Shown here piece by piece: positions 1-42,952 of a stretch of 42,952 nt of DNA. This DNA comes from a virus: positions 1 to 42,952 of the IMG/VR virus record IMGVR_UViG_3300036398_001959. One strand, written 5' to 3'. Each line of letters opens with the position of its first letter. Position 1 is the stretch's first letter. The notes below the pieces were generated by a model. It saw only the letters and a list, made by a program, of their open reading frames with translations, had not been told where the DNA came from and ran no database searches. Position numbers and translations under genes: made by a program.

Positions 1-2580
1 GATGCAACATATGAAAAGTCAAAGAAAAAGGGCAACATGATGGAGCGCCTTGACTATCTCTATGGCAAAGATCGTCAGATGTCATTTAACAAGTTTGATA
101 TACACTTGCTATCATACGAAGAGATTAAAGCAGCCATGGAAGCGCAGGGTATTGATAGACCAGACATATACTCAAACACACTCCTATTAGCAGAGACAGT
201 AGGAGACTATGGAATTCAAGAAGGCTTAAACCTACTACCAGTACAGTACAAGAGTCCTGATAAAGAACTTGCAAAGGTTGCATTAGAAGGTTTGGCAGAG
301 CGAGGTTTATCAGAAAACAAAGAGTATCTTGATAGACTTGAAGAAGAGTTGCAAATTATCAAAGATAAGAAGTTTGCTCCATACTTCCTTGTTGTGAGTA
401 ACATGATCAACTGGGCCAAGAAAGAAGAGATAATGGTTGGGCCTGGTCGTGGTTCATCTGCTGGTTCTCTTGTTTGTTATGCACTAAAGATTACAGACAT
501 AGATCCTATTGAGCATAACCTTTTGTTTTTCCGTTTTATTAACCCAGAGCGTAATGACTTTCCAGATATTGATACAGATATTCAAGATACTCGCCGTGAA
601 GAAGTAAAAGATTATCTTGTTAGACAGTATCGACACGTTGCATCTATTGCTACTTTCCTTGAGTTTACTGGCAAAGGAATTGTGAGAGATGTTTCACGAG
701 TACTAAATATTCCACTGTCAGATGTAAATAAGGTTTTAAAGACTGTAGACTCGTGGGATGATTTCTGTAGTTCAAAATCAACAAGAGAGTTTCGTGAGAA
801 GTATCCAGAAGTAGAAGTCTATGGAGAACAACTTCGTGGTCGCATTCGTGGTACAGGAATCCACGCAGCAGGTGTAGTAACAAGCAAGGAACCAATTTTT
901 AGATACGCACCACTTGAGACAAGATCATCTACTGGATCTGATGAAAGAATTCCTGTAGTTGGTGTTGATATGGAAGAGGCTGAAAGAATTGGTTTGATTA
1001 AGATTGATGCATTGGGTCTTAAGACTTTATCTGTTCTTAAGGATACAATTAACATAATCAAAGAACGAGATGGCAAAAAGATTGACCTTCTTAAGATTAA
1101 GATGGATGATGCAAATGTTTATCAGATGCTATCAGATGGATATACAAAGGGTGTATTTCAATGTGAAGCAGCACCATACACAAACCTTCTTGTTAAAATG
1201 GGTGTCAAGAATCTAAATGAACTTGCAGCATCAAACGCACTTGTTCGTCCAGGCGCAATGAACACTATTGGAAAGGACTATATTGATCGTAAACATGGTC
1301 GTCAAAATATTTCTTATACACACCAAGTACTAAAACCATTTACGGAGGATACTTATGGTTGCATTCTTTACCAGGAACAAGTTATGCAAGCATGCGTACA
1401 CCTTGGCGGTATGTCCATGTCAGAAGCAGATAAAGTTAGAAAGATCATTGGCAAGAAAAAAGATGCTAAAGAATTTGATCAGTTTAAAGAGAAGTTCGTA
1501 GAGGGTGCATCTAAGTTTGTTTCTCCAAACATTGCTCGTGACTTATGGCATGATTTTGAGGCTCACGCGGGGTATTCATTTAATAAGTCACACGCAGTAG
1601 CATACTCTACACTATCTTATTGGACAGCATGGCTAAAATATTATTACCCACTTGAGTTTATGTACTCAGTGCTAAAGAATGAAAAGGATAAAGATGCAAG
1701 AACTGAATATCTTATTGAAGCAAAAAGAATGGGCATTAGCGTTAAGTTACCTCACATTAACGATTCGGATATCGATTTTAAAATTGAAGGTAAGGGTATT
1801 CGGTTTGGGCTCACTGCTATCAAGTACATATCTGACAAAATTGCAGAAAGATATATTGCAGCACGACCATTTAGTTCTTACAAAGAACTTGAAGGGTTTA
1901 CATTCACCAAGGGCAACGGAGTAAACAGTCGTGCACTCCAAGCACTTAGAGTAATTGGTGCAGCAACATTTGATGATAATCCTAGAAATGATCAGGAGAT
2001 TAAAGAAAACCTGTATGAATATTTAAATCTTCCAGAGTTTAATATTACAATACCTTCTCACTACTATGCATTTATTCAGGATATTGTTGACTTTGAAGAA
2101 AAGGGATCATACATTTTTATGGGTATGGTAAAATCAATTAAAAGAGGAACAGGATGGTCACGAGTTGAAATTTTGGACAAAACTGGGTCTGTGGGTATAT
2201 TTGATGATGAAAATACGACTATTGAGACTGGTCGTTCTTACTTGGTTCTTTGCAATGATAATAGGATTGTATCTTTCGTACCCTCTGAAGAAATAAAAGA
2301 ATCATCTCACGCACTTGTTAAGTTTCTTGGATACAAACAGTTACCATACAAGGACGATCAAATGTTTGTAATATCTCTTAAACCAAGAATTACAAAGACA
2401 GGTAAAAAGATGGCTTCTCTAACACTTGCAGATACATCTAGAGATCTTCATTCTGTCACAGTATTTCCTACGGCATTTGCAAAAGCATATATGCATATTG
2501 AAGAAGGAAAATCCTATAAGTTTGATTTTGGAAAGACAAAAGACGGAACAGTAACATTGGAGGATGTACATGTCAGTTAG
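1..2580 (+). CDS. dnaE: DNA polymerase III alpha subunit, DnaE-type (5' end outside window)
   Basis: Replicative C-family DNA polymerase. The frame is open from base 1, so the N-terminal PHP domain lies mostly or wholly upstream; residue numbers here count from the in-frame ATG at 37. Family motifs appear in order: PGRGSSAGSL (136-145), the catalytic PDIDTD (176-181) equivalent to PDxDxD, GTGIHAAGVV, the third-aspartate region IKIDALGLKTL, GVFQCEA, ALVRPGAM, the helix-hairpin-helix region ending in IIGKKK, and FNKSHAVAYS. A C-terminal OB-like region follows, with MASLTLADTS near the end. All three catalytic acidic positions look intact. The stop overlaps the start of the recA-like gene by 11 bases. 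Phage-encoded DnaE suggests a large phage that replicates largely with its own polymerase. Identity is secure; only the N-terminus is unknown. Confidence 0.97.
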   Translation, partial: DATYEKSKKKGNMMERLDYLYGKDRQMSFNKFDIHLLSYEEIKAAMEAQGIDRPDIYSNTLLLAETVGDYGIQEGLNLLPVQYKSPDKELAKVALEGLAERGLSENKEYLDRLEEELQIIKDKKFAPYFLVVSNMINWAKKEEIMVGPGRGSSAGSLVCYALKITDIDPIEHNLLFFRFINPERNDFPDIDTDIQDTRREEVKDYLVRQYRHVASIATFLEFTGKGIVRDVSRVLNIPLSDVNKVLKTVDSWDDFCSSKSTREFREKYPEVEVYGEQLRGRIRGTGIHAAGVVTSKEPIFRYAPLETRSSTGSDERIPVVGVDMEEAERIGLIKIDALGLKTLSVLKDTINIIKERDGKKIDLLKIKMDDANVYQMLSDGYTKGVFQCEAAPYTNLLVKMGVKNLNELAASNALVRPGAMNTIGKDYIDRKHGRQNISYTHQVLKPFTEDTYGCILYQEQVMQACVHLGGMSMSEADKVRKIIGKKKDAKEFDQFKEKFVEGASKFVSPNIARDLWHDFEAHAGYSFNKSHAVAYSTLSYWTAWLKYYYPLEFMYSVLKNEKDKDARTEYLIEAKRMGISVKLPHINDSDIDFKIEGKGIRFGLTAIKYISDKIAERYIAARPFSSYKELEGFTFTKGNGVNSRALQALRVIGAATFDDNPRNDQEIKENLYEYLNLPEFNITIPSHYYAFIQDIVDFEEKGSYIFMGMVKSIKRGTGWSRVEILDKTGSVGIFDDENTTIETGRSYLVLCNDNRIVSFVPSEEIKESSHALVKFLGYKQLPYKDDQMFVISLKPRITKTGKKMASLTLADTSRDLHSVTVFPTAFAKAYMHIEEGKSYKFDFGKTKDGTVTLEDVHVS

Positions 2581-3586
2581 TATAGAAGAAGTCTTAGCAC
2601 AACTTAATCCTAAATTACGTAAAAGCATAATGTCTGGAGATTCAGTTCCAGCAACAGAATATGCAGCAACACCTAGCACTGGTCTTAATAGGGCTTTAAA
2701 CGGTGGTTTGCCGTATGGTAGACAAGTTCTTATGTGGGGATCTAAGTCGTCTGCAAAGTCTTCTCTATGCCTTCAGACAGTTGCTTTAGCACAAAAAGAA
2801 GGAAAGATTTGTGCTTGGATTGATGCTGAAATGTCATACGATAAAGAATGGTCACAAAAACTTGGCGTAGATACATCTAAATTAATTGTTTCAAAGGCTA
2901 GAACAATTAATGAAATGGTTGATGTAGGTGTGCAACTAATGGAGGCTGGAGTTGATTTAATTGTAGTTGACTCAATTACTTCATTATTACCAGCAATATA
3001 TTTTGAAAAAGATACGGATGAACTAAAACAATTAGAAAATACTAAACAAATTGGTGCAGAATCTCGTGATTTTAGTAATGCGTGGAAAATGATTAATTAT
3101 GCAAACAATAAAGTTAAGCCAACTTTGTTTATTCTTATTTCACAATCAAGAAATAATATTAATGCAATGTATACCAGCCAACAACCAACTGGTGGTCAGG
3201 CAACAAAGTTTTACTCATCAACTGTTGTTAAACTATTTTCATCAGAATCAGATAATCAAGCATTGAAGGGAAAGATACATGTCGGAGACAAACTCATTGA
3301 AGAAAAGGTTGGTCGTAAAGTTAGGTGGGAGTTACAGTTTTCAAAAACTTCTCCATCCTTCCAATCTGGTGAGTATGATTTTTATTTTAGAGGTGATGAT
3401 CTTGGTATTGATTCCATCGCTGATTTGGTTGATACAGCAGAAAGTTTGGGGATAATCAATAGGACTGGTGCTTGGTATCAACTTGACGATGGTACAAAGA
3501 TTCAGGGTAGAGATACATTTGTAAGTAGAGTAAGAGAAGATTTAGACTTACAAGATATGATAAAGAATAAAGTTAATAATGTCTGA
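2570..3586 (+). CDS. recA: RecA-like recombinase with variant Walker A
   Basis: RecA/UvsX-family ATPase for strand exchange and recombination-dependent replication, 338 aa. Walker A is GSKSSAKSS (57-65), Walker B LIVVDS (130-135). WIDAEMSYD corresponds to RecA FIDAEHALD, and the DNA-binding stretch TGGQATKFYSS to GGNALKFYAS. The C-terminal GAWYQLDDGTK resembles RecA GAWYSYKGEK. There are two in-frame ATGs; GGAGG at 2559-2563 lies 6 bases before ATG 2570 but abuts ATG 2564, so 2570 is chosen. The glycine usually found before the Walker A lysine is alanine here, which is unusual. It directly follows dnaE and precedes nuclease genes, fitting a replication-recombination operon. Confidence 0.93.
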   Translation: MSVSIEEVLAQLNPKLRKSIMSGDSVPATEYAATPSTGLNRALNGGLPYGRQVLMWGSKSSAKSSLCLQTVALAQKEGKICAWIDAEMSYDKEWSQKLGVDTSKLIVSKARTINEMVDVGVQLMEAGVDLIVVDSITSLLPAIYFEKDTDELKQLENTKQIGAESRDFSNAWKMINYANNKVKPTLFILISQSRNNINAMYTSQQPTGGQATKFYSSTVVKLFSSESDNQALKGKIHVGDKLIEEKVGRKVRWELQFSKTSPSFQSGEYDFYFRGDDLGIDSIADLVDTAESLGIINRTGAWYQLDDGTKIQGRDTFVSRVREDLDLQDMIKNKVNNV

Positions 3587-3755
3587 AAAGTTTAAAACTT
3601 TTACTGGTAAATTTGCATGTCAAAAATGTAGTGAAGTTGTAGATATCTGTAGGTTTTGGCTTGAAACAAAAGACGTAACTTGGATGTGTACGAAAAAACA
3701 TATGTCTAAAGTAAATCTACTTCCTAAATCAAAAAGGGATTATGAAAATGAGTGA
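3579..3755 (+). CDS. Small zinc-ribbon-like protein, 58 aa
   Basis: A 58-residue protein with Cys14-x2-Cys17 and a later Cys37-x3-His41, plus Cys24, a spacing that fits a small zinc-binding fold. Its ATG sits inside the end of the recA-like gene (ATGTCTGA), so translation is probably coupled, and its own stop overlaps the next start. No function is recognised. The position between recA and a putative resolvase suggests an accessory to nucleic-acid metabolism; that is inference from context only. Confidence 0.6.
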   Translation: MSEKFKTFTGKFACQKCSEVVDICRFWLETKDVTWMCTKKHMSKVNLLPKSKRDYENE

Positions 3756-4044
3756 GCGTTCTGAGTCTAAAAGGTTAGGTGCTGCACAGCATAAAAACTC
3801 TGGTAGAAATACTAAAAAGGGAGATGCATCTTGGAATGGTTTTACTGTAGATTTTAAAGAAAGTGCAAAATCATTTACTTTGAATTCTGATGTTTGGGCA
3901 AAAGTAGTAACAGATGCAATCAAGAATAATAGTGATCCAGCACTTGTTATTGTTTTAGGAGAAGGAAATAAAAAAATAAGACTTGCTATAATAGAGGTAG
4001 ATGTTTTAGAACAAATATTAAAAGGTGAAAATAATGTCAAATGA
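3748..4044 (+). CDS. Putative PD-(D/E)XK Holliday-junction-resolvase-like protein
   Basis: 98 aa. The N-terminus (SERSESKRLGAAQHKNSGR), then GDASW with Asp26, then VDFK with Asp35-x-Lys37, follows the order seen in small phage resolvases of the PD-(D/E)XK fold: basic N-terminus, G-D, then D/E-x-K on the next strand. A C-terminal strand-helix ends in LEQILKG. AGGG at 3735-3738 is 9 bases before ATG 3748 but only 3 before ATG 3742, favouring 3748. It sits in the recombination block. The motif match is by eye and the protein is short, so the family call is moderate. Confidence 0.5.
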   Translation: MSERSESKRLGAAQHKNSGRNTKKGDASWNGFTVDFKESAKSFTLNSDVWAKVVTDAIKNNSDPALVIVLGEGNKKIRLAIIEVDVLEQILKGENNVK

Positions 4045-4672
4045 TAGCAGTATTGTAAATAATAATTTTGTAGTTAGCAATATATTTTCAGCAGAAGAAA
4101 TAAAATTATTGTATTCAGAAATTAATTTAGAAATTAATAATTTTTATAGAAAACAAGATGATTTAGGAAGACTATATTCTGCTTTGTATTGGAAAGAAAA
4201 TACAATACAAAATAATGGAACAGTTGATTTTAAGATTAGTGCAAGTCTTGTAAATAAAATTATAGATACAGCGCAAAAAAGTTCAGACGTTGACTTAGAA
4301 TTAGAAAGCATATCTTTTACAAGATACTCTTTAGATTACGGTAATCCAAAATTATTGCCACATGTAGATACAAATTTTAAACAACCAAGATTAACATTTG
4401 ATGTTCAGTTAAAAAGTAATACATCGTGGCCAATTATTATAGAAAATGTTAAGTATGTTTTAAATAATAATGAGGCATTAATTTTTTCTGGAACTCATCA
4501 AGTTCATTGGCGAGAGAAAAAAATATTTAATCAAGGGGAACATGTAGACATGCTTTTATGTCAATTTTCAGAAAAAACGGAAAAAGATAATTTAATAAGT
4601 TTAGAATTTAAAAAACAAATAGATATAAAACAAAAAACACTAAAGTTGAAATATGAGAAAGGATTAATCTAA
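4034..4672 (+). CDS. 2OG-Fe(II) oxygenase-like protein (paralogue A)
   Basis: 212 aa, predicted non-haem iron oxygenase with a double-stranded beta-helix. Metal ligands are His110-x-Asp112 (PHVDTN) and a distal His158 in HQVHWR, with Arg160 two residues on. SNTSWPI between them matches SNTSWDI in the product of 38084-38713, and that protein also has H-x-D at exactly residues 110 and 112. ATG 4034 is preferred because AAAGGTGAAA lies about 7 bases upstream; an upstream GTG at 4025 is possible. It overlaps the resolvase-like gene, so it is expressed in the replication array. The substrate is unknown; such phage enzymes could hydroxylate proteins, nucleotides or small molecules. Confidence 0.65.
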   Translation: MSNDSSIVNNNFVVSNIFSAEEIKLLYSEINLEINNFYRKQDDLGRLYSALYWKENTIQNNGTVDFKISASLVNKIIDTAQKSSDVDLELESISFTRYSLDYGNPKLLPHVDTNFKQPRLTFDVQLKSNTSWPIIIENVKYVLNNNEALIFSGTHQVHWREKKIFNQGEHVDMLLCQFSEKTEKDNLISLEFKKQIDIKQKTLKLKYEKGLI

Positions 4673-4971
4673 TGGAAAAAACAACCTTAGAAATGATTAA
4701 TGGTTTATCTGAAATATCAGACTATATGGAAGATGAAGATCTTACAACTGCACTTACTATGATTGCTAAACTTATTATTAAGCCAGATATCCCAATTCAG
4801 GTAGCAACATTAGAAATTGTCAGGCTTCAGGCTATTGCTGCTAAATTATCATTAAGGGCAACTTGGATGGCAAATGTTGACAAAAGTAACAGGGGAAAGA
4901 AAAATATTTACTACACTGCAGCAGAATCAGTAAACAGTTTAGTATCAGCACTAAAATATATTACCAAATAG
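4672..4971 (+). CDS. Conserved-looking small helical protein, 99 aa
   Basis: No family recognised. The sequence is mostly amphipathic helix with an acidic N-terminal part (residues 1-30) and a more basic C-terminal half. Its ATG overlaps the preceding TAA (TAATG), with AAAGGATT just upstream, so it belongs to the same operon. Real gene status is supported by the overlap, codon pattern and lack of competing frames. Confidence 0.7.
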   Translation: MEKTTLEMINGLSEISDYMEDEDLTTALTMIAKLIIKPDIPIQVATLEIVRLQAIAAKLSLRATWMANVDKSNRGKKNIYYTAAESVNSLVSALKYITK

Positions 4972-4999
4972 TGTATACTTATATAAACAAAGGAATATA

Positions 5000-5812
5000 A
5001 TGACTAAAAGTTTACTACAGCAAGTAATGGTTAGACCAGCGAAATCAGAAAATAGTATAGATGTAAATGCAGTTATTGAACAAATACAGTCTGGCTATAT
5101 GGTCGGACAAGATCCAAAACATCAAAAGAAAAAAACATTTGCGCCATCAGGCTTAATTTATGGACATGGAGAATGTCCTAGATATTGGTATCACGCATTT
5201 GATGGTGTTGTTTTTGAAAGCACAAACACTCCGTTTTCAGTAGCAAATATGTCTAATGGATCTCTTTCTCACGGTAGAATTCAAGATGCACTACTAAAGT
5301 CTGGGATTGCTAAAAAGTTTGTAGATGAAGATGGTAAGGATACGACAGAGTTTAAAATTCTTAGCAACGACCCTCCTATTTATGGCTGGGCAGATGGAAT
5401 GGTTGAGTGGAATAACGAAGAGTTTGTTATTGAAATTAAAACTGTAAGCAATGAAGGTTTTGAATATATTAAAAAAACAAACAAAGCAAAGACATATCAT
5501 ATTGCACAGTTGTTGATTTATATGAAGATATTGAAGATGTCTAATGGTTTAATGATTTATGAGAATAAAAATAATTATGAGTTGTTTATAGTTCCAATTA
5601 GTGTTAATGATCACTATAGACAATGGATTAATACTACATTTGACTGGATGAAAACCGTAAGGCAAGCATGGCAAGATAAGCAGTTACCACAAAAAAATTA
5701 TAGATCAAACTCTAAAATTTGCAAAGGATGTCCGATACAAAAGGCATGCGCCCAATCAGAACCAGGGGTAATTAAAATTGGTTCGCTGGAGCAATTGAGT
5801 GAAGCCATGTGA
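5000..5812 (+). CDS. Cas4/RecB-family Fe-S PD-(D/E)XK nuclease
   Basis: 270 aa, predicted single-strand exonuclease of the Cas4-like RecB superfamily. Four cysteines sit where the [4Fe-4S] cluster is expected: Cys59 (GECPRYW) near the N-terminus and Cys241, Cys244, Cys250 (ICKGCPIQKAC) at the C-terminus. Nuclease residues are His91, Asp132 (GWADG), Glu145-x-Lys147 (VIEIKT) and Gln170 (HIAQLLIYM). There is no CRISPR array nearby, so a role in phage recombination or end resection is more likely than spacer acquisition. An AAAGGAATATAATG start is clear. Confidence 0.85.
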   Translation: MTKSLLQQVMVRPAKSENSIDVNAVIEQIQSGYMVGQDPKHQKKKTFAPSGLIYGHGECPRYWYHAFDGVVFESTNTPFSVANMSNGSLSHGRIQDALLKSGIAKKFVDEDGKDTTEFKILSNDPPIYGWADGMVEWNNEEFVIEIKTVSNEGFEYIKKTNKAKTYHIAQLLIYMKILKMSNGLMIYENKNNYELFIVPISVNDHYRQWINTTFDWMKTVRQAWQDKQLPQKNYRSNSKICKGCPIQKACAQSEPGVIKIGSLEQLSEAM

Positions 5813-6092
5813 GTGGTGCGAGAATGAATTTTCTCCTGCCGTAAGTTATCAAATTTATTGTAGTCCAGAATGTCGAGTTGAAGCGACAAAAATTAAAATT
5901 GCAGAAAAGCAAGCAATTAATAAACGCAAAAAAAGACATGGCAAAGATCGTAAATGTGCAAGAGGATGTGGGATTGTTCTTTCAGCATATAACGACTCTA
6001 ACTATTGTGAAAACTGTTCTGTAGATAATAAAAAAGTTAATAAAGCATTAAAAGAGTTGAAGGGGTTGATAGACTATGATGACATACGTTAG
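5799..6092 (+). CDS. Double zinc-finger protein, 97 aa
   Basis: Two cysteine clusters: CEWC followed by CSPEC (residues 4-25), resembling a treble-clef or FCS-like finger, and a second CARGC plus CENC in the C-terminal half, separated by a very basic stretch (KRKKRHGKDRK). It starts with GTG inside the end of the Cas4-like gene, with GGAG 7 bases upstream. Likely nucleic-acid-binding; no named family is assigned. Confidence 0.7.
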   Translation: MKPCEWCENEFSPAVSYQIYCSPECRVEATKIKIAEKQAINKRKKRHGKDRKCARGCGIVLSAYNDSNYCENCSVDNKKVNKALKELKGLIDYDDIR

Positions 6093-6648
6093 ACCAGAAA
6101 AATTTGTTGCTATTGATGCAAGCACTAATAGTTTAGCATTTGCCCTTTTTGAGTTTGGTAATTTAAAAATGATTGGAAAGATTAATTTTGAAGGAAAAGA
6201 TATTTATCAAAAATGTATTGATGCATCAAAAAAAGTGCAGTCGTTTTTAAAAGATAAATCATTTATTAATACTGATTCTATAATTATTGAACATACCGTA
6301 TTTATGAATAGTCCAAAAACTGCAGCAGATCTTGCGTTGGTTCAAGGCGCTATTATTGGAGCAGCAGGAGTTTCTGGAGTGCTTAATGTAGCAAAGGTAT
6401 CACCAATAACTTGGCAAAATTATATTGGAAATAAAGCATTATCTAAAGAAGAAAAACTTGTTATTAGATTAAAAAATCCAGGTAAGTCAGATGCGTGGTA
6501 TAAATCTTATGAGCGTAACATAAGAAAAGAAAGAACTATAAAGTTTATTGAAATCAACTATGATAAGATTATAGATGACAATGATGTGGCAGATGCTTGT
6601 GGCATAGGACATTGGGGTTTAAATAATTGGGAAAAGGGGGTTGGTTAA
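6076..6648 (+). CDS. RuvC-like Holliday-junction resolvase or related RNase H-fold nuclease
   Basis: 190 aa with the RuvC order of acidic residues: Asp14 in VAIDAST, Glu72 in IIIEHT, and a final cluster DDNDVADACGIGHW (167-180) with Asp170/Asp173 and His179. This is the RNase H-like catalytic arrangement of RuvC enzymes. ATG 6076 and ATG 6079 are both possible. It overlaps the upstream zinc-finger gene by 17 bases. With the PD-(D/E)XK protein at 3748 this would be a second candidate branched-DNA nuclease in the same operon. Confidence 0.8.
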   Translation: MMTYVRPEKFVAIDASTNSLAFALFEFGNLKMIGKINFEGKDIYQKCIDASKKVQSFLKDKSFINTDSIIIEHTVFMNSPKTAADLALVQGAIIGAAGVSGVLNVAKVSPITWQNYIGNKALSKEEKLVIRLKNPGKSDAWYKSYERNIRKERTIKFIEINYDKIIDDNDVADACGIGHWGLNNWEKGVG

Positions 6649-7292
6649 TGCCAGAGTTAAATGCAAACATACCACCAATTGAATGTTATGTTCGTGGAAA
6701 TTTTTTAAGAGATCAATTGGATAGTCATGATCAGTATTTTCCATGTGTAATATTTGGTGTTTCAAGTATTAAAGCAAGAAGCCCACTGTTTCATTTTATG
6801 ATGGAAGATGGTGGGATTTGGTGGAGAATGCCAATTAATGCATTCTGCACTAAACCAGGAGTTCCAGAAGAGCCGATACATAATCTTGTTTTATGGAATT
6901 CTTTTAGTTCACACGTTTCTGTTACAAAGTTTCAGGCATTAAGCAATATGAGAATGTCTTATATTGATAGAAATAAAACTAATGTTCCTGGAACTTATCT
7001 ATTTACTTTAGATTGGCATAGCCCAGAAACTAATATTTTGGATGATGGGTATTCTGAAAATCCAGGACAACATAAATGTGGACATGTAATACAAAGAGAT
7101 GATGGAAATTTTGCGGTACAGCCAAACAACAGGGTAAGAATTAAAGAGCCATCATTTGTTACTAAAAAAGATCTAGTAATAAATAGGCTAATTAATACAA
7201 ATAAATGGGATGTTGAAAGTTACGACAAGTGGATACTTGAGGATTCCAATGCCTATAACTATGATGTTCTTGAATTTGATGGTGAAGTATGA
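6648..7292 (+). CDS. Hypothetical phage protein, 214 aa
   Basis: Not recognised. Rich in aromatic residues and prolines in the first 130 residues (GGIWWRMP, FCTKPG, FTLDWHSP), with CGHVIQRDDGNF near the middle and an acidic C-terminus. The TAATG overlap with the RuvC-like gene and GGGGG 7 bases upstream fix the start at 6648. The compact globular composition and position between recombination and packaging genes give no secure function. Confidence 0.7.
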   Translation: MPELNANIPPIECYVRGNFLRDQLDSHDQYFPCVIFGVSSIKARSPLFHFMMEDGGIWWRMPINAFCTKPGVPEEPIHNLVLWNSFSSHVSVTKFQALSNMRMSYIDRNKTNVPGTYLFTLDWHSPETNILDDGYSENPGQHKCGHVIQRDDGNFAVQPNNRVRIKEPSFVTKKDLVINRLINTNKWDVESYDKWILEDSNAYNYDVLEFDGEV

Positions 7293-7471
7293 GCGATAGA
7301 GACATGTTTTTATTTAAAGAGGAAGATTCTGACGTAATCTTAACTGTAAGAACTCTTGCTCCAACAAAGTGGATATTGATGGATCGTGAAACTGGACAGA
7401 TGTATCAAGGTAGCCCTCACGGATATTGGAATAGGCTTGATCCCGTTATTAAAGTTGACAAAGAGGCATGA
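7289..7471 (+). CDS. Small protein of the KW-x3-DRETGQ type (copy 1)
   Basis: 60 aa, overlapping the preceding stop (ATGA). The C-terminal half KWILMDRETGQMYQGSPH is clearly paralogous to KWLLIDRETGQIFQGSDK in the product of 27851-28036, and both end in RLDPVIK. Probably a single beta-sheet domain; function unknown. Confidence 0.75.
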   Translation: MSDRDMFLFKEEDSDVILTVRTLAPTKWILMDRETGQMYQGSPHGYWNRLDPVIKVDKEA

Positions 7472-7626
7472 TGTCTGCTAAACTTTATACTTCAGAGGTA
7501 TGGCTAAAGAAAAGATTTGTTATTGACAAAAAGTCTCCAGAAGAAATTGCAAAAGAGTGTGGGGCAAGCATAGAAACAATCTATGTTTATCTTGCAAAAT
7601 TTGGATTAAGGAAGTCAAAAAGATGA
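7471..7626 (+). CDS. Helix-turn-helix micro-protein, 51 aa
   Basis: After a basic N-terminal helix, the segment SPEEIAKECGASIETIYVY (residues 22-40) reads as a helix-turn-helix of the resolvase/sigma type, followed by LAKFGLRK. The start directly abuts the preceding gene (GCATGATG), and its TGA overlaps the DUF3310 start. Likely a small DNA-binding protein; a regulatory or packaging-accessory role is inference. Confidence 0.6.
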   Translation: MSAKLYTSEVWLKKRFVIDKKSPEEIAKECGASIETIYVYLAKFGLRKSKR

Positions 7627-7862
7627 GCGATAGTCTTAAAATCACAGTAGACCAGGTGAATCACCCTGAGCATTACACGTCAGATCCATCTGGTGTTGAG
7701 TGTATTCAAATTACCCGTCATAGAAACTTTAATATTGGAAATGCATTTAAATATTTATGGAGAGCAGGATTAAAAGATGAGTATAGACATATTGAAGATT
7801 TAAAGAAGGCTATCTTTTATATACAAGATGAAATTAATAGAATTGAAGGAAAAAATGTCTAA
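7623..7862 (+). CDS. DUF3310 protein
   Basis: 79 aa. VNHPEHYTSD near the N-terminus, GVECIQITR, then GNAFKYLWRAGLKDE and LKKAIFYIQDEI form the full DUF3310 signature found across tailed phages (also in the T7 gp1.7 nucleotide kinase region). The true start is ATG 7623 overlapping the previous stop; an upstream in-frame extension lacks a ribosome site. Likely linked to phage nucleotide metabolism. Confidence 0.88.
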   Translation: MSDSLKITVDQVNHPEHYTSDPSGVECIQITRHRNFNIGNAFKYLWRAGLKDEYRHIEDLKKAIFYIQDEINRIEGKNV

Positions 7863-8391
7863 AGATATTGAAATAGTAGAACATCTAGATGAAATCAATA
7901 AGGTTGTTGAAGAATATTTAAAAGGTAGCGATCCAACAAAAATTTCTAAAGATTTAAGTATTCCAAGAACTCGTGTTGTTGCACATTTAAATGAATGGAA
8001 AGTTATGGTATCTGCAAATGATGCCATTCGTTCTAGGGCTAAAGAAGCACTTGCTGCTGCAGATGCACATTATGGAAAACTTATTGCAAAGGCATATGAA
8101 GTTATTGATGAAGCAACAATGAACAATAACTTAGGAGCAAAAACTGCTGGAATTAAATTAGTATTAGATATTGAAGCAAAAAGAATTGAGATGTTGCAAA
8201 AAGCAGGATTGCTTGAAAATAAAGAACTTGCAGAAGAAGTGGTTGAAATTGAAAAAAGACAAGAAGTTCTTGTTAATATATTAAAAGATATTGCAAAAGA
8301 TCATCCACAGGTTCGTGATTTAATTATGCAAAGGTTGTCTGATATATCAAGATCAGACGAGGTGATTACAATTGTCCACGATGTTCAATGA
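7855..8391 (+). CDS. terS: Putative terminase small subunit
   Basis: 178 aa. An N-terminal HTH-like segment (LKGSDPTKISKDLSIPRTRV) is followed by long alpha-helical, partly coiled segments (KEALAAADAHYGKLIAKAYE and on), the usual plan of TerS: DNA-binding domain then oligomerisation helices. It immediately precedes and overlaps TerL. AAGGA at 7846-7850 sets ATG 7855. The assignment rests on architecture and position, since TerS sequences diverge strongly. Confidence 0.7.
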   Translation: MSKDIEIVEHLDEINKVVEEYLKGSDPTKISKDLSIPRTRVVAHLNEWKVMVSANDAIRSRAKEALAAADAHYGKLIAKAYEVIDEATMNNNLGAKTAGIKLVLDIEAKRIEMLQKAGLLENKELAEEVVEIEKRQEVLVNILKDIAKDHPQVRDLIMQRLSDISRSDEVITIVHDVQ

Positions 8392-10159
8392 TTTTTTAGA
8401 AGCGTTACAAGATAACCCTTTTGAAGAAACTCCAGTAGATGCAAAAACATTTATTGAGTCATCAGACTATCTTGGACAACCACCATTGTCAGATATACAA
8501 TATGAAATTGTAGAGGCAATGAGTCAAATATATAAAAAGGCAGACCTTGAATTATTAATGGGGGATGTAGAGGGAGCAAGATATTATGACAAGTACACGA
8601 AGAACGAAATTATTTTACAACTTGGGAAGGGTAGTGGCAAGGACTTCACTTCAACTGTTGCTTGTGCCTATATTGTTTATAAGTTGCTATGTCTTAAAGA
8701 TCCCGCGAGGTATTTTGGCAAACCGCCTGGTGATGCAATTGACCTTATTAACGTTGCTATCAACGCCCAACAAGCAAAAAACGTCTTCTTCAAAGGATTT
8801 AAAACAAAAATAGAAAGATCTCCTTGGTTTGCAGGAAGATATAATGCTAAAGTAGATTCTATTGAGTTTGATAAAACTATCACAGTTTATTCTGGACATT
8901 CAGAAAGAGAATCCCATGAAGGTTTAAACTTATTGCTTGCAGTTCTTGATGAAATTTCTGGGTTTGCTAGTGAGGTTGGCACTGGAAATGAACAAGGCAA
9001 AACAGCAGACAATATATATAAGGCATTTAGAGGAACTGTAGATTCTCGTTTTCCTGATTTAGGAAAGGTTGTATTGCTATCGTTTCCAAGATATCAAGGA
9101 GACTTCATTTCTGAAAAGTACGAGAGTGTTATAGCAGACAAAGATGTAGTTCATAAATCACATAAGTTTATAATTAATCCATTGCTCGATGGAACACCAG
9201 ATAATACTTTACAAATTGAATGGGAAGAAGACCATATTATTTCTTACAAATTCCCTGGAGTATGGGCACTTAAAAGACCAACATGGGAAGTAAACCCAAC
9301 TAGAAGTATTGATGATTTTAAAATTGCTTTTTATACAGATTTAGGAGATGCAATGATGCGGTTCCTATGTATGCCAACATATTCTTCTGATGCTTTCTTT
9401 AAACAAAAGGATAAGTTAGAAAAATGTATGACCATTCGTAATCCAGTAGATGAATTTAGAAGATTTGATCAAGGGTTTGTTCCAGATCCAAATAAAACAT
9501 ATTACATTCACGCAGACTTAGCACAAAGACATGATAAGTGTGCTGTAGCAATTGCACACGTTGAAAAATGGGTTAACTTGCAGGTTATTAAAGACTATGA
9601 GCAAGTAGCGCCAATTGTTGTAGTAGATGCTGTTGCATGGTGGGAGCCTAAAAAAGAAGGAGCAGTCAACCTAAGTGAGGTAAAGAACTGGATTATTAAT
9701 CTTAGAAGATTAGGATTTAATATTGGCAAGGTAACATTCGATAGATGGCAATCATATGATATTCAGCAAGAACTTAAGGCTGTAAATATTAATACAGACA
9801 CAGTTTCAGTTGCTAAAAAACATTATGAAGATTTGGCTATGCTTATTTATGAGGATAGAATTGTTATGCCAAGCATTCCACTTTTATTAGAAGAATTATC
9901 TGAACTTAAGATTATGAAAAATAATCGTGTAGACCATCCACGTAAATCTTCTAAAGACTTGGCTGACGCAGTTTGCGGAGCAGCCTTTGGTGCGATATCA
10001 TATACTAGTAAAGAAAATAATCTTGAAGTAGAGGTTAGAACTTGGTCAAGCGCACACAGAGAAATGCAAAGGCAAAAGAGGCAAGAGTTGGAAAATGAAA
10101 GAAACAACGAAATGCCAGATGATGTTAAAGAATTTTTAGGAAAGTTGAATTTATTATGA
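8372..10159 (+). CDS. terL: Terminase large subunit
   Basis: 595 aa packaging motor. ATPase: Walker A GKGSGKD (85-91) and Walker B LLLAVLDEIS with Asp193-Glu194. C-terminal RNase H-like nuclease: Asp382 in YYIHADLAQ, the VTFDRWQSYD strand, and Asp532 in KDLADAVCG. GAGGTGA at 8359-8365 is 6 bases before TTG 8372, so the rare TTG start is preferred over ATG 8381. It overlaps terS by 20 bases. No portal or capsid gene follows in the usual position. Confidence 0.95.
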   Translation: MSTMFNDFLEALQDNPFEETPVDAKTFIESSDYLGQPPLSDIQYEIVEAMSQIYKKADLELLMGDVEGARYYDKYTKNEIILQLGKGSGKDFTSTVACAYIVYKLLCLKDPARYFGKPPGDAIDLINVAINAQQAKNVFFKGFKTKIERSPWFAGRYNAKVDSIEFDKTITVYSGHSERESHEGLNLLLAVLDEISGFASEVGTGNEQGKTADNIYKAFRGTVDSRFPDLGKVVLLSFPRYQGDFISEKYESVIADKDVVHKSHKFIINPLLDGTPDNTLQIEWEEDHIISYKFPGVWALKRPTWEVNPTRSIDDFKIAFYTDLGDAMMRFLCMPTYSSDAFFKQKDKLEKCMTIRNPVDEFRRFDQGFVPDPNKTYYIHADLAQRHDKCAVAIAHVEKWVNLQVIKDYEQVAPIVVVDAVAWWEPKKEGAVNLSEVKNWIINLRRLGFNIGKVTFDRWQSYDIQQELKAVNINTDTVSVAKKHYEDLAMLIYEDRIVMPSIPLLLEELSELKIMKNNRVDHPRKSSKDLADAVCGAAFGAISYTSKENNLEVEVRTWSSAHREMQRQKRQELENERNNEMPDDVKEFLGKLNLL

Positions 10160-10893
10160 TTGAAATATATTATGCTGTTAAAGCAACACAGTCAAAAGTA
10201 GATAACATATTTGATTCTAACATGACGTTAGCAATGTTAGATGAAGGATTGTTTCCTGTATATAAAGATTTAAAACAAAATCAAAATAAAAATATTGAAA
10301 ACATTGCTTCTATGTTTTCTTGTAGATCATTTTTGCAATATACAAAAAATATGTACGTAATGAAAAATCCTTTTGATATAAACGTAAGAGTAGAAAAAAG
10401 TAAAGTTTTTAATTTAGGTAACAGAGATTTAGATAAACTTTTTACGAATAGAGTTTTGCAAATTGAAGATGTCTATAATTTTAACTATACTCCTGGATAT
10501 TTATTTTTTTCAGAACAACCTGTAGAAATTGAAATATTAAGTCCCTTTATGCACAAAAGCAACTTTTGTAAAAACGGATACATAATTCCAGGAAGTTATG
10601 ATATTTCTAAATGGTTCAGACCAGTAAACGCAGCATTACAATTTTATGACAACTCAGACAAAGTAATTATATCTGAAAAAAATGACCCATTGATGTATAT
10701 TAATTTTAAAACTCATGATAATGTTAAACTAAAAAAGTTTATAGCAACACCAGAAATAGAAGACATTGTCTATGCTGCCACAACATACAAAAGGTATGAT
10801 CCAAATAGGTCATTGTCATATCTTTATGATAAATTTGTTAATTCTGGCATGAATAAAAGAACATTAAAATTAATTAAAGAAAACCTAGTTTGA
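10156..10893 (+). CDS. Hypothetical phage protein, 245 aa
   Basis: Overlaps the TerL stop (ATGA), so co-transcribed with packaging genes. Contains SKWFRPVNAALQFYDN near residue 160 and NDPLMYINFKT near 180; the plan (aromatic N-terminal half, then a strand ending in x-PL-x-x-I-x-F) loosely resembles the product of 18284-19006, which could mean a shared beta-sandwich fold. It is not similar enough to claim homology. Function unknown; a virion or assembly role is plausible from position only. Confidence 0.65.
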   Translation: MIEIYYAVKATQSKVDNIFDSNMTLAMLDEGLFPVYKDLKQNQNKNIENIASMFSCRSFLQYTKNMYVMKNPFDINVRVEKSKVFNLGNRDLDKLFTNRVLQIEDVYNFNYTPGYLFFSEQPVEIEILSPFMHKSNFCKNGYIIPGSYDISKWFRPVNAALQFYDNSDKVIISEKNDPLMYINFKTHDNVKLKKFIATPEIEDIVYAATTYKRYDPNRSLSYLYDKFVNSGMNKRTLKLIKENLV

Positions 10894-10919
10894 CACAGAT
10901 TGTCTATATCTGCTATAAT
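10890..10919 (+). promoter_or_regulatory. Strong promoter for the exported coiled-coil protein
   Basis: TTGACA (10890-10895), an 18-base spacer and TGCTATAAT, giving an extended -10 (TATAAT 10914-10919). The -35 overlaps the end of the upstream gene. ATATCTG (10906-10912) and CAGATAT (10938-10944) form an inverted repeat straddling the -10 and start site, a possible operator. Confidence 0.85.
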
Positions 10920-10965
10920 AGAATTCTGGCGAAATGTCAGATATAACATAAAACCAAGGAGAAAA

Positions 10966-12729
10966 ATGAATTCATTTAAGAAAATCGCCCTAGGCATCGC
11001 TGCAGCAATGTCTTTTGGCGTACTAACAGCACTTCCGACAAGTGCTGCTGTTAATGCACCAACTCTTACAATTGACTCAGCGACTGACGTTGTGACATCT
11101 GGAGATACCGCAACAGCAGTGGTAACATTGTCATTTATTTCAGAAACATCAGCAGATACTGCAACAGTGATCTCTGCTATGTTTTCACAACCAGCGGGAT
11201 CAGCAAAGTCTGCAACCCTATCACTTCTAGAAACATCAACAGCCTCAGTAGTAATTGCAGGTAGCAATGTTTTAGCAAATATTAACTCAACAGTTAACAC
11301 TCCAACATATGTAACAGCAAAGTTTTTGGTAACTTTGAGCGCTCCAACAGTAGCAGGAACATATGAGGCTAAGATTTTAACAACTAGCCCAGTCAATGGA
11401 CCAACAGCATCTTGGACAGTAACAGTGAAGGCAGCGGATATAACTCCATTTCCTTCAAATACAACATCAATCCTAAATGCAGGAGAAGTCACAAGTGCGA
11501 CAACAGATGCTTCAGTTTATGCAGCAAAGGCAACATCTACAGATGCAGCAGCAGTTATTGTTGTTACTCCTAGGAATGCAGTAGGCGGTCCAGCAACTGA
11601 ATCAATTCTTGCAACAGTTTCAGGAACAGGTTTGATTGGATATGGCACAAACGCTACAACCATGTCTGCTCTTGGTCGTTCACTGGTAATTCCTACAGGA
11701 AACTACATTGGTGTATTTGCTGACGGTACAGCAGGAGTTGGAACAATCACTCTTTCAACACTTACAGGAACAGTAATTGCAACAGAGAAAGTAACATTCT
11801 ACGGAGATATTGCTACAATAGTAGCAACTCCAGTTAAGTCTGTTATCGCAGTTGGAGCAAACACAACTACTGTAAAGGCAGTTGCAAAGGATGCATCAGG
11901 CGTAACAGTCGGTGCTGGAACACTTTACGCTTATTCAAGCGATATTACAACAGTATCTGATTCAGGTACAGCAGCAACAATCGTAAACGGTGAAGCACTA
12001 TTCACAGTTACTGGCATCAAGGCAGGATCAGCAACTATTACAGTCAAGAACTCAGCAGGAACTATTGTTTCTGTTCCAGTTGCTGCTCGTGTAGAATCAG
12101 CAGTATCAACAGTTAAGTTGTCATTTGATAAGGAAGTATACCTTCCAGGAGAAGCAGCAACCCTTAAGGTACAGGTTCTTGATGCAGCAGGTCTTCCAGT
12201 ATCTGGAAAGACTCATGCTAATCTATTTGCTACAGGTGGAATTACTTCAACCTATGCATTTGGTTCAGGTTCAGATGTTCTTACAGCAACATCAATTACA
12301 ACTGATACAGATACAGTTAAGTCATACAAGGTATTTATGCCTTTGACAGAAAACACTGTAACTATTTCAGCAACAGGTGGAACATCATTGCCACTTGCTG
12401 GTCAAGTTCTAGTAACTGCTCAAGCAAGAGTGTCAAACTCTTCTTCTAGCACAAACGCCACCCTTGCAGCACTTGCTGCACAGATCAGTGCAATGCAGGG
12501 AATATTTGATAGTCTTAAAGCAGAAGTTGCAACACTTAAGGCTGATAAGGCACTGTCAGATAAGGCTCTTTCAGAGGCTTTGCTTGCTAAGGCTAGTGCT
12601 TCAGCAGAAGCGCTAACTGCTAAGACTCTTGCAGACGCAGCAGCAGCAAAAGCAAAGGCTGACTATAACAAGTTGGCTACAAAGTGGAACAAGGCTAATC
12701 CAAAGGCTAAGGTTGCACTAAAGAAGTAA
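10966..12729 (+). CDS. Sec-exported Ig-like, coiled-coil surface protein
   Basis: 587 aa. A clear Sec signal peptide (MNSFKKIALGIAAAMSFGVL, then TALPTSA) predicts cleavage near residue 27-28. The mature part is rich in Thr, Ser, Ala and Val with repeated beta-strand patterns such as VNAPTLTID and VTVKAADI, suggesting Ig-like or Big-type domains; VKLSFDKEVYLPGEAATLKV near 400 resembles the start of an invasin-like domain. The last ~90 residues form an Ala/Lys-rich coiled coil with a basic tail. It has its own promoter, AAGGAG ribosome site and terminator, so it is monocistronic and probably highly expressed. It could act at the host envelope or be an unusual virion decoration. No catalytic motif is seen. 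Confidence 0.8.
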   Translation: MNSFKKIALGIAAAMSFGVLTALPTSAAVNAPTLTIDSATDVVTSGDTATAVVTLSFISETSADTATVISAMFSQPAGSAKSATLSLLETSTASVVIAGSNVLANINSTVNTPTYVTAKFLVTLSAPTVAGTYEAKILTTSPVNGPTASWTVTVKAADITPFPSNTTSILNAGEVTSATTDASVYAAKATSTDAAAVIVVTPRNAVGGPATESILATVSGTGLIGYGTNATTMSALGRSLVIPTGNYIGVFADGTAGVGTITLSTLTGTVIATEKVTFYGDIATIVATPVKSVIAVGANTTTVKAVAKDASGVTVGAGTLYAYSSDITTVSDSGTAATIVNGEALFTVTGIKAGSATITVKNSAGTIVSVPVAARVESAVSTVKLSFDKEVYLPGEAATLKVQVLDAAGLPVSGKTHANLFATGGITSTYAFGSGSDVLTATSITTDTDTVKSYKVFMPLTENTVTISATGGTSLPLAGQVLVTAQARVSNSSSSTNATLAALAAQISAMQGIFDSLKAEVATLKADKALSDKALSEALLAKASASAEALTAKTLADAAAAKAKADYNKLATKWNKANPKAKVALKK

Positions 12730-12744
12730 ATAATCCAACACTTA

Positions 12745-12774
12745 GGGCAGGGTAACATAAGTTCCCTGCCTTTT
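12745..12774 (+). terminator. Rho-independent terminator
   Basis: GGCAGGG (12746-12752) pairs perfectly with CCCTGCC (12764-12770) across an 11-base loop, followed by TTTT. It closes the 10966-12729 unit. Confidence 0.85.
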
Positions 12775-12775
12775 G

Positions 12776-12839
12776 TGTTATAATAATATAGTATCCGCCT
12801 AACGGGGATATAAATTAACTCGCTGAAAAGGAGAAAAAA
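12776..12839 (+). promoter_or_regulatory. Promoter and structured leader of hsp20 copy 1
   Basis: TGTTATAAT (12776-12784) is an extended -10 just after the terminator. From TATAAT to the ATG is 61 bases, the same length as before the second hsp20. The leader folds TATCC (12792-12796) on GGATA (12806-12810), followed by a CGCTGAAAAGGAG ribosome-site block matching CGCTTGAAAGGGG in the other copy. Confidence 0.7.
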
Positions 12840-13256
12840 ATGGTAACAACGTTCGCTATGGATCTTTTTAAAGATCCTTTTTTTATTGGATTTAATCGGG
12901 AATTAGACAGATTAAACCAAGCACATTCAATTAATGCAGGTGGATTCCCACCATATGATCTACTTAAACTAGATAATGATAACTATATTATTACTCTAGC
13001 GGTAGCAGGGTTTAGTAAAGAAAGCCTTGATATTTCAGTAGACCAGGGAACATTAATTATCAAGGGAGAACAGGTAACAGTAACAGATGCAGAAGTATTA
13101 CATAAAGGAATCGCTGCAAGAAAGTTTACTCGTTCATTTGCTCTTGGTGAATATATGGAAGTAACAACTGCTGATTTAATTGATGGAATGTTAAGTATTA
13201 AAGTTACACGTAATATTCCAGAAGAAAAGAAACCAAAATCAATTAAAATTAAGTAA
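12840..13256 (+). CDS. Hsp20/alpha-crystallin small heat-shock protein (copy 1)
   Basis: 138 aa chaperone of the IbpA type. The alpha-crystallin domain runs from about residue 38 (YDLLKLDNDNYIITLAVAGF) to RNIPEEKKPKSIKIK at the end, with GTLIIKGE, FTRSFALGEYMEV and IDGMLSIKV in family order. The N-terminal MAMDLFKDPFF-like segment is shared with copy 2 at 22508. GGAG lies upstream of ATG 12840. Phage Hsp20 proteins often accompany structural gene sets and may help virion assembly. Confidence 0.93.
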   Translation: MVTTFAMDLFKDPFFIGFNRELDRLNQAHSINAGGFPPYDLLKLDNDNYIITLAVAGFSKESLDISVDQGTLIIKGEQVTVTDAEVLHKGIAARKFTRSFALGEYMEVTTADLIDGMLSIKVTRNIPEEKKPKSIKIK

Positions 13257-13286
13257 AAAAATAGACCTGAGTACGTCTTAAAACTG

Positions 13287-13325
13287 CTCATTTTATAATC
13301 TCATTTTATAATTTAATGTTATAAT
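13287..13325 (+). promoter_or_regulatory. Triple -10 array with 13-base period
   Basis: A perfect tandem repeat of CTCATTTTATAAT (13287-13299 and 13300-13312) is followed by a third TATAAT. The three TATAAT hexamers start at 13294, 13307 and 13320, exactly 13 bases apart. The last is an extended -10 (TGTTATAAT, 13317-13325) and the likeliest promoter for the PA14 gene. Confidence 0.6.
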
Positions 13326-13363
13326 AATCCTATCAGACTACCCAGTTTGATTAGGAGAGATAA

Positions 13364-15478
13364 TTGAAACGGATTGCCCGAATCCTTGTAGTATTGTGTA
13401 TAGTTTTAGCCACTTCCTTCTTTGTATTTTCAGAAGAAGCAGGTGCCACAAACACTAACGGCATAACTGCTGAGGTCTATAATGTGCTGGGACAAAATGG
13501 CTCTCCCTACATACCCCAGGGAGCCTCTCCAGTCGTGACTACCACTGTACCCAACATTGACTTCCAGTGGGGTCTTGGCAGCGTTTTAGGTGGACCATCA
13601 GAGGATGTTATTGTTCGTTTTACAGGATCTATTAGAAGCGATTCTACTCAAGATATATCATTTTTAGCAACAGCAGATGACGGCACAAAACTATACATTG
13701 ACGGAGTTTTAGTAGCAAATGACTGGGTTGACAAAGGTGGCGGAGGAACTACGACTGAACCAATATCTTTTACAGCGGGAGTACCTAAAACAATAGAATT
13801 AATGTATTATGAAAATGGCGGGGGAGCAAATGTAAAACTTTACTGGAATCAATCTGGATCAATGCAGATCATCCCAGCAGAAGCCTTTACTTCACAAGCA
13901 GCACCAGTAGTTAAAACAATAGGACCTCCAAGAAATTTAACTATATCTAGCAATGAGACATCAACAGTATTGGTCTGGGAAGCACCAGACACTGGAAACA
14001 CTCAACCAGAAAGATATGCAATTAGTTTTAATTGTACTGGGTGCAATGGCTGGGGAATTGCTACTGGAAATGTTGGCGGACCAAATTCATTAAATACAAC
14101 AATTACAATTGATCATTCTTTGCTAAATGGACTTATGCCAGCAGGAACAGTCTGGTCATTTCATATTAGATCAGATAACGATACATTTGCCCTTTACTCT
14201 ACAAATTCAAATGTTGTTACTGGTTCTACATATGTAGCACCTGTTCCAGAGCCTTCCCCTACTCCGACTCCCAGCCCCTCTGAAACAACAACCGTAACAA
14301 CACCAACACCTGAAACAGTAACTGTTACAACACCAACACCTGAAACAGCAACTGTTACAATACCTAGCGAAACAACAACTGTAACAACACCAGCGGTTCC
14401 AACAGGACCAGTTACAGTAGCACCTACTGGACCAACTGAAGCAGAAATTGCAGCACAAGTTGCAGCCCAAGCAGCAGCACAACAAGCAGAAGCAGCAAGA
14501 ATACAGGCTGAAACAGCAGCATTAATTGCACAACAGGCTGCAGCAGCACAGGCAGAAGCAAATAGGCTTGCAGAAATTGCTGCAGCAAATGCAGAAGCAA
14601 ATAGAATTGCAGCAGAACTTGCTGCCAAGGTTGCAGAAGAAGAGGCAGCAATGGCAGAAGAGGCAGCAAGAATACAAGCAGAGATAGATGCAAATGCTGA
14701 GGCTGATCGCATAGCAGCAGATCTTGCAGCATTAGAGGCAGAGATGGAAGCAGAAGCCCAAGCAGAAGCAGACCGTATTGCACAAGAAGAAGCAGAAGCA
14801 CAAGAAGAGGCAAATGCTAAAGCAGAAGAAGAAAGACTTGCTGCTGAGAAAGAGGCTATGGAACAAGAAATAGCAAATGCTCTAGCAGAAGAAGAAGCAG
14901 CCATAGCAGAGGAAGAAGCAGAAATTGCAGAAGAGTTAGCAGCAATTAAAGAAGAAGAAGAAAAGGTTGTTGAAGAGATAGAAAAAGCCGTAGAGTCTGG
15001 AAAAGAATTAACTGAAGAGCAAAAAGATGTTGTGGTGGCAGCACTAATAGAAGACCTTAAGCCTGGCGAATCAATATCAGCAGCACAAGTACAGGCATCT
15101 GGAGTTTCATATGCAGACCTTCCACCAGAAACACCAATTGAAGTTAGAACATCTGAGTCTGGCGAGGTATTGGTAATTACAGCAGAAGTAGCAGCAAATA
15201 TAGAGTTAGTTCAAGATCCAGGAGCATTAATAGAAGCAGTATTCAATGATCCAGGGGCAGCCTTAGCAGCCATTGGAAGTATTGGTGCCGACATGACAGA
15301 AAGCGAAAGAGAAGAGGCAACAGATATGGTTGTTGCAACAGTTGTAGCAACAGGTGCAGCAATTAACGCAGCAGCGGTTGCAGCAGGAGGAGCAGCAGGA
15401 GGCTCTAGTGGTGGAGGAAGTTCTGGTGGAGGCTCAGGCAGCAATTCACCAGGTTCAAGAGGAGGAAGAAAATGGTAA
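13364..15478 (+). CDS. Exported PA14/FN3 protein with long Ala-Glu coiled coil
   Basis: 704 aa from a TTG start with AGGAGA 5 bases upstream. Signal peptide (residues 1-28, ending EAGA). PA14 domain about 30-175: FLATADDGTKLYIDG and KTIELMYYENGGGANVKLYW are diagnostic of this carbohydrate-binding or adhesion fold. FN3-like domain about 182-290 (PRNLTIS, VLVWEAPD). Pro/Thr linker about 292-350 with PTPETVTVTT repeats, then about 200 residues of Ala/Glu heptads (AEANRLAEIAAANAEANRIA type), a globular part about 560-670 and a Gly/Ser tail. This looks like an adhesin or stalked surface protein. A signal peptide is unusual for a tail fibre. Confidence 0.85.
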   Translation: MKRIARILVVLCIVLATSFFVFSEEAGATNTNGITAEVYNVLGQNGSPYIPQGASPVVTTTVPNIDFQWGLGSVLGGPSEDVIVRFTGSIRSDSTQDISFLATADDGTKLYIDGVLVANDWVDKGGGGTTTEPISFTAGVPKTIELMYYENGGGANVKLYWNQSGSMQIIPAEAFTSQAAPVVKTIGPPRNLTISSNETSTVLVWEAPDTGNTQPERYAISFNCTGCNGWGIATGNVGGPNSLNTTITIDHSLLNGLMPAGTVWSFHIRSDNDTFALYSTNSNVVTGSTYVAPVPEPSPTPTPSPSETTTVTTPTPETVTVTTPTPETATVTIPSETTTVTTPAVPTGPVTVAPTGPTEAEIAAQVAAQAAAQQAEAARIQAETAALIAQQAAAAQAEANRLAEIAAANAEANRIAAELAAKVAEEEAAMAEEAARIQAEIDANAEADRIAADLAALEAEMEAEAQAEADRIAQEEAEAQEEANAKAEEERLAAEKEAMEQEIANALAEEEAAIAEEEAEIAEELAAIKEEEEKVVEEIEKAVESGKELTEEQKDVVVAALIEDLKPGESISAAQVQASGVSYADLPPETPIEVRTSESGEVLVITAEVAANIELVQDPGALIEAVFNDPGAALAAIGSIGADMTESEREEATDMVVATVVATGAAINAAAVAAGGAAGGSSGGGSSGGGSGSNSPGSRGGRKW

Positions 15479-15651
15479 AAGTAATAAAGAATATAATGAA
15501 AGACCTAGTAGATCAGGCATGGACTCTTCTTGGAATGTTTATTGCCTGGGTTGTTTTGGACGGTAGCGCAAAGACTATTGTTGGCTATGGAATTATGGCA
15601 ACCCTTGGTCTTTGGATTATAACTAGTCCTATTAGAAATAAAGAGGAGTAA
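15472..15651 (+). CDS. Small two-helix membrane protein, holin candidate
   Basis: 59 aa starting in the last codons of the PA14 gene. Hydrophobic segments WTLLGMFIAWVVL and TIVGYGIMATLGLWIIT are joined by a short turn, with a charged N-terminus and a basic/acidic tail (RNKEE). Small two-helix membrane proteins next to phage structural or lysis genes are often holins, but no family is recognised and the endolysin lies 7 kb away. Confidence 0.6.
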   Translation: MVKVIKNIMKDLVDQAWTLLGMFIAWVVLDGSAKTIVGYGIMATLGLWIITSPIRNKEE

Positions 15652-15653
15652 AC

Positions 15654-15953
15654 ATGAACAGTATCACAAACATTTGGAATATTCTTATGCGTATTGTTGC
15701 GGTATTTGCAGCAAATGCACTAGCAGTAATCGGTGCGGGAGCAATTGCAGGTATCTCAGTAGCAAAGGCTATGACAGTTGCTGGACTTAGTGCAGTAGCA
15801 GTCGTTGTTGAGAAGTTGGCTCGTGCATTTATGGATGACGGCAGACTTACAAGAGACGAGATCAACGCAGCATTTTCTACCACAGATAAGAATGCAGTAA
15901 CAGTGCAGGATGCAGTAGTAGAAACACGCAGGAAAAGATCAAAAACAGCATAG
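15654..15953 (+). CDS. Membrane protein, holin-like, 99 aa
   Basis: Begins 2 bases after the previous stop with GAGGAG upstream. Two hydrophobic Ala-rich stretches (IVAVFAANALAVIGAGAIAG and MTVAGLSAVAVVVE) precede a soluble tail with DDGRLTRDEINAAF, which resembles an EF-hand-like or holin C-terminal helix, and a basic end. The layout matches actinophage holins, but the call is by architecture only. Confidence 0.6.
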   Translation: MNSITNIWNILMRIVAVFAANALAVIGAGAIAGISVAKAMTVAGLSAVAVVVEKLARAFMDDGRLTRDEINAAFSTTDKNAVTVQDAVVETRRKRSKTA

Positions 15954-15963
15954 TTAAATATGT

Positions 15964-15992
15964 TTGACTGCCCCTTCCAGGGATGGTATACT
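15964..15992 (+). promoter_or_regulatory. Promoter for methyltransferase gene
   Basis: TTGACT (15964-15969), a 17-base spacer and TGGTATACT (TATACT 15987-15992), an extended -10. Transcription would start near 16000; GGGAGG then precedes ATG 16018. Confidence 0.8.
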
Positions 15993-16017
15993 TAAATATA
16001 TCGGTTTGGGAGGGGTT

Positions 16018-16707
16018 ATGTCATATAATAAATTAGAAATGCCCAAGTTTAATATTAAAGAATCTTCTTTGGGTAGTGCAGACATTATTTACAAAGAAGA
16101 AACATATTTTTTATATAATAATGGCAAACAATGGATGTCATTTAGTGAAAATAATAAGCACCAAATAGCAGAATTTTATTCACAGTATGATCAAGCGTAT
16201 GGAGATGTTCTTCTTTCTGGACTTGGGTTTGGTATATTACCTATATGGTTATCTAGTAAGCCAGAAGTTACAAGTGTTACTGTGGTTGAAATATCAAATG
16301 ATGTTATTGATCTTTTTCTTTTATCAAACGATATAAGTAACAAAATTAATATTATTAACCAAGACATTTTAAAAGTTACTACAGAAAAAAAATATGATTG
16401 TTTATTTTTAGATCATTATGAAAAAGAAGACTGGCCATTTAAGTTAAAAAATATTAAAGAAATATGTAGTAAAATTAATCACGATGTATTCTGGGCTTGG
16501 TCTTTAGAAAAAGAATATTTGTTGCAATTTTTTGATGTTAAGAATACATATATTTTTGAGTCAACCCCTGATCTTTCTTTACATTGGGAACAGTTTATAA
16601 AAAAAAATCTACCAAATGAAACACATTTATTAAAGATTTCTAATAAGATAATTAATGAGTATCTATACACATATTGTGATCGCAGCAACCTGCTTGAAGA
16701 AAACTGA
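16018..16707 (+). CDS. Class I SAM-dependent methyltransferase-like protein
   Basis: 229 aa. The Rossmann signature is visible: motif I VLLSGLGFG (64-72), the acidic ribose-binding end of strand 2 VTVVEIS (Glu91), and motif DCLFLDHY (127-134). The spermidine-synthase/spermine-synthase-like family is the nearest match in style. The C-terminal third is helical without a recognised domain. Promoter and GGGAGG are clear. The methyl acceptor is unknown. Confidence 0.7.
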   Translation: MSYNKLEMPKFNIKESSLGSADIIYKEETYFLYNNGKQWMSFSENNKHQIAEFYSQYDQAYGDVLLSGLGFGILPIWLSSKPEVTSVTVVEISNDVIDLFLLSNDISNKINIINQDILKVTTEKKYDCLFLDHYEKEDWPFKLKNIKEICSKINHDVFWAWSLEKEYLLQFFDVKNTYIFESTPDLSLHWEQFIKKNLPNETHLLKISNKIINEYLYTYCDRSNLLEEN

Positions 16708-16722
16708 CTTTACTGATATACT
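16694..16722 (+). promoter_or_regulatory. Promoter for HslV/20S-like peptidase
   Basis: TTGAAG (16694-16699), a 17-base spacer and TGATATACT (TATACT 16717-16722). It lies in the end of the methyltransferase gene. Confidence 0.75.
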
Positions 16723-16747
16723 TAATATGTAACTTATGGGGGAATAG

Positions 16748-17278
16748 ATGACTTGCATTGCAGTAGTTCGTGATGAATTAAACAATAAGATCTTTATGGC
16801 TGGTGATCGTGGTGCATCCGATGATGGTACGATTCTAGCACTTGATGCTCCAAAAGTTTGGAAGATTGGCCCCTACCTTATTGGATACGCTGGTTCAATG
16901 GATGGAGAAAGAATTAGATACAACTTTCACCCAACTGCTCCAACTATCAAAGATACAGATAAGTTTATGCAGACTAAGTTTATTAAAGAACTCAAAGAAT
17001 TCTATAACGAGTTCTGGGTTGATACATCCAAAGATGGTGATCTTGGTTTGATCATTGCAGTCCGTGGAAATATTTATGAACACAGTTCTGCAGACATGTC
17101 TTTGTCTAAGTATACATTACCGTATCTTGCAATGGGATCAGGGGCTGAGTACGCATATGGAGTTTTGTATGCAACAGATAAACAAAAAAATGCAAGAAAT
17201 AGAGTAGTGTCTGCTATTAATGCAGCAATTAAGTTTAGTCCATCTTGTATGGGTCCAGTTGACGTAGTAAGCGTTTAA
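16748..17278 (+). CDS. HslV/20S proteasome-like N-terminal nucleophile peptidase
   Basis: 176 aa, the usual length of HslV. After removal of Met1, Thr2 (MTCIAVVRD) would be the N-terminal nucleophile. Asp20 in FMAGDRG and Lys36 in APKVWKIG correspond to the Asp17 and Lys33 of proteasome-type subunits with a two-residue insertion, and GYAGSM matches the conserved GFAGS turn. No HslU-type ATPase is visible in the window. Possible roles are head-protein maturation or proteolysis of host proteins; neither is shown. It has its own promoter and GGGGG ribosome site. Confidence 0.8.
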   Translation: MTCIAVVRDELNNKIFMAGDRGASDDGTILALDAPKVWKIGPYLIGYAGSMDGERIRYNFHPTAPTIKDTDKFMQTKFIKELKEFYNEFWVDTSKDGDLGLIIAVRGNIYEHSSADMSLSKYTLPYLAMGSGAEYAYGVLYATDKQKNARNRVVSAINAAIKFSPSCMGPVDVVSV

Positions 17279-17287
17279 AGGTATAAT
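17259..17287 (+). promoter_or_regulatory. Leaderless-type promoter for gene at 17294
   Basis: TTGACG (17259-17264), a 17-base spacer, TATAAT (17282-17287), then exactly 6 bases (a second TATAAT) before ATG 17294. It is embedded in the end of the peptidase gene. Confidence 0.75.
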
Positions 17288-17293
17288 TATAAT

Positions 17294-17476
17294 ATGATCG
17301 ATGACGATAACTATTTAGAGTTTGAGATATGGTTAACTAATGGAATTGAGCGGGGATGGGTAACCGAACCGTTTTGTAATACTCATGATGGCGATCCATA
17401 CATGACAGAAGAAGAGCAAGAAGAGTGGGAAGCAGGTGGCGACCCATGTCAATACGTAATAAAACTAAAGGGGTAA
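17294..17476 (+). CDS. Small acidic protein, 60 aa, leaderless
   Basis: Very acidic (IDDDNYLEFEIW; TEEEQEEWEAGGD) with Cys28 and Cys52 and GWVTEPFCNTHDGDPY in the middle. Similar acidic proteins with a WxxEPFCxTHDG-like centre occur in actinobacteriophages as I recall, but no function is known. No ribosome site; the -10 box ends 6 bases before the ATG. The next gene starts 2 bases after its stop. Confidence 0.7.
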   Translation: MIDDDNYLEFEIWLTNGIERGWVTEPFCNTHDGDPYMTEEEQEEWEAGGDPCQYVIKLKG

Positions 17477-17478
17477 AA

Positions 17479-18261
17479 ATGAAAAAGGTAGCGTTAGCAT
17501 TAGCAGTAGTTCTTGGGTTCGTTGTAATCCAGCCAGTACAGGCATCAAATCAAAAAGCACTAGTAATTATTGATTCATATTTTGACTCAAAGGTTAGTGC
17601 ATCAAATGTTAAGTGTATTACACTTACCAATACAGCCTGCACAGATGTGGTTACAATTTCAAACACATCTTTGTCACATGCAGTCAACCATGGAAACGCC
17701 ATGGCAGAGGTAGCAAAAAAGCAAAGCACGAGTGTTCCAATTATTCTTCTGGTTTCTGCAGCAGTAAGTTCTAAGTCTGTGTCAGAAGTAAATGCTGGAA
17801 ACTTTATTGATGCACTTAACTGGGTTAATGCAAACTCTAACACAGTTGGGGCAGTCTCAGTATCAAGATTTTTTAATGGTAATAAAGCATGCTCTCCAGC
17901 AACAACAAACACAGCACCTTATGGCGGAGTGAGCAAAGCAGATGCAACAATTAGATCTCTAATCGCAACACTTAAGTCAAAGAATATACCTGTATTTGTT
18001 TCAACTGGAAATGCACCTAAGACAAAGGTAGACTATCCAGCATGTATTGCTGACACAGTTTCAGTTACAAGTCCAGGAAATGTATCCGATGCATCTACAG
18101 ATGTAAATGGAAGCCTAGATAATAATGCTGGTGTGTTTAACTTTAACTCACCTACACTTGGACTAATTCCACAAACAACATCTTCGGTAACAGTTGCTGT
18201 TGCAACACAGTACTTAAGCACTGGATTATTTCCAGCAAAATCGGTACTGGTTAAGCCTTAA
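17479..18261 (+). CDS. Exported subtilase-like (S8) protein
   Basis: 260 aa with a signal peptide (residues 1-22, ending PVQA). The S8 landmarks appear in order: VIIDSYFD with Asp32, NHGNAMAE with His71, VFVSTGNAP with oxyanion Asn178, PACIADTVSV, and TTSSVTVAVATQ with Ser235/236 in place of GTSMATPHVA. The glycine before the catalytic serine is missing and the protein is shorter than most secreted subtilases, so it may be a compact active protease or a degenerate binder. It shares a transcript with the upstream acidic protein (AAAGGGG ribosome site). Confidence 0.65.
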   Translation: MKKVALALAVVLGFVVIQPVQASNQKALVIIDSYFDSKVSASNVKCITLTNTACTDVVTISNTSLSHAVNHGNAMAEVAKKQSTSVPIILLVSAAVSSKSVSEVNAGNFIDALNWVNANSNTVGAVSVSRFFNGNKACSPATTNTAPYGGVSKADATIRSLIATLKSKNIPVFVSTGNAPKTKVDYPACIADTVSVTSPGNVSDASTDVNGSLDNNAGVFNFNSPTLGLIPQTTSSVTVAVATQYLSTGLFPAKSVLVKP

Positions 18262-18283
18262 CTGGTGTGGGTAAGGGGTAGAT

Positions 18284-19006
18284 ATGAATCACATTAAATT
18301 TTATCCATTTAATGTTGAGTCAGAAGTATTTGCTCCTTACCCAGTACCTACAATAAAGATGATTCCAGATTGGTACAAAAAACAATCATCTTCTGGTAGC
18401 GATGAAGATACATTGAGTAGGGGGTTTACATCTTCAACAATTAAAAGATGTATGCCATTTTTTGATTTAATGACAAGTGGGTATATGCTTTTAATGCCTT
18501 GCGATATATACATAGATGCAAGCAATCCAGAACAACTAAAGCATACTGCTCCAGAAGCAATAAAAGATGTTACAGAAAATCTTTTTTCAAGTCATAATCG
18601 TGAACAATATGCAGAACTTCCGTATGATAGACAGTATTATCATAAAGATCTTTTAAGAATCAATCCTCTTTGGGGTGTGTCAACGCCTTCAGGGTATAGT
18701 ACAATTTTTGCAAACCCAATGTATCAAGACCCAGGACCACTTGAAGCAATTGGTGCAATGGTTGACACAGATGAGTACATATCTCGTGGACACCTATCCT
18801 TTTTTGTTAAGTCAGGATTTGTTGGAGTTATTAAGCAGGGTACACCGCTAGTACAAGTCTTTCCATTTAAAAGAGAGCCATGGCAGATGGAAACGATAGA
18901 TGCTGAGCAGTCAGAGAAGGCAACAGACAGACAATTCTTAAAACTTCGAAGTACTTTTATTAATGGGTATAAGAATAAGATGAGATCTAAGAAAGAGTAT
19001 AGATGA
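18284..19006 (+). CDS. Hypothetical phage protein, possibly DUF6065-like
   Basis: 240 aa. Begins IKFYPFN, then PVPTIKMIPDWYKK (residues 22-35), TIKRCMPFFDLMTSGYML (52-69), a middle block INPLWGVSTPSGYSTIFANP and KQGTPLVQVFPFKR near the end. Phage proteins with this sequence of motifs are common and I recall them grouped near DUF6065; the family name is uncertain. Probably a beta-sandwich protein. It is the first gene of the SGNH/carbamoyltransferase run and overlaps the next by ATGA. Confidence 0.6.
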   Translation: MNHIKFYPFNVESEVFAPYPVPTIKMIPDWYKKQSSSGSDEDTLSRGFTSSTIKRCMPFFDLMTSGYMLLMPCDIYIDASNPEQLKHTAPEAIKDVTENLFSSHNREQYAELPYDRQYYHKDLLRINPLWGVSTPSGYSTIFANPMYQDPGPLEAIGAMVDTDEYISRGHLSFFVKSGFVGVIKQGTPLVQVFPFKREPWQMETIDAEQSEKATDRQFLKLRSTFINGYKNKMRSKKEYR

Positions 19007-19896
19007 ATACTATACAAAATCTAAGAAAAGATGATGATGGAAATATTTTAATTAATGATGTTTATCATATACTAAGATCAGTTAACTCTTTTAACGAAGA
19101 CCTAATCGGTGACGATCTTAGGTATAAAGGCTTTGACCTAACATATAACTCTAAAAATTTTGCATGTGATGAGTTTACAAAAGATCACAAAGGTAAGCAC
19201 TTTGTTTTCTCTGGATGTTCAAATACGTTTGGTTGGGAAATGAATAACATTCAGACCTGGGCTTATAAAACATATGAAAGAATTAGCAAAGAAGTTGAAT
19301 GCTCTGGATACTTTAACTTAGCACAGCCTGGCGCTGGTATTATTGAAATTGTTATTAACCTGTTTCGTTATTTTAAACTGTACGGAAATCCAGATTACAT
19401 ATTTTTAAATTTGCCAGAACAACCAAGAACATTAAACTATGTTGATGTTAACTTTGAAGGTAATGACGTAACTGGGTATGTAAGAAGGTTTTATGACAAC
19501 AAGGATTTTGAAAATACAATTCTTTTAAACTATCAATACTACTTTATGCTTAACCAGTATTGTGATTCTAACAACATCAAACTATATTCTTTTAGTTGGC
19601 ACTCAGCCCCAATTGGTAATGAAGACTATAGTTCTATTGATCTAGGCAGGCTATTTAATAAAGAGTTAGATAGCACAGAAATAACAACAAACAATATATT
19701 TTCTTTTTATAACTTTCAAACATTTTATCCATATGGGATAGAAAAAGTGGTTGAGCATTTAGGAGTAATTGAAAAAACTTTTATAAATAATAAAGAAGAG
19801 TTTTTATTCTTAAAAGATGGTATTCACTTTGGTGAAGGATTTCATATTGCTTGGTCTAATTTTATTTTTGATAAATACAGGTCTGATAATAAATGA
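19003..19896 (+). CDS. SGNH/GDSL hydrolase-like protein (copy 1)
   Basis: 297 aa. FVFSGCSNTFGWEM places Ser73 in the block I GxSxT position of SGNH hydrolases, and LKDGIHFGEGFH near the C-terminus supplies the Asp-x-x-His block V. A NIQTWAYKTYERI helix follows block I as in phage SGNH proteins. Likely an esterase or acyl-transferase acting on a glycan or small molecule. It pairs with the gene at 19970 and the carbamoyltransferase. The start overlaps the previous stop. Confidence 0.65.
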   Translation: MNTIQNLRKDDDGNILINDVYHILRSVNSFNEDLIGDDLRYKGFDLTYNSKNFACDEFTKDHKGKHFVFSGCSNTFGWEMNNIQTWAYKTYERISKEVECSGYFNLAQPGAGIIEIVINLFRYFKLYGNPDYIFLNLPEQPRTLNYVDVNFEGNDVTGYVRRFYDNKDFENTILLNYQYYFMLNQYCDSNNIKLYSFSWHSAPIGNEDYSSIDLGRLFNKELDSTEITTNNIFSFYNFQTFYPYGIEKVVEHLGVIEKTFINNKEEFLFLKDGIHFGEGFHIAWSNFIFDKYRSDNK

Positions 19897-19970
19897 TAAA
19901 AAAAATTAAGAACTTCTTTATTAAAAGAAAGATAAATAAGAATTTAAAAAAGAAAAGGTTTATATACTAA
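19893..19970 (+). CDS. Basic micro-ORF, 25 aa, ends KRFIY
   Basis: ATGA overlap with the upstream stop; its TAA overlaps the next ATG (TAATG). The peptide is almost entirely Lys/Arg/Asn/Ile/Phe and ends KKKRFIY. A similar peptide ending KDRFTY lies before the carbamoyltransferase, in the same coupled arrangement. AAAAGG within it serves as the ribosome site for the next gene. It may be a coupling leader rather than a functional peptide. Confidence 0.45.
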   Translation: MIKKIKNFFIKRKINKNLKKKRFIY

Positions 19971-20935
19971 TGCTAGGTTATAATCCAGACGAAGACTATA
20001 TTATTCCCTTTAATAATTTATTTTATAGAAGTCTTTTTGAATGCTCAACTGGCCCAGCAAATTCTTTGTATCATGAAGAATATGCTAACAGAGCACTAGC
20101 CTATGAACTAAATAACTTAGGATATAGAGGTAGGTACGATATAGATGGAACAGAGGATATTTTAATTCTGGGATGTTCTCAAACATATGGTACAGGGCTG
20201 CCACTAGAATTTACTTGGGGAGATATTTTTTCAAATAGGTTAAACAAAAAGTATGCGCTATTGGCAGAACAAGGTGATAGCATTCAGGCCCAAGTCTATA
20301 AGGCTTTTAAATATTTTGAAGAATTTAAAAACCCTAGTATTATTGTTGGTACCTTCCCAATGTACAGAATAGAGTTTCCATATATACCAGGAAAATTAGG
20401 GAAGCATAATCCATCAAAAACAGAACTTACTGCAAAAGATTTTCGCATCACTAAAAGTTTTGGTCAAAAGGGCGAGCCTATGCCTATTGCAAAAATGCCG
20501 TATGATCTTGAAGAGATAATGCCACGAGAGTTTTATGTATTTTATAGTTTTATGCTTATTCAGATGCTAGAGCAATACTGTAAATCTAACAATATTATAT
20601 TTATCTGGAACTGTTATGAAGATCAAAGTTTTATAAATTATCTTAAAGAAAATATTCCTAACATTTTAAATAATTATGTTCAGATAGACAGCAATGAGGT
20701 ATTTCCATTTTTTGATGAAGAGTATGATTATTTTCCTGTTTATGATAATACTTGTAGTGATGAATGTTTTTATTTTCCAAAGTATAACAAAAATTACGAG
20801 TATAATGATATATACTATCGTGCTGCTGATGCTATAATGGGTAAAAGACATGGGCATTGGGGAATACATTCAAACAAGCATATTGCAGAACTTTTTTACA
20901 TAGAGTATCAAAAAAGGATTGGCAAAATTGAATAG
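19970..20935 (+). CDS. SGNH/GDSL hydrolase-like protein (copy 2)
   Basis: 321 aa. ILILGCSQTYGTGLP places Ser70 as the block I nucleophile; NNLGYRGRYD precedes it as in related phage proteins; GHWGIHSNKHIAEL near the C-terminus provides the distal His. Aromatic-rich middle part. A distant paralogue of the product of 19003-19896. Translational coupling to the micro-ORF upstream is likely. Substrate unknown. Confidence 0.65.
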   Translation: MLGYNPDEDYIIPFNNLFYRSLFECSTGPANSLYHEEYANRALAYELNNLGYRGRYDIDGTEDILILGCSQTYGTGLPLEFTWGDIFSNRLNKKYALLAEQGDSIQAQVYKAFKYFEEFKNPSIIVGTFPMYRIEFPYIPGKLGKHNPSKTELTAKDFRITKSFGQKGEPMPIAKMPYDLEEIMPREFYVFYSFMLIQMLEQYCKSNNIIFIWNCYEDQSFINYLKENIPNILNNYVQIDSNEVFPFFDEEYDYFPVYDNTCSDECFYFPKYNKNYEYNDIYYRAADAIMGKRHGHWGIHSNKHIAELFYIEYQKRIGKIE

Positions 20936-21020
20936 ACTTAAAATAATAATTTATAGTTTAGTAATTTTTTTTCTGAGACTCAAAAGAAAAAAAATCAATA
21001 AGGATAGGTTTACATACTAA
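20928..21020 (+). CDS. Basic micro-ORF, 30 aa, ends DRFTY
   Basis: TTG start inside the end of the upstream gene; TAA overlaps the carbamoyltransferase ATG. A hydrophobic N-terminal half (IIIYSLVIFF) is followed by a basic tail (KRKKINKDRFTY). The ending and the surrounding nucleotides (AGGTTTAYATACTAATG) match the micro-ORF at 19893-19970. Confidence 0.45.
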   Translation: MNRLKIIIYSLVIFFLRLKRKKINKDRFTY

Positions 21021-22441
21021 TGATTATCTTGGGTATCAATGAAACATCTCATGATGCTTCAGCCTCTTTAATTAAAGATGGTGAGATATTATTTGCAGGG
21101 CATTCTGAAAGATATAGCAAACAAAAAAATGATTGGTATATCAGTGATAGTCTAATTAATGATGCTTTGCAGTACGGGATACCAGATCATATAGCCTACT
21201 ACGAAAAACCACTTCTAAAGGCCTCTAGGCTGTTCTTAAAGGGTGGATCTGGGGAATGGAAGCCAAGGTTTGACTTGACGGGTATTCCAAAAAAATCTTT
21301 TAGTCATCACTATTCTCATGCCTGCGCTGGTTACTACACAAGTAATTTTGATAATGCAGTCATAGTTGTTCTGGATGCAATAGGAGAATACAATACCTCA
21401 ACAATCTGGGTTGGAGAAGGAGAAAAGATAAAATTAAAGTATAAGCAAAACTATCCTATTAGTTTTGGATTGTTTTATTCAGCCTTTACCCAGTTGATTG
21501 GCCTTATGCCAAACCAAGAAGAATATATCATGATGGGAATGGCTGCATATGGCGACTGGACAAAGTATTATAAAAAGGTTAACGAATACTTTCCAGTTTA
21601 CTACAATCAAAAATATAATTTCCACAAAGGAATTACAGATTGGGGCTGGGTTTCAGAAGAGGATAAGTTTGACATAGCAGCAGCAGCGCAGATGGTCTAT
21701 GAGCAAAGGCTTAACGACTTTATGCGTATGGCAAAGTTAATGACTGGTAAATCTAATTTAGTTTTTATGGGCGGATGTGCATTAAATTCTTCAGCCAACA
21801 CACCTCTCTGGAATATATTTAGTGATATCTGGATTATGCCAAACCCAGGAGATGCAGGAAGTTCTTTAGGTGCAGCAGCAGCACTATATGGAAAACACAT
21901 AGATTGGCAAAACCCATACCTAGGTCATGATATTGGCGGAGAATATCCAGTTCAAAAAATTGTTGACGGAATATTAAAAGATAAGATAGTTGCAGTAGCA
22001 AGCGGAAGAGCAGAGTATGGACCAAGAGCACTGGGAAACAGGAGTATACTTGCAGATCCAAGAGATCCGTCTATTAAAGACAAGGTTAATCTAATTAAAC
22101 AAAGAGAATCATTTAGACCATTTGCACCAGTAGTAATGGAAGAGTATGCAAGTCAGTGGTTTGATATGAACTTTGCTTCACCGTATATGCAATACACGGT
22201 CAAATGCTTAAAGCCAGATAGGATTCCATCAGTTGTACATGCAGATGGAACCTCTAGAGTCCAGACTGTAAATAAACAGCAACATCCTGGTTTATGGGAA
22301 GTTTTAAATATTCTTAACGATAAGACTGGTGTGCCTATCTTGCTTAATACAAGTTTAAATATTAAAGGACAGCCTTTGCTTAATGACAAATCAGACATTC
22401 AAAAATGGGAACAAGAGTACAACTTTACAATTCTTTACTAG
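21020..22441 (+). CDS. Carbamoyltransferase, NodU/CmcH/TobZ family
   Basis: 473 aa enzyme transferring carbamoyl from carbamoyl phosphate, through carbamoyl-AMP, to a hydroxyl. Kae1/Hsp70-like N-terminal domain: LGINETSHDASASL (4-17), metal-site SHHYSHACAGYY (95-106), LDAIGE (118-123), GGCALNSSAN (251-260), PNPGDAGSSLGAA. C-terminal nucleotide/carbamoyl domain: GRAEYGPRALGNRS (329-342), ESFRPFAP, and ILLNTSLNIKGQPL near the end. Shorter than the ~550-570 aa typical of the family, mainly at the C-terminus. Neighbouring SGNH proteins suggest joint modification of a sugar or DNA-base substituent. Confidence 0.92.
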   Translation: MIILGINETSHDASASLIKDGEILFAGHSERYSKQKNDWYISDSLINDALQYGIPDHIAYYEKPLLKASRLFLKGGSGEWKPRFDLTGIPKKSFSHHYSHACAGYYTSNFDNAVIVVLDAIGEYNTSTIWVGEGEKIKLKYKQNYPISFGLFYSAFTQLIGLMPNQEEYIMMGMAAYGDWTKYYKKVNEYFPVYYNQKYNFHKGITDWGWVSEEDKFDIAAAAQMVYEQRLNDFMRMAKLMTGKSNLVFMGGCALNSSANTPLWNIFSDIWIMPNPGDAGSSLGAAAALYGKHIDWQNPYLGHDIGGEYPVQKIVDGILKDKIVAVASGRAEYGPRALGNRSILADPRDPSIKDKVNLIKQRESFRPFAPVVMEEYASQWFDMNFASPYMQYTVKCLKPDRIPSVVHADGTSRVQTVNKQQHPGLWEVLNILNDKTGVPILLNTSLNIKGQPLLNDKSDIQKWEQEYNFTILY

Positions 22442-22507
22442 TATGATATAATATTAATGTACTGCCTTCGGGGGTACACTAACTTATTCGCTTGAAAGGG
22501 GAATAAT
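22424..22507 (+). promoter_or_regulatory. Promoter and structured leader of hsp20 copy 2
   Basis: TTTACA (22424-22429), a 17-base spacer and TGATATAAT (TATAAT 22447-22452). TGTAC (22458-22462) pairs with GTACA (22474-22478) around CC-TTCG-GG. Distance from TATAAT to ATG is 61 bases, as in copy 1, and ends in TTCGCTTGAAAGGGG. Confidence 0.75.
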
Positions 22508-22918
22508 ATGGTAACAAAACTCGCTATGGATCTATTTAATGATCCATTTTTTATTGGCTGGGATAAACACTTAGCAAAAATGAATCCAACTAATCAAACA
22601 TATCCTCCATACGATATTGTAAAACTTACAGAATCAGAAGGGTATTACATTAGTTTGGCTGTTGCTGGATTTGAAAAGCATCATCTAGAAATCACTGTTG
22701 AAAAAAATACTCTAATTATTGAGGGTGAAATTAATGGAGATTTCTGGGAAGGTACATATATTCATGAAGGAATTGCAAAAAGAAAGTTCCAAAGAACATT
22801 TTCTTTAGGTGAGTATATGGAAGTTGCATCTTCAACTCTTCAGAATGGGGTTCTTCATATTGAAATTAGAAGGAATGTCCCAGAAGAAGCAAAGCCAAAG
22901 CAAATCAAGATCAAATAA
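22508..22918 (+). CDS. Hsp20/alpha-crystallin small heat-shock protein (copy 2)
   Basis: 136 aa paralogue of copy 1: KLAMDLFNDPFFIGWD at the N-terminus, YPPYDIVKL, GYYISLAVAGFEK, NTLIIEGE, FQRTFSLGEYMEV and RRNVPEEAKPKQIKIK at the end. Differences are spread over the protein, so the duplication is old, yet the promoter-leader layout is kept. It sits between the carbamoyltransferase and the endolysin. Confidence 0.93.
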   Translation: MVTKLAMDLFNDPFFIGWDKHLAKMNPTNQTYPPYDIVKLTESEGYYISLAVAGFEKHHLEITVEKNTLIIEGEINGDFWEGTYIHEGIAKRKFQRTFSLGEYMEVASSTLQNGVLHIEIRRNVPEEAKPKQIKIK

Positions 22919-22952
22919 ATTTCAGGGCGCTACCTGGGACAACCTGAGCATG

Positions 22953-22981
22953 TTGCAAAAAGGCTCATTCTTTGGTATACT
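22953..22981 (+). promoter_or_regulatory. Promoter for the endolysin operon
   Basis: TTGCAA (22953-22958), a 17-base spacer and TGGTATACT (TATACT 22976-22981). AGGAGG follows before ATG 23008. Confidence 0.75.
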
Positions 22982-23007
22982 GGTAATACAAAACTTAGGA
23001 GGTTTTT

Positions 23008-23796
23008 ATGGCTGTCAAGGGCTCATTAGAAGCAATTATTGAAGTTGCTAAGAAAGAAGTTGGAACTATCGAGGGTCCAAAAGACAACGAAACAAAGTAT
23101 GGCAAGTGGACAGGTGCAAACTTTCAGCCATGGTGTCAGTCATTTGTTTCTTGGACTGCATTTACATCTGGATTAGATCCAAAGAAGTATCCAAAGTCTG
23201 CATCTACAGTTGCAGCAGCAGATTGGTTTAAAAAGAATAATCGTTGGGCAGATGCTCGCAATGATGATCCGACTCCAGGAGACTGGATTTATTTTGATTT
23301 CCCAGATGATGGTGTAAATCGTATTTCACATGTTGGTCTTTGCATTAAGAACAATGGCGATGGAACAATCCAAGTTATTGAAGGAAACACTTCAGGCACT
23401 GCAAAGGGAGACCAGCGCAACGGCGGAATGTGTGTAGAGAAGACTCGTGCTTATGTAAAAAATAAGAAGGGTATCCTTAATGCTGTAGTGGGTTGGGGTC
23501 GACCAGTTTATACTGGAGAAGAAAATGCTCCATTGCTTTCTAAGGCTGGAATTGTTTCAGAGCCAGTTAAGGCTGCAGCGAAGCCAGCAGTAAAGAAGTC
23601 TGCAGCATTCAAGCCACTAAAGGTTGGATCAAAGGGCGAGTCAGTTAAGAAGGTTCAAAAGTTTCTTGGTCTGAAAGCCGATGGAGATTTTGGTCCAGGA
23701 ACTGAAAAGGCTGTTAAGGCATTTCAATCAGCAAACAAACTAAAGTCTGATGGTATTGTAGACCCTATTACATTTAAAGCATTGAAGGCTAAGTAA
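23008..23796 (+). CDS. Endolysin: CHAP peptidase plus peptidoglycan-binding domain
   Basis: 262 aa cell-wall hydrolase. CHAP domain about 8-165: catalytic Cys43 in PWCQSFVSW, His108 in RISHVGLC and Asn127 in IEGNTSG. A Lys/Pro/Ala linker (about 180-198) leads to a PG_binding_1 domain (about 200-262): GSKGESVKKVQKFLGLKADG, FGPGTEKAVKAFQ and VDPITFKALK. CHAP enzymes cut peptide cross-links or the amide to muramic acid. Followed by small membrane proteins, fitting a lysis cassette. Confidence 0.93.
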   Translation: MAVKGSLEAIIEVAKKEVGTIEGPKDNETKYGKWTGANFQPWCQSFVSWTAFTSGLDPKKYPKSASTVAAADWFKKNNRWADARNDDPTPGDWIYFDFPDDGVNRISHVGLCIKNNGDGTIQVIEGNTSGTAKGDQRNGGMCVEKTRAYVKNKKGILNAVVGWGRPVYTGEENAPLLSKAGIVSEPVKAAAKPAVKKSAAFKPLKVGSKGESVKKVQKFLGLKADGDFGPGTEKAVKAFQSANKLKSDGIVDPITFKALKAK

Positions 23797-23797
23797 T

Positions 23798-23998
23798 ATG
23801 GAATCAACTAAAAGAACATTGCTTAAAACAGCAAGTTGGGAAACATTTCATCTAGTTGGTGTCGCTGGTGTTATTTATTTGTTCACTGGTGAATGGGAGT
23901 ATGCAAGTCTTGGTGCTCTTATTTATATTGGATGGGAAGCAATTGGTTACTTCCTACACGAAAGAGTGTGGGCAAGGTTTGGGAAAAGAGTTAAGTGA
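23798..23998 (+). CDS. DUF2061-type membrane protein
   Basis: 66 aa. KRTLLKTASWETFHLVG, a first membrane helix, FTGEWEYASLGALIY, a second helix and YFLHERVWARFG match the DUF2061 pattern (SLAKALSW ... YYLHERxW). Two membrane helices with a basic C-terminus. Directly after the endolysin, so holin-like function is possible, but DUF2061 proteins are not proven holins. Confidence 0.75.
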   Translation: MESTKRTLLKTASWETFHLVGVAGVIYLFTGEWEYASLGALIYIGWEAIGYFLHERVWARFGKRVK

Positions 23999-24102
23999 TG
24001 CGTATTAAAATTATTAGATTCGTAGTTAAGGCTTTAGGTTATGAATGGGGCGGAGATAATCTACATGCACCAATCTGGACAGTAAAAGCAAAGAAAAAGT
24101 AA
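23998..24102 (+). CDS. Micro-protein, 34 aa
   Basis: ATG overlaps the previous TGA (TGATG) and its TAA overlaps the next ATG. Basic ends (MRIKIIRF; VKAKKK) flank ALGYEWGGDNLHAPIW. Coding status rests on the perfect coupling on both sides. Confidence 0.5.
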   Translation: MRIKIIRFVVKALGYEWGGDNLHAPIWTVKAKKK

Positions 24103-24278
24103 TGCCAGTATACGATTACAAATGCACACAGTGCTCTAGTTCTGTTGAATACAAAAGAGATTTTGGTGACAGTACTGAGCCTGTGTGCTGTAATGAAATA
24201 ATGCAAAGGCAATGGCAATCGCCAAGTGTAGTCTTTAATGGTTCGGGTTTTTATTCCACTGATAATAGAAAGCGGTAG
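24102..24278 (+). CDS. FmdB-family zinc-ribbon protein
   Basis: 58 aa with the FmdB hallmark: MPVYDYKCTQC at the N-terminus (Cys8, Cys11), a second Cys pair Cys29-Cys30, and VVFNGSGFYSTDN at the C-terminus, the usual GxGFYxTD ending. Small zinc-ribbon proteins of this family are frequent in actinobacteria and their phages. A regulatory role is often named but unproven. Confidence 0.85.
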   Translation: MPVYDYKCTQCSSSVEYKRDFGDSTEPVCCNEIMQRQWQSPSVVFNGSGFYSTDNRKR

Positions 24279-24284
24279 TATACT
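24279..24284 (+). promoter_or_regulatory. -10 box for leaderless DUF7455 gene
   Basis: TATACT lies exactly 6 bases before ATG 24291. An earlier in-frame ATG (24285) directly abuts the hexamer and could not be on a transcript started here, which favours ATG 24291. Confidence 0.55.
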
Positions 24285-24290
24285 ATGAGC

Positions 24291-24515
24291 ATGACAATTG
24301 AACAAGAAGAGCAACTTTGGATTTTAGATGCAACAGATAGGTGTGATTCTTGTGCTGCACAAGCATATGTAAAGGTTATGGGCAAGGTAGGAGAACTGCT
24401 ATTCTGTAGCCATCATTACAATAAGATCATGGACAATGCAGTTGGCTATGACAAAATGATGAAGTTTATGATTGAAGTTATTGATGAACGAAAGAGGTTA
24501 GAGCGTGGGGAATAA
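24291..24515 (+). CDS. DUF7455-like zinc protein of actinobacterial type
   Basis: 74 aa. DATDRCDSCAAQAYVKV followed by GELLFCSHHYNK is the DUF7455 pattern (Cys-x2-Cys, then Cys-x-His-His) common in Actinobacteria, where it often sits near sigma-factor genes. The C-terminus is helical and basic. No ribosome site at either ATG; start chosen from the -10 spacing. This is one of the best host indicators in the window. Confidence 0.8.
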   Translation: MTIEQEEQLWILDATDRCDSCAAQAYVKVMGKVGELLFCSHHYNKIMDNAVGYDKMMKFMIEVIDERKRLERGE

Positions 24516-24648
24516 TAAACATCCATTTAATGCTACCCAAATTAAAGACGGTAGAATTGTTAAGTTAAGAAAAGATGGTAGAATTAAGGCTGATCTTGGT
24601 CCATACTATGCCAATCACAATAAAGTAAAACCAAAGAGAGTTGGATAA
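24505..24648 (+). CDS. Small basic protein, 47 aa
   Basis: GTG start overlapping the previous stop with AGAGG upstream. KDGRIVKLRKDGRIKADLGP and a YYANHNKVKPKRVG end give a strongly basic, probably nucleic-acid-contacting peptide; no family recognised. Confidence 0.55.
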   Translation: MGNNKHPFNATQIKDGRIVKLRKDGRIKADLGPYYANHNKVKPKRVG

Positions 24649-24652
24649 GAAT

Positions 24653-25060
24653 ATGTATGAATACTATGTTCGTAAAGTAGACAATGTTGTTGATGGAGAC
24701 ACCATCGATGTTCTTATTGATTTAGGGTTTGATATCTTGTTTCAGTCTCGTGTAAGACTTGCTGGTATTGATACCCCAGAGTCTCGTACAAAAGATCTTG
24801 CTGAAAAGACTCTTGGTCTTGAGTCAAAAGAGTATCTCAAGAAGCACTTAAAGGATGCTAAATCTGTTGTGATTAAGACTGAGAAGATGGACTCATCTGA
24901 GAAGTATGGTCGTATTCTTGGGTGGGTATATGTTAACGGAGATACAGAATCAATCAATGATAAGATGATTAATGATGGCTATGCTTGGGGATATATGGGA
25001 GATACCAAGGTAAAGGATTTTGAGGCACTTAAAAAGGCTAGAGCAAAGTCTGGTAAGTAA
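24653..25060 (+). CDS. Staphylococcal-nuclease-like (SNase) endonuclease
   Basis: 135 aa, Ca2+-dependent nuclease fold. VVDGDTIDVLIDLG opens the OB barrel; RVRLAGIDTPES holds Arg35, Asp40 and Glu43; EKYGRILGWVYV holds Arg87; INDGYAWGYMG closes the domain. Catalytic Arg/Glu/Arg positions are all present. No signal peptide, so it acts in the cytoplasm, perhaps on host DNA for nucleotide salvage. ATG 24653 is chosen over an in-frame TTG at 24641. Confidence 0.9.
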   Translation: MYEYYVRKVDNVVDGDTIDVLIDLGFDILFQSRVRLAGIDTPESRTKDLAEKTLGLESKEYLKKHLKDAKSVVIKTEKMDSSEKYGRILGWVYVNGDTESINDKMINDGYAWGYMGDTKVKDFEALKKARAKSGK

Positions 25061-25314
25061 TGCGACACATACTTTACTTTACTGCTGAGTGGTGCAACCC
25101 ATGTAAGCGTACAAGACCAATTGCAGAAGACTTAGATAGAGACAATGTTATTAAGTTTCAGTTCATTGATGCTGATGACAATGGTGATCTTTGCAGGAAG
25201 TTTGAGATTAAAGCAATCCCAACATTTATTTTAATTGAAGACAACAAAGAACTTCGCCGTATGAATGGTGCCAAAACAAGAGAACAGATTGAGGAATTCA
25301 TTAAAGATGAATAA
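25060..25314 (+). CDS. Thioredoxin-like protein
   Basis: 84 aa with the redox motif WCNPC (11-15), FIDADDN, and the cis-proline segment KAIPTFILIE. Shorter than thioredoxin (about 105 aa), lacking part of the N-terminal strand and helix, like other phage mini-thioredoxins/glutaredoxins. TAATG overlap with the SNase gene. Confidence 0.88.
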   Translation: MRHILYFTAEWCNPCKRTRPIAEDLDRDNVIKFQFIDADDNGDLCRKFEIKAIPTFILIEDNKELRRMNGAKTREQIEEFIKDE

Positions 25315-25633
25315 CGAAGACGCTATTATAGATGATCTAATTCTCCAGGGAGCCCTAGAAGTTGCTGGCATTGATGCTAAGACTGGCGAATTTTTATACT
25401 CAGTTACCCCAAAACTTAAAGAAATAATGCCAGATTTATATGAAGAGCATTTAAACAGTGTTAATCAGGGAATCATGACTCTTTGGGAAAAGGGTTTTGT
25501 TGAGATTGATTTTAATGAAGACAATCCTATCGTTAGATTATCCTTTAAAGCCCACGACATTGTTGAGGTTCAGAGCCTTTCAAAAGACCTACAGTGGGCT
25601 TTAGAAGAGATCAAGCGCCATTTCATGGGGTAA
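25307..25633 (+). CDS. Hypothetical phage protein, 108 aa
   Basis: Starts inside the end of the thioredoxin gene at ATG 25307. Mixed helix/strand protein with LILQGALEVAGIDAKTGEFL and LYEEHLNSVNQGIMTLWEKG; acidic overall. Similar proteins occur in marine phages as I recall, without function; in such phages this kind of protein sits near head genes. Confidence 0.65.
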   Translation: MNNEDAIIDDLILQGALEVAGIDAKTGEFLYSVTPKLKEIMPDLYEEHLNSVNQGIMTLWEKGFVEIDFNEDNPIVRLSFKAHDIVEVQSLSKDLQWALEEIKRHFMG

Positions 25634-25637
25634 ACTC

Positions 25638-25646
25638 TGCTATAAT
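25638..25646 (+). promoter_or_regulatory. Extended -10 promoter
   Basis: TGCTATAAT, 26 bases before ATG 25672, with TTAGGAGGC as ribosome site. No convincing -35. Confidence 0.6.
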
Positions 25647-25671
25647 GAGTTTATAGTCTTAGGAGGCTTGT

Positions 25672-26619
25672 ATGGCAATTGTCGTAGAGGGTAGTTTTGT
25701 TATGGGAATGACCAAAGAGGGAATGATCCATGGCATGGTAGAACATATCATGATCGAGGGCGGGACTCTTGGAACACCTGGATCAGAGTATGCTCTTGAA
25801 TCAATGCCTCCAGAAAATCCTGCAATGGCTGTTAGAATTTACAAAGAAGAAGATGGTAAGTGGGAGCCAACTGCATATAGTATTGGAATGATGTACAAAG
25901 ATGCAGAAGTTATAGATATAAACAATCACTCTATGGAAAGCGAAGAGTCAAGGAATACTGACGAATACGATAATTCAATTGGTAAAGCGTATGATGGTTG
26001 TGGGTGTCCTACCTGTAAAGAGTTAGATGTTAACTGTGAGAACTGTCCAGTTTGTCAATCAAATGAAGTGAAATCAGAGTGCTGCCCTGAAGAAGTAACA
26101 AAGCAAGCACCTTGCTGGGATGGATATGTTCAGCGTGGTATGAAGCCAGGAGCAAATGGAAGACCAGTTCCTAACTGTGTTCCTGCTGCAAAGGCAGACG
26201 ATCTCTGGGAAGATGATGACACAGTAGTTTACGAAACAGATTCTGTTGAAAAATCAGAAGGATACTCTCCACCTGCAGGTGCAAGATCAGCAGCAAGAAA
26301 AGCAATTAAGTTTAAAGAAGATGGCAAGGCTACTGGCGCAGGTACAGCAGTAGGTTGGACTCGTGCAGGACAACTTGCAAGAGGAGAAACACTTTCTCTT
26401 AGTACAGTTAAAAGAATGTATTCTTATTTTTCTCGTCACGAAGTTGATAAAAAGGGTAAAGACTGGGCAAACCAAGCAAACCCATCTAATGGATATATCA
26501 TGTGGCTTGCGTGGGGTGGAGATGCAGGATTCTCTTGGTCACGAGGTATTGTAGAACGTGAGAAAAAGAAAACAGATACTACTTGGGTAGGAAGCGCATT
26601 TAGTTTTAGAAAGAAATAA
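25672..26619 (+). CDS. Putative head-associated protein with Cys-rich insert
   Basis: 315 aa. The C-terminal domain (about 200-315) carries PPAGARSAARKAIKFKEDGK, GTAVGWTRAGQLARGE, LSLSTVKRMYSYFSRHEVDK and WLAWGGDAGFSWSRG, the pattern of a small domain found at the ends of many phage head proteins and proteases. PCWDGYVQRGMKPGANG with NCVPA (about 142-165) is another segment often seen in such proteins. The middle has a dense cysteine block (CGCPTCKELD, CENCPVC, CCPEE; about 110-137) suggesting zinc or Fe-S binding. Role in the virion is inferred. Confidence 0.6.
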   Translation: MAIVVEGSFVMGMTKEGMIHGMVEHIMIEGGTLGTPGSEYALESMPPENPAMAVRIYKEEDGKWEPTAYSIGMMYKDAEVIDINNHSMESEESRNTDEYDNSIGKAYDGCGCPTCKELDVNCENCPVCQSNEVKSECCPEEVTKQAPCWDGYVQRGMKPGANGRPVPNCVPAAKADDLWEDDDTVVYETDSVEKSEGYSPPAGARSAARKAIKFKEDGKATGAGTAVGWTRAGQLARGETLSLSTVKRMYSYFSRHEVDKKGKDWANQANPSNGYIMWLAWGGDAGFSWSRGIVEREKKKTDTTWVGSAFSFRKK

Positions 26620-26620
26620 G

Positions 26621-27043
26621 ATGATGTACTTGTTGGCAGTGCCCTTGACATTGTTTGCCTTTTGGTCTATAATTGTTGTAATAAAGAAAATTAATAGACG
26701 CAGACACTCTTATGTAATATATCGTCAAAGTGATATACATAAAATGTTAAAATATTTCTTTTCTTTAGATATACAAAATACTCCCAAATCCAGTTCGCAG
26801 TTGACAAAGCGACTAGAAAAGGATATGATTAGAGTAATTGTTATGGGTTCTCAGGCATACTGGGTCTCTAACAATACCTTCTATGTTGCAGATGCTTTTG
26901 ATGGAGAGGTAATTACCGAAACAGCAAGGCCAGTAGATGTACAAAGTATGTCTAAATTAGATGTAGAAAAAATGCTATCTATACTAGATAGTTTAAATAG
27001 TGGACAGGGAAACGATGATAGTAGCAGTACAAGGAACGAATGA
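26621..27043 (+). CDS. Single-pass membrane protein, 140 aa
   Basis: An N-terminal membrane helix (MYLLAVPLTLFAFWSIIVVI) followed by a basic stop (KKINRRRHS) and a cytoplasmic domain of about 110 residues with IRVIVMGSQAYWVSNNTFYV, ending in a Ser/Asn/Asp tail. Function unknown; gene pairs with the following gene, which overlaps it. Confidence 0.7.
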   Translation: MMYLLAVPLTLFAFWSIIVVIKKINRRRHSYVIYRQSDIHKMLKYFFSLDIQNTPKSSSQLTKRLEKDMIRVIVMGSQAYWVSNNTFYVADAFDGEVITETARPVDVQSMSKLDVEKMLSILDSLNSGQGNDDSSSTRNE

Positions 27044-27365
27044 TTTTGATGATTACAACATCTTTATTCGTGCTATGGGTGTGGCTCTATCTGGCATGCC
27101 AGAAGAAGATAAAGAGTTCGTAATATACTCTGCTGGACCTGTTAAGATTAACGCTTTTGTTTCAGAGTTTTCAAATCTATCTGAGCGTGGAATGAAAGCC
27201 AGGGGTCGTAAGATTAAGTTTTATAAAGTTGCTAATGTTTGGTTAGAAGAAAATATAAACCAAGTTAATTACTTTGCATTTCTTAGCAGACCAAAGCAAC
27301 CAAATTCAAAACTTGTTGATTTTGCTGAAAAAAACAATATTGAAGTAGGAATTTTTCGTTACTAA
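27015..27365 (+). CDS. Conserved phage protein, 116 aa, Rossmann-like
   Basis: MIVAVQGTNDFDDYNIFIRA starts with a strand-loop (VxGTxDF) and helix that resembles SLOG/YspA-type nucleotide-binding folds; YSAGPVKINAFVSEF and NYFAFLSRPKQPNSKLVDFA follow. ATG 27015 has AGGGAA upstream and is preferred over GTG 27000. SLOG-like assignment is tentative. It overlaps the membrane-protein gene by 29 bases. Confidence 0.65.
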   Translation: MIVAVQGTNDFDDYNIFIRAMGVALSGMPEEDKEFVIYSAGPVKINAFVSEFSNLSERGMKARGRKIKFYKVANVWLEENINQVNYFAFLSRPKQPNSKLVDFAEKNNIEVGIFRY

Positions 27366-27381
27366 TTAAAGGAATAAACAA

Positions 27382-27591
27382 ATGATTATCAATGATTTAA
27401 ACACAATGGAAAAGTTAGTAGCGTCTAATCGCTCTTTAGTTTGGGTTGGATGGGATGTTGCAGAGCGCAAGAAAACAGACATGGGCAGAACTGCTGTCAA
27501 TGGTGTTAGGGTCAAAGATCAGTGGTACACACAAAAGGTATTCAAACTAGATCGAAACGGCTGGGATATTCCAAATAGATACAAGGTGTAA
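27382..27591 (+). CDS. Small conserved protein, 69 aa
   Basis: AAAGGAATAAACAAATG start. Contains SLVWVGWDVAERKKTDMGRT and WYTQKVFKLDRNGWDIP, which look like a compact beta-rich domain. No family recognised; next gene (WhiB) begins 3 bases after its stop. Confidence 0.65.
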   Translation: MIINDLNTMEKLVASNRSLVWVGWDVAERKKTDMGRTAVNGVRVKDQWYTQKVFKLDRNGWDIPNRYKV

Positions 27592-27593
27592 AC

Positions 27594-27875
27594 ATGAACC
27601 AGCACATTTGGAAAGACAACGCCTCATGTTCTGGATTTGAAACTAATTTATTTTTTGATAAATATGAAGATGATCCAACACTAAGAATAGCCGTAGACTC
27701 TATCTGCGCCTCATGCCCAGTAGCAAAAAAATGCTTTGCTAATGGTGTATCTGGTAAAGAGTGGGGAGTTTGGGGTGGAGTTTATATAGAGTCTGGAGAA
27801 ATATCCAGAGAGTTTAATAATCATAAAAGCAAGAGTGATTGGGCATATACATGGCAAATGTTAACGATGGACTAA
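27594..27875 (+). CDS. WhiB-like Fe-S transcription regulator
   Basis: 93 aa. Four cluster cysteines Cys12, Cys38, Cys41, Cys47 in the Wbl pattern C-xn-C-x2-C-x5-C (ICASCPVAKKC), followed by the GVWGG turn (58-62). Wbl proteins are confined to Actinobacteria and their phages. The basic C-terminal tail usual in host WhiB is short here (NNHKSKSDW). Likely alters host sigma-factor-dependent transcription, as described for mycobacteriophage WhiB proteins. Confidence 0.92.
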   Translation: MNQHIWKDNASCSGFETNLFFDKYEDDPTLRIAVDSICASCPVAKKCFANGVSGKEWGVWGGVYIESGEISREFNNHKSKSDWAYTWQMLTMD

Positions 27876-28036
27876 GAGAACTAAAACTGTTTCCAGTGTT
27901 TGATAATTCTATTACACTTATAGTTAAAACTAAGTCCCCAGAAAAATGGCTGTTAATTGATAGAGAGACTGGTCAAATATTTCAGGGGAGTGACAAGGGG
28001 CACTGGGATAGATTAGATCCAGTGATAAAAGACTGA
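27851..28036 (+). CDS. Small protein of the KW-x3-DRETGQ type (copy 2)
   Basis: 61 aa, overlapping the WhiB gene. KWLLIDRETGQIFQGSDK and RLDPVIKD match the product of 7289-7471. ATG 27851 is preferred to an upstream in-frame start. Confidence 0.7.
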   Translation: MANVNDGLRELKLFPVFDNSITLIVKTKSPEKWLLIDRETGQIFQGSDKGHWDRLDPVIKD

Positions 28037-28266
28037 TGTATACAGATGCTATGCGTAAGGCTTTCCACGCTGTAAGGCCACCTAAAGGCTTTTCAGTTCA
28101 ACTTATTGACAATGATTCATTTCTTACTGTAAAATTAGATGAAAAGCATTTTGCTAAAATGGTTCATGATGAAAAGATTCAAGCATTGCAGTATGTAGTT
28201 AATCTTAAAAAAGCATTAGAGATGGAAGGCGCAATCGTGCTGGTTACTAGAGAGGCTCTTAAATGA
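28036..28266 (+). CDS. Hypothetical protein, 76 aa
   Basis: TGATG overlap with the previous gene. GFSVQLIDNDSFLTVKLDEK is a beta hairpin and the C-terminal half is helical (LQYVVNLKKALEMEGAIVLV). Unrecognised. Confidence 0.65.
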   Translation: MYTDAMRKAFHAVRPPKGFSVQLIDNDSFLTVKLDEKHFAKMVHDEKIQALQYVVNLKKALEMEGAIVLVTREALK

Positions 28267-28682
28267 TAAGCAATATTATCATTATATCTTTGTCTACTCT
28301 TTGTGTTGCTTTTGCTATCTCATATTTTTTAATTTCTAAAAAGTTAACGCTGATGGCACAGGAATATGCAACCCTATACATAGATCAAATTGCTCTAGAG
28401 AAGTTTGTTGAGTCTATGAATTTAGATAGCATGAGCGATCAAGAAGTTCATAAGGAAAACTTTATAAAGTTTTTATCTGATTCTAGAGACTGGGCTTTTG
28501 AATATATAGAAGATGTTCAGTCTGGTTTAATTAAGTTTGTTGATGATATTAAGCCAGAAATAGAATACTTTAAAGAGTATGGCGATATAGTATCTATGCA
28601 TCCAAACTACTATTCAATGAAAAAGATTACAGAGTCGTATGATGATTTGATAAAGTTGTTACCAAAGGATGATACAGTTTAA
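28263..28682 (+). CDS. Membrane-anchored coiled protein, 139 aa
   Basis: N-terminal membrane helix (IIIISLSTLCVAFAISYFLI) followed by a long helical, acidic domain (LDSMSDQEVHKENFIKFL, EYIEDVQSGLIKFVDD). The shape recalls an inner-membrane spanin or anchor, but there is no outer membrane in actinobacteria and no family match. ATGA overlap on the 5' side. Confidence 0.65.
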   Translation: MISNIIIISLSTLCVAFAISYFLISKKLTLMAQEYATLYIDQIALEKFVESMNLDSMSDQEVHKENFIKFLSDSRDWAFEYIEDVQSGLIKFVDDIKPEIEYFKEYGDIVSMHPNYYSMKKITESYDDLIKLLPKDDTV

Positions 28683-29525
28683 ATGAAGATTGTGATGTTC
28701 TGTGGCTTAGAAAGAACACAAGAAGGTATTGAAAATAACTTCGATGGTCTTCTATATACCTACAATTATCACTCAATAGACCCTTTTGTATACATATCAA
28801 AACATTTTAACTTAGATTCAGATTTAAGATATTTTGTTGCAATAAGATCACACATAATGTCTCCTCAGTATATTTTTAAAATTTTAAGATCCTTTTATCA
28901 TTTAAAAGATGTAAGTGGTAACAGAATCATGATGTCATCTTTTGATAATATAAATGTTAAAACAGAAAAGCCAGTATCAGTTTGCATTAATTTAATTTCT
29001 GGTTCTATAGATATAGAGCAACAAGCATTTGGAGGAACTATAGGAAATGTTGATGATCTATCTTCACCTATAGAAAGATCACAAAATCTGATTAAATTTA
29101 TCAAAGAGTTTAATCATGTAAATGAAAAACATTTTAAAAACTTTTTTCATTTAAATTTATACGTAACAACAACAAATAAATATGTATTTGAAGAAGCAAA
29201 TAAAAAAAACAACAAAATGATAATTGAGTATGTAGATTATGCTACTAAAAAGTTTGACATAACTAATCCTGAAAATGTTATGGTTACCTTTGGACCAGTA
29301 ATTAGAGATACACAAGAAGAGTTAGATAGTATGGATAAAACACTTGGTGTAGGAATCAAGCACAATTCTGTATTCTGTACCCCAAGTCAATTGATAGAGA
29401 TGCTAGATAGACTGGAGCAAGAGGGAATTCAAGAAGTACTTTTTTGGTCATTAAGACAAGAAGACCACATGAATATGCTTGATTTTGTAAAACAATATAA
29501 TGGAAATAAAGAGCAAGACAAATGA
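28683..29525 (+). CDS. Mini luciferase-like monooxygenase (LLM/SsuD family), copy 1
   Basis: 280 aa. FDGLLYTYNYHSIDPFVYI, then RYFVAIRSHIMSPQYIFKIL and NLISGSIDIEQQAFGG parallel the SsuD blocks GYTGVLIPT, LVALRPSVTSPTVAARQ and NLVTGSDPQELAGDG. IERSQNLIKFIKEF corresponds to SERYEASAEF. The C-terminal SQLIEMLDRLEQEGIQEVLFW matches the final beta-alpha unit. Predicted TIM-barrel FMN-dependent oxidoreductase, about 100 residues shorter than SsuD. Paralogous to the next gene and to 37033-37809. Substrate unknown, and active-site residues cannot be confirmed by eye. Confidence 0.65.
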   Translation: MKIVMFCGLERTQEGIENNFDGLLYTYNYHSIDPFVYISKHFNLDSDLRYFVAIRSHIMSPQYIFKILRSFYHLKDVSGNRIMMSSFDNINVKTEKPVSVCINLISGSIDIEQQAFGGTIGNVDDLSSPIERSQNLIKFIKEFNHVNEKHFKNFFHLNLYVTTTNKYVFEEANKKNNKMIIEYVDYATKKFDITNPENVMVTFGPVIRDTQEELDSMDKTLGVGIKHNSVFCTPSQLIEMLDRLEQEGIQEVLFWSLRQEDHMNMLDFVKQYNGNKEQDK

Positions 29526-30232
29526 TCTTTTATATTTTTACATCAGATTTTAAACTTATAAAACAACTAGATAAATTTGGTGTTGATGGAGTATTGCATA
29601 CATACAATGCCTATCATCCAAGTCCTTTGATAACAATAGTAAAAGAGTTAGAAGACACAAAAATAAAACATATGATGGCAATTAGGCCTTATACAATATC
29701 TCCACAACTTCTTTCTCAAATAGGTAGAACATTTGATTATATTTATCGCCGTAATATTTTTCAGGTAAACCTTATTTCTGGATGGATAAAAGAAAACGAA
29801 AAAAACGCTGGTGGTATAGTTGGTTTAGTAAATGACGATTCATCAAAAGAAGATAAATCAAACTATCTTGTAGAATATTTAGATTCTTTAGAAAGTTTAG
29901 AAATGAAAAATTTAGACTATTATGTATCAGTTACTAATCAATTTACATTTAATGCAGCAATAAAACATAATAGCAAAATGATAATAGACTATAAACATTT
30001 TGAAGAAGACAGATATAACATTGAAGGTAAAAGAGTTATGATAATGCTAAGTCCAAATAAAAATGATGGAACTTTAAAGACATACGAAGAACTTTTAAAT
30101 AATGTTAAAATTTTAGATTCTAGTGGAATTCAAGAGGTTATATTTCCTGGAGGGGATCAGTTAGAACTTGATAGAGTTTTAGAGTTCATAAAAAAATATA
30201 AAGGTCTGTCAGAGCAGGCTGTGGTAGAATAG
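29522..30232 (+). CDS. Mini luciferase-like monooxygenase (LLM/SsuD family), copy 2
   Basis: 236 aa, ATGA overlap with copy 1. HMMAIRPYTISPQLLSQIGR and QVNLISGWIKENEKNAGG are the same core blocks; SNYLVEYLDSL and GIQEVIFPGGDQLELDRVL follow. The shortest of the three copies. FMN-binding TIM barrel predicted; the tandem arrangement suggests a heterodimer, as in LuxA/LuxB, which is inference. Confidence 0.65.
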   Translation: MIFYIFTSDFKLIKQLDKFGVDGVLHTYNAYHPSPLITIVKELEDTKIKHMMAIRPYTISPQLLSQIGRTFDYIYRRNIFQVNLISGWIKENEKNAGGIVGLVNDDSSKEDKSNYLVEYLDSLESLEMKNLDYYVSVTNQFTFNAAIKHNSKMIIDYKHFEEDRYNIEGKRVMIMLSPNKNDGTLKTYEELLNNVKILDSSGIQEVIFPGGDQLELDRVLEFIKKYKGLSEQAVVE

Positions 30233-30236
30233 ATAA

Positions 30237-30395
30237 ATGAAGGAAATTATTTTATCAACACTAACAGGTTTTGGGTGCGGTGTCGTGTTCGCAGCATTCA
30301 AATTGCCAGTACCAGCACCACCAGTTTTTGCAGGAGTTGCAGGAATTATTGGTTTATGGATTGGCTTTACATTATTAACACGAGTTATATCCTAG
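30237..30395 (+). CDS. XapX/DUF1427-type small membrane protein
   Basis: 52 aa. MKEIILSTLTGFGCGVVFAA, then KLPVPAPPVFAGVAGIIGLW is the XapX (DUF1427) signature, with a P-x-P-A-P-P turn between two membrane helices. Starts 4 bases after the upstream stop. XapX proteins are bacterial membrane proteins of unknown role; a holin-like use in phage is possible. Confidence 0.75.
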   Translation: MKEIILSTLTGFGCGVVFAAFKLPVPAPPVFAGVAGIIGLWIGFTLLTRVIS

Positions 30396-30405
30396 GAGGA
30401 ATAAA

Positions 30406-30684
30406 ATGAATACAGAACAACTAAAGGCACTACTAGCATCATATGGTCGCTCAGTTCTTGCATCAGGACTGGCACTATACATGGCAGGAGTAACAGATCC
30501 AAAGGATCTATGGGCAGCACTAGTGGCTGCGCTTGCTCCAGTAGCAATCAGAGCAATCAACCCTAATGATAAGGCATTTGGTGTATTGCCAGATGCTGCA
30601 ACAGTTGATAAGGCTCTTAAGGCTGCTAAGGCACCTGTAAAGAAGAAGGCAGTAGCAAAGAAGACTGCTGCAAAGAAGAAGTAA
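30406..30684 (+). CDS. Membrane protein with Lys/Ala tail, 92 aa
   Basis: AGGAGGA start. One or two hydrophobic Ala-rich helices (SVLASGLALYMAGV, AALVAALAPVAIRAI) and NPNDKAFGVLPDA, then a histone H1-like tail of AKKK/AAKKK repeats from residue 67. Phage minor membrane proteins of this form are often annotated as holins. It is the last gene before a strong terminator. Confidence 0.6.
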   Translation: MNTEQLKALLASYGRSVLASGLALYMAGVTDPKDLWAALVAALAPVAIRAINPNDKAFGVLPDAATVDKALKAAKAPVKKKAVAKKTAAKKK

Positions 30685-30696
30685 GTATTTGCTTAC

Positions 30697-30731
30697 GGGG
30701 TCAGTCTAGAAATAGGCTGGCCCCACTTTTT
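30697..30731 (+). terminator. Rho-independent terminator
   Basis: GGGGTCAGTCT pairs with AGGCTGGCCCC (11 bp, with two G-U pairs) around a six-base loop, followed by ACTTTTT. Ends the 25.7-30.7 kb unit. Confidence 0.9.
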
Positions 30732-30732
30732 A

Positions 30733-30741
30733 TGATAGGAT
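30733..30741 (+). promoter_or_regulatory. Possible leaderless -10 before glycosyltransferase
   Basis: TGATAGGAT ends 6 bases before ATG 30748 and fits TGnTAnnnT. AGGA inside it could instead be a ribosome site 7 bases from the ATG, so the case is ambiguous. Confidence 0.35.
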
Positions 30742-30747
30742 ATACAC

Positions 30748-31446
30748 ATGGCTAACTTTGGTTCTTTGTGGATCGGTAATCCACTTAGTAAAGTTGAACA
30801 AACAGCCTTATCTTCTTTTATATTTTATGGGCACTCCTTCACACTATTTGTTTATGATATGGACATGAAAGTTCCAAATGGTGTAATTAAGTCTGATGCT
30901 AATCAGATTATTCCTGAGTCTGAAATTTTCAAGGTACAGAACTCATACGGACCATTTGCAGATATGTTTAGATACAGTATGATCCAGAAAACTGGGCTTA
31001 CATGGACAGACACAGACTCTATCTGCTTAAGATCTGATTGGAACTTTGGAGATTATCTTTTTGGTTTTGAAGAAGATGATAGGCTTGCTAACGGAATACT
31101 CAGGATGCCAAAAGAGTCTGAATTGGTTGATTTTTTAATAAAGAATTCGGTTAAATATGATAAGAGCAAGATTGTTTGGTCAGAGATTGGTCCGTTGCTC
31201 GTAACAAAAGGTGCAAAAAAGTTTAATGTTCTTAAGTATGCTCAGACACCAGATGTATTTTATCCAGTTCATTTCTGGCAATGGAAAAAGATTTGGGATA
31301 AAAAATATTTGCAAGAGGTTCTTGATAAGTGTGAAAATGCACATACTTTGCAGATATGGAATCAGTTTTTAAACAGAGAAGGTATAGATAAGAACAAACT
31401 TCCTAAAGGATCAGCGATTGACTATTTTTATAATAAGTTTTGTTAA
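30748..31446 (+). CDS. Glycosyltransferase, GT32-like with DXD motif
   Basis: 232 aa. FGSLWIGNPLSKVEQTALSS at the N-terminus, SFIFYGHSFTLFVYD, PFADMFRYSMIQKTGLTWTD and the Asp88-x-Asp90 metal/nucleotide-sugar motif (DTDSICLR) match the DXD sugar-binding family of capsule and Gb3-type glycosyltransferases. It overlaps by 4 bases, end to end, with a minus-strand glycosyltransferase gene. It probably adds a hexose to a host or virion glycan. Confidence 0.8.
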   Translation: MANFGSLWIGNPLSKVEQTALSSFIFYGHSFTLFVYDMDMKVPNGVIKSDANQIIPESEIFKVQNSYGPFADMFRYSMIQKTGLTWTDTDSICLRSDWNFGDYLFGFEEDDRLANGILRMPKESELVDFLIKNSVKYDKSKIVWSEIGPLLVTKGAKKFNVLKYAQTPDVFYPVHFWQWKKIWDKKYLQEVLDKCENAHTLQIWNQFLNREGIDKNKLPKGSAIDYFYNKFC

Positions 31447-32918
31447 ACATATCCAGTCATGTCATACTTAGTTGCATTCTGAACAGTGGATCTTGTTGCA
31501 TATATATTACAGATGTTTCCTTTTTCCATCTTAATTGCATAAACATTTAATTTGTTGTGATAAAACAAGTAGTTATCAATGGGACTTTTTACATCCTTTT
31601 GAACTTCTTTTAACAACTTTTTCGCACCACTTTTGCTCACAACATAACACAAACAAGACCAAGACTGATAAACTTTGCACACATTCTCTTTATTAATAAA
31701 TAAACTTTCTTTATTTTTTTTATATCTAATATTACCCGTAGGTGGTGTGTATGCAGTAAATACATCCCAATCATCTGGTAACTCACCAATATACTTAACT
31801 AATTTATCATTAAAATTACTATTAAGAACAATGTCATCTTCCATTAAAACCATGTAATCGTAATCAGATTCAACAAAGTTTTGCCATGCGGTATAGTTAC
31901 TTGCCCAGATGCCTAGTTCTCCAGGCTTCCATCCATCTCCAAAGTGTCCTAGTGGATCTATTTTTAATTTAGAATCTTTATAGAATAACTTTACATCGTC
32001 AGTATTTTTAATAATTATTGTGGGGGTTTCTATTTTTTCAAAGGTTTCTTTAAGGGTTTTAGTTGCATTTTTGGTTAAAGAGTTTCTTTTTTCCATAAAC
32101 TTGCTTGGTGTCTCATCATGAAATATTACAAAACATCCCGATGGTTTAACAACTTTTGCTACTATTTCACTATTTAAATTAAAAAACATTTCTTTGGGGT
32201 AGGCTTTTGATTTTTTGCTCCACCAATAGTCTATGTTATTTTTTGATTGCATATGAAAATTACCGTGAGCAGAGTTAATAGAGTTTTTTGCATCAAGTAT
32301 ATGAGTAAACAGAGGCATTGAGTATGCATTTCCTAGAGCATATAGTATTACATCTGCTGCTTGATTATTGTGTCCGTAACTATCTAACTTATATTTTTTA
32401 TTAATGTAGTGTAGTTTAACCAAGGTTTTTGCATAACTTCTTTTAATTAAATAACAAGCAGTAGACCATTCGTAAGACATTTTTTTATGTGAATTAAACT
32501 TTTCTTTTTTGTGTAAATTAAAAGTAATAGGTTCATTCTTAATCATTATTAGTTGAACAATCTCTGCCCTTTGAGGTATCTGAGACTTCACATAGTCCCA
32601 ATCAAATGGCCAATGTTCAACGGTATCAAAACTAAAATCATCTTCCATAATAATTGCATACTCGCTATCAGATGTTTCAAGCCAGTGACTTAAAGCCTTA
32701 ATATGAGATGTCATACAGCCGATCTCTGATGATCTAAGTTTTGGATACTTACCTTCTATGATTTCAGACAGGTCGCTATTTCTACCGTCAACAGCCTCTA
32801 TAACTTCATAATCTGTTATTCCATATTTTTTAAATTGTTTTTTTGCATTGTCTAGTCGATGTGTATGATCTTTTATATTAATTAAATATACTGGCCCAAA
32901 GTTCTTTAACTTATCCAT
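31443..32918 (-). CDS. Tandem-domain GT25-like glycosyltransferase
   Basis: 491 aa with two glycosyltransferase domains. Domain 1 (about 1-215): VYLINIKDHTHRLDNAKKQF, YEVIEAVDGR, SEIGCMTSHIKAL and IIMEDDF (EDD at 92-94), the classical GT25/LPS glycosyltransferase order. Domain 2 (about 260-491): a divergent relative with GELGIWASNYTAWQNF and YMVLMEDDIVLN (EDD at 360-362). Gene fusion or internal duplication is likely. It starts 8 bases inside the end of the methyltransferase gene, so both are on one transcript. Confidence 0.85.
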   Translation of the reverse strand: MDKLKNFGPVYLINIKDHTHRLDNAKKQFKKYGITDYEVIEAVDGRNSDLSEIIEGKYPKLRSSEIGCMTSHIKALSHWLETSDSEYAIIMEDDFSFDTVEHWPFDWDYVKSQIPQRAEIVQLIMIKNEPITFNLHKKEKFNSHKKMSYEWSTACYLIKRSYAKTLVKLHYINKKYKLDSYGHNNQAADVILYALGNAYSMPLFTHILDAKNSINSAHGNFHMQSKNNIDYWWSKKSKAYPKEMFFNLNSEIVAKVVKPSGCFVIFHDETPSKFMEKRNSLTKNATKTLKETFEKIETPTIIIKNTDDVKLFYKDSKLKIDPLGHFGDGWKPGELGIWASNYTAWQNFVESDYDYMVLMEDDIVLNSNFNDKLVKYIGELPDDWDVFTAYTPPTGNIRYKKNKESLFINKENVCKVYQSWSCLCYVVSKSGAKKLLKEVQKDVKSPIDNYLFYHNKLNVYAIKMEKGNICNIYATRSTVQNATKYDMTGYV

Positions 32919-33486
32919 TTTTTGATATCCATACCTGATAATCCATAATGATTAGGCTGTATTGTTTTTTGTGTTGACTTAAGAACTTGTCTATACCTGG
33001 TTTTGGAGATAGGCTTTTTTCTTTAGATGAGTGTGTCCATTGATAATCATCAAAAGCCATTATTCCAAAAGGTTTTAGTTTATCCCATGAAAGGGTTGCA
33101 TCTTTGTAAACACCTTCTGCTGTGTGATCTCCATCAATATATATAAAATCGTAATGATTTTTCTCTGCTGTTTTTAGAAACTCATGAGAGTACCCTTTTA
33201 TCTTACATATGTTTGGATAAACAGACATGCGTTTATCATAAAAAGTTTCTAACTCATTCCAATCAAAACCCTTGTGTGCCTCTTCTTCTGAACCACACCA
33301 TGTGTCTACATCGGTCAACCAAGAAGAGTGATCTGTAAGTATATTATCTAACATCCACTCGGATGCGTCTCCTGTATATGCTCCTATTTGCAGAAAATCT
33401 ATAAGTGGCTTGCCTGCAAATCTTTTGGGGAGCACTAAATTAAAATAGTCAATAGCATTTTTTTCAAACCAGTTTGGATACCCCAT
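32911..33486 (-). CDS. Methyltransf_24-type SAM methyltransferase (minus copy)
   Basis: 191 aa from ATG 33486. PLIDFLQIGAYTGDASEWML is motif I and NHYDFIYIDGDHTAEGVYKD holds the hallmark YIDGDH; GIMAFDDYQW follows. Such enzymes often O-methylate sugars. The frame is open up to 33540, but the TATAAT box sits exactly 6 bases before ATG 33486, and the longer form would overlap the divergent gene, so 33486 is preferred. Confidence 0.85.
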   Translation of the reverse strand: MGYPNWFEKNAIDYFNLVLPKRFAGKPLIDFLQIGAYTGDASEWMLDNILTDHSSWLTDVDTWCGSEEEAHKGFDWNELETFYDKRMSVYPNICKIKGYSHEFLKTAEKNHYDFIYIDGDHTAEGVYKDATLSWDKLKPFGIMAFDDYQWTHSSKEKSLSPKPGIDKFLSQHKKQYSLIIMDYQVWISKNG

Positions 33487-33492
33487 ATATTT

Positions 33493-33498
33493 ATTATA
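33493..33498 (-). promoter_or_regulatory. Leaderless -10 for minus methyltransferase
   Basis: TATAAT on the minus strand, then AAATAT (6 bases), then ATG 33486; no ribosome site. It is divergent from the promoter at 33509-33517. Confidence 0.7.
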
Positions 33499-33508
33499 CC
33501 CTATCCTC

Positions 33509-33517
33509 TGATATACT
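33509..33517 (+). promoter_or_regulatory. Leaderless extended -10 for plus methyltransferase
   Basis: TGATATACT, 6 bases (GTATGT), then ATG 33524. No ribosome site. The two divergent start codons are only 37 bases apart. Confidence 0.75.
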
Positions 33518-33523
33518 GTATGT

Positions 33524-34105
33524 ATGCCTATTAAAACCATCTCACAACATCAGTTAAACAATGCTAAGTTATTTAGAAATAAAGAAGAGTATGCCAAGCA
33601 CATACCAAAAGGATCCAGAATCCTTGAAATAGGCACTCTTGCTGGTGATTATGCTGAAGTACTAATCAATGAGGTAGAACCTGCCTCTATCGACCTTATA
33701 GATGTGTTTGAGGCCCATGATTGGCCTGACTGTAATCGTTTTGATAAGCGTGGTCATTTTAAGTTTGTACAAAATAGATTTAAAAATGTAAAAAATATTA
33801 CATATCATAAGGGGTATAGCAACCTAATAATGCCAGGAATAGGCAAAGAGTTTGACTATATATATATTGATGCTAACCATGACTATGAGCACTGTAAGGG
33901 TGATCTAATGAATTCCCTGCCACTTTTGGCGGAAGGTGGAATAATTGGGTTTAATGATTATATAGTAGATCAAGACCATGGTGTTGACTATGGTGTTATT
34001 GAGGTGGTTTGTGAGTTTTTAAATGATAACCAAGACTGGGAAGTAGTAGGTTTTGCATTACAAGAAAATATGTATGCAGACATATATATTAAAAGGATTA
34101 GTTAG
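33524..34105 (+). CDS. Methyltransf_24-type SAM methyltransferase (plus copy)
   Basis: 193 aa. GSRILEIGTLAGDYAEVLIN is motif I; IDLIDVFE the acidic end of strand 2; FDYIYIDANHDYEHCKGDL the YIDxxH block; GGIIGFNDY follows. A diverged relative of the minus-strand neighbour. It is leaderless and its stop overlaps the next start (TTAGTG). Probably modifies the same glycan as the flanking glycosyltransferases. Confidence 0.85.
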   Translation: MPIKTISQHQLNNAKLFRNKEEYAKHIPKGSRILEIGTLAGDYAEVLINEVEPASIDLIDVFEAHDWPDCNRFDKRGHFKFVQNRFKNVKNITYHKGYSNLIMPGIGKEFDYIYIDANHDYEHCKGDLMNSLPLLAEGGIIGFNDYIVDQDHGVDYGVIEVVCEFLNDNQDWEVVGFALQENMYADIYIKRIS

Positions 34106-34824
34106 TGGATTTTGTTTACATATGTAGGGCTGGAGATAATGAGGAACTAAGATACTCAATTAGGTCAGTGGTACATAGTTTCCCAGAAGCCCGTATCTGG
34201 GTCGTAGGAGGCAAGCCAGACTGGTATACAGGGCATTATATAGAGGTCTACCAAACAGGAAGCAAGTACACTAATGCGATTAATAATCTTAATGCTGCCT
34301 GTAGTTCACAAAACATATCAGATACCTTTGTATTAATGAACGATGATTTTTTTATATTAAAAAGTGTTACATCAATTAAAAATTTTTATAGCGGATCATT
34401 ACAAGATAAGATAGATAAGTATATAAAGATTAGTGGACACACAGCGTACATTAGAAAATTAATATCAACAAATAATAAACTTAGTTCAAGCGGTATTGAC
34501 AACCCTTTAGATTATGAACTACATGTGCCAATGATTATGGAAAAAAATAAACTACATTTTATATTAGATAAGTATCCAACCTATTTATGGAGATCTGTTT
34601 ACGGAAATTTATACAAAGTTGGAGGGGACATTGCTGAAGATGTAAAAATTTATAGCAATAATAGATATAATGGCAGATCAAAATCAACAACAGATGACTC
34701 TACTTTTATATCAACAGAAGATAAATCTTTTAATATGATTAAAGATAAAATAATTAAGTTATTTCCAAACCCATCTATTTATGAGTCCCCTTGGCAGGAA
34801 TCGAACCTGCGACACCAGGCTTAG
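34105..34824 (+). CDS. Stealth-like sugar-phosphate transferase whose end lies antisense in a tRNA
   Basis: 239 aa, GTG start with AAAGGATT upstream. DFVYICRAGDNEELRYSIRS and FVLMNDDFFILKSV (near residue 72-85) match Stealth/capsule phosphotransferase conserved regions 1 and 2; HVPMIMEKNKLHFIL follows as in region 3. Transfers a sugar-phosphate or sugar to a surface polymer. No stop codon occurs before the convergent tRNA-Arg, so the last 13 residues (SPWQESNLRHQA region) are read from the complement of the tRNA 3' half. Confidence 0.75.
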   Translation: MDFVYICRAGDNEELRYSIRSVVHSFPEARIWVVGGKPDWYTGHYIEVYQTGSKYTNAINNLNAACSSQNISDTFVLMNDDFFILKSVTSIKNFYSGSLQDKIDKYIKISGHTAYIRKLISTNNKLSSSGIDNPLDYELHVPMIMEKNKLHFILDKYPTYLWRSVYGNLYKVGGDIAEDVKIYSNNRYNGRSKSTTDDSTFISTEDKSFNMIKDKIIKLFPNPSIYESPWQESNLRHQA

Positions 34825-34858
34825 AAGTCCTGTGTTCTATCCACTGAACTACAAAGGG
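34786..34858 (-). tRNA. tRNA-Arg (anticodon TCT)
   Basis: Acceptor CCCTTTG/CAAGGGG with discriminator A, D arm GTTC/GAAC, anticodon loop CTTCTAA (TCT), T arm GCAGG-TTCGATT-CCTGC. CCA is not encoded (CTC). Reads AGA, a codon used very often here. Last tRNA of the minus-strand cluster. Confidence 0.95.
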
Positions 34859-34862
34859 TTGG

Positions 34863-34933
34863 AGCGACTAGCGAGAATCGAACTCACACATTAACCTTGG
34901 CAAGGTTACGCACTACCACTATGCAATAGTCGC
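34863..34933 (-). tRNA. tRNA-Gly (anticodon GCC)
   Basis: Acceptor GCGACTA/TAGTCGC, discriminator T, anticodon stem TAACC/GGTTA with loop TTGCCAA (GCC). CCA is encoded immediately after (34862-34860), leaving one base before tRNA-Arg. Confidence 0.95.
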
Positions 34934-34937
34934 TTGG

Positions 34938-35010
34938 CTGGGGATGCAGGCATCGATCCTGCGACATCCGAATTAACAGTTCGGCACTCTACCATCTGAG
35001 TTAATCCCCA
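34938..35010 (-). tRNA. tRNA-Asn (anticodon GTT)
   Basis: Acceptor TGGGGAT/ATCCCCA, discriminator G, D arm ACTC/GAGT, anticodon stem CCGAA/TTCGG with loop CTGTTAA (GTT). CCA is encoded (34937-34935). Confidence 0.95.
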
Positions 35011-35014
35011 TTAG

Positions 35015-35088
35015 TACACCAGGTAGGACTTGAACCTACGATAACCGAATTATGAGTTCGGGGCCTTAACCAACTTGGCTACTGGTGT
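35015..35088 (-). tRNA. tRNA-Met (anticodon CAT)
   Basis: Acceptor ACACCAG/CTGGTGT with discriminator A, anticodon stem CCGAA/TTCGG with loop CTCATAA (CAT), T arm GTAGG-TTCAAGT-CCTAC. The paired A1-T72 argues against an initiator; it could be elongator Met or a lysidine-modified Ile tRNA. First tRNA of the cluster. Confidence 0.92.
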
Positions 35089-35249
35089 GTATTAATAGTA
35101 TATCCATTACTCTCTAAATCGTCAACTATTGCATTAACAATTTTAGTATAGTCTATATCCATAATAAAATGGTTTTCTATTTTATGCATATTGATTGATG
35201 TAGGACCAACCTTTTGCAAAGAATTTGCAATAACCTCTTTATACGACAT
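35079..35249 (-). CDS. Small protein, 56 aa, ending in tRNA-Met
   Basis: KVGPTSINMHKIENHFIMDI and YTKIVNAIVDDLESNGYTI suggest a small alpha/beta protein. The start overlaps the upstream nuclease-like gene; the stop codon TAG is formed by the first bases of the tRNA-Met gene (acceptor end), an overlap of 10 bases. Unrecognised. Confidence 0.6.
   Translation of the reverse strand: MSYKEVIANSLQKVGPTSINMHKIENHFIMDIDYTKIVNAIVDDLESNGYTINTHQ
35097..35125 (-). promoter_or_regulatory. Promoter for the tRNA cluster
   Basis: On the minus strand TTGACG (35125-35120), a 17-base spacer and TATACT (35102-35097); transcription would start within a few bases of the tRNA-Met 5' end at 35088. It lies inside the 56-aa gene at 35079-35249. 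Confidence 0.8.
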
Positions 35250-35634
35250 AATCTATATATCTTACTTCATCAATAATTTTATTTTTTAGTGCAGTTCTAA
35301 TCATTTTATCAGAGTAAGATCCTGGATCTGGTTTTGCAGAAAAATAAACAACATACTTAAGAGTATGAGATAATTTAATTAATGCACCATTAGCAATTGC
35401 TTTCTTAACATTGTCTGTTCTTTTGGCACCAGGCCTCTTGTTATCTCCATCTTTACCACCCTTGCACTCTACATATTCAAAGGTTTCTCCATGAGCCCTA
35501 AAGTCTACTTCACACCCAATATTTTCAAACACATAGTTTTTATCTATCTTTGTAAATCCACGACTAACCAAATCAACATACACTATGCTTTCAAACTCAT
35601 CGCCACTTTTTTTGGATTCAGACTGAAAATTCAT
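35239..35634 (-). CDS. PD-(D/E)XK endonuclease-like protein
   Basis: 131 aa. SGDEFESIVYVDLVSRGFTK (Glu13/Glu15), GCEVDFRAHGE (Asp44) and FEYVECKGGKDGDN (Glu56-x-Lys58) give the full E-D-ExK order, followed by a basic helix KRPGAKRTDNVKKA. Likely a small DNA endonuclease or Holliday-junction enzyme. ATG 35634 lies just after the upstream stop; a TTG at 35646 would extend it by four residues. Confidence 0.7.
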   Translation of the reverse strand: MNFQSESKKSGDEFESIVYVDLVSRGFTKIDKNYVFENIGCEVDFRAHGETFEYVECKGGKDGDNKRPGAKRTDNVKKAIANGALIKLSHTLKYVVYFSAKPDPGSYSDKMIRTALKNKIIDEVRYIDYVV

Positions 35635-35635
35635 T

Positions 35636-35722
35636 CTACTGCTCAACCTTATATGTCATAGCAATATAGCATGCAACATATCCCATAATGAATGATGGTA
35701 TTAAAAATAAAACATGTATCAT
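35636..35722 (-). CDS. Membrane micro-protein, 28 aa
   Basis: ATGA overlap with the upstream stop. A single hydrophobic helix (VLFLIPSFIMGYVACYIAM) with a charged tail (TYKVEQ). Its stop is two bases from the next ATG. Coding status rests on position in the coupled operon. Confidence 0.45.
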   Translation of the reverse strand: MIHVLFLIPSFIMGYVACYIAMTYKVEQ

Positions 35723-35943
35723 ATGTTTACCCCCTCATCTTTTTTCCAATGGACAAAAGATTTAATATATACAATACCATATGCAATAGCAGCAACTATA
35801 AATCCATATTGATTAGTAGCAAGGGCATAGGCAATCCATAGACATTCATTGACACATAAAACTAGCCATCCCCATATAGTCTTACGACCTACAAGAAATA
35901 TTCCTGCAACACCAATGGCTGCTAATATCCAAGACCACCACAT
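35719..35943 (-). CDS. Membrane protein, PnuC-like fragment, 74 aa
   Basis: Three hydrophobic segments: WSWILAAIGVAGIFLVG, WGWLVLCVNECLWIAYALAT and FIVAAIAYGIVYI, with GRKTIWGW between the first two as in PnuC-type transporters, and a basic/acidic tail. Short homologues of this kind are common in phages. Transport function is doubtful because half of a full carrier is missing. Confidence 0.65.
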   Translation of the reverse strand: MWWSWILAAIGVAGIFLVGRKTIWGWLVLCVNECLWIAYALATNQYGFIVAAIAYGIVYIKSFVHWKKDEGVNI

Positions 35944-35945
35944 GT

Positions 35946-36110
35946 CTATATACCTGCAATTATCGCTAAGAGAAAGCCAATAATCAAACCACCAAAACCA
36001 AATACCATATGGTATGACTTTTGATAATGATCAATAATGATTTCATGCACGATATCTTTAGGTATGTTGGTGTACTTATCGTTACCATTGTCAACCTTAT
36101 ACTGTTTCAT
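35946..36110 (-). CDS. Single-helix membrane protein, 54 aa
   Basis: A soluble N-terminal half (NIPKDIVHEIIIDHYQK) and one C-terminal membrane helix (MVFGFGGLIIGFLLAIIAGI). TAATG overlap with the upstream gene. Unknown function. Confidence 0.6.
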   Translation of the reverse strand: MKQYKVDNGNDKYTNIPKDIVHEIIIDHYQKSYHMVFGFGGLIIGFLLAIIAGI

Positions 36111-36250
36111 TACTGTACCACATCTACTGGAATCATCATTTCACATTTATAACAATAGTAGTACCTTGAGCCAGTAAATGGGCATGAACCAGCAGGCTCA
36201 AGTGAATGACCCCTTAACTTACAGACAGTTCTTTTAATTAGATGAATCAT
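36110..36250 (-). CDS. DUF1660-like zinc protein, 46 aa
   Basis: VCKLRGHSLEPAGSCPFTGS then YYYCYKC matches the DUF1660 phage family order C-K/R-L-x-GH, CxFTG, CxxC. Four cysteines and His14 can bind zinc. It overlaps both neighbours. Confidence 0.7.
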   Translation of the reverse strand: MIHLIKRTVCKLRGHSLEPAGSCPFTGSRYYYCYKCEMMIPVDVVQ

Positions 36251-36494
36251 CTGATGCTCCCTTACCTAGTCCATGGTGCTCTAATTCATGTTTACCCCAT
36301 GCAATTGCTGCACAAATGTCAAATGCCTTTTGAGTTCGGCGGGACTTATTTAAACCATTAGTCTTCCAAAGATCTGAGGTAGCAAGAATGTCAATTGCTA
36401 TATCATTTCTAATCTCTTTAACTGTATAAACAATAAAGTTCCATACCTGAGCCTTTTGCTCATCAGTTAAATCTTTAGTCCAGTCCTCACTCAT
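36234..36494 (-). CDS. Helical protein, 86 aa
   Basis: Acidic N-terminus (SEDWTKDLTDEQKAQVWNF) followed by helices and TQKAFDICAAIAWGKHELEH; polar tail. AAGG lies 6 bases before ATG 36494 whereas ATG 36500 is too close. Unrecognised. Confidence 0.65.
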   Translation of the reverse strand: MSEDWTKDLTDEQKAQVWNFIVYTVKEIRNDIAIDILATSDLWKTNGLNKSRRTQKAFDICAAIAWGKHELEHHGLGKGASDDSSN

Positions 36495-36606
36495 CATCAT
36501 CCTTTTTTAATGTATCTTTTGGAACCCAAACCTTTTTACCATCTTTGTATACTGGCCAATAGTTAAGACTACGCCAGTCCATCTTCATAATTTTAGGTTC
36601 GTTCAT
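36487..36606 (-). CDS. Micro-protein, 39 aa
   Basis: GAGGTGGGG precedes ATG 36606. MDWRSLNYWPVYKDGKKVWV reads like a short beta-strand domain; acidic end (KKDDDE). Overlaps the next start. Unrecognised. Confidence 0.55.
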   Translation of the reverse strand: MNEPKIMKMDWRSLNYWPVYKDGKKVWVPKDTLKKDDDE

Positions 36607-36624
36607 GCCCCACCTCTTTTAGTT

Positions 36625-36783
36625 TTATTCAAACTGAGATTTTAAGAATCCTTTAATGTCTTCATAAATTCCGCTAATCCATGCATGCTGAATGTCACCT
36701 TCTGGAACATTGTTTGCTGCCAACACATCAACCTTACGCTGTTCGATAAGTTCAATAACCTTATCCATATCTTCTTTTGTCAT
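36625..36783 (-). CDS. Small helical protein, 52 aa, first gene of the minus operon
   Basis: GGGGA 6 bases upstream of ATG 36783 and a strong promoter further up. DMDKVIELIEQRKVDVLAAN and IYEDIKGFLKSQFE indicate two helices. Unknown function; heads the operon that runs to 35079. Confidence 0.65.
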   Translation of the reverse strand: MTKEDMDKVIELIEQRKVDVLAANNVPEGDIQHAWISGIYEDIKGFLKSQFE

Positions 36784-36820
36784 TTATTTCCCCATTCTTT
36801 TTAGATATTATTACTATTAC

Positions 36821-36850
36821 ATTATACACTTGAATGAACTACAGTGTCAA
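36821..36850 (-). promoter_or_regulatory. Consensus promoter of the minus-strand small-gene operon
   Basis: TTGACA (36850-36845), 18-base spacer, TATAAT (36826-36821) on the minus strand. The 36784-36902 stretch otherwise shows nothing recognisable. Confidence 0.85.
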
Positions 36851-36902
36851 GCCTAGTCCCACTCTATATTGTTTATGCTTAGCCAATCGAGATAGTTGAT
36901 GA

Positions 36903-37001
36903 TCATTTTTCATCTACTAAGTACTCAAAGACATCGCTAACTACTTTATCAATGTCCGCAGGGTACATAAACTCCAACTGACACACCCTACAATCACACA
37001 T
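36903..37001 (-). CDS. Leaderless Cys-rich micro-protein, 32 aa
   Basis: MCDCRVCQLEFMYP gives Cys2, Cys4 and Cys7 at the very N-terminus, then DIDKVVSDVFEYLVDEK, a helix. Driven by a near-consensus promoter with the -10 six bases from the ATG. Possibly the remnant of a longer zinc-finger protein. Confidence 0.5.
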   Translation of the reverse strand: MCDCRVCQLEFMYPADIDKVVSDVFEYLVDEK

Positions 37002-37007
37002 CTATCT

Positions 37008-37036
37008 AGTATATACCATATACAGTCAAAGGTCAA
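37008..37036 (-). promoter_or_regulatory. Leaderless promoter for 36903-37001
   Basis: TTGACC (37036-37031), 17-base spacer, TATACT (37013-37008), 6 bases (AGATAG), ATG 37001. The -35 overlaps the stop codon of the luciferase-like gene. Confidence 0.75.
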
Positions 37037-37809
37037 GCAATTAGGTGTTTATTATTTTTAACAAAGTCTACTATGCGCCTGTACTCTTCATCAGATCCAT
37101 TAACATGAAACATTACATCATTTATTCCATCACTCTTTAAACTATTTAAAATATCTATAAGACCATTAGAATCAGCAAATACAGCATCTTGTGGTATATT
37201 TCCTTGATTTTTTAATACATTAATTTCTTTTAGTGTGCTTCTAATAAAAGGGCACATCGTAACAATCTTTGGCTTAGAAATTTTTTTAAATTTATTTTCA
37301 TGAATATGCTTATCATAAGATGTCATGTTGTAGTCTGCATATTTTTCTGTTAGATTAAATATTTCATCGCTCATACCAGAAACGCATATTGCTGGAGGCT
37401 TCATAATATTTTTGCAGTATTCTATAAATACTGGAACATAATCTATAAGATATTGTTTTCTTTCTAAAAAATGAGATGAATCATTTACATCACCAATTAC
37501 TCCACCAAGAGACTGTTCGTAATCATTTACTGTTCCAGCAACAAAGTTAATCCAAACTCTATCATCATCTATCTCATTTAATGATTTAACTATAGATGCT
37601 AAATATTGCGGGGATATAGTGTAAGGCCTAATAGCAACTATATACTTTAACTTATGGCTAGTATCTATAGACCTAGCAATGAATGTAAAATAATCACCTA
37701 GGCTAGATCCATATGGCAAAAGTATGCCTGTAAACCCAGCGTCTTCTAACTCTTGTGATACTTTGGGAAGTGTAGTTGCATTAGCACTATCAAATAGGTA
37801 TATATTCAT
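37033..37809 (-). CDS. Mini luciferase-like monooxygenase (LLM/SsuD family), copy 3
   Basis: 258 aa and the clearest of the three. AGFTGILLPYGSS, LKYIVAIRPYTISPQYLASI, DRVWINFVAGTVNDYEQSLG and LERKQYLIDYVPVF align block by block with SsuD ([62 protein letters not shown]). DEIFNLTEKYADYNMTSYD matches DVAQELAAEQVDLYLTW, and the last 40 residues match the final barrel unit. The insertion loops of SsuD are missing. ATGA overlap with the upstream zinc micro-gene indicates coupling; there is no ribosome site. Confidence 0.75.
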   Translation of the reverse strand: MNIYLFDSANATTLPKVSQELEDAGFTGILLPYGSSLGDYFTFIARSIDTSHKLKYIVAIRPYTISPQYLASIVKSLNEIDDDRVWINFVAGTVNDYEQSLGGVIGDVNDSSHFLERKQYLIDYVPVFIEYCKNIMKPPAICVSGMSDEIFNLTEKYADYNMTSYDKHIHENKFKKISKPKIVTMCPFIRSTLKEINVLKNQGNIPQDAVFADSNGLIDILNSLKSDGINDVMFHVNGSDEEYRRIVDFVKNNKHLIA

Positions 37810-37910
37810 TTAATAAAATATGTTGTATAACAGTTTGCACAATAGATGGCATTGCCTTTAGCCTGACTAGCATTAGGCTGATCACAAACAGAACACTTAA
37901 TTCCCGTCAC
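37806..37910 (-). CDS. Zinc-ribbon micro-protein, 34 aa
   Basis: Cys6-x2-Cys9 (KCSVCDQ) and Cys24-x2-Cys27 (YCANCYTTYF) form a complete minimal zinc ribbon. GTG start overlaps the upstream TGA (GTGA) and the stop overlaps the luciferase-like gene (ATGA). Confidence 0.6.
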   Translation of the reverse strand: MTGIKCSVCDQPNASQAKGNAIYCANCYTTYFIK

Positions 37911-38041
37911 GCAGATAACCCCATCAGCAGATGTCTTTTGCATACACCAGATACAATATATTTGGACTCACCAACAGTTACGACTTGATCGTACTCTGCT
38001 TGGAGGTCGCAAAAATTACATTTTTCTAGTTGATTGGACAT
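37907..38041 (-). CDS. Leaderless zinc-finger protein, 44 aa
   Basis: Cys8-x2-Cys11 (EKCNFCDLQAEY) and Cys34-x2-His37 with SGVCKRHLLMG, similar in layout to the DUF7455-type protein (C-x2-C then C-x-x-H). First gene of the three-gene operon ending with luciferase-like copy 3. Confidence 0.65.
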   Translation of the reverse strand: MSNQLEKCNFCDLQAEYDQVVTVGESKYIVSGVCKRHLLMGLSA

Positions 38042-38047
38042 ATAAAA

Positions 38048-38056
38048 ATTATAGCA
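38048..38056 (-). promoter_or_regulatory. Leaderless extended -10 for the zinc/luciferase-like operon
   Basis: TGCTATAAT on the minus strand, 6 bases (TTTTAT), ATG 38041. Divergent from the promoter at 38069. Confidence 0.75.
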
Positions 38057-38068
38057 CATTCAGGTCAG

Positions 38069-38077
38069 TGGTATAAT
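38069..38077 (+). promoter_or_regulatory. Leaderless extended -10 for 2OG oxygenase
   Basis: TGGTATAAT, 6 bases (TAAAGA), ATG 38084. The divergent ATGs are 42 bases apart. Confidence 0.75.
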
Positions 38078-38083
38078 TAAAGA

Positions 38084-38713
38084 ATGGGTATATCTAAAAT
38101 AAATAATGTATTTGCTGATGAAGAATTATCACTTATTGATAGCATTATTAATAATAAATACATACCAAGAACCGAAACTGGTGAGTATATTGCATTTGAC
38201 TGGGAGTTTCATGCTGGAATAGATAATAATCTTGGAAGACTCCAGTTTAATCTATCAGATCATTTTAAAAATCCCAACACATCCATCAATCAAAGGCTAT
38301 TGGATATTGCATCAGAAGCCTTTTACTCTGACTGCCAACTTCCCTGGTCGATTAATAATGTACTATATGCAGAGTATAGTGGTAAGTACGGCATGCCCAA
38401 CCTTCCACCGCATTTTGATGGGGAGATAAGTGATATCATAATTAACTATCAGTTTACTTCTAATACATCTTGGGACATAGGTATAGGCACAGACTTATAT
38501 AAACTAGAAAACAATTCGGCAATAGTCTTTAATGCCAACGAGCATATCCACTGGAGACCACATAAGACTTTTAGTAACGATGAGTATGTTAAGATGATAT
38601 TTTTTAGGTTTTTTACTAATCCGCCAACAGATTATTCGCACAAGACTTTATCACAAGATAACGAAGTGTTTAAAGATGCTATCGCTATTAGAGATAGGCT
38701 AATTCAGGATTAA
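38084..38713 (+). CDS. 2OG-Fe(II) oxygenase-like protein (paralogue B)
   Basis: 209 aa. Ligands His110-x-Asp112 (PPHFDG) and His156 in EHIHWRPH; SNTSWDIGIG between them. Same residue numbers, length and motif order as the product of 4034-4672, so the two are paralogues although 34 kb apart. Convergent 4-base overlap with the sulfotransferase-like gene. Leaderless start. Substrate unknown. Confidence 0.65.
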   Translation: MGISKINNVFADEELSLIDSIINNKYIPRTETGEYIAFDWEFHAGIDNNLGRLQFNLSDHFKNPNTSINQRLLDIASEAFYSDCQLPWSINNVLYAEYSGKYGMPNLPPHFDGEISDIIINYQFTSNTSWDIGIGTDLYKLENNSAIVFNANEHIHWRPHKTFSNDEYVKMIFFRFFTNPPTDYSHKTLSQDNEVFKDAIAIRDRLIQD

Positions 38714-39261
38714 AAATTGCCTTGTATGTACGATCTTATTTCAAAGCCTAGGTATTTTTCTATAGCATCTAACTCAGTCTTATCTATGAATAAACCCTCA
38801 TAAGTAAATTGCTCAATGTTAAATGATTTTATTTCTGATTGTATTTTTTTAACATCTTCAAGTTGCTCTTCATACTTATCTGAGATAATCTTTTTATACT
38901 CTTCCTCAGAAAGTTTATGTGCTTTTTGACCTTTACGCCATGAGTTAAAGTGACTTGCTACAAGATAACTTTTAGTAGTCTCTTCTGTATTATTTCTTGT
39001 CAAACCAATAACCTTATCAAACATTGAAAATAGTGTATTTGGATCCGATAACTCTTCCATACGATAAAACCAATTGCCAACTATCTTTACAACTATATTA
39101 TCTGTATCTTTAAGAAGTTTATAATCATCAGCAAGGGTAGAGCCAGTTGTAGGGCTATCCCTAAATGGCTCATTTATAATCATTAAATCTGAACTATATC
39201 CTATAGCCCTTAGTAGGCTTGTTGACCCAGACCTTGCTTGCGCTACAATTAAAACCTTCAA
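38710..39261 (-). CDS. Sulfotransferase-like P-loop protein
   Basis: 183 aa from TTG 39261. KVLIVAQARSGSTSLLRAIG is the PAPS-binding 5' P-loop region (x-x-x-RSGST) of sulfotransferases; KVIGLTRNNTEETTKSYLVA resembles the 3'-phosphate block (xxLxRNP/NxEE), where Arg and the following Ser would contact PAPS. Likely sulfates a glycan. The start overlaps the upstream micro-ORF stop (TTGA); a longer TTG 39273 start has no ribosome site. Confidence 0.75.
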   Translation of the reverse strand: MKVLIVAQARSGSTSLLRAIGYSSDLMIINEPFRDSPTTGSTLADDYKLLKDTDNIVVKIVGNWFYRMEELSDPNTLFSMFDKVIGLTRNNTEETTKSYLVASHFNSWRKGQKAHKLSEEEYKKIISDKYEEQLEDVKKIQSEIKSFNIEQFTYEGLFIDKTELDAIEKYLGFEIRSYIQGNF

Positions 39262-39332
39262 CTCGCACACCAAATATTGTTATCACTCATGGTTTGGTGG
39301 CTTTCCCAAAATAGTGGGTCTTTCTTTGACAT
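39258..39332 (-). CDS. Possible micro-protein, 24 aa
   Basis: MSKKDPLFWESHQTMSDN begins after GTGCGGG and ends with WCAS at a TGA overlapping the sulfotransferase TTG. Coding status is tentative and rests on the stop-start overlap. Confidence 0.4.
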   Translation of the reverse strand: MSKKDPLFWESHQTMSDNNIWCAS

Positions 39333-39354
39333 CCCGCACTTTTTGCATTCGTTC

Positions 39355-39471
39355 TTATTCAAAGTCTACCTGGCTTTCAAAGATATCTGGCTTAGTCTCC
39401 ATAGCACCGCAGGTAGCACAAGTAACCTGACCATCTAGGTCTAGGCTAAAATCACAACTATGAGTATTCAT
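39355..39471 (-). CDS. Leaderless Cys-containing protein, 38 aa
   Basis: HSCDFSLDLDGQVTCATCGA gives Cys6, Cys18 and Cys21, a partial zinc-binding pattern that His4 could complete; the acidic end is DIFESQVDFE. First gene of the sulfotransferase unit, with a consensus promoter. Confidence 0.6.
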   Translation of the reverse strand: MNTHSCDFSLDLDGQVTCATCGAMETKPDIFESQVDFE

Positions 39472-39477
39472 GTATCA

Positions 39478-39506
39478 ACTATACCATTATCATCCCTAAA
39501 TGTCAA
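39478..39506 (-). promoter_or_regulatory. Leaderless promoter for 39355-39471
   Basis: TTGACA (39506-39501), 17-base spacer, TGGTATAGT (TATAGT 39483-39478), 6 bases (TGATAC), ATG 39471. Confidence 0.8.
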
Positions 39507-39512
39507 AATTAA

Positions 39513-39521
39513 TGATATAAT
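39513..39521 (+). promoter_or_regulatory. Leaderless extended -10 for 39528 gene
   Basis: TGATATAAT, 6 bases (GATCTT), ATG 39528. No ribosome site. Confidence 0.7.
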
Positions 39522-39527
39522 GATCTT

Positions 39528-39920
39528 ATGACTAATTCAATTGTAAATGCAGGAACAATAACAGGCTCAGGAAACATTATGGGAAATGCTGGAGCAACAT
39601 TTTCTAGAACCTTAAGCATATCAACCGTTAATCTTAATGATGTTGGCTATGACGCAGAATTTACTAACAATACAATGTTCTTTAATAATTCTTTCCCTCC
39701 ATACTTAACAGATTATATGCCAGAAAGCACTCCACTTCTAATAACAGTTAGCGGACTTATCGGTGATAGTATAGCAATGAATGGTCAGACATTTACAGTT
39801 ATGAGAGTAAACCAGACAATTGTTGACGTATCTGGATTTGCTGCTTTTATTAGTACACATGGCCTTAATGGAACTCATGCTTACGAAAAGTATGATCATA
39901 CATGGAACTGGAACTCCTAA
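39528..39920 (+). CDS. Short beta-rich virion-like protein, 130 aa
   Basis: The N-terminus NAGTITGSGNIMGNAGATFS is Gly/Asn-rich and followed by beta-strand patterns (LLITVSGLIGDSIAMNG, TFTVMRVNQTIVDVSG) as in fibre or decoration proteins. The ITGSG motif recurs at the end of the 40528 protein. Followed after 9 bases by the third 2OG oxygenase. A tail-fibre accessory role is inferred. Confidence 0.6.
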   Translation: MTNSIVNAGTITGSGNIMGNAGATFSRTLSISTVNLNDVGYDAEFTNNTMFFNNSFPPYLTDYMPESTPLLITVSGLIGDSIAMNGQTFTVMRVNQTIVDVSGFAAFISTHGLNGTHAYEKYDHTWNWNS

Positions 39921-39929
39921 AGGATAAAG

Positions 39930-40508
39930 TTGTTTATCTATGATGATAACTTTTTAAGTTTAGATCAGATTCTTGAAGTAAGCCAAGCAGTAACAAAAAA
40001 TAATAAAAATATTATTTGGCATACCCTTGAAAATACAAGCGGTATACGCCAATATCTAAAGTTAAAAAATAATAATATAACGGTATCAGAAGATAAGCAA
40101 CACTCTCATGCAGCATCTTTTAATAACAAAAAGATGTCAGATATCCATGAAATTGGCAGCAATATCCTAAACACTTTTGCTAAAAAACACGGGATAGAGG
40201 TAAAAGAAACTTTAAGAATTAAGGCAAACATCTTAAATAAAACAGATAAACAAGATCATATACACCCACCCCATGTAGATATGACCACACCACATATGGT
40301 TTTATTATACTATGTAAATGACTCAGATGGGGATACAATAATCTTTCATCAAAAGCACTCATCTGATCAAGACCCAGTACTTACGGTTAACAGGTCAATC
40401 TCTCCAAAGGCTGGATCAGCAATAATGTTTGATGGTTTGACTTATCACTCATCATCTTCCCCTCAATATACAGAAGAAAGAATAGTAATCAATATTAATT
40501 TCATTTAA
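39930..40508 (+). CDS. 2OG-Fe(II) oxygenase (third copy, prolyl-hydroxylase-like)
   Basis: 192 aa. DHIHPPHVDM contains His115-x-Asp117, MFDGLTYHSS the distal His173, and EERIVININF Arg184, the 2-oxoglutarate-binding arginine: the complete HxD...H...R set. VLLYYVNDSDGDTIIFH is the typical strand between. TTG start with AAAGGAT 5 bases upstream. The setting among virion-like genes, including a collagen-like repeat protein, raises the idea of proline hydroxylation of that protein; unproven. Confidence 0.8.
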   Translation: MFIYDDNFLSLDQILEVSQAVTKNNKNIIWHTLENTSGIRQYLKLKNNNITVSEDKQHSHAASFNNKKMSDIHEIGSNILNTFAKKHGIEVKETLRIKANILNKTDKQDHIHPPHVDMTTPHMVLLYYVNDSDGDTIIFHQKHSSDQDPVLTVNRSISPKAGSAIMFDGLTYHSSSSPQYTEERIVININFI

Positions 40509-40512
40509 AATA

Positions 40513-40521
40513 TGATACAAT
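40513..40521 (+). promoter_or_regulatory. Leaderless extended -10 for 40528 gene
   Basis: TGATACAAT, 6 bases (AGTTTT), ATG 40528. Confidence 0.65.
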
Positions 40522-40527
40522 AGTTTT

Positions 40528-40764
40528 ATGGCATTTCCACCAAATTATCAAGGCCTTTATAATAACGGAGTATCCTATCCACTTGGAGCAACCGTTCTCA
40601 CAGATGGCAACCCATACGGAATTAACGGAGCATATTACATCAGAGTTACAAATGGTGGAAACCCAGGATATGCTCCAGGATATACAGACAATTGGGAAAT
40701 ATACACCATGCCTAAAGGTATAGACGGCGCTGGATCAATTACAGGTTCAGGCGAAATCTCTTAA
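40528..40764 (+). CDS. Small carbohydrate-binding/tail-type protein, 78 aa
   Basis: FPPNYQGLYNNGVSYPLGAT followed by YYIRVTNGGNPGYAPGYTDN and WEIYT resembles the small ~50-residue binding modules (YxxGxxY...W) seen at ends of phage fibre and chitinase-type proteins. The end GAGSITGSGEIS repeats ITGSG of the 39528 protein. Likely a virion or adhesion component. Confidence 0.6.
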   Translation: MAFPPNYQGLYNNGVSYPLGATVLTDGNPYGINGAYYIRVTNGGNPGYAPGYTDNWEIYTMPKGIDGAGSITGSGEIS

Positions 40765-40776
40765 TATACTTTATAA

Positions 40777-40785
40777 TGGTATAAT
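40777..40785 (+). promoter_or_regulatory. Leaderless extended -10 for collagen-like gene
   Basis: TGGTATAAT, 6 bases (GTTTAA), GTG 40792. A second TATAAT at 40772-40777 overlaps upstream. Confidence 0.7.
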
Positions 40786-40791
40786 GTTTAA

Positions 40792-41667
40792 GTGACTGTC
40801 AGAACTATCGAGTACCTTTTAAATAAATTTGGAGCGGGTAAATCTCCAGGATCTTCGGAATATGTTGATCTTATTGATACCCTTGCCGATGATAGAAATG
40901 CTGTGTATTTTTCAGCAACTGCCCCAGAAGATACTGGTGCTAATCCTGTTTGGTTTAATACCAGCACAAATGTGCTAAGTGTATATGATGGCGAGTGGAT
41001 TACAGCAGGTGGTGCTGAAGGTCCCCAAGGTCCCCAAGGTATACAGGGTGAAACTGGGGCAACAGGTGCTACAGGGGCAACAGGCAGTGCAGGAGCAACT
41101 GGTCCGCAAGGACCTGCTGGCGGAATAATGGCTCTTCCAATGTATTCTGGATCATGGTACAGAACACAAAATCCTAACAATTCTTCTAACAATTTTACAT
41201 TAAACAGAACTTATTTTTCTCCTATATATATACCAACAACTACAACAGTTGATAGAATTGCAGCAAGAACCCATACAAACTCGCCTGGAACTTCTGTTAT
41301 AAGGTTAGGAATATATAATTCTGACTCTAGTGGAAAACCATCAACTGTTCTGTTGGATGCTGGCACTGTAACTGTAACCGCAACTTCAACTACATATCCA
41401 ATTACAATTTCTCAATCACTTTCAGCAGGTTTTTATTGGCTTGCTTTAAATATTCAGTCTTCAACTCTTGCAAATGTTCCTCTAAATGGAACAGGAAACA
41501 CCTATTCAGTCAATCCCTTGTTAGGTGGAATCGGAGATATATCATATACCAATGGTATTGTTCAAGGATTTCAAATACCAACCTTAGATGTTTCAGGTGG
41601 TTTTACCACAGCGTCATCTCTTACTACTACTACTGCAATTCCATATGTCCAGATTAGGGCATTGTGA
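40792..41667 (+). CDS. Collagen-like fibre protein
   Basis: 291 aa from GTG. N-terminal domain about 1-75 with RTIEYLLNKFGAGKSPGSSE (a phage neck-binding-like start) and NPVWFNTSTNVLSVYDGEW; then about 11 Gly-x-y triplets (GPQGPQGIQGETGATGATGA) forming a trimeric collagen-like stalk; then a beta-rich receptor-binding C-terminal domain of about 180 residues (IRLGIYNSDSSGKPSTVLLD; LSAGFYWLALNI). Typical minor tail fibre plan. Leaderless. Confidence 0.85.
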   Translation: MTVRTIEYLLNKFGAGKSPGSSEYVDLIDTLADDRNAVYFSATAPEDTGANPVWFNTSTNVLSVYDGEWITAGGAEGPQGPQGIQGETGATGATGATGSAGATGPQGPAGGIMALPMYSGSWYRTQNPNNSSNNFTLNRTYFSPIYIPTTTTVDRIAARTHTNSPGTSVIRLGIYNSDSSGKPSTVLLDAGTVTVTATSTTYPITISQSLSAGFYWLALNIQSSTLANVPLNGTGNTYSVNPLLGGIGDISYTNGIVQGFQIPTLDVSGGFTTASSLTTTTAIPYVQIRAL

Positions 41668-41677
41668 TTTTTTATTT

Positions 41678-41760
41678 TAGGCGGGTAAGTTCGGCGCAAA
41701 ATAGAGTTAATAAACCCACCTAAGCCCGACACGGGCTATATCGGTTAATATCCACCTAAG
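41678..41760. other. Structured convergent intergenic region
   Basis: TAGGCGGGT (41678-41686) can pair with ACCCACCTA (41714-41722, one mismatch), and AGCCCG-ACA-CGGGCT (41723-41737) is a perfect 6-bp hairpin. CCACCTAAG occurs twice (41717-41725 and 41752-41760). Between convergent operons, it may be a bidirectional terminator, though no T-run directly follows the hairpin on either strand. Confidence 0.45.
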
Positions 41761-41948
41761 CACACATTCCTAGTATGATATAGCCTGCTGCTTATCAAAG
41801 TTTTGCGGGATGGAGCATAGATAACCTCATCACAAGGACAATGCCAAGACCATTCCTTACCAAAGAAGTCATATACTGCACCCTTGGCATTAGCATACTT
41901 CTTGGTTACAAAGGTTTGGAATGGATCTGGGATTTCTAGGTTAATCAT
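41745..41948 (-). CDS. Small protein with CPC motif, 67 aa
   Basis: IPDPFQTFVTKKYANAKGAV, then SWHCPCDEVIYAPSRKTLIS and a final Cys near the C-terminus. Last gene of the right-hand minus operon, overlapping the preceding gene. Similar small CPC proteins occur in actinophages as I recall; function unknown. Confidence 0.6.
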   Translation of the reverse strand: MINLEIPDPFQTFVTKKYANAKGAVYDFFGKEWSWHCPCDEVIYAPSRKTLISSRLYHTRNVCLGGY

Positions 41949-42144
41949 TTATATTAGATACCTCAACAGGAAATACATATTTTGTTTTATTCTGTATAGC
42001 AGCAGAAATCCTTCTTCCACCAACCTTCATAACAGGCTTAGACTTCATAGGCTTACGCTTGCCTTTGATTTTTCTTCCTTGCCTATGCATATTTCTTGTG
42101 GTAGAAAGTTGTGTAACAAATAGGTTGGGCTCTGTGTTTGTCAT
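41941..42144 (-). CDS. Very basic small protein, 67 aa
   Basis: MHRQGRKIKGKRKPMKSKPV and KVGGRRISAAIQNKTK give a strong positive charge; probably nucleic-acid-binding. Overlaps both neighbours. No family recognised. Confidence 0.6.
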   Translation of the reverse strand: MTNTEPNLFVTQLSTTRNMHRQGRKIKGKRKPMKSKPVMKVGGRRISAAIQNKTKYVFPVEVSNIND

Positions 42145-42401
42145 TTATTACATCCAAGATGCCTAGTCTTTTTATTATTCTTATTCCAAAGAATCTCTGT
42201 GCCAGCCTTAATACCACTATTACAGACAAAGCATGTGCCATTATACTGACTTACAATCTTGACCCATTTAGGACCTTTAATGCTTTCTTTGGGCAGCGCC
42301 TTAAGTTCTTTCTTTCTGGCTGGGGTTAGAATGTTTCCATCGCCATCATATTTTACCCTATTAAACTTATTGTTCTTAGTTCTGACCTGTCTGATAGACA
42401 T
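42141..42401 (-). CDS. Basic zinc-binding protein, 86 aa
   Basis: Basic N-terminal half (ARKKELKALPKESIKGPKWV) then CFVCNSGIKAGTEILWNK and a TRHLGCNK end: Cys-x2-Cys...His-x2-Cys as in small phage zinc fingers that recall PARP-type or HNH-associated zinc domains. No nuclease motif seen. Confidence 0.65.
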   Translation of the reverse strand: MSIRQVRTKNNKFNRVKYDGDGNILTPARKKELKALPKESIKGPKWVKIVSQYNGTCFVCNSGIKAGTEILWNKNNKKTRHLGCNK

Positions 42402-42407
42402 ACAAAC

Positions 42408-42545
42408 CTATCTCTCGATCATGATCCAGACCCAGAATAGGTCTAGGTTTATGGAATAGCGCTCAATGCTAAAGCCTAGCCCAAAGCGCTTGAAGGAACC
42501 ACCGTAGTGGACCCATGTGTTCTTTATCTTAACTTCCTTATACAT
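42408..42545 (-). CDS. Conserved small phage protein, 45 aa
   Basis: TWVHYGGSFKRFGLGFSIER followed by INLDLFWVWIMIE alternates beta strands; this short aromatic protein type is frequent in actinophages and marine phages as I recall. Starts 8 bases inside the upstream gene. Confidence 0.6.
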   Translation of the reverse strand: MYKEVKIKNTWVHYGGSFKRFGLGFSIERYSINLDLFWVWIMIER

Positions 42546-42744
42546 TTACCAACTCCTTCTCAATAGCCTCAATGGTCGGGCATGGATAAAGCCAGCCATC
42601 ACAGGCAATACAGTTGCTTCCCCACTCACCATTAGGCAGGGTAATCTCTTGCTCTTTATGTAACTCTACTACTGCTAGCAAGGCCATATATGTACTGGTA
42701 TGACCAGACCACTCGATAGTTCTTAGTAGTTTATTATGGTCCAT
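42538..42744 (-). CDS. Conserved small phage protein, 68 aa, leaderless
   Basis: TYMALLAVVELHKEQEI, then SNCIACDGWLYPCPTIEAIE: Cys-x2-Cys...Cys near the C-terminus with the YPCPTIxAI ending seen in many actinophage small proteins as I recall. First gene of the right-hand minus operon; consensus promoter with no leader. Confidence 0.7.
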   Translation of the reverse strand: MDHNKLLRTIEWSGHTSTYMALLAVVELHKEQEITLPNGEWGSNCIACDGWLYPCPTIEAIEKELVNV

Positions 42745-42750
42745 ATATAC

Positions 42751-42779
42751 AGCATATCAAATTTTGCGGGGGAAGTCAA
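42751..42779 (-). promoter_or_regulatory. Leaderless promoter of the right-hand minus operon
   Basis: TTGACT (42779-42774), 17-base spacer, TGATATGCT (TATGCT 42756-42751), 6 bases (GTATAT), ATG 42744. The -35 sits just beyond the stop codon of the next upstream gene. Confidence 0.8.
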
Positions 42780-42783
42780 GGCT

Positions 42784-42951
42784 CTAAAGTCTAAGAAAAT
42801 TCTCAGCCAAGAAGTCTCTATAATTTATCTCAGTACCATAGTAATCAATCATATGGTCTGGTGAGAAGTTATAGTCCTTAAAACTATTGCCATGGAAGGC
42901 TGCATTAAATGATTTAGATACACTTGGGCTTGAATATACTGTTGTAACAAA
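42784..42951 (-). CDS. Partial CDS, C-terminal end only
   Basis: An open minus-strand frame runs in from the right edge and ends at TAG (42786-42784). The visible 55 residues include SPSVSKSFNAAFHGNSFKDY and MIDYYGTEINYRDFL. Amino-acid usage looks coding. Too short to assign; the 5' part lies outside the window. Confidence 0.6.
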   Translation of the reverse strand, partial: FVTTVYSSPSVSKSFNAAFHGNSFKDYNFSPDHMIDYYGTEINYRDFLAENFLRL

Positions 42952-42952
42952 T

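Follow-up and report, generated by a model that had tools for sequence, protein, structure and literature searches.

A set of putatively leaderless genes, often at divergent junctions, in the genome of a probable freshwater actinophage

The window, i.e., the whole 42,952-nt stretch of virus record IMGVR_UViG_3300036398_001959 that was analysed, carries a set of genes in which a −10 hexamer is followed by exactly 6 nt and then by ATG, or by GTG at 40792 only. A first-pass annotation had listed 12 starts as sharing this geometry, and all 12 have it; the TGn reported ahead of the hexamer (extended −10) in eight of them and the TTGACN 17 nt further upstream at 17294, 37001, 39471 and 42744 were likewise reproduced, while the number of starts in the 33.4–42.8 kb segment, given there as nine, is ten on recounting. 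A thirteenth candidate, 30748+, had been overlooked; a terminator-like hairpin (30697–30724) stands just ahead of its promoter. The candidate leaderless genes are:

17294..17476, plus strand: gene outside the segment; TTGACG-17-TATAAT, N6, ATG
24291..24515, plus strand: DUF7455 protein; TATACT, N6, ATG, with an extra in-frame ATG directly after the hexamer
30748..31446, plus strand: thirteenth candidate; TGATAGGAT-N6-ATG
32911..33486, minus strand: Methyltransf_24 protein; TATAAT at 33493–33498, N6, ATG
33524..34105, plus strand: second Methyltransf_24 protein; TGATATACT, hexamer at 33512–33517, N6, ATG
36903..37001, minus strand: possible leaderless 32-aa ORF; TTGACC-17-TATACT, N6, ATG
37907..38041, minus strand: small Cys-containing ORF, 44 aa; TGCTATAAT, N6, ATG
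38084..38713, plus strand: 209-aa gene, no Pfam match; TGGTATAAT, N6, ATG
39355..39471, minus strand: probable leaderless Cys-containing ORF, 38 aa; TGG then TATAGT, TTGACA at 17, N6, ATG
39528..39920, plus strand: 130-aa gene, no Pfam match; TGATATAAT, N6, ATG
40528..40764, plus strand: 78-aa gene, no Pfam match; TGATACAAT, N6, ATG
40792..41667, plus strand: collagen-repeat (fibre-like) protein, Collagen match below the Pfam cut-off; TGGTATAAT, N6, GTG
42538..42744, minus strand: possible leaderless 68-aa ORF; TTGACT-17-TATGCT, TGA ahead, N6, ATG

The first T of TANNNT lies ~12 bp before the start codon in 12/12 starts. If transcription starts ~7 nt past the hexamer, the 6-nt gap leaves no Shine-Dalgarno site in the mRNA, and the AAGG ahead of 17294 falls upstream of the predicted transcription start. 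Three of the twelve genes are ORFs of 32–44 aa that are credible mainly through their promoter geometry, and 37001− and 42744− are among the weakest members of the set. Such starts can be misplaced or overlooked by gene finders that are geared to Shine-Dalgarno sites.

Chance expectation was obtained from 200 dinucleotide shuffles of the 33.4–42.8 kb segment, scanned on both strands. TATAAT-N6-RTG occurs six times against a shuffled mean of 0.92, [GT]GNTATNNT-N6-RTG eight times against 0.84 and TATANT-N6 ten times against 2.43, and in each case none of the 200 shuffles reached the observed count. The loose form TANNNT-N6-RTG, in which the scan had originally been proposed, shows no excess in the segment (22 vs. 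21.5) and therefore does not discriminate. Within 1–30.7 kb of the window, none of six patterns tried was in significant excess.

Six related phage contigs (G1, G2, G4, G6, G7, and G9) were compared, which together with the window make seven. When [GT]GNTATNNT was counted at spacings of 0–19 nt, spacing 6 came out on top in five of the six relatives, namely in G1 (13), G2 (15), G4 (16), G7 (21) and, narrowly, G9 (11 vs. 10 at another spacing), while the signal in G6 is weak (5, vs. 6 at another spacing). Homologues carrying the geometry were found for 33486, 33524, 38041, and 38084. The 33486−/33524+ pair has both −10 boxes at 6–7 nt in 18/18 related loci, with 10–12 nt between the boxes; 33524+ reads TGATATA[AC]T-N6-ATG in all 18, with eight different N6 sequences counting the window, and the spacing at 33486− is 6 nt in the window and locus L002 but 7 nt in the remaining 17 loci, so that "exactly 6" stands for the window and is slightly too strict beyond it. 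For 38041−, TATAAT or TATGAT-N6-ATG precedes 4/4 homologues among the matches listed (38–55% identity, best start taken within 8 codons of the aligned start), and the single homologue of 38084+ among the matches listed (G2, 39%) has TGCTATAAT-N6-ATG. TTGAC, −10 and N6-ATG of 17294+ recur in G1, G2, G4, and G6, the start codon lying several residues upstream of the aligned position in the latter three, and TGATAGGAT-N6-ATG of 30748+ is present in 6/7 genomes and absent in L003, L015, and G9. The geometry of 24291+ is found in 2/6 homologues among the matches listed (N6 is kept in L002 and G1), with 9 nt from the hexamer to the chosen ATG in G6, G7, G2, and L013, and that of 42744− in neither of the two homologues among the matches listed (G1 and G6). 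The homologue search gave no match for 37001, 39471, 39528, or 40528, and for 40792 only repeat-region matches, all missing the N-terminus. Over the seven contigs, TANNNT at 6 nt precedes 88 starts, which fall into 46 protein clusters, include some chance matches such as 30237+, and yield the logo TG-R-TATAMT. Because of the sharp-motif excess at 6 nt, the spacing peak in the relatives and the conservation of the 33486−/33524+ pair, leaderless mRNA from these starts is very likely.

The leaderless class has no promoter motif of its own, as the identical extended −10 also stands before genes with a Shine-Dalgarno site. Three leadered starts in the window serve as contrast:

22973..23010, plus strand: endolysin gene, start 23008+; TGGTATACT, 26 nt with AGGAGG, ATG
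25638..25674, plus strand: promoter with leader, start 25672+; TGCTATAAT, 25 nt including AGGAGG, ATG
36781..36850, minus strand: small-ORF series in the segment, start 36783−; TTGACA-18-TATAAT (12/12), leader of ~31 nt

Segment genes lying closely behind another gene, such as 34105+ and 39930+, also retain Shine-Dalgarno sites. Starts without a Shine-Dalgarno match have 72 extended −10 boxes at 0–64 nt, with 43 at 6 nt, six at 7, two at 8, four at 9 and none at 12–23 nt, whereas starts with a match have 75 boxes, of which 33 lie at 19–33 nt and four at 6 nt. The two-peaked distance is unchanged when starts are chosen without signals, and it can serve as a simple criterion for locating the heads of transcription units in uncultured actinophages. 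The orthologues of 25672+ switch mode, with a leader in the window copy and none in G2, G4, and G7, and are a natural pair for probing the role of the leader in infection.

The leaderless starts are strongly associated with divergent genes. In the window, 33486−/33524+ (37-nt gap), 38041−/38084+ (42 nt) and 39471−/39528+ (56 nt) are arranged head-to-head, and 3/3 divergent junctions are leaderless on both sides (38041− was added by hand). In the phage contigs, 38/61 divergent heads are leaderless vs. 27/217 co-directional ones, counts that rest on our own gene caller, and among genes with an extended −10 the figures are 27/29 and 32/80 (P = 5e-7), a pooled P value that is too small, since the relatives share ancestry; the bias gives P = 0.004 on 62 protein clusters. 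The excess of leaderless starts in the segment largely follows its divergent junctions; the segment probably has many such starts because it changes strand often.

These observations are probably best explained by a leaderless gene set that is read by the primary-sigma RNA polymerase of the host. The polymerase would recognise an extended −10, TGnTATAMT, accompanied at some starts by a TTGACN −35, and would initiate ~7 nt past the hexamer, at the start codon's first base, so that the mRNA would begin with AUG or GUG and be loaded by ribosomes without a Shine-Dalgarno site. One promoter type would thus be joined to genes in two main ways, either at 6–7 nt (leaderless) or at a broad peak of ~19–33 nt with a Shine-Dalgarno site, and leaderless starts would prevail at divergent genes across very short gaps, which offer hardly any space for leaders.

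Such geometry could in principle arise by chance in AT-rich DNA, where TATAAT-like hexamers close to an ATG are numerous, and the shuffle-level count of the loose motif and the 30237+ call, a chance match whose orthologues are without the geometry, are in line with this. For the whole set, chance is contradicted by the sharp-motif excess, the spacing specificity, the recurrence in relatives and the conservation, and is extremely improbable, while individual starts, 37001− and 42744− for example, may be due to it. A closer competitor are leaders that are very short instead of absent, as spacings of 6–9 nt would give leaders of 0–3 nt; the 7-nt spacing of 33486− in most related loci and some G4 starts at 7–9 nt point this way, but the dominance of 6 nt among starts without a Shine-Dalgarno match speaks against it, and we regard it as rather unlikely. 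It is a good deal more doubtful that the genes are portable cassettes, the smallest autonomous unit being a promoter with its ATG, so that newly gained accessory genes arrive leaderless. Several leaderless genes of the window are accessory by annotation, and only 4/11 leaderless genes there have a homologue in G4 vs. 46/61 other genes (P = 0.03), yet no difference is seen when five contigs are pooled (32/52 vs. 241/349, P = 0.34).

The first-pass annotation had further proposed that the leaderless segment, set against a Shine-Dalgarno half, may form a separate temporal class, with leaderless genes expressed at another stage of infection via changed ribosome behaviour. Published factors do shift leaderless translation, according to excerpts of PMC9031893, and the window separates the two kinds cleanly (extended −10 starts, 8 leaderless and 0 leadered vs. 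0 and 5, P = 0.0008, leaving out 17294+ and 24291+, both without the extended element; runs test, P = 0.002). In G4, a 114-kb relative, 7/16 heads are leaderless in 84–98.5 kb vs. 6/51 elsewhere (P = 0.009), but the two kinds form no blocks there (runs test, P = 0.79; seven contigs pooled, P = 0.051), each of six modules that we defined has at least one leaderless start, and such starts precede genes for a baseplate-like protein, a 2OG oxygenase and PstS. The identical extended −10, the switch of the 25672+ orthologue and the divergence bias, which accounts for much of the excess, likewise leave the temporal class unsupported. Initiator tRNAs are recognised by an unpaired position 1 and by GGG/CCC in the anticodon stem; the tRNA-Met(cat) is not an initiator in 7/7 genomes, as position 1 is pairable and the anticodon stem is without GGG/CCC, and a search on Sigma70_r4, the one sigma domain used, found it absent from 9/9 records. 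A temporal or translational switch is consequently very unlikely. There is also a slim chance that leader length is an evolvable expression setting, with orthologues that flip and leaderless genes whose translation continues once Shine-Dalgarno initiation is changed by infection; if true, the leaderless genes would form a class at the level of translation, whatever promoter they have.

Both the leaderless genes of Actinobacteria and the divergent leaderless promoters of mycobacteriophages have been published, and the window set is an instance of this known start mode. The TA-led genes of Actinobacteria, as described in excerpts of PMC3160421, have TANNNT ~12 bp before the start codon, a −10 that places the transcription start on the start codon; the phage shares this distance, but the excerpts concern cellular genomes and a loose TANNNT in high-GC Actinobacteria, whereas the set described here belongs to a phage lineage and has an extended TATAMT close to the consensus. 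In Cluster O mycobacteriophages, PL1/PR2 and PL2 are SigA-like promoters whose +1 is predicted to coincide with the start codon's first base (excerpts of PMC4351075); PL1/PR2 are divergent and lie in an AT-rich intergenic region, like the window pairs, and PL2 of the structural operon is similar. The same arrangement, head-to-head genes each with a −10 at ~6–7 nt, is found at 3/3 window junctions and in the 18 related loci, and compared with the three predicted promoters in those excerpts, up to 46 gene clusters over the lineage are involved here, with spacing and conservation tested. Adephagia P90 (predicted; PMC11373665) and lambda cI (PMC9031893) are leaderless phage transcripts too, but, in the excerpted text, of a single gene each and, for cI, not as a general start mode. 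Bidirectional bacterial promoters are pseudo-symmetric sequences in the excerpts of PMC12825309, whereas the 33486/33524 pair has two separate −10 boxes and each gene is predicted to be leaderless.

A WhiB gene (27609–27782), a DNA polymerase nearest to Streptomyces phages (58% to BillNye, Stanwilliamsviridae), a terminase 55% identical to that of Streptomyces phages of ~131 kb, and a PstS (phosphate-binding protein) of G4 closest to Planktophila versatilis (55% identity, 425 bits; next best 79 bits) suggest that the window phage is an actinophage; the PstS comparison matched 110/296 sampled genomes, which are without labels, so that other members of the order may be absent. The hexamers differ between phage (TATAMT with TG) and likely host (TAG[AG]CT, less TG), which means that the assignment of host or sigma factor may be wrong, and TGNTATAATN6ATG does not occur in six host genomes. 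A host in the order Nanopelagicales need not bring the leaderless habit: the isolated Planktophila phages E7 and F5 have no clear peak, with a single head at 6 nt and a single one at 7 nt (15 and 17 heads), which are small numbers. A literature search on Nanopelagicales and leaderless genes found no paper. In parts of three genomes of Nanopelagicales, the likely host order, TANNNT stands at 6 and 7 nt before 49 and 20 of 235, 52 and 12 of 221, and 27 and 19 of 182 transcription-unit heads, against a background of about 1–2.3 heads per spacing, which is further sequence-level evidence for an abundance of leaderless genes in streamlined freshwater Actinobacteria and, indirectly, fits leaderless translation of the phage genes in the host. 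The divergent bias recurs in this order, where 125/324 divergent vs. 54/319 co-directional heads are leaderless by this geometry.

The first 31 kb of the window, a virus record 42,952 bp long, consist of close-packed, rightward genes, and the remainder, from 31 to 43 kb, is marked by frequent strand changes, many small ORFs and four tRNAs:

1-31 kb, rightward: DNA polymerase, UvsX-like recombinase, Cas4-like exonuclease, RuvC-like resolvase and large terminase
1-31 kb, rightward: tape-measure-like protein, HslV-like peptidase, carbamoyltransferase and endolysin
27609-27782: WhiB gene
31-43 kb: family-25 glycosyltransferase and two Methyltransf_24 proteins
31-43 kb: luciferase-like, 2OG-oxygenase-like and collagen-repeat proteins, all three below the Pfam cut-off

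The closest matches of the polymerase (58%) and the terminase (55%) are Streptomyces phages, and no phage near-identical to window 18000-42952 was found in the annotated collection.

The first-pass annotation had described twelve starts sharing a -10 hexamer placed six bases (N6) before ATG or GTG, a geometry that is present in all twelve, and had assigned nine of them to 33.4-42.8 kb, where the count is ten. Sharp forms of the pattern are in clear excess over 200 dinucleotide shuffles within 33.4-42.8 kb, and the excess of the same patterns in 1-30.7 kb is not significant against 200 such shuffles; the loose TANNNT-N6-start pattern, which had been proposed for a scan of this kind, shows no excess over shuffled sequence. 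The scan was repeated in related contigs outside the discovery set, for which six of twelve related phage records were examined. When [GT]GNTATNNT was counted at spacings of 0-19 nt before starts, 6 was the maximum in G1 (13), G2 (15), G4 (16), G7 (21) and G9 (11; next 10), and the signal was weak (5) in G6. The start geometry is real and conserved, and it very likely marks leaderless mRNAs.

The distance from extended -10 boxes (hexamers preceded by TGn) to called starts was measured over 0-64 nt in six phage contigs. Genes were called with our own small script, which uses start signals and so favours leaderless counts in the spacing distances, protein clusters, modules, window split, junctions, divergent heads and extended -10 test; the spacing-6 recheck, the TANNNT spikes of two of the three hosts, the E7/F5 heads and the runs tests were obtained without start signals. 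Starts lacking a Shine-Dalgarno match had 72 boxes, with 43 at 6 nt, 6 at 7, 2 at 8, 4 at 9 and none at 12-23, and starts with such a match had 75, with 33 at 19-33 nt (including 25672+ and 23008+), 4 at 6 nt and the others spread out, with a second rise at about 50-55 nt. A control using one random window within each longer gene gave 7 boxes, all distances summed, and the peak at 6 nt persists when starts are picked without signals. Of 62 protein clusters, 3 contain both leaderless and leadered starts. The window gene 25672+ is leadered, and its orthologues in G2, G4 and G7, whose N-termini align with it to within two residues, carry TGATATAAT-N6-ATG. Inside the leaderless-rich segment, a perfect TTGACA-18-TATAAT promoter (window 36850-36821, minus strand) precedes several small ORFs in series, the leader being some 31 nt long. 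For the tRNA series, a TTGACG-17-TATACT (window 35088-35125, minus strand) predicts a transcription start about 2 nt before the 5' end of tRNA-Met; a similar promoter was seen at the G9 tRNA-Met and the G4 tRNA-Arg, and not at the other tRNAs inspected.

Conservation was followed start by start, taking the best start at most eight codons from the aligned start of each homologue. At the 18 related loci of the 33524+ methyltransferase, two divergent -10 boxes are kept in 18/18. On the plus side, TGATATA[AC]T-N6-ATG occurs in every related locus, and 11 distinct 48-mers, that of the window included, hold 8 different N6 sequences; on the minus side, the spacing after TATAAT is 6 nt for the window and for L002, and 7 nt for the remaining 17 loci. 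The 33486/33524 boxes are separated by 10-12 nt, therefore simultaneous occupancy by two polymerases is hardly possible, and we infer that polymerases would exclude one another there. The 33486- and 33524+ products are distant paralogues, both being Methyltransf_24 proteins with cross-hits of about 25-34% identity (window, L002-L019).

The geometry is also found in all four homologues listed for 38041- (38-55% identity) and in the sole homologue listed for 38084+ (39%), and TTGAC, -10 and N6-ATG are common to five genomes at 17294+, whose homologues in G2, G4 and G6 start upstream of the aligned position. No homologues were matched for 37001-, 39471-, 39528+ and 40528+, matches of 40792+ were confined to repeats, and the two homologues of 42744- both lack the geometry. 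The leaderless ORFs 37001- (36903-37001), 38041- (37907-38041) and 39471- (39355-39471), of 32, 44 and 38 aa, contain CxxC-like cysteine pairs and are possibly small metal-binding proteins. A promoter-start unit, TGATAGGAT-N6-ATG, is kept in 6/7 genomes, not counting the hairpin that accompanies it in the window (30697-30748). This terminator-like hairpin of 12 pairs stops 23 nt short of the start codon, and the unit starts within its T-rich tail, so that terminator, promoter and start are compacted.

The segment had been proposed as a separate temporal class and a switch between early and late expression. In the window alone the split is sharp (8 leaderless and 0 leadered starts vs 0 and 5, with 17294+ and 24291+ left out because they lack the extended element), and the accessory region of G4, the 114-kb relative, that matches the segment is enriched in leaderless heads, the first genes of transcription units (7/16 vs 6/51 elsewhere, P 0.009). 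The split is not repeated in G4, the largest relative (runs test, P 0.79; pooled P 0.051), where none of the six modules is free of leaderless starts; the temporal class was set aside, and the present evidence leans against an early/late switch. Across the seven phage contigs, 38/61 divergent heads are leaderless vs 27/217 co-directional ones. The latter were defined by a gap of at least 25 nt, which does not imply a promoter; the comparison was repeated on genes with an extended -10 (27/29 divergent vs 32/80 co-directional; P 0.004 after collapse to 62 protein clusters). In the window, to whose counts of heads, modules and junctions and whose divergent and extended -10 tests 37001- and 38041- were added by hand, there are no divergent heads in 1-33 kb and 7 in the remainder, 6 of them leaderless, and co-directional heads are leaderless in 1/16 and 2/6 cases, respectively. 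The window has three divergent junctions, with gaps of 37, 42 and 56 nt, and each is leaderless on both sides, as are 11/12 divergent junctions shorter than 57 nt in the seven contigs, the exception being an overlapping pair at the G2 end; 6 of these 11 are one methyltransferase junction recurring. The orientation bias and the short-gap junctions thus indicate that the leaderless richness of the segment largely tracks gene orientation and compactness.

Other readings were rejected. Portable cassettes would be suggested by a leaderless/leadered difference that is significant in the window alone and is lost on pooling. A phage initiator tRNA aiding leaderless mRNAs could be sought in the tRNA-Met(cat) present in 7/7 genomes, which we take to be a non-initiator from its paired position 1 and its anticodon stem. 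A search for the Sigma70_r4 domain of a phage sigma factor found it in 0/9 records.

As to the host, an acI probe matched 17 stretches; several bear the name Planktophila or LanE43, and one is labelled Omnitrophota. The looser TANNNT before starts peaks at 6 and next at 7 nt in P. versatilis and LanE43 (first 400 kb each) and in 360 kb taken from one contig of SCGC AAA044-N04, and in these three Nanopelagicales genome parts leaderless heads make up 125/324 divergent vs 54/319 co-directional heads. The hexamer consensus is TAG[AG]CT in the hosts vs TATAMT preceded by TG in the phages, and TGNTATAATN6ATG has 0 occurrences in 6 host genomes. One gene of G4 bears on the host:

L029:9219-10343 (locus in G4), minus strand: PstS-like phosphate-binding protein gene, its own start being TATACT-N6-ATG

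Its product matches P. versatilis at 55% identity (425 bits), the next best score being 79 bits (110 matching among 296 genomes); because the compared genomes are unlabelled, this supports Nanopelagicales as the putative host order of the phage lineage, short of proof. In E7 and F5, two isolated phages of Planktophila, no clear leaderless peak is seen: of their 15 and 17 heads, one has the box at 6 nt and one at 7. At these small counts the result does no more than suggest that the leaderless habit is a trait of this phage lineage and not of all phages of such hosts.

The phage leaderless starts belong to an already known mode of gene start. Leaderless genes with TANNNT near -12 are established in Actinobacteria (PMC3160421), one leaderless promoter is predicted in Adephagia (PMC11373665), and a review describes regulation of leaderless translation by initiation factors, by the initiator tRNA and through MazF, the last of these being disputed (PMC9031893). 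Divergent SigA-like promoters of Cluster O mycobacteriophages are likewise predicted to be leaderless (PMC4351075), and junctions of the 33486/33524 type resemble them in both respects. The Streptomyces phage BillNye (Stanwilliamsviridae) has a TATANT maximum at 6 nt (9 vs about 2 per spacing), with 4/9 of these sites on annotated starts (21510, 55686, 72437, 84630), and its heads show no excess when scanned with TANNNT. Kinship of 17294 with the BillNye leaderless gene that follows a peptidase was rejected, as the proteins appear unrelated on visual comparison. The HslV-like peptidase of the window (16748-17278) is matched by 17 phage records, E7 and F5 among them.
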